IMG/VR virus record: IMGVR_UViG_3300045790_000066
Span: 1-25,957 of that record
From: a virus
Reading direction: 5' to 3' (one strand)
DNA: 25,957 nt
In this document: positions 1 to 25,957 of the stretch, piece by piece
How positions within the stretch are numbered: position 1 is the first letter of the stretch
Layout: each line of letters starts with the position of its first letter
Notes under the pieces: model-generated
The model's database searches: none
What the model saw: only the letters and a program-made list of their open reading frames with translations
Told to the model about the DNA's origin: nothing
Program-made: the position numbers and the translations under genes

Positions 1-418
1 CTTCTTCATTAACTGATATTATACCCTTACATTTTAAGGCTAAGGATTTAAAGTTTTCATTATATAGATAACTAGGATTAGCATTAACTTTATTACAATG
101 TTTTAATAATTCTAATTGCTGTTTTAATATAAGGTTTTCTGTTCTCATTCTATTTTGTGTGTCACAATTTTTCTTAGACAGACCTAAATTTTTTCTAAAT
201 GAAAATCTTAGTTCGTGTCTATCATTATCATAATCACTCGTACTTGGAATACGATAATCATGTTCGGTTTCGACTTTGTTAATAGATACTTCCATGCTTC
301 CATAGACACATTGTCCTCCATCGTTTTGAAGATATTCGTTTCTACTATGTGCTGGTCCACCAAACAAAGCCAGTAGTGTTAACATTAAAATTAATAATGC
401 AGTAAATCTGTAATCCAT
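1..418 (-). CDS. Secreted/periplasmic protein of unknown function, cut by left edge
   Basis: My translation from the ATG at 418 stays open for 139 codons to the window edge, so the C-terminus is missing. Residues 5-19 are a hydrophobic segment after a short basic start, followed by GGPAHS, which looks like a type I signal peptide with cleavage near residue 25. No lipobox cysteine is present, so it is not an obvious outer-membrane spanin lipoprotein. Four cysteines remain (37, 85, 108, 130), which would suit disulphide bonds in the periplasm. Residues 88-106 look helical. A GGAG ribosome-binding site lies about 9 nt before the ATG. It follows the spanin-like gene after a 26-nt gap, so a role in lysis or envelope disruption is a contextual guess. 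I do not recognise the family. Confidence 0.8.
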   Translation of the reverse strand, partial: MDYRFTALLILMLTLLALFGGPAHSRNEYLQNDGGQCVYGSMEVSINKVETEHDYRIPSTSDYDNDRHELRFSFRKNLGLSKKNCDTQNRMRTENLILKQQLELLKHCNKVNANPSYLYNENFKSLALKCKGIISVNEE

Positions 419-444
419 CCTGAGAATCTCCATACATTACCTAC

Positions 445-786
445 CTAATAATCATTTAATAAATCTCTAGCTACATCTTTAATATCATAGCCCTGTTCTC
501 GTACAGTATTAGCTAGTACATTGTATAGATTCTCTGCCATCTGCCATGTAGCTTCTGCTGATGCAAGTCTAGTTTTTACATCTGCCATCTTTTCTTGTTC
601 ATAAGATAAATCTCTACGCAAATCTTTTATTTGAACTTCTTGTATTTTTATTATTTCTAGTTGATTAGCATTTATAGTATCTGTAAGATTAACTATGTAT
701 TTTATACCAGTAAAAGTTCCAAAAAGAACTGATGCTATAACTGGCACTAAGACAAAATTTTTTTTTAATAAATCTAATATATTCAT
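445..786 (-). CDS. Inner-membrane spanin-like (Rz-type) protein
   Basis: This 113-residue protein has a short basic N-terminus (MNILDLLKK), one hydrophobic segment at about residues 11-33, and then a long charged helix (about 40-90) with heptad-like spacing that should form a coiled coil. That is the topology of an i-spanin (Rz): an N-terminal anchor in the inner membrane and a periplasmic coiled coil that joins an outer-membrane partner to fuse the membranes at lysis. Its place at the end of an amidase-holin cluster supports this. The start ATG at 786 overlaps the upstream stop as ATGA, so translation is probably coupled. No sequence-specific Rz motif was identified, so the assignment rests on topology and context. 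A generic membrane-anchored coiled-coil protein is the alternative. Confidence 0.8.
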   Translation of the reverse strand: MNILDLLKKNFVLVPVIASVLFGTFTGIKYIVNLTDTINANQLEIIKIQEVQIKDLRRDLSYEQEKMADVKTRLASAEATWQMAENLYNVLANTVREQGYDIKDVARDLLNDY

Positions 787-890
787 TTCTTATATCCTAA
801 TCCTGTTACTCTGTTACTATATAATTTTCTCCATGACCAAGAACTTAACTTGCTTGAGTAATGATAAATAAATAATACTATATGTTTCAT
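783..890 (-). CDS. Small basic aromatic peptide (35 aa), unknown function
   Basis: This 35-codon ORF starts MKHIVLFIYHY and continues with a Ser/Trp-rich stretch (SSWSWRKLY). It has no acidic residues and a basic C-terminus ending GLGYKK. Its start overlaps the stop of the preceding ORF as ATGA (890-887), and its stop overlaps the next start as ATGA (786-783). Linkage at both ends strongly suggests that it is translated even though it is so short. The N-terminal 11 residues are hydrophobic/aromatic but too short for a classical membrane span. Being embedded between holin and spanin genes hints at a lysis-associated or membrane-interacting peptide. I cannot assign a family. Confidence 0.6.
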   Translation of the reverse strand: MKHIVLFIYHYSSKLSSWSWRKLYSNRVTGLGYKK

Positions 891-1057
891 ACTTTCTCTG
901 CTTTCTTATCCTTGTTAATACCTTTTTTAATTATATAATCTTGTGTACCATTAGCACCTGTCTCAACTTCTTTCTTTAAATTCTTAAACAGTTCCATCTG
1001 TTTCTTATCTTTGTTTATCTTTTCAACATAAGCATTAATAAGTTTAGTATCTCTCAT
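887..1057 (-). CDS. Small Lys-rich protein (56 aa), unknown function
   Basis: This 56-residue ORF begins MRDTKLINAY and is highly charged, with many Lys and a moderate number of Glu/Asp. It has no hydrophobic segment and probably two helices broken by a GANG turn near residues 34-37. Its ATG shares one base with the holin stop codon (TAATG, 1059-1055), and its own stop overlaps the next start as ATGA. It is therefore embedded in a translationally coupled lysis operon. It is likely cytoplasmic. A regulator of lysis timing or a holin partner would be possible from context, but nothing in the sequence shows it. No family was recognised. Confidence 0.65.
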   Translation of the reverse strand: MRDTKLINAYVEKINKDKKQMELFKNLKKEVETGANGTQDYIIKKGINKDKKAEKV

Positions 1058-1446
1058 TACTTCTTACCAACACCACCTTTAAATATTTGTGTTCCTTTAA
1101 TACCATAGATACTAGCAACTACTAAAATCCAAAGATTAGTAAACCAACTAGGTAAGTTAGCAAACTTCTCAAAGAACATATCAACCTTAACCATAATCTC
1201 AGGGTCTGAACTCCATACAGAATATGACAAAATTAAAATTGGCAAAGTTAGAATTATCAAAACAAATTCATCCTTCCAATCTGATTGTCTTGCTTCTAAT
1301 AGCTTACCACTATACTCTATTTCTCCAGCAGCCATTTTTGATGCGTGGGTTGCTTGAGCATTAGCCATCATCATCTTTGTTTCTTGTTTCTTTTTATATA
1401 TATGAGAACCAGCATTCATTGCTAGTTTAATTGCACTAAGCCACAT
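1057..1446 (-). CDS. Holin, 3TM gene-transfer-release type
   Basis: This 129-residue protein has a helical N-terminal half containing short hydrophobic stretches (about 2-12 and 25-40). The sequence SDWKDE (55-60) then leads directly into a strongly hydrophobic segment (61-78). A second span lies at about 100-118, after the motif LPSWF. The arrangement of W-K-D-E before the first strong span, P-x-W before the last, and a late YG matches my recollection of the GTA_holin_3TM family (holins of gene transfer agents and many marine alphaproteobacterial phages). Such holins permeabilise the inner membrane and release or activate endolysin. The gene overlaps the upstream amidase by 11 nt, giving a classical endolysin-holin pair, and the downstream small ORF by one base (TAATG). 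Confidence 0.82.
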   Translation of the reverse strand: MWLSAIKLAMNAGSHIYKKKQETKMMMANAQATHASKMAAGEIEYSGKLLEARQSDWKDEFVLIILTLPILILSYSVWSSDPEIMVKVDMFFEKFANLPSWFTNLWILVVASIYGIKGTQIFKGGVGKK

Positions 1447-1864
1447 TTTTTTCTCTCCATTCTTTTACATTAAATGAAGGACACTTCTTAACATCATCTA
1501 CTTCATAGTGTCCTATTATTTTTGTTATATTATATTTATCTTTTAATGTTTCTACGATTTGTTTTAATGTATCAAACTGTTCAGGTAAAAAATTATTTTC
1601 CCAACCACCTGATTTATCAGAACCACCTACCATACAAATTCCTATTGATGTACCATTAACTTGTCTAGCATGAGAACCTGTTCTATGTTCTTCTCTACCT
1701 ACTTCAAGTTTACCATCTCTTTTAATTACATAATGATAACCAATATCATCCCATCCATTATCAACAGTATGCCAATGTTTAATCTTAGCTGCATCTATAT
1801 CCATATCAGCAGGTGTTGCTGAACAATGAATAACAATCATATCTGTTTTAGTTCTTGGTGTCAT
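1436..1864 (-). CDS. N-acetylmuramoyl-L-alanine amidase, T7-lysozyme type endolysin
   Basis: This 142-residue protein aligns along its length with the T7 lysozyme (Amidase_2/PGRP) family. Visible zinc ligands are His13 (in IVIHCSAT), His119 (GHYEV) and Cys128 (KKCPSF). The catalytic Tyr43 (DIGYHY) and Lys126 correspond to T7 Tyr46 and Lys128. Other conserved blocks are IKRDG (47-51), GSHA (63-66) and SIGICMVGG (73-81). It cleaves the amide bond between N-acetylmuramate and L-alanine of peptidoglycan. It has no signal peptide, so export would depend on the overlapping holin. T7 lysozyme also inhibits its RNA polymerase; whether this one does cannot be judged. The start at 1864 overlaps the preceding gene by 17 nt. 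Met9 (codon 1840-1838) would avoid the overlap but shortens the N-terminus relative to T7. Confidence 0.95.
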   Translation of the reverse strand: MTPRTKTDMIVIHCSATPADMDIDAAKIKHWHTVDNGWDDIGYHYVIKRDGKLEVGREEHRTGSHARQVNGTSIGICMVGGSDKSGGWENNFLPEQFDTLKQIVETLKDKYNITKIIGHYEVDDVKKCPSFNVKEWREKNVA

Positions 1865-4800
1865 TTGTATCTTTAAATAAATTATTAGCTAAATCTTTTA
1901 ATTCCTTTTTATGTTTGCCATCTATTCTATTATTTAATATAGATTTAATTTTTACACCCCACTTCTTATCTTCAGCAAATCCTGTCTTAGCAATAGCATC
2001 TATAATATTTGCTTTACTTCCACTACCTTCATTAAATAATTTTATCTCTTCTCTAACACCAGCATAACTTTCTTTAGTTTCTATCCAATTTAAAAATTGT
2101 TCAATAGAAGCTTCTTCTGTTTTAAATTTTTTAATCTTTGCTTTGCTTTGACTAGCAGCTATAGATTCTTCCTTATCATCAAATGATTGAAAGTTAAATA
2201 AATTTTTACTATCTCTTTTTAAAAATTCAGATGAACCCCAACCAGTTTCTCCACTTGCAATAGATAATAAAATATCATTAGGTATTACATTATTGTTATT
2301 AGTAAGATAAACTTTTTCTGCAGTATTATTTAACCATTCTTTTTTAACAAGTGGTAAGTCAGGAAGATTATCATAAGATTTTTTAATAACAACATTAGTT
2401 TTTTTTGCAGGTATTATATCATTAGCTATAGCTTTATCCATATCTGCAGTTACTCCTGTTGTAGCTAGTGTTGTTGCTACAACTGCTGCAGCTAAATCTT
2501 TTTTTTTCATAGGTTTTTTCTTTGGTATTAATATAGGTTTATTTTTAGGTATAAGAATTTCTTCCCCTTCTTCATACCCTTCTCTCTTAATAATTCCTCC
2601 TGTACTTTTTTTAATTTTTTTATTTTCTTTTGGAATAAAAGGTACTATATTATTTCTATTCCACCAACCTCTTATTTTTGCTGTCCAATCAGGAATAGGC
2701 AATACTTTCTTAAAAAATTTTTCTTGCACTTCTTCTCTCTCAGCATTAGTTCCTCCAAACATTTCTCTAACTTGAATCCATTCTCCTAAAGTTGCAATCG
2801 TATTTTTACCCCAAGCATATCCAGGTGGCATCCATTCTTTTTTTCCAGGTCCAACAAACTTTCCTATAATATTTTCTGATAACCAACCAGCAGTTCCTGA
2901 TAATCTTAAACCATAAGCTAAGTAATCTCTCATATCATACTTTGCAGATTGCATAGACCCACCATGTTTTATTTCATCTCTTAATTGATGAATAGCAGAA
3001 TAAATTGGAACTGATGCCATCATTTTAATAAAAGTTCTTATATCTCCATTCTCTACTCTCTGTATCATCTTATGAGTTTGAGATGATTTAGCCATAGCCC
3101 ATGATTGAAACTGTCCAAGTAATCGTAAGTATGGATTTTGTGACATAGTAAATAATAATCTATTTGAAACTTGTGGTATTAATGCATCTCTATTTGCAAA
3201 CAACCACCCAGCTTCATTTAATACATTACTAGCTAATTTATTTTCTAAAGATTTATCGAAGGTATTAAATCTTCCAACCTTTAAAGCATCATCCATTCCT
3301 ATACCAAGTCTATCTAACCATTTATATACATTTATAACTTTAGGATTATCTGCTGCCAAGCCATCTTTTATCATTAACTTATATAATTTTCTTGTTTGCA
3401 TCCATGTATCCATTGCACCAGTATTGTAAGCAAATCTTCTTGAGTTACCAGTTAACCATGCTAAACCTATACCTTGAAATACTTTCTTATTAATAAATCT
3501 ATAAGCTTCTTCAGGTTTACCTAACCATGTTGATATTCTAAAAAAACTTTTAGCATCTGAATTAGTACTTAATACAGAGTCTTTTGATTTTACATTATAT
3601 GCCATACCTCTAGCTAAAGAATCTTCAATGTCTGCCATTAAATGTAAATTCATATTTCTTGCTGGACCCCATTCTGAAGCAGCACCTAATGTTGTTCTTC
3701 CAAGATAAGGAAAACTTTTAACCCAAGCCATCGCATTAGCAGAGTTAACAAAACTACCTACATAATCCCCCATAGATGCAATACTAACAGTACTTAACAT
3801 CTGTGTATTAGCACCAGTTGATAACATACCTGTAAAAAAGTTATTAGCTTTACTCATTTTTTGATGATAACTGTCAAAGAAACCATCAATAACTCCATAG
3901 ACATCATCCAATTCTCTTCGACCAGCCCATGAATCATTCCAAGCACCAGAGATATTAGAATTTTTATATTTATTTTTTATCTGTGCAAATAAAGGTTCTA
4001 AGAATTTTCCATTAGGACCAAATTGTTTAGTAAAAGCATATGACTTAGCAGTATTAGATACCATATTTGTTAGTATAGATAATATATTTGTATTTAAATA
4101 TCCTTTTTCCATAAGAATTTTTTCAACTAATTCATAAGGTCCATTTAGTTTTCTTTCATTACTTATATGTTTACTTAAAGGAGTTGTTATAAAATTTTCA
4201 TTAAACTTTTTCTTATCAGAACTTAACCATTTTTCAATACTCTCTCTATTTAATAATTTATCCCCATCATTTCTATTTGGATTTGTGTACGATTTTACTA
4301 ATGCTTTAGCAGAAGAATCGGTTGCACCCAAACTTTTAAATATATTAAATAAATCTTTTGCAAATTCTTTTTGATTGGTTACTATTTTTTGAGAGTATTC
4401 TCTAGGAAAATAATTTTTAGGTGTAAAGAATTTCTTTCTTTCTTTTGCAGACAATCCTTTTTTAGTAACACCTTGCCATGAAATTCCTTCTAGTTCTGTA
4501 AAAATTCCAACATCATTTAAATCTTTTTGAAATCTATATAACCATCCTTCAATATCTTTAGCTAGTTTAACTACTCTTTTATTACCCAACACAGTTTTAT
4601 CTTTATTACCTTGAATAATAGACATAGCTAACTCACCTTCTTCTATAGATTGTTTACCTATAATTGTAGATATTTCTTTAATCTTTGTCATCCTCCATTT
4701 TTCAGAAACATTAACTACAGATTTACCTGCAGCAGGAGAATCAATATTTTCAAGCATAATTTGACCAAATTTAGCAGTTGCTCCACCATATCCTTCAAGT

Positions 4801-6545
4801 TTAGTTGCATTAGTTGCAGCAAAAGTTATCCTTGCATTTTGAATTGCAAGTTTTAAATTATCACTAGCAGCTATTCCTAATATTTTATCTTTAGTAGCAA
4901 AAGAAAATTTAGGACTTGCTCTCATTCCTCTTATAGTTGCACCAACCATAGCACCACTAATTATCCAAGCTTTTAAATTTTGTCCATCATTACCTAAAGC
5001 ATTAAAAAAAATTCCTAAAGCTCCACCACTTGCACTTGTGACTAAAGGTAATGTACCATAACTTAATATAGGTCTAATAATATTAGAAGTTAGAAAATTT
5101 TCATTAGCTGCTAATTTTTCTAAAACTAAAAGATTTCTTTTAACAACACTAGCTGCATACTTATCATATTCTATTCTACCATTTTTAATTAACTGGTCTC
5201 TTAGTTTAGCAAAGTTACTTTCATTAAGAAGTAATTTCTTTTCAATATTAGCAAGTTCATTTACTAAACTTTTTGATTTATGTTTATTAATAATTTTTTT
5301 AACACCAACATTCCCAACCTTAGCTGTTAATTTATTTGCTTCTTTAGTAAGTTTTTTAATTTTTAATTGTGAAAATATTAATTTTTTATTTCTATCAATA
5401 AATTTTAATGATTGAGTTGATAATGCTTCTAAATTTTTTAAATTAGTTCCAATCTCATTATTAAAAATTTTAACTTCTTTAGAATTAGCAATAGCTCTTA
5501 ACTTATTTAATTCCTTTGGAGACACTCCATAGAATTTAGCTTTCTTATCATTAAGAATAGAGATAATTGCATTTAAATTTTTATTAGTAGCTTTAGGAAA
5601 AATTTTAGCAATGGTATCAAAAGCACCTTTAGTAAGACCCCCAAAGACAACTCCACCTGTAACATTTAAACCTAACTCTAATTTATTAACACTTCCCTTA
5701 GTACCCATTTGCTCAACCCAATTGTAAGCACCCACTACAGCACCTGAGTGAGCCATGAATCCTTTATAAGTTCCAAGTACTTTTCTAAAAGGTTTATAAG
5801 CATAAGCAGCATACCAATAAGGGTCTAAAAAATGACTAATAAGTTCAGTTGCCTGAACAAGTGTATCATTATCTTTTTTACCATCAGCAAACTTCCAATG
5901 TTTTTCTGAAAATGCTTTATTTTCTCTAATAGTTTCTTCTAAAGCAAAATCTTCTAAATTTTTATCTTTATCAAATTGTGATTTAATAGTTGCTTTACCT
6001 AAATCCCAAAGATGACCACCAAAAAAATTTGCTTTATCCCAACCATAGCTTAATCTATCAGCAGTACTAATATTATACTTAACCTTTGTTGATAAAGAAT
6101 CAAGAAAATCTTCTTCTTCTGGTTTTTTTAATTGAGGTGGTACTTCTTTTGAATCTACAGTATCCCAATTTGTTTCTTTAATTCCATCCTCTTTATAATT
6201 TTTAATTAACTTTTTTAATTCAAAAAGATTCCCTTCATTCCAAGAATTTTCAATAGTAGATAGTAATTCAATACCTTCAGTTACACCACTACCAAGTACA
6301 GTATTCTTTTGTGATTGTATTAAGGCATTTATCCATTTAGTATTAGTAGGAGTAGGATTGTCTATTGCATTTTTGGTTTTTTGGATAAGAGATAACTCAT
6401 CTTTGTTATCTATAGGTTGAGGAAGATTTTCATTATCTTCAGCTACAACACTAAGAGAATCTAGTAAATTTAATTCTTCTTTTGGTTGTTCTAAATTAGT
6501 ATTAATAACACTAATATTATCTAATATAGAAATATCTGTTGCCAT
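1848..6545 (-). CDS. Giant internal virion/ejection protein with C-terminal glucosaminidase domain
   Basis: This 1565-residue protein is the largest product in the window and sits where T7 has gp16, the ejection protein that spans the cell envelope. Most of it is Lys/Asn-rich and helical, with scattered hydrophobic stretches, for example about 485-515 and the Gly/Ala-rich region around 940-990. A basic stretch followed by an Ala/Val/Thr-rich hydrophobic segment lies at about 1346-1366. The C-terminal ~135 residues look like a GH73/Bax-FlgJ glucosaminidase domain: GETGWGSS at 1432-1439 with likely catalytic Glu1433, then KNLFNFQ (1447-1453), ASIEQF (1479-1484) and TGFAEDKKW (1521-1529). It would locally open peptidoglycan during DNA entry. 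T7 gp16 instead carries a lytic transglycosylase at its N-terminus. No clear Shine-Dalgarno sequence precedes the ATG. Confidence 0.88.
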   Translation of the reverse strand: MATDISILDNISVINTNLEQPKEELNLLDSLSVVAEDNENLPQPIDNKDELSLIQKTKNAIDNPTPTNTKWINALIQSQKNTVLGSGVTEGIELLSTIENSWNEGNLFELKKLIKNYKEDGIKETNWDTVDSKEVPPQLKKPEEEDFLDSLSTKVKYNISTADRLSYGWDKANFFGGHLWDLGKATIKSQFDKDKNLEDFALEETIRENKAFSEKHWKFADGKKDNDTLVQATELISHFLDPYWYAAYAYKPFRKVLGTYKGFMAHSGAVVGAYNWVEQMGTKGSVNKLELGLNVTGGVVFGGLTKGAFDTIAKIFPKATNKNLNAIISILNDKKAKFYGVSPKELNKLRAIANSKEVKIFNNEIGTNLKNLEALSTQSLKFIDRNKKLIFSQLKIKKLTKEANKLTAKVGNVGVKKIINKHKSKSLVNELANIEKKLLLNESNFAKLRDQLIKNGRIEYDKYAASVVKRNLLVLEKLAANENFLTSNIIRPILSYGTLPLVTSASGGALGIFFNALGNDGQNLKAWIISGAMVGATIRGMRASPKFSFATKDKILGIAASDNLKLAIQNARITFAATNATKLEGYGGATAKFGQIMLENIDSPAAGKSVVNVSEKWRMTKIKEISTIIGKQSIEEGELAMSIIQGNKDKTVLGNKRVVKLAKDIEGWLYRFQKDLNDVGIFTELEGISWQGVTKKGLSAKERKKFFTPKNYFPREYSQKIVTNQKEFAKDLFNIFKSLGATDSSAKALVKSYTNPNRNDGDKLLNRESIEKWLSSDKKKFNENFITTPLSKHISNERKLNGPYELVEKILMEKGYLNTNILSILTNMVSNTAKSYAFTKQFGPNGKFLEPLFAQIKNKYKNSNISGAWNDSWAGRRELDDVYGVIDGFFDSYHQKMSKANNFFTGMLSTGANTQMLSTVSIASMGDYVGSFVNSANAMAWVKSFPYLGRTTLGAASEWGPARNMNLHLMADIEDSLARGMAYNVKSKDSVLSTNSDAKSFFRISTWLGKPEEAYRFINKKVFQGIGLAWLTGNSRRFAYNTGAMDTWMQTRKLYKLMIKDGLAADNPKVINVYKWLDRLGIGMDDALKVGRFNTFDKSLENKLASNVLNEAGWLFANRDALIPQVSNRLLFTMSQNPYLRLLGQFQSWAMAKSSQTHKMIQRVENGDIRTFIKMMASVPIYSAIHQLRDEIKHGGSMQSAKYDMRDYLAYGLRLSGTAGWLSENIIGKFVGPGKKEWMPPGYAWGKNTIATLGEWIQVREMFGGTNAEREEVQEKFFKKVLPIPDWTAKIRGWWNRNNIVPFIPKENKKIKKSTGGIIKREGYEEGEEILIPKNKPILIPKKKPMKKKDLAAAVVATTLATTGVTADMDKAIANDIIPAKKTNVVIKKSYDNLPDLPLVKKEWLNNTAEKVYLTNNNNVIPNDILLSIASGETGWGSSEFLKRDSKNLFNFQSFDDKEESIAASQSKAKIKKFKTEEASIEQFLNWIETKESYAGVREEIKLFNEGSGSKANIIDAIAKTGFAEDKKWGVKIKSILNNRIDGKHKKELKDLANNLFKDTNDTKN

Positions 6546-6553
6546 AATATTTT

Positions 6554-8272
6554 TTATTCAAAAGTCTGTATTATTTCATAAACTCTTGGGAAGTTACTTT
6601 TAATTGTAGCTTTATCTTCTTTAGATAAGCTATCCCATTTAGTTTCAGATAAATCCATCCAACTATTTTTATTAGGACTCCAATATTTAACACTATTTTC
6701 ACCTTGAGAATTTATTTCTTTTGTAGGTTTAAAATTATCAGTAAGATTTTCATCTGTCTTCATATCCTGAATTACTTCATTCATTGCATTAGGTAATTTA
6801 CTTTCATCCATACTTGCAGCTAAGGCTAACCATAATGATTGTCCAGCATTACTCATAAGTATATTATCTTGATTCATCATTTTTGAAATATAAGCCATTC
6901 CTTCATTAGGATTATCTTTATATTTTTTATATCTAGCTTTACTTAATTCTTTAGTATCTGAAAATAATTTTAATACATTATTATATCCAGCTTCAGTTGA
7001 AAATATATTACCCCAAGCTGCAGCTAAATTTTTTACTTCAGCTCTATTTAAATTAATAGAAGATGCAACCATCTTACCCATATCATCTTTTTCAAAAGTT
7101 TTAAAATCATTATTTATATTAAGCACACTAAGAGGTACTATAGTAACTGCTTCTGGTTTTCCATCTGTACCAAAAACAGGAAAATGGTCTCCTGTTAAAT
7201 AATAACTTCTATCAACTATATTATTTGAAATAGCTTTATATACTACAGCTTCAGATGATAAATGATAAATGTTTCCTCTAGCATCATTTTGATATCTTTC
7301 ATCATTCATTAAAAAATTATAAGCAGATGCTGCTGTCATTTTATTTTTTTCATCTTGAAAAGCAGTTTCTATATAATTTGTAATTACTCTTCCAGGGGAA
7401 TTTAATCTTATTATATTTTTGTCATTAACATTTTTAATTGTATAAAATGCTTTACTATCTGCACCAATTGCTGCAAATATATCTGTTATACTACTGGTTG
7501 CTTCTTGATTATCAATACCTTTAAAAGTAACTTTTGCCATTTCAGTATTCCATGCTTTAGAAAAGTCATCTTTAACAGTTTGGTCTGCTGCAGCCCATAA
7601 ATTAACACCCTCACCACTAGAAGTATATATAGTACCTTGAAGTTTTTTAGATATAAAAGCTTCTTTATCTTTTTGTTTAGCAATTTTTAAAGCTGCCATT
7701 TGCTCATCAACTTTATTATTAATTTCTTCGCTGCCTATAACTAAAGGTTTTTCTTTAATACCAGTAATTTTATTAATTAAAAAACTATTACCTTTAGCAT
7801 CTAATAATTTATTTGTATATTGTTCTGATGCTGCACTCTCTACATTATCTATTTCAGCTTCTAAATATTCTTTACTCTTTTCAGATGTATTATTATAATT
7901 AATAGTTCCAGTACCATTTTCTCCAGCCATAGAATTTTTAGTTGAATTAATAAACTTTGCTTGTTCTTTTGCAGCTAAGTTTAAAAAGTTAGGATATAAA
8001 ATCATATTATATTTAACAGCATAATCATGTGCTGAACCAGTACCATCTTCAGGCATACTTGCATTTAAAGATTTAATTGCTTTAACCTTTGAATCTTCTT
8101 GTTCAAAAGCAGCTAATTCTGAATCATACTTTTTATTTTTTCTACTAATATAAGATTGTTTATCAGCAAGAAGCATTTGTCCACGAATTTTTAAATCATC
8201 ATCTGTATGTTTTCTATCTCTTTCAATAGCTCCTTCAGCTACTGTTAGTAAATCTCCAAAATTAAAACCCAT
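6554..8272 (-). CDS. Internal virion protein (gp15-position), 572 aa
   Basis: This 572-residue soluble, mostly helical protein has no signal peptide or membrane segment. The N-terminus (MGFNFGDLLTVAEGAIER) leads into a Lys/Asp/Glu-rich helical stretch (about 18-65), followed by mixed alpha/beta sequence and a polar C-terminus. It lies directly upstream of the giant gp16-like protein with a 9-nt gap, and its ATG overlaps the previous stop by one base (TAATG at 8274-8270). By synteny it corresponds to T7 gp15, a core/ejection protein. I found no enzymatic motif. The role as an internal core protein is inference from position, size and composition. Confidence 0.8.
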   Translation of the reverse strand: MGFNFGDLLTVAEGAIERDRKHTDDDLKIRGQMLLADKQSYISRKNKKYDSELAAFEQEDSKVKAIKSLNASMPEDGTGSAHDYAVKYNMILYPNFLNLAAKEQAKFINSTKNSMAGENGTGTINYNNTSEKSKEYLEAEIDNVESAASEQYTNKLLDAKGNSFLINKITGIKEKPLVIGSEEINNKVDEQMAALKIAKQKDKEAFISKKLQGTIYTSSGEGVNLWAAADQTVKDDFSKAWNTEMAKVTFKGIDNQEATSSITDIFAAIGADSKAFYTIKNVNDKNIIRLNSPGRVITNYIETAFQDEKNKMTAASAYNFLMNDERYQNDARGNIYHLSSEAVVYKAISNNIVDRSYYLTGDHFPVFGTDGKPEAVTIVPLSVLNINNDFKTFEKDDMGKMVASSINLNRAEVKNLAAAWGNIFSTEAGYNNVLKLFSDTKELSKARYKKYKDNPNEGMAYISKMMNQDNILMSNAGQSLWLALAASMDESKLPNAMNEVIQDMKTDENLTDNFKPTKEINSQGENSVKYWSPNKNSWMDLSETKWDSLSKEDKATIKSNFPRVYEIIQTFE

Positions 8273-9309
8273 TATACAATCTCCTTATCTATATCTACTG
8301 TTTCTTTAAATTCTTCTACTTTTGAAGGTAGTTCTGTTTGTACTCTTTCTAATAAACTTGCACCTAAACTTTCAGCTTTTGGTTTCTCAAATTTATCTTT
8401 AGTAGTTGGTTCATTATCATCCTCTCCTCCAACATTAATAGGTACTTCATTATCATCAGGTATATTATTATCACTATCATCTTCTTCACCTTCATATAAA
8501 ACATAATCCTTAATGTCTGCATAATCAGCTATAGCAACTAACAAATAGATAGTTGGTTCTGCTAATAATAACATTAAATCTGGATTAAAAATTCCTTGAG
8601 TGTAAGCACGATATAAAATAATTTGAGCTATTTCTGATAAAGGAGTTCCCTCATCAATTATACTAATAAGCTTACCTAAATTTTCATCAGAAGTTATTTC
8701 CATATAAACATTTTCCATAGCTTCATCTTTATCAGTAATTTGAGAAGGTCTTTCCCATGACTTAGGCATATCTGGAGCTGTAGTTAAAGATTCTCCAGGT
8801 ACAGGTGAACTAAAAGGATTAGGTCCTATTTCACCACCTTCTGCAGCAGTCTGTCTAAGCATAAATTTATCATCTTCACTAACAGGTTCTTTAAATTTCA
8901 TTTTTGATGCTGCTTCAGTATCTAAAGTAGTTCCACCATGTTTATCTCTATACATTCCAGTATTTAAAAGTTTTTTCTTTTCATAATAACCAATGGCAGA
9001 GCCTTCATTCTTATTCCATATACCATCTTTTTCTAATCTATCACTTTGTTTATCTAAAAACTTATCAGCTTTATGTACTTTCATATAAGCTTTATTTAAT
9101 TTTTTTATTTTATCACTTCTCTTATTAATTAAACCACCTAGAATAGGATAGTTCTCATCAGGATTAGATGCTCTTTCAGCTTTCATAGCTGCCTTAATAT
9201 TATTTTTTTTAATATCAAGTCTAGCCCAACCTTCTTGAATTATCTTTGCAGCATTCTTTTTAGCTTGGTTATCTATTTCTGTTTCTGGTAATTTATTTTT
9301 ATTTGCCAT
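8272..9309 (-). CDS. Probable virion-associated protein, acidic C-terminus, 345 aa
   Basis: Residues 1-110 are Lys-rich and helical. A linker rich in Pro/Ser/Gly follows (about 155-195). Residues 196-270 form a compact helical segment containing EGTPLSEIAQIILYRAYTQG and LMLLLAEPTIYLLVAIADYA. The tail has an acidic run (GEEDDSDNN) and further Asp/Glu. The hydrophobic helices in the third segment look amphipathic rather than clearly transmembrane. Both ends share a single base with neighbours through TAATG (9311-9307 and 8274-8270), so it is translated as part of the internal-protein set. It lacks a recognisable catalytic motif. Its position suggests a minor structural or assembly protein; a scaffold-like role is possible but undemonstrated. 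Confidence 0.75.
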   Translation of the reverse strand: MANKNKLPETEIDNQAKKNAAKIIQEGWARLDIKKNNIKAAMKAERASNPDENYPILGGLINKRSDKIKKLNKAYMKVHKADKFLDKQSDRLEKDGIWNKNEGSAIGYYEKKKLLNTGMYRDKHGGTTLDTEAASKMKFKEPVSEDDKFMLRQTAAEGGEIGPNPFSSPVPGESLTTAPDMPKSWERPSQITDKDEAMENVYMEITSDENLGKLISIIDEGTPLSEIAQIILYRAYTQGIFNPDLMLLLAEPTIYLLVAIADYADIKDYVLYEGEEDDSDNNIPDDNEVPINVGGEDDNEPTTKDKFEKPKAESLGASLLERVQTELPSKVEEFKETVDIDKEIV

Positions 9310-9437
9310 TATGTTTTTTTCTTTTTAGGAAAACCTGCTTTCATATTAGCATAAGCTTTCTTTGTTATAGTTGTTTTGTTTTTTGGTCTAGATGTACCAG
9401 CTTTTTTACGAGCATTAATATTTTTATAAAGACTCAT
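9309..9437 (-). CDS. Very small Lys-rich protein (42 aa), possible DNA-binding virion component
   Basis: This is a 42-residue ORF starting MSLYKNINARKK and ending FPKKKKT. It contains 12 Lys and 2 Arg and no acidic residue. The stop overlaps the next ATG by one base (TAATG), and an AGGTAG ribosome-binding-like sequence precedes the start by about 6 nt. Short proteins beginning MSLY-x-N-I and ending in poly-Lys are familiar from the late regions of marine podoviruses. That is recall, not a search result. The charge suggests nucleic-acid binding, perhaps with packaged DNA. That function is inference. Confidence 0.75.
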   Translation of the reverse strand: MSLYKNINARKKAGTSRPKNKTTITKKAYANMKAGFPKKKKT

Positions 9438-9455
9438 TAATTGCTACCTACCATA

Positions 9456-10730
9456 TTATCCTGCTAATATATCCATATTTTTATATGAGTTTTCAATGTT
9501 TCTTGCATTTGCGTCACCAAATACTTTTGCAAAAAGAGAACCACCACTAGAACCTATAATTTGAGATGCATCATAATTTGTTTTTGAGTCAGTATAAAGA
9601 TTAGAGTTATTATCAACTGCATAAACTACATCATGTTTATCTGGTTCTGCACTTAATAAACTATCAGCTTTACTAAAAGCTAATTTCTTAGCTTTCTTTT
9701 TCCAACTATCTTTAGCAATTTGTTCTTTAAATGAACCATCACCATTAAACTCATAAGTACCTTGTCCACCTCCTCCTGCTTGTCTTAAAGAATAATCTTT
9801 TGAAGTTGATAAATCAAAATCTAAATAATTATTTTCTCCACCAACACTATTAAATAAATCAGTAGATGTAGCACCATTTTCTAACATGATGTCTCCTATT
9901 TGTTGGTCATTAATATAACTACCCATATCTTTTGCACGAGTAACTAAATCATTTTTATATCTTAATGCATTCTTAGATAAAATATTATTTTGACTCCAAG
10001 CATCATTAATAGTATTTGTAATTAATCTTTGATTACCAACTTGTGCTTTTGATAATTCTTGAGTCCACCAACCACCACTTTGTGTACCTAAAGATTGTCC
10101 TTGAAGTTGTGAACCTTCAATTACACCTGCTTGTAAAGCTGATGCAGCTTGATTAGTTGTCATGCTTTTATTAATTAATGTATTATTCCAAGAAGAAGGA
10201 CCTGTAGCCATCTGTCCTGTAATATCTACACTACCAGCCACACCTTTTTTCCCAAAAGCTTTTGCAAAGTTTTGTTGAGAAGACCTATATAAATTTTTTG
10301 CACCTTTAGAAATTTTTGTCCAATAGTTTCCTACTTTAGTTCCTTTACCTGCAAAAGATTGAAAAGTTTTAGCAATTGATTTTGAAATTGAATTAAAAAC
10401 ATTACTCATTGCACCAGTTGTAGCTCGGTAGCCAGTTCTAATAGAGTTACCAACTTGTCCAGCACTTCTTAAAAAAGTTGACCAAGCACCTGTACCTTGA
10501 GTTGCTTGTAATCCTGTAGTCATAGTACTTAAACCACTAAGAGCATAGGGCATCGCCATAGCTAAAGCTATAGAACCTAATGGACCTAATTTCTTATTAA
10601 CATAATTAACACCTCTCATTACAGCTTTACCAACTTTTGCAATACCTTTTGCAACACCTTTAAATATTTTACTTAAAGGTTTCTTTGCTGACTTCTTTAC
10701 TTTTTTCCAAATTTTACTAAAAAATCCCAT
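9456..10730 (-). CDS. Internal/minor virion protein with cationic N-terminus and hydrophobic segment, 424 aa
   Basis: The first 47 residues are strongly cationic and amphipathic (MGFFSKIWKKVKKSAKK, then repeated KG-V/I-AK patterns). A hydrophobic stretch follows at about 50-66 (PLGSIALAMAMPYALSGL). The rest is rich in Ser, Thr, Gly, Asn and Gln with few motifs; Gly-rich GGGGQG lies near residue 320. It sits between the 704-residue repeat protein and the 345-residue protein, among probable ejection proteins. The N-terminus resembles a membrane-active cationic peptide, which would suit a protein delivered into the cell envelope with the DNA. No enzyme signature is visible. An AAGGA ribosome-binding site lies about 9 nt before the ATG. 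Confidence 0.78.
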   Translation of the reverse strand: MGFFSKIWKKVKKSAKKPLSKIFKGVAKGIAKVGKAVMRGVNYVNKKLGPLGSIALAMAMPYALSGLSTMTTGLQATQGTGAWSTFLRSAGQVGNSIRTGYRATTGAMSNVFNSISKSIAKTFQSFAGKGTKVGNYWTKISKGAKNLYRSSQQNFAKAFGKKGVAGSVDITGQMATGPSSWNNTLINKSMTTNQAASALQAGVIEGSQLQGQSLGTQSGGWWTQELSKAQVGNQRLITNTINDAWSQNNILSKNALRYKNDLVTRAKDMGSYINDQQIGDIMLENGATSTDLFNSVGGENNYLDFDLSTSKDYSLRQAGGGGQGTYEFNGDGSFKEQIAKDSWKKKAKKLAFSKADSLLSAEPDKHDVVYAVDNNSNLYTDSKTNYDASQIIGSSGGSLFAKVFGDANARNIENSYKNMDILAG

Positions 10731-10742
10731 ATTATATAATCC

Positions 10743-12857
10743 TTAATTTTTTTTGTTTGCTTCTATTGTTTTCCATATATCTAATCCAAAACCACCAAGA
10801 TTTTTTAATTGTGAAATCTTATTAGAATCTAAAGCTGCTTCATTTCCTAAAGCTGCAATAGTAATATTAGTTTGTCTTTCGTCTTGATTTTGTGCTGCTT
10901 CATATTCCCATTTAGCAGAATCTCTCATTTCTTGCCATAGAAAAGATAAACCTTGATTACTCATATTAAATGAGTTCATAGCATTAGCTTGATTAACAGC
11001 ATTTGCTCCTGCAGTATTTGCAGTATTCATCTGTCTTCTCCATAATACATTTGATTGTTCAATTAAATTTGAGTTCTGTGTATTAAATTGTTCTCTATTA
11101 AAATCTAGTTGAGTATTAAATTTTTCTATTTCAGTATTCATAGTATTTTCTAATCTATCAGCTTCTAAAGTATTATTCTGATTTAAAGCAGCTACTCTAT
11201 TTGTTTCAGTTGAATTATAAACTTGCATTGCATCATTTCTTGCAGCATTTTGTTGATTGATTGTTGATGCTAAATTGTTTATAAACTGATTCATTTGATT
11301 TGTACTTGTTGCATTAAATTGAGCAGCAGCATTTGTAGCAGCTTGGTCAGATAACATTGTTTGTTGTCTTTGTTGTGTATTTAATATTTCAGTTTGTTGT
11401 GCTGCAGATAAATTAGTCATATCCATTTGTAAAAAAGCTTGAGCATTACCTACTGCTTTTTGTTGAGCATTAGATAAATTAGCCATATCCATTGTAGCTA
11501 ACTGTACAGCATTTTGCATTGTACTTTGTTGAGTATTAGATAAATTAGTTAATTCAAATGTTTTATATAAATTAGAATTTGATATTGCAGTTTGTTGTGC
11601 ATTGTTTAAATTTAAAACATCAAAACCTGCACTTGTTTGTGCATTAGCTAAAGCAGTTTGTTGTCCTGTACTTAAATTAGCTAAAGACATTTGTTGAGTT
11701 AACTGTCCTTGAGTTAAACCAGCTTGTTGTACATTTGCTAAGTTTGCTAATTTAGTTTGTTGAGCTTGTGCAGCACTAGCAATAATAGCTTGTTGTTGGT
11801 TCATTGCATTTAGTTTAATTATCTCTTGTGAAAACTGACCATTCATCATCTTAGCTTTCATATCATTCTCAGAGTTTACTAATTGAGTTTGAAAGCTTTG
11901 TTGTGCTGATAATACTGATGCTTGTTGTTCGTTAGTTAAATTTTGTGATGCTCTTTGTTGTAGAGCTGTTGCATTAGATTGAGCAATAGGTAATGCACTT
12001 TGTATAATTGCATTTACTAAAGCATCTCTTCCAATAGAAGACTTACTTAATCCTCTTTGTGCTAAATTCTTTTCAACATTTTCAACTGCAGCTCTAGCCC
12101 ATGTAGGAATAGTACCAGTATCAATACCAGTTAACAAAGAAGTTATTTGTGTAGATACTAAAGCATCTGTAGGTAAAGAAGCGATTGAAGCTTGTACCGA
12201 AGTAGGTGAACCTTGAATTGTTGCAGTAAGTTGAGCAGGATTACTTGCGATTGCTGCTACAATAGCAGTAGGTAATGTTGCAGTTTGTCCAGCAACAGTT
12301 GCAGCAGTACCACTTAATACTGAAGCTAAAGCTCCTGAAGATAATTGTCCTGAAGCTGCTTGAGCAATTGCTGAACTTGATGGTCCACCAGTTGCACCAG
12401 TTGCAGTACCAGATAAACTTCCAATAACTGTACCTATTTGTGAATTAGTTCCAACTGTACCACTTTGAGCAGTACCACTTTGAGCAGTACCAGTAGCACC
12501 AGTCATTGTTGATAAGGTAGGAGCTGTTGGAGTAGCTGCTGAAGAAGATGTTAAAGCTGTTGGTGATGCTATTGATTGACCAGTAATTGAAGCTGAAGCT
12601 ATATCTGTAGGAGCAGCTAATGTATTACCACTTAATAATTCATTTGATTGTACACCTTGGTTTGTATAAGATTGTTTAGCTGATGCTGCTAATTCAGGTG
12701 ATTTGATTTGGTCAGTAACAAACTTATCTATGTTTTGATTTCTAGTACCTAAACCACCTTGTTGTGGTTCAGAAGCTTTAGGAATACTTTTAAAATCTCT
12801 AACTTCATCACCAACAGCATATTTTTTTCTTCTAATTCTTTTAATCTTTGTTAACAT
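10743..12857 (-). CDS. Internal virion protein with 22-residue helical repeats, 704 aa
   Basis: The N-terminus is basic (MLTKIKRIRRKKYAVGDEVR). Residues 75-250 are Ala/Ser/Thr/Gly-rich and of low complexity, including a short GTAQS duplication. Residues 306-503 hold nine consecutive 22-residue units in perfect phase, best seen as N-L-x-x-x-Q-Q starting at 372, 394, 416, 438, 460 and 482. Residues 505-640 are Asn/Gln-rich, and the C-terminus (640-704) is helical with WQEMRDSAKWEYEAAQNQDERQ. It opens the internal-protein block, the position of T7 gp14. The helical repeat could form a long rod or lie on a membrane. A strong AAGGA ribosome-binding site precedes the ATG. No catalytic motif is seen. 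Internal or ejection protein is inference from synteny and composition. Confidence 0.8.
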   Translation of the reverse strand: MLTKIKRIRRKKYAVGDEVRDFKSIPKASEPQQGGLGTRNQNIDKFVTDQIKSPELAASAKQSYTNQGVQSNELLSGNTLAAPTDIASASITGQSIASPTALTSSSAATPTAPTLSTMTGATGTAQSGTAQSGTVGTNSQIGTVIGSLSGTATGATGGPSSSAIAQAASGQLSSGALASVLSGTAATVAGQTATLPTAIVAAIASNPAQLTATIQGSPTSVQASIASLPTDALVSTQITSLLTGIDTGTIPTWARAAVENVEKNLAQRGLSKSSIGRDALVNAIIQSALPIAQSNATALQQRASQNLTNEQQASVLSAQQSFQTQLVNSENDMKAKMMNGQFSQEIIKLNAMNQQQAIIASAAQAQQTKLANLANVQQAGLTQGQLTQQMSLANLSTGQQTALANAQTSAGFDVLNLNNAQQTAISNSNLYKTFELTNLSNTQQSTMQNAVQLATMDMANLSNAQQKAVGNAQAFLQMDMTNLSAAQQTEILNTQQRQQTMLSDQAATNAAAQFNATSTNQMNQFINNLASTINQQNAARNDAMQVYNSTETNRVAALNQNNTLEADRLENTMNTEIEKFNTQLDFNREQFNTQNSNLIEQSNVLWRRQMNTANTAGANAVNQANAMNSFNMSNQGLSFLWQEMRDSAKWEYEAAQNQDERQTNITIAALGNEAALDSNKISQLKNLGGFGLDIWKTIEANKKN
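11349..11942 (-). repeat. Nine-unit in-frame 66-bp (22-residue) degenerate repeat
   Basis: Within the 704-residue gene, units begin at residues 306, 328, 350, 372, 394, 416, 438, 460 and 482, always 22 apart. The consensus is roughly N-L-S/N-x-x-Q-Q-T-A-x-x-N-A-Q, followed by about ten more variable residues ending near M/L-A/T. The unit at 328 is degenerate. The protein period is exact while the DNA has diverged, so selection has kept the spacing. Twenty-two equals two 11-residue helical repeats. Confidence 0.85.
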
Positions 12858-12862
12858 TATTT

Positions 12863-12867
12863 TCCTT
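12863..12867 (-). promoter_or_regulatory. Shine-Dalgarno AAGGA of the 704-aa gene
   Basis: AAGGA lies 5 nt before the ATG at 12857, in the context AAGGAAAATAATG. It begins inside the stop codon of the 58-residue gene (12868-12866), so termination and reinitiation are probably linked. Confidence 0.7.
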
Positions 12868-13042
12868 AATTATAAATAAAATTATATATTCCACTTATTG
12901 CACCTGCTATTATAATTAATACCCAGATTGCACCTTTACCTTTATTGATATCAGCTCTTAAACATTTAGTTTCACTTCTAAGTTCTTTTATTTCTCTTAC
13001 TAAAAAATCTATTTTAACTTCTGTAGCTGATTTTCTTGGCAT
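12866..13042 (-). CDS. Small coiled-coil plus single-TM protein (58 aa), possibly XhlA/holin-like
   Basis: This 58-residue ORF begins MPRKSATEVK, has a charged helical region with heptad spacing (about 8-32, including FLVREIKELRSE), and ends in one hydrophobic segment (39-56, IWVLIIIAGAISGI). A charged coiled coil followed by a C-terminal membrane anchor is the layout of XhlA-type membrane proteins that act with holins. The sequence match itself was not established. It is separated from the main lysis genes by about 11 kb, so it could instead be a virion or membrane-adaptor protein. Its ATG shares one base with the upstream stop (TAATG, 13044-13040), and AAGGA lies at 13052-13048. Confidence 0.75.
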   Translation of the reverse strand: MPRKSATEVKIDFLVREIKELRSETKCLRADINKGKGAIWVLIIIAGAISGIYNFIYN

Positions 13043-13191
13043 TATTTTCCTTGACCTTTGTAGGTTTTAACACCAGTTTGTCTTCGTTTATGTTTATTCA
13101 TACTGCTTGTAGTTGGTCTTCGACCTTGAGAACTGCCTTTGGGAATCCTGACATGGGCATCTTTATTTAATAATCCTTTTGCTCTTGCCAT
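13042..13191 (-). CDS. Very small Arg/Lys-rich protein (49 aa)
   Basis: This 49-residue ORF (MARAKGLLNKDAHVRIPKG at the start, TGVKTYKGQGK at the end) has 8 Lys, 6 Arg and 2 His against a single Asp. It has no hydrophobic segment. Like the 42-residue gene it is a candidate nucleic-acid-binding or virion-packaged peptide, by composition only. The ATG lies 1 nt after a perfect -10 hexamer, so a transcript started at that promoter would miss it. Translation would need read-through from upstream transcripts, and no good ribosome-binding site precedes it. Its stop is coupled to the next gene by TAATG. Alternatively it is vestigial. Confidence 0.65.
   Translation of the reverse strand: MARAKGLLNKDAHVRIPKGSSQGRRPTTSSMNKHKRRQTGVKTYKGQGK
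13048..13052 (-). promoter_or_regulatory. Shine-Dalgarno AAGGA of the 58-aa gene
   Basis: AAGGA lies 5 nt before the ATG at 13042, in exactly the same 13-nt context (AAGGAAAATAATG) as the site before the 704-residue gene. It lies inside the end of the 49-residue gene. Confidence 0.7.
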
Positions 13192-13192
13192 A

Positions 13193-13221
13193 ATTATACC
13201 ATATTATATTGTTAATGTCAA
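13193..13221 (-). promoter_or_regulatory. Sigma70-type promoter, perfect -35/-10 with extended -10
   Basis: The minus strand reads TTGACA (13221-13216), a 17-nt spacer ending ATGG, then TATAAT (13198-13193). Both hexamers match consensus and the spacer is ideal; TGG before TATAAT gives an extended -10. It begins 2 nt after the stop of the upstream DUF7483-type gene. The expected start of transcription is near 13186, just inside the 49-residue ORF. It should drive the 58-residue gene, the internal proteins and lysis. It shares the ATGGTATAATTA core with the promoter at 21919-21891. Confidence 0.75.
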
Positions 13222-13223
13222 CC

Positions 13224-14252
13224 TTACCTAGCTTTAGCAGTAACACCATTTGTACCTACGATTGATTGTCCAAATGCCATATAAATATTTGTGTTACTTG
13301 AAGCATTATAATTTGTATCAGTTGTTCTTATTTTAAAACCATTACTTAAAAAATCCATTTCTTTAGTGGTGTCCTCAACTAAAGAATCATTTGCTGCTAT
13401 TGCTTTTGTCATTTCATTACTCGGTGACCTTTTATTATCCCACATAAGCCATTCTCCTGAACCAGTTGCATCTTTAATCATTAAAAATGCTGGTTTGAAT
13501 CCTGTATAAACAAATGAACCATCAGCATTTCCATTACCTGTGTAGGATGAAAATTTTGAGTAGCCTTGAACATCTGCGAAGCAATATGCAATCATACTAT
13601 TTCCACTTCCATTTACTGCTGTATCACTACTAACAATAAAATCAGTAGCATCAGGAGTAGAGTTATTAAAAAATCCAGATGCTGTTGTAGGTGTAGCAGT
13701 AGTATTTAAATAACATGCTTTAGTATTTCCTGTACCTACATGATATACAACCCATTGAGCTGAACCATTAGATAAATTTTTAATCATAACAACTTTAGGT
13801 ATTACTCCTAATCCATGTGAAACTAAAATATTTCCTGCTGTTCCTGTCCATTTAACAATACTAAAACCTGCTGTTGTATTAGCTCTGACAGTAGAAGTTA
13901 CACTACCACTATTAAGTGTTTGTGAAGCTCCTGCTTTCCAAGTCCATGATACAAAAGTATCTCCATTATTATTATATCCACCTTGACCACCAAGAGAAAA
14001 ACCATCTGTTACAAAGCCTGTTACCCCTGTACTATCTGTTGCTTCTGCACCAGTTGCATTAGAATATATTGCTTTTGTTGCACCTCTAACAGAATCTACT
14101 AAATGATGACTTGCAGGACTATTTCTTCTTTTTAACCAAACAAGGTCTGCTTGAAAAGTACCTGATTCAGTTATATTTCTTGTTCCATCATCACCAGTAT
14201 AGAGCATAGTGTTTTGATAAAGTTTGCTATTATTTATTGTAGTATAAGCCAT
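13224..14252 (-). CDS. DUF7483-type fibre/receptor-binding protein, copy 2
   Basis: This 342-residue protein begins MAYTTINNSKLYQNTMLYTG and ends with a YMAFGQSIVGTNGV block. It is a clear full-length paralogue of the 341-residue protein at 18197-19222. It resembles proteins of the DUF7483 family that are common near tail-fibre genes of marine phages (family name from recall). Three internal segments share a pattern: a Gly/Phe-Pro lead, a hydrophobic strand ending I-K, then a Trp-containing strand. They lie around residues 32-60, 148-176 and 253-280, suggesting repeated beta units. There is no signal peptide or membrane span. It probably decorates the distal tail and contributes to host binding; that is inference. 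Its start is coupled to the LamG/SPRY gene by TAATG (14254-14250). Confidence 0.82.
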   Translation of the reverse strand: MAYTTINNSKLYQNTMLYTGDDGTRNITESGTFQADLVWLKRRNSPASHHLVDSVRGATKAIYSNATGAEATDSTGVTGFVTDGFSLGGQGGYNNNGDTFVSWTWKAGASQTLNSGSVTSTVRANTTAGFSIVKWTGTAGNILVSHGLGVIPKVVMIKNLSNGSAQWVVYHVGTGNTKACYLNTTATPTTASGFFNNSTPDATDFIVSSDTAVNGSGNSMIAYCFADVQGYSKFSSYTGNGNADGSFVYTGFKPAFLMIKDATGSGEWLMWDNKRSPSNEMTKAIAANDSLVEDTTKEMDFLSNGFKIRTTDTNYNASSNTNIYMAFGQSIVGTNGVTAKAR

Positions 14253-15607
14253 TATTCGTTAAGTCCTTTTGTGTTAAGTGCTGAGTATCCTGCTGGTACT
14301 GTATAATTAAATTTAGATGCACCTTCTGCACCTGCATAACCATTACCTGAGTTTGTAGTTATTGCTGTTGTTCCAAAAAAACCATTGCCGAAGTTTACAT
14401 TACAAACTCTACTTTGATAATTAGTTGCTAAAGGCAACCAATCTACACTTGTAGATAATCCTGTATAAGCAGAGTTAGTTGTAGTACCTGATGCTATTTC
14501 AGAAATAGTAGCAGAGTTTTGCCATACACCATCTTTAGAAAACCAAATAGTACCAGTTGTACTATCAAAAGCTGTTCCTATTATATTTCCACTTGCATAG
14601 GTACTTCCATAACTTGTAGCAGTACCTTCATTAATTTTATTTCCATCATCTTCATAGCCAACACATTGATTTCCAATAAAACTATTATCATAAGAAGATA
14701 AATCAACTATTCCAGTAGTTGCACTTCCATCTGACCCAGCACTAACCCATTTAGTTTCCCAATAATATTTACCTTTTAATGCAATAGAACCAACAGCATT
14801 AAGATTAGAATTTGAATTATTAAATGATGCTGTTGTATTACCATTTGAAAATGTTGGGTTTCTATCTCCACTAGTTTCTCTAGGAACTAAAGGCATAAAT
14901 GTAGCAAAAACATTATCAGGATTATCTTTTAAATCTGTAAGAGTACCACCACCTAATGTAAAGTCATTACCTTCACCTGATTGGTCAGTAATACCATTAC
15001 CATCTTTAAGAATAAAGAATCCATTATTTCCATAAGTAACTGAAGGAGAAGTCTTAGCTTCCCACTCACCTGTAGTTGCATCTGTTGAACCGAAAGCTGA
15101 TGCGTCATAAGCTGTTCCATCTATAAAGTGTAAATGAGAAACTGAACTATCAAGATAAGACGCATTTCTATAACTATCTTTTCCTATTGTATGTTCAATA
15201 GCAGAATTTATAAGTGAAGCTTGATTTTGAGTTGGGTATGTTAAATCACCCCCAACAGATGTATCTGTTTCTTGATTTCCATTTATATAAATTTTTAATC
15301 TTTCAGAATCTGTAACATTTGCAGAATCAAAAGATATAACTAAATTATACCAACCAGAAACATCTCTTAATCTATTTGATAATCTAAAAGAGCCTAGTGC
15401 TGAACCACCACTTACTTGAGAATAGTATTGTAGTTGACCACTATTGTAATTAGACCAAATTTGTTGATAATTACTACTATCGCCACCTGCACTAAATAAA
15501 GTATTAATATCTCCACCTATGTGTCCTTTTTTAATCCATGCAGAAAGTGTCCACTTTTTATTATTTGTTGGTGTTCCTAAAGTTCTTGTTAAATATGTAT
15601 TAGCCAT
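14252..15607 (-). CDS. LamG/concanavalin-like plus SPRY-like fibre protein, copy 2
   Basis: This is a 451-residue protein. Residues 1-185 look like a LamG/concanavalin-A-like jelly roll: KKWTLSAWIKKG near the start, GWYNLVISFDSA mid-domain, LKIYINGNQ, and a terminal YLDSSVSHLHFIDG strand. Residues about 260-440 look SPRY-like: GKYYWETKWV, an internal GIVDLSS, NIIGTAFDSTTGTIWFSKDG and VNFGNGFFG. Both folds commonly bind glycans or proteins, so a distal tail adhesin is likely. It is a paralogue of the 441-residue protein at 19222-20547; both end with S-A/T-LNTKGLN-like sequence. One-base TAATG overlaps join it to genes on both sides (15609-15605 and 14254-14250). Confidence 0.83.
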   Translation of the reverse strand: MANTYLTRTLGTPTNNKKWTLSAWIKKGHIGGDINTLFSAGGDSSNYQQIWSNYNSGQLQYYSQVSGGSALGSFRLSNRLRDVSGWYNLVISFDSANVTDSERLKIYINGNQETDTSVGGDLTYPTQNQASLINSAIEHTIGKDSYRNASYLDSSVSHLHFIDGTAYDASAFGSTDATTGEWEAKTSPSVTYGNNGFFILKDGNGITDQSGEGNDFTLGGGTLTDLKDNPDNVFATFMPLVPRETSGDRNPTFSNGNTTASFNNSNSNLNAVGSIALKGKYYWETKWVSAGSDGSATTGIVDLSSYDNSFIGNQCVGYEDDGNKINEGTATSYGSTYASGNIIGTAFDSTTGTIWFSKDGVWQNSATISEIASGTTTNSAYTGLSTSVDWLPLATNYQSRVCNVNFGNGFFGTTAITTNSGNGYAGAEGASKFNYTVPAGYSALNTKGLNE

Positions 15608-16650
15608 TAATTAAATCCTCCTGAGCCTGACATCTCAAAAGCGAAGCTCATACTAAAAGCTCTTACTGCTGTCTGTCCTTCGGCATCTGTTGCTGTTATA
15701 CTAAAATTTTTTGTACCTGCTGCTGTAAATTCTGTTTGTGTTCCTGCTATTGTACAACTTCCTGTACCAGAAGTAAATGTTAATCCTGTTGGTATTGCAC
15801 TTGTTGTTACTGCAAATGATGTAGCATTAGTTGCTGATAAAGTAATTGTACTTACAACTGAACCACCAGTATAAATAGAACCTGCTGCTGTTGTCCAAGC
15901 TGGAGCATCTGATACTGTTAGTAAAGCTGAACCACTTCTTACTGCATTACCATCATTGTTTTCAATTCTTAAATAGTATGTACCATCAACTGGTAAAGTA
16001 AATGTTGCTATGACTTGAGTAGCACTTGTATAAACAATACTATCTGCTGGTGTAATAGCACCTGTAGAATTAATTGCTTCTACTTGAGGTACTGATATAA
16101 AATTTGTTCCTGTTATCGTAACTGCTGTTGCAGTATTTTCTATAACTGTTGGAGATATGCCTGATATAGTAGGTTTTGTTTCTCCGATTGTAACACTACC
16201 ACCTAATGAAACTGCACTACCATTAATTGTAATAGAGCTAGTAGATAATTTTGATGTTGCTATAGCTGCTGAATTATTAATATCTGCATTAACAATTGTT
16301 CCATCAACTATCTTTGCACTTGTTACTGCATTATTTACAAGTTGTGCTGTATTAACTGTACCATCTGCTGGTGTTGTAATAAAACCAGTACCCATTTGAT
16401 AAATAAAATCACAAGTATCTGCGTCTGCTAAAGCACTACTAAAAGTTATTGTTGAACCACTAACAGTAAAGTTACCATATTGAGTTACACCATTGATTGA
16501 TACAACCATAGTATCTGCTGAAGCTGGTACGAATGCTACACTAGCTTTAGTTAAGTTATAAGGACCAGCACCTGTTGCAGTAGCTGGAGTTATAACATCT
16601 AGTTTTTCAACTATGCTAAATCTATCTAAATTTTGTCCTATGTATGCCAT
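15607..16650 (-). CDS. Tail fibre protein with IPT/Ig-like domains, 347 aa
   Basis: Residues 1-95 match an N-terminal unit common in marine phage fibres (MAYIGQNLDRFSIVEK, then YNLTKASVAFVPASADTMVV and GVTQYGNFTVSGSTITF). Residues 97-140 carry the TAQLVNNAVTSAKI-type fibre repeat. SITINGSAVSLGGSVTIGET (139-158) is nearly identical to the N-terminus of the 505-residue protein. Residues 160-246 are IPT/TIG-like (ITGTNFISVPQV, YYLRIENNDGNAVRSG). Residues 250-335 are Ig-like (GLTFTSGTGSCTIAGTQTE, FSITATDAEGQTA). The C-terminus is GGFN. It is probably a fibre shaft or adaptor presenting the LamG/SPRY and DUF7483 partners encoded next. No clear ribosome-binding site is visible. It heads the second fibre cassette. 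Confidence 0.82.
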   Translation of the reverse strand: MAYIGQNLDRFSIVEKLDVITPATATGAGPYNLTKASVAFVPASADTMVVSINGVTQYGNFTVSGSTITFSSALADADTCDFIYQMGTGFITTPADGTVNTAQLVNNAVTSAKIVDGTIVNADINNSAAIATSKLSTSSITINGSAVSLGGSVTIGETKPTISGISPTVIENTATAVTITGTNFISVPQVEAINSTGAITPADSIVYTSATQVIATFTLPVDGTYYLRIENNDGNAVRSGSALLTVSDAPAWTTAAGSIYTGGSVVSTITLSATNATSFAVTTSAIPTGLTFTSGTGSCTIAGTQTEFTAAGTKNFSITATDAEGQTAVRAFSMSFAFEMSGSGGFN

Positions 16651-16675
16651 ATTATTTTTACTTTATTATTTTATA

Positions 16676-18193
16676 TTAAAATGTTATATTTCCTGAAGCT
16701 GTCCATGTAATAGCTGTGTCTGAACCAACTGCTGAAGCTGAATAAGTTCCTGTTATTCCAGTTTTTTGATTGTAGTCTGCTGTTGACATTCTTAAAATTA
16801 CAATACCATTTCCACCTGCTCCAGACGGAGAAGTATGACTACCATATCTAGCTGAACCACCTCCACCAGAACCTGTACCATTTGTACCAGATGTTGCAGC
16901 AAGGTCAGTACCTGCATCTCCACCAGAACCTCCATTACCACCACCTGCTTGACCTAAACCGATTACAGACCTTGCATCATTTCCATAAACTCCACCTCCA
17001 CCACCACCTGCGTATTGTATTGCTGAACCATTTATTGAATTTGTTAATCCTTCTCCACCATTACCACCACCTGTAGCAGAACCATTAATTCCTGCGTTTG
17101 ATGAACCACCTCCACCACCAGAGCCATAATTAGGTGAACTACTATTACCATTACCACCACCATAACCTTGACCAGAAGTACCTGAAGCACCAGAACCATT
17201 ACCATAAGCACCACCACCAGAACCACCAGTTCCACCATTAGCATAAGAAGCAGTACCACCACCACCTCCTCCACCTATAGAAGTAATGTCTGTAATGTTA
17301 GAACCAGAAAATACACTGTTTTGACCTTGATAACCTCTACCCATATTAGTAGTTGCTTTTGCAGCACCACCATTACCAACTGTAACTGTGTAAGTAATTC
17401 CAGTTCCTAAAGTGTAAGCTGAACCACCATAATTAGTTAAGTAACCACCTGCTCCACCTCCACCACCTCTTTCATTTCCACCAGAACCACCACCTGCTAC
17501 TACCAAGTAGTAAGCTGTTCCTACAAAGAAAGATGAAGTTAATGAAAATGCTCTAGTTACAAATTGATTCTCTACATCGGTAGCTTTAAGTGTAAAATTA
17601 TATGCTGTTCCACTTGTTGAACTACCACCAAAATCTGTTGTAGTTATTGCTCCTGTATTAGGATTTAAAGAACAGTTAGCTTGACTTGAATTTGTTAATA
17701 CATTTGTTGTTTCAGAAAATGTTATAGCACTATCCGAACTAGCTGCAACTGTTGCAACTGCACCTGAAAAATCCCCAGCTACAGTTCCTAAAGAACCTGC
17801 ATTAGTTGAAAATGTTGGAGCAGTAGATGCTGTTAAAATATTGTTTGTACTTCTTCCAGCATTTCCATCTGGGTTTTCTATTCTTACAAAATAGTTTCCT
17901 AATGCTAAAGTTAAATTAACTGAAAGTGTTGTAGCATTTGTAAATGATACTGTGTTAGCAGTTATAATTGCACCAGTATCTGATTTAATAAATTGTACTT
18001 GTGGTATAGCAATAAAATTTGTTCCTGTAATATTTATTGTTGTAGCTGTATCAGGTGCAATTGTTTGTGCTACATTAGCTACAGTTGGTTTTGTTTCACC
18101 TACTGTTACACTTCCACCTAGACTAACAGCACTTCCATTAATTGTAATAGAAGAGTTATTTAATCCTGTATTTTTTACTTTTGTTGTTGCCAT
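16676..18193 (-). CDS. Fibre adhesin: IPT/Ig-like plus large polyglycine domain, 505 aa
   Basis: Residues 15-34 share the SITINGSAVSLGG block with the 347-residue protein. Residues 35-121 are IPT-like (INITGTNFIAIPQVQFI, VRIENPDGNAGRS). Residues 124-222 are Ig-like and closely resemble the 323-residue protein. Residues 228-468 are a glycine-rich domain starting YYLVVAGGGSGG, with runs of up to seven Gly and many Asn/Ser, ending GNGIVILRM. A beta-rich tail of about 35 residues follows. The domain resembles the Gly_rich_2 type and recalls the polyglycine-helix sandwich adhesin gp38 of T-even phages, which contacts the receptor. The domain call is good by eye; receptor binding is inference. It sits between the two cassettes and has no full counterpart. 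Confidence 0.87.
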   Translation of the reverse strand: MATTKVKNTGLNNSSITINGSAVSLGGSVTVGETKPTVANVAQTIAPDTATTINITGTNFIAIPQVQFIKSDTGAIITANTVSFTNATTLSVNLTLALGNYFVRIENPDGNAGRSTNNILTASTAPTFSTNAGSLGTVAGDFSGAVATVAASSDSAITFSETTNVLTNSSQANCSLNPNTGAITTTDFGGSSTSGTAYNFTLKATDVENQFVTRAFSLTSSFFVGTAYYLVVAGGGSGGNERGGGGGAGGYLTNYGGSAYTLGTGITYTVTVGNGGAAKATTNMGRGYQGQNSVFSGSNITDITSIGGGGGGGTASYANGGTGGSGGGAYGNGSGASGTSGQGYGGGNGNSSSPNYGSGGGGGSSNAGINGSATGGGNGGEGLTNSINGSAIQYAGGGGGGVYGNDARSVIGLGQAGGGNGGSGGDAGTDLAATSGTNGTGSGGGGSARYGSHTSPSGAGGNGIVILRMSTADYNQKTGITGTYSASAVGSDTAITWTASGNITF

Positions 18194-18196
18194 ATT

Positions 18197-19222
18197 TTAT
18201 CTTGCGTTATTAGGAACATTATTGCTCCCTACTATTGATTGTCCGAATGCCATGTAGATGTATGTTACACCATTACTATTTTGACTAGAATGAGTTATTC
18301 TAATTTTAAAACCATTTGATAATAAGTCTATTCTATCGTCATTATTACTTTCAGCATCTGTTGCATTAGCTTTTAAATAATCATTTTGTGGGTTGTAACC
18401 ATCTCTTTTATTGTCATGCATATACCAATCTCCTGTAGCAGAAGAAGGTTTTGTCATAACCCAAGCTGGTTTAAATCCTGTGTAAACAAATGGACCATCA
18501 ACATTTCCATTACCTGTGTAGCTTCCAAATTTTGAGTAGCCTTTTTTTTCTGCAAAACAGTAGGCTATATATGTTGCACCACTTGTATTAACACTTCCAT
18601 TAGTTCCTATACTAAATAAAGTATCTGTAGGACTTGTATCATTCCATCTATCACTTTGTGTACCTGCTGCTCCAGTATCAAAATTTATTTTTTTAGTAGC
18701 ACCTAAACTTGCATGATAAGTTGTCCAAGAATCTGCACCACTTAATTTTTTAACAATTATAAATTTTGGTATTGCACCTAAACCATGACCAATTGTAGCA
18801 TTACTGCCTGTACCTGTCCATGAGCATATTGAAAAACCTGCTGTTGTATTAGCTGAAACAGTTGAGTTTATAGAACCTGCTGTATTAGCTGAACCTGCAC
18901 CATTTGCTTTCCAGTTCCATGATGCAAAATTAATACTATTACCATTTACTTTTGTTCCATTACCTAATGTAAAACCATCTGAATTAAATGCAGTTAATGT
19001 TGAGGTATCAGTTGATTCTGTACCAGTAGTATTGGAAAAAATATTTTTGGTAACACCTCTAACTGCATCAGTTAAAACATGATTTCTAATATTATTTCTA
19101 TCTTTTATCCAAGTAAAATCTGGTTGAAAACCAACACCTGTAATAGCATTTGTTGATGCGTTACCTGTGTAGAGCTTAGTGTTCATGTGCAAACTGCTCT
19201 TATTTATTGTAGTATAAGCCAT
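18197..19222 (-). CDS. DUF7483-type fibre/receptor-binding protein, copy 1
   Basis: This 341-residue protein begins MAYTTINKSSLHMNTKLYTG and ends YMAFGQSIVGSNNVPNNAR. It is a full-length paralogue of the 342-residue protein at 13224-14252. Closely matching blocks include HVLTDAVRGVTKNIFSNTTG, TTAGFSICSWTG, GHGLGAIPKF and YSKFGSYTGNGNVDGPFVYT. The middle (about 190-215) and the variable loops between strands differ most. The same three internal repeated beta segments are visible. The DUF7483 name is from recall. Its ATG overlaps the preceding LamG/SPRY stop by one base (TAATG, 19224-19220), and its own stop lies 3 nt before the next gene. It is probably part of the distal tail receptor-binding assembly. 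Confidence 0.82.
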   Translation of the reverse strand: MAYTTINKSSLHMNTKLYTGNASTNAITGVGFQPDFTWIKDRNNIRNHVLTDAVRGVTKNIFSNTTGTESTDTSTLTAFNSDGFTLGNGTKVNGNSINFASWNWKANGAGSANTAGSINSTVSANTTAGFSICSWTGTGSNATIGHGLGAIPKFIIVKKLSGADSWTTYHASLGATKKINFDTGAAGTQSDRWNDTSPTDTLFSIGTNGSVNTSGATYIAYCFAEKKGYSKFGSYTGNGNVDGPFVYTGFKPAWVMTKPSSATGDWYMHDNKRDGYNPQNDYLKANATDAESNNDDRIDLLSNGFKIRITHSSQNSNGVTYIYMAFGQSIVGSNNVPNNAR

Positions 19223-20547
19223 TATAAATTTAATCCTTTTGTTGATAAAGCTGTATAGCCTGTTGGTACATCATATTCAAATATTCCATTGCCACTTGCG
19301 TTAGTTCCTGCACTAGATACTGCTGTTGTTCCGAAGTAGCCATTGCCGAAGTTTACTTCTATAGTATCTTGACCTGCTATAACTCCAAAAGCTACTAAAT
19401 ACATACCTTGTGATGTAGAACCTACTGAAGTTATATTAACTCCAGAAGCACCTAATATTGAACCATTTTTATAAAAATATATTTTGTTTTGTGCTGAATC
19501 TAAATCTACAGCTATTCCTATTATATCTCCTGCTGTATAAGTTGCATAAGTTGCAAGAACAATGCTTCCACCACTTCCATTTGTTGTTTCAACTTTACCT
19601 GTACTTAACAAACCATAACCATTTAATTGTAAAGGTGCAGGAGAAGCAGTATTTCCAAAACTTGGTATAGGTTGAATACCTAGAAAAGGTGCTGATGAAC
19701 TTAATGTTTTAGCTTCCCAATAATATTTACCTTTAAACATTGGTATAGTTGCTGTGACACTAGCTTCTCTACTAGTACCTGTAGTAATTTTTGTATTACC
19801 ATTACTAAATGTAGCATTAGCATAATAATTATCTAAAGGATTTAATGTAGCAAAATTATTGCTTGGATTATCTTCTGTTTTTGTAAGTGTACCACTAGCT
19901 AAAGCAAAATTATTAGAATTTGATGATTGGTCTGTAATAGTATTTCCATTATGTAAAATCATAAAACCATTAGTACCCCAAGTAAAAGAAGTTGAAGTTA
20001 AATCTTTAATTCTCCATTCTCCAGTATCGGTATCTGTTTCTCCAAAAGAAGTAGGTGCTAGTGATTGCCCATCAATATTAATAATATCTGACAACACTCC
20101 ACTAAAATAATCATAATTATTACTGTGTCCACCTATTTGATGAACTGCTGTTACATTCCAAGCTAAATCTGCGTTTAGTGAAGGTTTTGTATCTGTTGAA
20201 TAACCACCTACTGTTCTTTCATCAACACCATTTATGTATATTCTAAATCTATCATCTGCAGTTGACTGTGTTGTATCAGCTCTGATAACTAAATGATACC
20301 AAGCAGATTTATCTAAAAATTTTCTATTAGTAACTAAATTAACACCACTTTCATTATAACATCTTATTGTTCCAGCTGATTGAATCATACATCTAAAATA
20401 ACTACTAGAAGTCTGACCAATTATTTCTCTTGAATCTCCACCTGCACCATCAGTAAATGGGTGTTTTCCTATTTTAAACCAAAGTGAAATTGTAAATGTT
20501 TTTCTATTACTTGCTGAACTTGGTGTTCTTGTTAATTTTGTATTCAT
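19222..20547 (-). CDS. LamG/concanavalin-like plus SPRY-like fibre protein, copy 1
   Basis: This is a 441-residue protein. Residues 1-170 look LamG-like: NRKTFTISLWFKIGKHPF, SAWYHLVIRADT, FRIYINGVDERTVGG and SGVLSDIINIDG. Residues about 250-430 look SPRY-like: FKGKYYWEAKTLSSSAPFLG, GDIIGIAVDLDSAQNKIYFY and EVNFGNGYFG. The C-terminus is YTALSTKGLNL. It is paralogous to the 451-residue protein at 14252-15607, with the same domain order and the same coupling to a DUF7483-type gene. Jelly-roll and SPRY folds usually mediate carbohydrate or protein recognition, so an adhesin role is likely but inferred. It is joined to both neighbours by TAATG overlaps (20549-20545 and 19224-19220). Confidence 0.83.
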   Translation of the reverse strand: MNTKLTRTPSSASNRKTFTISLWFKIGKHPFTDGAGGDSREIIGQTSSSYFRCMIQSAGTIRCYNESGVNLVTNRKFLDKSAWYHLVIRADTTQSTADDRFRIYINGVDERTVGGYSTDTKPSLNADLAWNVTAVHQIGGHSNNYDYFSGVLSDIINIDGQSLAPTSFGETDTDTGEWRIKDLTSTSFTWGTNGFMILHNGNTITDQSSNSNNFALASGTLTKTEDNPSNNFATLNPLDNYYANATFSNGNTKITTGTSREASVTATIPMFKGKYYWEAKTLSSSAPFLGIQPIPSFGNTASPAPLQLNGYGLLSTGKVETTNGSGGSIVLATYATYTAGDIIGIAVDLDSAQNKIYFYKNGSILGASGVNITSVGSTSQGMYLVAFGVIAGQDTIEVNFGNGYFGTTAVSSAGTNASGNGIFEYDVPTGYTALSTKGLNL

Positions 20548-21518
20548 TAGTTAAATTGTCCTCCACCTGTTGACCCAGTATAGAAGCTAGAAGTTAAACT
20601 AAATACTCTATCTGCTGTTTGTCCTTCTGCGTCTGTTAATCTTAAAGTAAATGTGTAAGTAGTAGCTGTAGTAGAACTACCACCAAAATTTGATGTTGTG
20701 ATTGCACCTGTTGAACTATTTAATGAACAGTTTGCTTGTGCAGCATTTGTTAATACTGATGTTGTTTCTGAATAAGCTACTGTAGAATCTGAACTACCTG
20801 CAACTGTTGCAACTGCACCAGAAAAAGAACCTGCTACTGAACCTATTGAACCTGCTGCTGTAGACCATGTAGGTGCTGTAGAAGCTGTAATAATATTATT
20901 CGTACTTCTTCCTGCGTTACCATCTGGATTCTCTACTCTAACATAATAATTTCCTGTAGCTAAAGTACAGTTAACTGAAAGGGTAGTTGCATTTGTAAGA
21001 CTAACAGTATTAGAATTTAAAATTGCACCTGTTGTACCATTAATAAATTGTACTTGAGGTATTGCTACAAAGTTTGTACCAGTAATATTTATTGTTGTAG
21101 CTGTTGCTGGAGCAATAGTTTGAGATACATTAGCAACTGTAGGTTTAGTTTCTTGTGCAGATACCCAACTTAATTGATTATTTGCATTACCATTAGTAGC
21201 AAGTACTTGTCCATTACTTCCAACACTTGTTGGTAAAACTAAATTATAACTTTGTCCTGCAGAATGTGCAGGTCCAGCTATTGAAACTCCATGTGAATTT
21301 TGTGAACAGTTAAGAATTAATTTTCCATCTGCTGAAGAACCATCACCTTTAATAGTTAGTCCAGGTGTAAATTCTGTTTTAGCATTTGTGATAGCATCTG
21401 CATTTACTTTAACTTCAGTAACAGAATTACTTGCAAGTTTATCTGCAGTAATTATTCCATTATTAATATCACTTGATGTTAAAGCTGCGTTAGCAGGAGC
21501 TTTACCGACATATGCCAT
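20547..21518 (-). CDS. Tail fibre protein with IPT/Ig-like domains, 323 aa
   Basis: Residues 1-50 are a fibre-type start (MAYVGKAPANAALTSSDINN, LASNSVTEVKVNADAI). Residues 51-120 contain LILNCSQNSHGVSIAGPAHS and SVGSNGQVLATNG, a block often seen in marine phage fibres. Residues 122-212 are IPT-like (TINITGTNFVAIPQVQFING, VRVENPDGNAGRSTNN). Residues 213-310 are Ig-like (ANCSLNSSTGAITTSNFGG, TFTLRLTDAEGQTADRVF). The C-terminus GGGQFN parallels the GGFN of the 347-residue protein. The IPT/Ig half is very close to that of the 505-residue protein, so the two share recent ancestry. It heads the first fibre cassette. An AAGGAAA ribosome-binding site lies upstream. Confidence 0.82.
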   Translation of the reverse strand: MAYVGKAPANAALTSSDINNGIITADKLASNSVTEVKVNADAITNAKTEFTPGLTIKGDGSSADGKLILNCSQNSHGVSIAGPAHSAGQSYNLVLPTSVGSNGQVLATNGNANNQLSWVSAQETKPTVANVSQTIAPATATTINITGTNFVAIPQVQFINGTTGAILNSNTVSLTNATTLSVNCTLATGNYYVRVENPDGNAGRSTNNIITASTAPTWSTAAGSIGSVAGSFSGAVATVAGSSDSTVAYSETTSVLTNAAQANCSLNSSTGAITTSNFGGSSTTATTYTFTLRLTDAEGQTADRVFSLTSSFYTGSTGGGQFN

Positions 21519-21539
21519 ACTTAATTGTTTCCTTGTTTA

Positions 21540-21878
21540 TTATGCTGAGATAGTATCTACAACACTTGTAATTATATCAACAGATGAAGCTGCCGAAGCA
21601 TAAGCTTCAACTGAATCGCCATTCTGTAATACAACTTTAGAACCACCATCAATTAATTCTAAAGAACCACCAGTAGGGATAGGTGCATCTTTAATAATGT
21701 GATAAATGTTGCTTCCATTTTTAACATATACAGTTACATTAACAGCAGTACCAGAAGTGTTTGCACACCTTACTCCTATTATTGCATCATCTGAATTTGC
21801 TGCTGTTCTTAAAACAGTTGCAGACCCTGATGAATTTGATATGTTTCGTTGTAAACTATTTTCGAAATCTTGTGCCAT
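21540..21878 (-). CDS. Small virion-type protein (112 aa)
   Basis: This is a 112-residue, Ser/Ala/Val-rich protein starting MAQDFENSLQRN. It has a predicted beta-strand pattern in the middle (IIGVRCANTSGTAVNVTVYV, IYHIIKDAPIPTGGSLELI, KVVLQNGDSVEAYASA) and no signal peptide or membrane span. Proteins of this size and pattern are common next to fibre genes of marine cyano- and pelagiphages and look like small beta-sandwich decoration or fibre-attachment proteins. That is recall and inference. It is the first gene after the strong promoter at 21919-21891. The Shine-Dalgarno AGGA (21889-21886) overlaps the promoter region, and the predicted 5' leader would be only about 6 nt. Confidence 0.8.
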   Translation of the reverse strand: MAQDFENSLQRNISNSSGSATVLRTAANSDDAIIGVRCANTSGTAVNVTVYVKNGSNIYHIIKDAPIPTGGSLELIDGGSKVVLQNGDSVEAYASAASSVDIITSVVDTISA

Positions 21879-21890
21879 AGAATTATCCTA

Positions 21891-21919
21891 ATTATACCAT
21901 TTTATTGTTTAACTGTCAA
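21891..21919 (-). promoter_or_regulatory. Sigma70-type promoter, perfect -35/-10 with extended -10
   Basis: The minus strand reads TTGACA (21919-21914), a 17-nt spacer ending ATGG, then TATAAT (21896-21891). Every consensus position matches, and TGG before TATAAT gives an extended -10. It fills the 47-nt gap between the main fibre gene and the 112-residue gene. Transcription should begin near 21884, leaving a leader of about 6 nt before the ATG at 21878. It should transcribe the whole receptor-binding block. Confidence 0.8.
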
Positions 21920-21925
21920 CACAAA

Positions 21926-23644
21926 TTATAAAGCAATTGCCATTGCCACAGCAAAACCTGCTGAAGCTTTAGTAGCTATATTTGTAGTATTCGTAGAAAT
22001 ATTAGCAGTCGCTGTATTGATTTGTGTTTGTATTGCTGAAGTTACACCATTGATGTAACCAAATTCAGTATTATCTACTGAACCATCTCCTACTAAATTA
22101 GCATTTAATCTAGCACTTGAATCTATTGTAGCTTGTTTACTATCTATTTGTGTTTGAGCATTATCTGATAAAGTATTTATATACTTTAATTCTGTATTTG
22201 TTATTGAACCATCTGCAAGTTTAGTTGCATCAATACCAGCAGCAAGTTTGCTACCAGCAATAGCTGCATTAGCTTTAATGTCAGCATTAACAATATTAGT
22301 AATAGTATTGTTATCAGAATCAATTGATTTATTTGTTAAAACTTGTGCAGTTGTTTTATCAACTGTTGTAGATGTATCAATATTTAAAGTTGGAATTGGT
22401 CCTGATAAATCTGTTCCACTTAAACCTGTTCCTGCTACGATTGCAGTAAGGTCTCCTGCTGAAACTTGAGTAGCAACATATGCTTTAATAGATTGTTGTG
22501 ATGCAACTGCTGTAGCTGAATCAGAAGAAAAGTTATCTTCATCTAAGAATGCTGAACCACTAAGAGTTCCATTTAATACTGGGCTAGTTAAAGTTTTAGA
22601 TGCTAGAACCTGAGAACCAGTTAATGTTGCAACTGTATTATCAATAGTAATATTATCTGCATTAGCTGTAATACCTGCACCACCTATAACATTTAAAGTT
22701 ACATCACCTGATACTCCTCCACCTGTCATACCAGCACCTGCTACAACTGAAGTAATATCTCCAACTGGAATAGTAGCTACTGCTGTATCTACATAACTTT
22801 TAATTGATTGTTGTGTTGCTAATTTTGTAGCACTATTTGAAGACATATTATCTTCATCAGCTATATCTGTAATTGATACTGAACCTGTTCCTTTAAGACT
22901 ATCAAGTTCTACACTACCAGTTACATTTAAATTACCACCTAAAGCTACTGATGCTGCAGTTAAATCTATATAAGGAGTTGTTATCTGTACTTCAGTATTT
23001 GCATTTAAATTAAGAGTTCCAGCAGTACTTGAATTAATATTAACTGCAGCTTGACGAAATATAATTTTATCGTCAGTAGTAGTTTGTATATCTGTACCAC
23101 TTGTAGTATTACCAATTGCTAAAACTTCTGCAAGAGTATCTGATGTACCTACTTGTGCATCAACATAAGTTTTAATTGCTTTAGCACTAGCAAGTGTATC
23201 ATCACTAGATGAAACTGTACTTAAATTTGTATCTACATCTGTAATAGATGTTGCTGAACCAATAACTAAACCATCTAAAGTTACAGTACCATCAAAGTAA
23301 CCATTTTTAAATTGTAAAGATGAAGTACCTAAATCAATATCATTATTAGTAGTTGGTACAATTCCACCATCTTGTATTTTAATTTGTTCTACTGCACTAC
23401 CACTAACATTAACATTAAACTCTAAATGATTGTTAGGAGTGTCTATAAGAATTTTGTTTAAAGGAGTAGCTAAACTTGCATCACCAATCAATCCAATTAC
23501 TGGACCATTAGCTGCAGTACCATCATGTTTGTGTCCTGTAGTGTTTACAAATGCTGCTAAGAGTGCGTCAAATTCATTATTAAATAAAGATGCATCAATT
23601 GTATTACCATCTGCTATTGTACTTTGTCTTACATAACCTGCCAT
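21926..23644 (-). CDS. Tail fibre protein with trimeric-fibre repeats, 572 aa
   Basis: Residues 1-60 form a virion-attachment-type N-terminus (MAGYVRQSTIADGNTIDASL). Residues 95-115 contain NDIDLGTSSLQFKNGYFDGT, a widespread marine fibre motif. The shaft carries a unit repeated three times, [K/Q]xIK[T/S/A]YV near residues 146, 270 and 376, and GDxT-x-VVAGxGxxG near 285 and 388. Two TNTELKYIN/DNTEFGYIN units near 472 and 513 are followed by TQI repeats. These are typical of extended trimeric beta/coiled-coil shafts. It ends abruptly in GFAVAMAIAL with no receptor domain of its own, so the proteins encoded downstream may supply the tip. A GGAGGA ribosome-binding site precedes the ATG. Confidence 0.88.
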   Translation of the reverse strand: MAGYVRQSTIADGNTIDASLFNNEFDALLAAFVNTTGHKHDGTAANGPVIGLIGDASLATPLNKILIDTPNNHLEFNVNVSGSAVEQIKIQDGGIVPTTNNDIDLGTSSLQFKNGYFDGTVTLDGLVIGSATSITDVDTNLSTVSSSDDTLASAKAIKTYVDAQVGTSDTLAEVLAIGNTTSGTDIQTTTDDKIIFRQAAVNINSSTAGTLNLNANTEVQITTPYIDLTAASVALGGNLNVTGSVELDSLKGTGSVSITDIADEDNMSSNSATKLATQQSIKSYVDTAVATIPVGDITSVVAGAGMTGGGVSGDVTLNVIGGAGITANADNITIDNTVATLTGSQVLASKTLTSPVLNGTLSGSAFLDEDNFSSDSATAVASQQSIKAYVATQVSAGDLTAIVAGTGLSGTDLSGPIPTLNIDTSTTVDKTTAQVLTNKSIDSDNNTITNIVNADIKANAAIAGSKLAAGIDATKLADGSITNTELKYINTLSDNAQTQIDSKQATIDSSARLNANLVGDGSVDNTEFGYINGVTSAIQTQINTATANISTNTTNIATKASAGFAVAMAIAL

Positions 23645-23645
23645 A

Positions 23646-25457
23646 TTATCTTCTTCCTCCTGCTATAAATGATACAAACATTCCATTAACTGAGTATGCT
23701 GCATCTGTATCGTTAGTGAAAAATCTAAAACTATTTGAGAATCCACTTCCTGTTACTAAAACACTTTTACTTGGTAGTGTTGTTGCTCCAAAAAAAGCAG
23801 AGCCAAATAAAGCAGTAGCTTGTCCAAAGAGAGAAGCACTACTTAAATTACCAACTGAAAATTCTCCTGGTTGAGGAACTTCAGAATTATCAAAGTCATA
23901 TCTAATTCTTAACTTTAAATTGTTTTGTGTACCTTCAGGTTCAATATTAGTTTTAACTTTATATAAACTTTTTCTTAAACCATTATCACCATAATCCATA
24001 TCTGGTGTTTGAAATCTTGCATTTATAGTTGATGTATCAAAATTGTTACCTTTATCTATTTCATAAATGTAACCAGATTCATTTGCACCAAACTTAACTT
24101 CTTCGTTTTGAGGATTTAATTCTGAAGAACAAAATTTTAATTCCATTCCTTTTGTTTCACTCCACTCAAAAGCAGGAACTCCATTTGAATCAAATTTAAA
24201 AGTTCCAATAATTCCTAATTGTCCTGACTTAGCTTGACCTGACTTATGATAGAATAATCTATACTGACTTCTTTCTCTAATAACCATACTAGAGATAGTG
24301 TACTGTTGAATATTTTTTAATAGATTATTTATTAAAGGTAAAATTTTTCTACTAATAGAACCAATTTCAACATCATCAATTCTAGCTGTACCTGCAACTG
24401 TTCTTAATCCATCAGGTGCTAGGAAGATTAAATCTCCCCCAATCTCCTGAATAGAATTTCCATTTACACAACCTATATTTTTGGTTATAGACTTAATTAT
24501 AGGGGTAGAATCAAGGCTTGTCAACTCAAAGATACTATTTTTGCAAAATATAATTAAGCTATTTCTAAATACTTTTATACCTACAATAATATCTCCAACA
24601 TCTATTTCACCTGCTGAAGAACCTTCAAAGTCATATGGCTTTAATCTAGCACTATAAACTACTGTACTTGTTGAAGATGTTTGTCCTGCTACTACTAATC
24701 TTTCTGAAAATATTTCACATACTTTAGGATTAGAAGGAGCTGGAGAAGCTAATTCTTCAAAGTAGTAAGTGTTAACTCCACCTAATACTGTTATTTGAAA
24801 CTCTGCTATTTTATTAGTACTATCAGTAATATATAAACTACCATAAGCACCATCTGATTCAAAAGTAGCAAATTGATTATTTGATTGATTACTTCTAGTT
24901 ATAGTTGTTGAACCAGATAAAGCTGCAGCAAGTACACCACTTTTTTTTACAGTTTGACTTGAAGCTGCTGTTTGTACATTACTATCTAATGTTAATACTG
25001 TATTACTTGTAATTGATAATACTCTATAGTTAATAGAGTTAATTTGTATTCTATCATTAACAGCAAACTCAGTTGTAAATGCTGTACTACTTCCTGTAAC
25101 TGTAGCTGAACCTGAAGATACAGAAACTGTTCCTGTTTTAGTTACATAAGTATTTTTATTAATTTGTAACCAATTGATACCATTATTTGACCAATAAATT
25201 CCTGTACCTTGACAAGCTACGACTCCACCTGCATAAGGTATTAATCCTGTAATAGCATCTGTTAATGTACCTGAAGGTACTGCTGTACTTCCACCACCCC
25301 ATTTAGTATAACCATTAATTCTTCTATAACCACCTGTTGTAGATGATTCAAAATTTTCTAATATAGTTGCAGCACCTGGAGTTCGGAATAAAGCATGAGA
25401 GCTTGATACTAAATCCAAACCTCCTGCAACAGTAATTGAAGCTCCTTGTGTTGGCAT
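23646..25457 (-). CDS. Tail nozzle / DNA stabilisation protein (T7 gp12- or P22 gp10-like), 603 aa
   Basis: This 603-residue beta-rich protein opens with MPTQGASITVAGGLDLVSSS and ALFRTPGAATILENFESSTTGGYRRI (18-46), the usual start of phage stabilisation/nozzle proteins. Residues 107-162 look like a small inserted beta-sandwich (TGTVSVSSGSATVTGSSTAF, then VNDRIQINSINYRVLSI). Several blade-like repeats follow (VVYSARLKPYDFEG, GIKVFRNSLIIFCKNSIFEL, DLIFLAPDGLRTVAG), fitting a beta-propeller. It would cap the tail tube and hold packaged DNA. Synteny between a tail-tubular-A-like gene and the main fibre supports this. The precise family is from recall. The ATG is preceded by TAGGA at about 9 nt. 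An internal promoter-like sequence lies at 24524-24496. Confidence 0.83.
   Translation of the reverse strand: MPTQGASITVAGGLDLVSSSHALFRTPGAATILENFESSTTGGYRRINGYTKWGGGSTAVPSGTLTDAITGLIPYAGGVVACQGTGIYWSNNGINWLQINKNTYVTKTGTVSVSSGSATVTGSSTAFTTEFAVNDRIQINSINYRVLSITSNTVLTLDSNVQTAASSQTVKKSGVLAAALSGSTTITRSNQSNNQFATFESDGAYGSLYITDSTNKIAEFQITVLGGVNTYYFEELASPAPSNPKVCEIFSERLVVAGQTSSTSTVVYSARLKPYDFEGSSAGEIDVGDIIVGIKVFRNSLIIFCKNSIFELTSLDSTPIIKSITKNIGCVNGNSIQEIGGDLIFLAPDGLRTVAGTARIDDVEIGSISRKILPLINNLLKNIQQYTISSMVIRERSQYRLFYHKSGQAKSGQLGIIGTFKFDSNGVPAFEWSETKGMELKFCSSELNPQNEEVKFGANESGYIYEIDKGNNFDTSTINARFQTPDMDYGDNGLRKSLYKVKTNIEPEGTQNNLKLRIRYDFDNSEVPQPGEFSVGNLSSASLFGQATALFGSAFFGATTLPSKSVLVTGSGFSNSFRFFTNDTDAAYSVNGMFVSFIAGGRR
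24496..24524 (-). promoter_or_regulatory. Possible internal sigma70-type promoter
   Basis: Inside the nozzle gene the minus strand reads TTGACA (24524-24519), 17 nt, TATAAT (24501-24496), a perfect match with ideal spacing. It lacks the TG of an extended -10, and the spacer is GC-richer (ending CCCC). It lies about 850 nt upstream of the main fibre gene. The sequence also encodes protein, so coincidence is possible. Confidence 0.35.
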
Positions 25458-25468
25458 AATTTATTATC

Positions 25469-25957
25469 CTATGGTAGTAAGTAAGTAAACCTTACATCTG
25501 TCATATATTGTGGCTGTGGTGAATTTAAATTGTCAGCCATATTTTGTAATCCTTTTTTATATTCATCTAAAGCTAATTGCGATTGAGCAATATTATCTTT
25601 AAATTGATATAAATAATATCTAGCTCTTGCTAGTAAAACTGGTTTGTATTGTTCTGGGAATAAAACTGTATCTGTATCTGCTGCTAAAGCAGTAGGTCTA
25701 TTATATGCAAAGAAATGTATATTATAAACTTTATCTGGTATAGGAGATAATCCAAATCTTCTACCATCTGAACTTCTTATAATTCTTACTGGAGTTGCAT
25801 AACTACCAGTTCTTGCAGAAGTTTCTTCATTCTGAGCATAGTTACTTCTCCATTGTGTTAGAGTTGTAAATGGTAATTTATTTATTGTGTAAGGTGAATT
25901 AGTATCTTCTAAAGTAAACATATCCCAGTTTACTGAATCAAAATCTGTATCTATATT
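25469..25957 (-). CDS. Tail tubular A-like head-tail adaptor, N-terminus cut by right edge
   Basis: The reading frame is open through the last base of the window: twelve sense codons (N-I-D-T-D-F-D-S-V-N-W-D) precede the ATG at 25921, so that Met is probably internal and the true start lies outside. The visible 162 residues include SDGRRFGLSPIPDKVYNIHF, then PEQYKPVLLARARYYLYQFK and QLALDEYKKGLQNM. This helical end, after a short beta region, resembles adaptor proteins of the T7 gp11/P22 gp4 type, which link portal to nozzle. Its position immediately before the nozzle gene fits (11-nt gap). Family similarity is by recall and synteny. Confidence 0.7.
   Translation of the reverse strand, partial: NIDTDFDSVNWDMFTLEDTNSPYTINKLPFTTLTQWRSNYAQNEETSARTGSYATPVRIIRSSDGRRFGLSPIPDKVYNIHFFAYNRPTALAADTDTVLFPEQYKPVLLARARYYLYQFKDNIAQSQLALDEYKKGLQNMADNLNSPQPQYMTDVRFTYLLP

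Follow-up and report, generated by a model that had tools for sequence, protein, structure and literature searches.

An eleven-residue register lock in a length-variable, probably helical repeat of a putative podophage ejection protein

The viral contig IMGVR_UViG_3300045790_000066, analysed whole (the window, 25,957 nucleotides), encodes a 704-residue protein with a long Gln/Asn-rich repeat, and the locus raises the question of what keeps the repeat units in phase and what such an array would do in a phage (Table 1). An earlier note, made from the letters alone, had described nine 22-residue units with an NLxxxQQ core, starting at residues 306 to 482. Nine in-phase frames are indeed found, with the heptads NLTNEQQ (306), NSENDMK (328), NAMNQQQ (350), NLANVQQ (372), NLSTGQQ (394), NLNNAQQ (416), NLSNTQQ (438), NLSNAQQ (460) and NLSAAQQ (482), but the core is exact in only seven of them, a variant at 350 and absent at 328; an additional NAxxxQQ lies at residue 295, 11 residues upstream of the array start. 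Self-identity of the array is 0.33-0.34 at lags 22, 44 and 66. Shuffling the sequence 5,000 times with its composition preserved, and taking the highest identity over lags 2 to 69 each time, never gave more than 0.224, against the 0.33 observed at lag 22. A weaker 11-residue period runs C-terminally from the array to about residue 590 and beyond. At the DNA level the array region holds just a short 66-bp array (11406-11548), so the repeat is mostly a conserved protein register rather than a fresh duplication.

Table 1. Coordinates in the window of the repeat protein, its parts and the genes discussed with it
Feature	Position	Strand	Basis or remark
Repeat protein, 704 aa, gene 1 of the five-gene putative ejection cassette	10743..12857	-	ORF; family ORF present in 350 of the 355 loci fetched
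N-terminal region, residues 1-240	12138..12857	-	Basic start, then Ala/Ser/Thr/Gly/Pro-rich
Anchor A, residues 241-292, helical domain IPxWA...LAQRGLSxSS...SALPIA	11982..12137	-	Ends at conserved Pro290
Nine 22-residue (2 x 11) frames, residues 306-503	11349..11942	-	Repeat analysis
Second hendecad segment, residues 504-590, SDQAAxNAAxQFNA...	11088..11348	-	QFN once per 11 residues; length likewise in steps of 11
Conserved C-terminal part, residues 591-704, WRR...WQEMRD	10746..11087	-	Q590-W641 spacing constant at 51 in all relatives
Second cassette gene, 424 aa, basic amphipathic N-terminus MGFFSKIWKKVKKSAKK	9456..10730	-	Position kept in most family loci
Third cassette gene, 345 aa, PVPGESLT motif	8272..9309	-	Sequence motif
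Fourth cassette gene, 572 aa	6554..8272	-	In the place of a gp15-like ejection protein, judged solely from size and gene order
Fifth cassette gene, 1565 aa, C-terminal glucosaminidase domain	1848..6545	-	PF01832, E 9.4e-14
Nozzle/tail-tube-like protein, 603 aa	23646..25457	-	Length nearly the same in records whose rods differ greatly in length

A tblastn search with the repeat protein matched 26 phage records, all of HMO-2011-type and similar podoviruses, whose hosts are SAR11, SAR116, RCA roseobacters, Vibrio, Aeromonas, Pseudoalteromonas and rhizobia. Together with scans of viral contigs these records gave a family set of 355 fetched loci, 350 of them with a family ORF and 294 sequences being unique. 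The window protein received no assignment in Pfam, NCBIfam or PHROG, searches of solved structures with the protein, its profile and its giant neighbour returned nothing credible, and published proteomics, localisation or structures were found for no family member. No relative was confirmed in a bacterial genome, hence prophages gave no information.

Two stretches bordering the array, both non-repetitive and both required to be unique, served as register anchors: SALPIAQ (Pro290) and SDQAAxNAAxQFNA (Asp504). The spacing between Pro290 and Asp504 takes 22 distinct values over a more than 12-fold range of length, from 60 to 764 residues (60, 82, 104, 126, 137, 148, 159, 170, 203, 214, 236, 258, 324, 368, 434, 478, 544, 586, 588, 654, 698 and 764), and it equals 5 mod 11 in 290 of 291 unique sequences; the sole off-phase value, 586, belongs to a sequence (L329) apparently without two residues in its last unit. 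Downstream, the D504-Q590 spacing (53, 64, 86, 97, 108 or 152) is 9 mod 11 in 288 of 288 sequences. As controls, the lengths of the N-terminal (172 distinct) and C-terminal (58 distinct) regions are spread evenly over the eleven mod-11 classes (chi-square p 0.87 and 0.99). With an equal chance per class, the probability that 21 of 22 distinct values fall in one class is about 3e-20, a figure that is merely indicative because the sequences share ancestry. The 22 values require at least 21 separate length changes, and a tree built on the flanks gives about 48, of which only two are off-phase, both touching L329. Among 20 close relatives residues 265-675 contain zero indels, and, as a check against artefact, the W253-W641 distances are concordant with the lock after correction for differences of 1-4 residues in the W253-P290 loop. 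These computations establish an 11-residue register constraint on the array.

The earlier note had proposed, as a check, to look for changes of repeat number in whole 22-residue steps. Whole steps are what is seen among relatives, but the step is 11: differences by odd multiples of 11 (137 vs 148, 159, 203) break the 22-residue phase and keep that of 11, so the strict unit is 11 residues, 22 being the usual one, and the 22-residue phase has to be given up as the conserved unit. At greater lengths a coarser order appears. The ten in-phase P290-D504 values of at least 258 alternate between a ladder of 104+110k and one of 148+110k. Multiples of 110 also make up half of the in-phase changes on the flank tree. 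Long members on one ladder have an inner periodicity at lags 55, 110 and 220, those on the other at lags 22 and 110.

From Pro290 onwards the protein is probably a proline-free α-helical rod, as judged from its composition and a structure prediction of low confidence. Proline accounts for 0.00% of 55,451 + 20,515 residues in the array and the second segment, against 6.1% in the N-terminus; in both segments Trp and Cys are almost absent and Gly amounts to 1.3-1.6%. The longest proline-free run, of 228-957 residues, starts directly after Pro290 in 253 of 285 sequences. Units of the first segment follow the consensus N-[L/A]-x-N-x-Q-Q-[A/M]-x-[L/V/I/M]-x; the second segment is built on QFN, Phe occupying one position per 11 in 81%. 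In the AlphaFold2 monomer, helices cover the array region, but for most of the array the pLDDT per ten-residue block is about 36-53; confidence is also low over residues 1-190, within an N-terminal region whose length among relatives is not quantised, and in the AlphaFold monomer of an S74-bearing relative it is low outside the S74 domain. Foldseek searches with AlphaFold models gave insignificant, generic matches only in the PDB and, in BFVD, four significant matches, apparently relatives, those to tape-measure proteins being insignificant. The absence of proline and the helix prediction, low as its confidence is, agree with the earlier description of a helical, weakly charged, Gln/Asn-rich repeat. 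Right-handed hendecad coiled coils, such as tetrabrachion and the undecads of NadA3, have the same 11-residue period of three helical turns, and the preservation of the register through indels that marks such coiled coils is found here; in contrast to them, the present array has a central Gln instead of an aliphatic residue, weak single-stripe amphipathicity and a much greater length.

In the loci examined the repeat gene is followed by a gene for a basic amphipathic protein (in most of them), one for a PxPGxSLT protein, one for a protein of about 500-600 residues and one for a giant protein. This five-gene context, with the repeat gene first, is conserved in HMO-2011-type podoviruses. It looks like an ejection cassette, given the precedent of SU10, whose five-protein cassette gp20-24 is present in virions and missing from the genome-release intermediate (PMC9509320). 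The internal-virion, ejected status suggested in the earlier note fits this gene order, in which the repeat gene lies ahead of the large last protein, and the parallels with SU10 and phage 7-11. In the phiEco32/SU10/7-11 group ejection proteins likewise stand at or near the start of the ejection cluster, five of them being ejected in SU10, and the 7-11-type proteins share with the present family, mainly in one clade of it, a C-terminal Peptidase_S74 domain. Outside S74, profile comparison with hhalign detected no homology to the SU10 or 7-11 ejection proteins (probability <1%); SU10 gp22 is related to 7-11 gp20, in which no hendecad signal was found. In the P22-like, ejection-annotated gp17 of H6/1 (L358 4137-5213), which carries S74, the lags 11, 22, 33 and 44 rise above its shuffles, which suggests a possible recurrence of hendecads among unrelated ejection proteins. 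The T7 ejectosome of gp14, gp15 and gp16 is also an adjacent gene set whose giant last protein has a peptidoglycan hydrolase domain, and the fifth cassette gene occupies the gp16-like position; the match is by order and size, with no sequence similarity seen to the three T7 proteins, and the repeat protein would come in addition to the gp14-15-16-like set, upstream of it. In the second cassette protein the N-terminus is strongly basic and amphipathic (MGFFSKIWKKVKKSAKKPLSKIFKGVAKGIAK), and the protein seems, from its sequence, to be membrane-active. The motif of the third has the family-wide form xPGxSLTxxPxxPxPWExPP.

We propose, as a reading that we hold to be somewhat probable, that the repeat protein is ejected and forms an oligomeric helical rod bracing or extending the DNA path across the envelope, its ejection and trans-envelope role being argued by synteny and by analogy. 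The protein would be the first of five ejection proteins of an abundant, short-tailed marine phage. From Pro290 to near the C-terminus it would form an α-helix of 11-residue, three-turn units, paired as 22-mers in the array, and several copies would associate laterally, as a rod or tube, through contacts repeated at each 11-residue unit. An indel other than a multiple of 11 would then rotate the ends of the rod out of register and disrupt packing, whereas the gain or loss of whole 11-residue units would alter rod length alone. At infection the protein would leave the head with the other ejection proteins, before or alongside the DNA, and would help to build or brace the passage across outer membrane, peptidoglycan and periplasm. 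Insertions of 11 and of 5 residues thus have opposite predictions under the register model. Since length varies more than 12-fold while the register is almost never broken, the family offers a handle on what measures or braces the DNA path.

From the Peptidase_S74 domain of one clade we infer that the rod protein is oligomeric. The domain is typical of trimerising proteins, as the self-removing chaperone of trimeric phage proteins; it is appended after the conserved C-terminal part in some distant relatives, at the end of 32 of 45 members in an alignment mainly of that clade, and it also ends the first-in-cluster, ejection-annotated proteins of 7-11 and H6/1. Matches of S74-clade members to phrog_6121 and phrog_4287 ('virion structural' and 'DNA ejection') were set aside as proof, since they rest mainly on the S74 domain. 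Two relatives (L192, L197) carry a LysM domain near the N-terminus, ahead of the helical array, a sequence feature fitting contact with peptidoglycan. A long relative (L107, 1611-5387) has an HTH_28 domain at residues 158-193, inside its variable N-terminal region.

At 0.15 nm per residue, the rod from P290 to Q590 would measure about 25 nm in MQM1, 45 nm in the window phage and about 128-130 nm in the longest form. MQM1 has a 9.2 nm tail and a 70.6-nm head (PMC10410586). A straight rod standing in the capsid core, as the earlier note had envisaged, is thus contradicted for the family as a whole by forms of about 130 nm against heads of about 70 nm; the longest rods must fold back, lie outside the head or extend after ejection. 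It speaks against the ejected rod that S74 is otherwise usual in tail fibres and that the maximum length of about 130 nm far exceeds what the periplasm needs. A narrower version, which we advance tentatively, makes the ejected oligomeric rod a molecular ruler, fixing the length or the end-to-end orientation of the trans-envelope DNA passage in 11-residue quanta and steps of 110; in such a ruler the 110-residue steps of two lineages, with inner periods of 55 and 22, may keep the rotational match of the end domains.

The rival that survives best, though we consider it unlikely, is a trimeric tail needle or central fibre, a coiled-coil rod that plugs the nozzle and projects from the tail tip, outside the head, its length tracking the cell surface to be pierced and the rod being shed on infection. 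Rods of more than 100 nm are easier to place in an external fibre than in a 70-nm head, and S74 chaperone domains mark trimeric fibres, but S74 is likewise borne by first-in-cluster ejection-annotated proteins, and most members have no recognisable tip domain. The needle of P22 is gp26, encoded in a comparable gene position, and in P22-type needles the N-terminus plugs the channel, whereas the N-terminus of the repeat protein is disordered-looking, basic and highly variable in length. The repeat gene does lie between tail-fibre and ejection genes, near the needle position of SU10, where gp18 is the needle and gp20-24 are the ejection proteins (PMC9509320).

The face that the helices would present bears on a further possibility, raised by the earlier note, of an amphipathic helix of apolipoprotein or perilipin type that lies along lipid and coats the envelope at the entry site. 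Periods of 11 and 22 residues occur in such helices, perilipin-type faces are likewise low in charge, and the neighbouring 424-residue protein seems membrane-active. Hydrophobicity along the array does have a component at 98.2 degrees (11/3), the heptad angle being empty, but its power is strongest at 2.75 and 2.2 residues, above that at the helical period, a pattern in which no textbook coiled coil is apparent either. No single continuous hydrophobic face of the perilipin or apolipoprotein kind is present; position 6 of the unit, the centre of the most hydrophobic side, is Gln, in 83% in the first hendecad. Binding to a surface, moreover, needs no long-range quantisation of length between fixed end domains. 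We regard the lipid-lying helix as improbable. The hydrophobic surface is broad, which suggests that each helix contacts several neighbours, as it would in a bundle or tube; a two-faced lipid helix or a simple dimer fits this less well.

Slightly less probable is an unconstrained low-complexity Q/N/A repeat, expanded by recombination, in which the step would simply be the length of the DNA repeat. Recent 330-bp duplications are present on the upper rungs of the 110-residue ladder, in the classes of at least 478, with a best local DNA identity of 0.64-0.90 at lag 330 or 660, so the ladder is partly mutational, and a purely structural origin of the 110-residue quantum was not accepted. The classes 203-324, however, have no special DNA similarity at lag 330, and proline is absent throughout. 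Small indels, which need no repeats, occur in the N-terminal region but are absent from the array in 290 of 291 sequences. Higher-order repeats of 110 or 220 residues were seen in the coil regions of L090, L072 and L303, partly visible as 330-bp DNA repeats.

The closest formal likeness is to the tape-measure proteins of siphophages, such as Staphylococcus phages SAP-26 and 69 and Lactococcus phage TP901-1, which also have a long helix of 11-residue units, periodic aromatics (compare the Phe of the second segment) and gain or loss of whole units. About 5% of tape-measure proteins have 11-residue repeats with F/W markers, siphophage tail length follows the length of the tape-measure protein, and for TP901-1 the authors concluded that helical periodicity outweighs the side chains of the unit (PMC3271669, PMC5099701). 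The present proteins differ in the Q/N-rich 22-residue super-unit, the 110-residue steps and the short tails without a variable tail tube, and no sequence match to siphophage tape-measure proteins was detectable. The variable number of 11-residue units is shared; proportionality to a tail tube is not found. A relative of the nozzle-like protein is present in 24 of 26 records tested, at any rod length (open frames of 517-734 aa), and among 15 isolates rod length correlates neither with genome length nor with the length of the fifth gene. That the rod is a siphophage-style ruler setting the length of a polymerised tail tube is the least probable reading of all, since members of known morphology are short-tailed (MQM1, 9.2 nm with a rod of about 25 nm; CRP-9/13) and the nozzle-like protein stays nearly constant while the rod varies more than 12-fold. 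Tape-measure-like repeats, as the family shows, are not restricted to long tails.

Two observations concern the neighbouring tail genes. PHROGs annotates the nozzle-like protein as 'amidase' (phrog_5107), and in CHOED (CHOED_06) and Slicky01 it goes under 'dimodular nonribosomal peptide synthetase'; neither name seems right. The window also holds a tandem duplication of a tail-fibre-like module of three genes (13224-16650 and 18197-21518, minus strand), with pairwise identities of 51%, 38% and 42% (partial), and a Gly-rich gene of 505 aa sits between the two copies.

Follow-up and report, generated by a model that had tools for sequence, protein, structure and literature searches.

The seven minus-strand genes at positions 13224-21518 of the window (the whole 25,957-nucleotide stretch of viral DNA analysed here), which take up 32% of its length, are best explained as the locus by which an HTVC103P-like phage recognises its host, with three anchored slots, exchangeable tips and two tip types, a reading to which we give a probability of about 0.7. 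The same explanation holds that the cassettes are old and that at least their fibre parts were obtained separately from a pool common to unrelated marine phages, not through one recent duplication. Two cassettes, A and B, share an identical gene order (Ig-like fibre, LamG/SPRY lectin, DUF7483 protein), and all seven genes and the TAATG couplings lie where the first-pass annotation had placed them; it put the gene total of the window at about 25, where we count about 20, and it called the copies tandem, whereas gene M sits between the two cassettes. The window is a fragment without DNA polymerase, capsid or terminase genes, and its phage is a relative of known SAR11 viruses (HTVC103P-like, SAR11-type), whose host assignment draws only on its relationships and GC content. 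Few cells in the ocean are as abundant as SAR11 bacteria, and the receptors bound by their phages are, to our knowledge, largely unknown.

The locus is bordered upstream by a conserved 112-aa gene (21540-21878, minus strand; 83-85% identical to its counterparts in HTVC103P and HTVC104P) and downstream by a conserved 704-aa gene (10743-12857, minus strand; 74-76%). Slot A opens with the fibre/anchor gene A1 (20547-21518, 323 aa, ending GGGQFN) and slot B with B1 (15607-16650, 347 aa, ending GSGGFN). Their N-termini differ: homology begins at about residue 109 of A1 and 143 of B1, and the aligned parts are 41% identical over 215 columns (BLAST, E 9e-36). In A1, its own N-terminus (about 1-108) is followed by IPT-like and He_PIG-like Ig domains, and in B1 (about 1-142) by Ig-like domains. 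At E 0.1, no locus protein had a Pfam match to IPT/TIG, and He_PIG was matched in B1 only (9.9e-6), so that "IPT-like" denotes a motif reading of A1, not Pfam membership. The anchors are orthologous slot by slot, with A1 76% identical to its HTVC103P and 73% to its HTVC104P counterpart and B1 62% and 64%, respectively, compared to the 41% between A1 and B1. The middle-slot adhesin M (16676-18193, 505 aa; Gly_rich_2, PF21722, 1.2e-13) occupies the position of the glycine-rich gene of HTVC103P and HTVC104P and combines a short KVKN start, a B1-like linker (SSITINGSAVSLGGSV, common to M and B1), an A1-like Ig-like part (70-75% identical to A1) and a glycine-rich C-terminus; because M also carries an Ig-like domain, this domain is present three times.

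The LamG-like and SPRY proteins A2 (19222-20547, 441 aa; phrog_27411, 1.2e-89) and B2 (14252-15607, 451 aa; phrog_27411, 8.4e-83) are 38% identical over 466 columns (BLAST, E 2e-61). The suggestion that N- and C-terminal blocks are kept between the copies holds for the C-terminus of this pair; its other best-kept stretch is central (about 180-240), and the N-termini of A1 and B1 differ as described above. SPRY (PF00622) is matched by B2 with 28.6 bits (1.6e-6), over the Pfam cut-off of 26.3, and by A2 with 21.0 bits, under it; the AlphaFold2 model of A2 (pLDDT 88.7) matches solved SPRY domains with a probability of 1.00 (E 9.5e-11), and SPRY is matched in 56 of 67 aligned relatives. The SPRY fold is thus supported by both profile and predicted structure. 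The LamG profile has no Pfam match in A2 or B2 themselves, and Laminin_G_3 is found in 31 of the 67 relatives. The DUF7483 proteins A3 (18197-19222, 341 aa; PF24299, 1.8e-126) and B3 (13224-14252, 342 aa; PF24299, 7e-106) are 51% identical over 344 columns (BLAST, E 1e-107) and score 422 and 354 bits against a gathering cut-off of 27. A3 consists of three homologous repeats of about 95 aa, matched to each other by HHalign at 97.5-98.2%, and its AlphaFold2 model (pLDDT 92.4) had no PDB match with an E-value of 0.001 or below, the best being 2e-3. A literature search on "DUF7483" returned no paper naming it.

All four within-cassette junctions read TAATG, with one base shared, and each is preceded by a Shine-Dalgarno-like site inside the last codons of the upstream gene (all minus strand): GGAGGA for A2 (20559-20564, within GGT GGA GGA CAA TTT AAC TAA TG of A1), AAAGGA for A3 (19234-19239, in A2), AGGAGGA for B2 (15616-15622, in B1) and AAAGGA for B3 (14264-14269, in B2). 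Such sites occur at 87 of 95 fibre-LamG junctions in the family, compared to 99 of 985 control positions, and at 90 of 102 LamG-DUF7483 junctions. As TAATG is the commonest junction in the cassette family (76 LamG-DUF7483 and 77 upstream gene-LamG junctions) and is tied to the ribosome site, we rejected its identity in A and B as evidence for duplication.

Other phages have the two-cassette layout too: the SAR11 phage isolates HTVC103P and HTVC104P show it, as do three further IMG/VR contigs (L010, L096 and L113), and the HTVC103P-type group shares its morphogenesis gene order, with conserved tail genes at 73-85%. An assembly artefact is unlikely, given that the layout recurs in independent contigs and in two isolates and that another IMG/VR contig, L004, is 100% identical across the A cassette. 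A comparison for one-, two- and three-cassette versions, as the first-pass annotation had proposed, found 0, 1 or 2 cassettes at the locus in related genomes (one in L094, none in L095 and L104) and three in contigs that look HTVC023P-type. Both slots persist across divergent relatives, in which slot B carries three end-classes of cassette, and L114 has a 603-aa tail gene 95% identical to that of the window and tips at 40-58%. Behind the T7-like fibre of HTVC022P and HTVC041P, too, lies the fibre-LamG-DUF7483 series, and MEP301, SS120-1, CRP-406, C72C1 and S-B68 have LamG and DUF7483 as a fusion, as expected if the parts act together. We found no published description of the two-cassette layout; the first description of the isolates lies outside the literature searched.

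The reading first proposed for this locus, a tandem duplication of the whole cassette inside the lineage followed by fast divergence of loops, is in our view improbable, and as recent history it is not supported. Gene order and couplings do match and all three parts are homologous, but the couplings are generic, the N-termini of A1 and B1 are unlike and slot B has different end-classes in different relatives. The closer likeness of same-genome copies that a tandem duplication would leave was not found in any of the three parts: same-genome and other-genome identities are 45.6 and 47.6% for the IPT-like part and 47.1 and 45.2% for DUF7483, and for LamG they are 39.3 and 38.9% between slots, next to 40.2% among A copies and 41.0% among B copies, so that tips are not tied to slot. 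By rank, the LamG copies of the window stand only 65th and 42nd of 76 as each other's partners; the best match of B3 within the comparison set is A3, at 51%. The Ig-like part of A1 groups with T7-like pelagiphage fibres and that of B1 falls in a clade with slot B of L101 and L114 (support 99), and sisterhood of the two is rejected (AU p about 5e-189). That the Ig-like part of M is a duplicate of that of A1 is not rejected (AU p 0.46), but each has a closer match elsewhere (A1 81% to HTVC041P, M 76% to HTVC022P). Sisterhood of A2 and B2 (AU p 0.30, in a poorly resolved tree) and of A3 and B3 (AU p 0.96, in a mostly unresolved one) is not rejected, which would suit a duplication, and an ancient event may have been overwritten by later exchange. 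A quick DUF7483 tree proved to be a poor search, the constrained tree being 92 log units better, and since the careful tree is still mostly unresolved we draw no DUF7483 history. Grouping of the paralogues with unrelated phages, named at the outset as what would speak against duplication, was thus found for the Ig-like part, and independent acquisition is shown for that part only, because LamG and DUF7483 sisterhood is not rejected. The three parts have correlated identity matrices (Mantel r 0.26-0.43, 0 of 2,000 permutations).

The locus model we prefer would place three anchored slots (A, middle and B) between the 112-aa and 704-aa structural genes. Slots A and B would each open with a lineage-specific N-terminal anchor, here holding a portable cassette of Ig-like fibre end, LamG/SPRY lectin and DUF7483 protein, and the middle slot would hold the glycine-rich adhesin. 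The data show the anatomy of the locus, the layout common to relatives, the exchange of the fibre part, the signals at the junctions and the variability; from these we infer virion presence, stoichiometry, docking and receptor binding as follows. The anchor would fasten the fibre to the tail; translational coupling, with ribosome sites lying within the final codons of each upstream gene, would keep the LamG/SPRY and DUF7483 proteins at linked levels; both would dock on the fibre end, and the cell surface would be bound by their variable loops. Each virion probably carries both sets, giving two tip types. Since the window has two coupled cassettes of receptor-binding type, each behind an N-terminal anchor of its own, it is plausible that one tail bears two tip complexes, and, judged from sequence, this is the likeliest function of the two cassettes.

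That only one cassette is used at a time, with the second kept in reserve as spare tips or being an old set on its way out as the phage changes receptor, seems to us decidedly improbable. Related contigs that miss one or both cassettes do indicate that these are dispensable over time, yet the window and the two isolates have all reading frames intact and their ribosome sites kept, and the two slots have lasted in divergent relatives. Nor do we find support for the suggestion that the phage is in transition between receptors, as a layout common to HTVC103P, HTVC104P and other contigs looks settled. It is very improbable that the cassette proteins decorate the virion or help to assemble it (e.g., as fibre chaperones) and do not bind receptors: DUF7483 has no known function or clear match to a solved fold and phrog_19943, in the category "head and packaging", labels its members "virion structural protein", but both LamG and SPRY are binding folds, the cassette proteins come after tail-fibre genes, their variability is concentrated in loops, phrog_24898 is annotated as tail fibre and the published hypervariable region of Skadi-1 (13,646-15,713; PMC10504331) covers LamG (14411-15724) together with most of DUF7483 (13356-14408).

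Beyond the locus model, we tentatively suggest, as a possibility that may well prove wrong, that unrelated families of marine phages draw on a single common pool of three-gene tip cassettes, that recombination at conserved seams moves these between anchored slots, that the number (0 to 3) and kind of tips on a virion change as cassettes are plugged in and exchanged and that DUF7483, with three repeats in a single chain, caps a trimeric fibre. That a phage can carry several receptor-binding proteins is already well known. If our reading is right, several unrelated phage groups attach by means of the same three-protein tip, and one structure and one binding assay would be informative for many phages. 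Genomic comparisons also gain a defined unit (cassette, slot, end-class) for questions of tip gain and loss.

Among known systems, the T2-type gp37/gp38 tip, in which a separate adhesin gene with hypervariable loops caps the fibre, has a glycine-rich adhesin that resembles slot M in composition (PMC12892980); the LamG/SPRY and DUF7483 proteins are unrelated to gp38 in sequence, and fibre capping is here a proposal. KP32-like podoviruses also combine two receptor-binding proteins on a short-tailed phage and keep constant attachment ends with swapped binding domains (PMC6872550). Their proteins, however, are enzymes that a T4 gp10-like branching domain links together (PMC6872550), whereas the tips of the window are separate coupled genes, and none of the locus genes, nor the 572-aa fibre or the 704-aa gene, has a Pfam match to the branching domain at E 0.1. 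The T7-like pelagiphages HTVC022P, HTVC041P and HTVC011P have the same Ig-like fibre end, LamG/SPRY and DUF7483, with mostly TAATG or near-TAATG junctions, but belong to another phage family and carry a single copy behind a long T7-type tail fibre. HTVC103P and HTVC104P, whose records label each cassette gene "hypothetical protein", differ from the window in that their middle gene has its own N-terminal part in place of the Ig-like one, in a 106-107-aa gene after it that the window lacks and in tips only 33-52% identical; they share its gene order, from the 112-aa gene through cassette A, the glycine-rich gene and cassette B to the 695-704-aa gene, and their flanking tail genes are 73-85% identical to those of the window.

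The window, an IMG/VR virus record, is a fragment of 25,957 bases with a GC content of 31.6% and about 20 genes, almost all of them minus-strand. In transcription order, the locus runs from a 603-aa tail gene, a 572-aa fibre-like gene and a 112-aa gene through cassette A, a middle gene (M) and cassette B to a 704-aa gene. Each cassette consists of an Ig-like fibre or anchor gene (A1, 323 aa; B1, 347 aa), a LamG/SPRY gene (A2, 441 aa; B2, 451 aa) and a DUF7483 gene (A3, 341 aa, 18197-19222; B3, 342 aa, 13224-14252), and M (505 aa, 16676-18193) combines an Ig-like with a glycine-rich part. The arrangement described in the first-pass annotation, a cassette present twice in the same order with TAATG couplings, was borne out, with TAATG at all four within-cassette junctions. 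Elsewhere in the window, positions 1848-6545 encode a protein of 1565 aa that carries a glucosaminidase domain at its C-terminus (PF01832, 9.4e-14) and shares only about 30-33% identity with relatives; it is probably an internal virion protein opening the cell wall. An Amidase_2 endolysin (1436-1864; PF01510, 1.3e-20) was without match among the related contigs compared.

The same annotation took the two cassettes for a tandem duplication of the whole unit. Had one cassette been copied within the lineage, copies from the same genome should be closer to each other than copies from different genomes, yet they were essentially no closer in any of the three parts (Ig-like, 45.6% versus 47.6% identity; LamG, 39.3% versus 38.9%; DUF7483, 47.1% versus 45.2%). 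In the Ig-like tree, the A copy joins the fibres of single-cassette pelagiphages (a clade of 33 rows, support 99), the B copy groups with the slot-B genes of two related contigs, L101 and L114 (support 99), and a constraint forcing the window's two copies to be sisters was rejected (p 5e-189). Separate origins are therefore shown for the Ig-like part; for LamG and DUF7483, sisterhood is compatible with the data (p 0.30 and 0.96), in trees that are weak, for DUF7483 even after careful search, and separate origins of these tips are suggested. The three repeats within DUF7483 have their best matches in different contigs, which hints at mosaics.

Two isolates from SAR11 strain HTCC7211, HTVC103P and HTVC104P, share the layout of the window; their middle gene is glycine-rich, and the border genes are 73-85% identical to the window's. 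A1 is 73-76% and B1 62-64% identical to the isolates' genes at the same position, compared to 41% between A1 and B1, so each anchor has a long history of its own. At the sequence level, LamG and DUF7483, unlike the anchors, follow no clear slot-by-slot pattern: A2 is 41-44% identical to the isolates' slot-A and 38-39% to their slot-B genes, and A3 is 47-52% identical to those in either slot. Even L114, whose 603-aa gene is 95% identical to that of the window, shows 73/40/58% identity for A1/A2/A3 and 77/48/46% for B1/B2/B3. Across different relatives, slot B holds three kinds of cassette end, the LamG protein closing with EEYS (HTVC103P, HTVC104P, L010), NTYG or the similar KNIKEFG (L032, L113, L096) or KGLN (window, L101, L114). 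The three parts are nevertheless correlated between genomes (Mantel r 0.33, 0.43 and 0.26; 0/2000 permutations), so that joint transfer is commoner than separate transfer, and several other phages carry LamG and DUF7483 fused in a single protein.

The middle slot is exchanged as well as the tips, by a different design, since the middle gene keeps its ends (MAI..K.. and ..RIRGVSLQY) around differing central domains in L010 (6028-7293), L032 (4968-6128), L094 (6198-7616), L096 (4779-6230), L101 (1307-2740) and L114 (17243-18481). The window's M looks like a mosaic; it has a KVKN start like the isolates' middle gene, a linker common to B1, an Ig-like part close to that of A1 and a Gly_rich_2 end.

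Comparing related contigs for cassette number, as the first-pass annotation had proposed, revealed zero, one, two or three. Among contigs that cover the locus from the 112-aa gene through to the 704-aa gene, L010, L096, L112, L113, HTVC103P, HTVC104P and the window have two cassettes and L094 has one; L095 and L104 have none, and other proteins fill their slots. L112 has its second cassette before the slot-B anchor, which itself bears a tip of another kind that includes a LamG domain. L092 was scored as one cassette, since the frame of its second DUF7483 gene is interrupted, and L107 is in fragments; the apparently broken frames (L092:7538 region; L107:5665-6118) could reflect decay or sequencing error. 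Five contigs (L015, L019, L023, L024 and L053) carry three consecutive cassettes, which shared neighbouring genes would link to the HTVC023P type, a neighbourhood link rather than a full classification. In L015, L019 and L024, each cassette has a different end (EEYS, NTYG, KGLN), in constant order. In the two-cassette L008, the capsid protein matches that of HTVC027P at 88% and that of HTVC023P at 76% identity, and the 649-aa structural gene shares a PHROG with that of L024; HTVC027P's own region has no gene annotated as an Ig-like/LamG/DUF7483 cassette.

Junction signals support coupled translation as a family trait. A Shine-Dalgarno-like word 5-17 bases before the start occurs at 87/95 fibre-LamG (Fisher p 2e-65) and 90/102 LamG-DUF7483 junctions (p 5e-64), compared to 99/985 control positions. 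At TAATG fibre-LamG junctions, the two glycine codons in this stretch read GGA or GGG in 100/103 cases, compared to 754/2050 elsewhere (p 8e-38). Relatedness among the sequences makes these p-values too small, yet the trend is clear: the glycines conserved at the C-terminus of the fibre protein also serve as a ribosome site. At junctions with a gap of +9, the stop is instead TAG in 19/20, opening a TAGGA word.

DUF7483 comprises three homologous repeats of ∼95 residues (mutual HHalign matches, 97.5-98.2%); in each repeat, the first half is conserved and the second half variable. The A3 model (pLDDT 92.4) had no PDB fold match at E 0.001 or better, and among viruses it matches members of its own family; an attractive but speculative idea would be that the chain, being pseudo-threefold, sits on a trimeric fibre. 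The A2 model (pLDDT 88.7) matches SPRY domains, and residues 281-320 are the most variable part of A2. In Skadi-1, a polar SAR11 phage, few metagenome reads map to region 13,646-15,713, which was termed hypervariable (PMC10504331); in our own comparison of coordinates with record OP131302, this region takes in LamG (14411-15724) and the greater part of DUF7483 (13356-14408), which lends independent support.

These sequences are best read as a locus for attachment that comprises two tip cassettes plus a glycine-rich adhesin, each of them probably part of the virion. That the two anchors stay distinct across relatives argues that both are used; contigs with fewer cassettes show that no cassette is indispensable. 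No paper naming DUF7483 was found in the literature searched. Several receptor-binding proteins with swapped ends (KP32 type; PMC6872550), a separate fibre-tip adhesin (T2-type gp38; PMC12892980) and, in pelagiphages, hypervariable genes for host recognition (PMC3909814) were already known; as far as that literature shows, what is new is a portable three-gene cassette in zero to three copies in anchored slots, together with the ribosome sites embedded in it and the construction of DUF7483 from three repeats.
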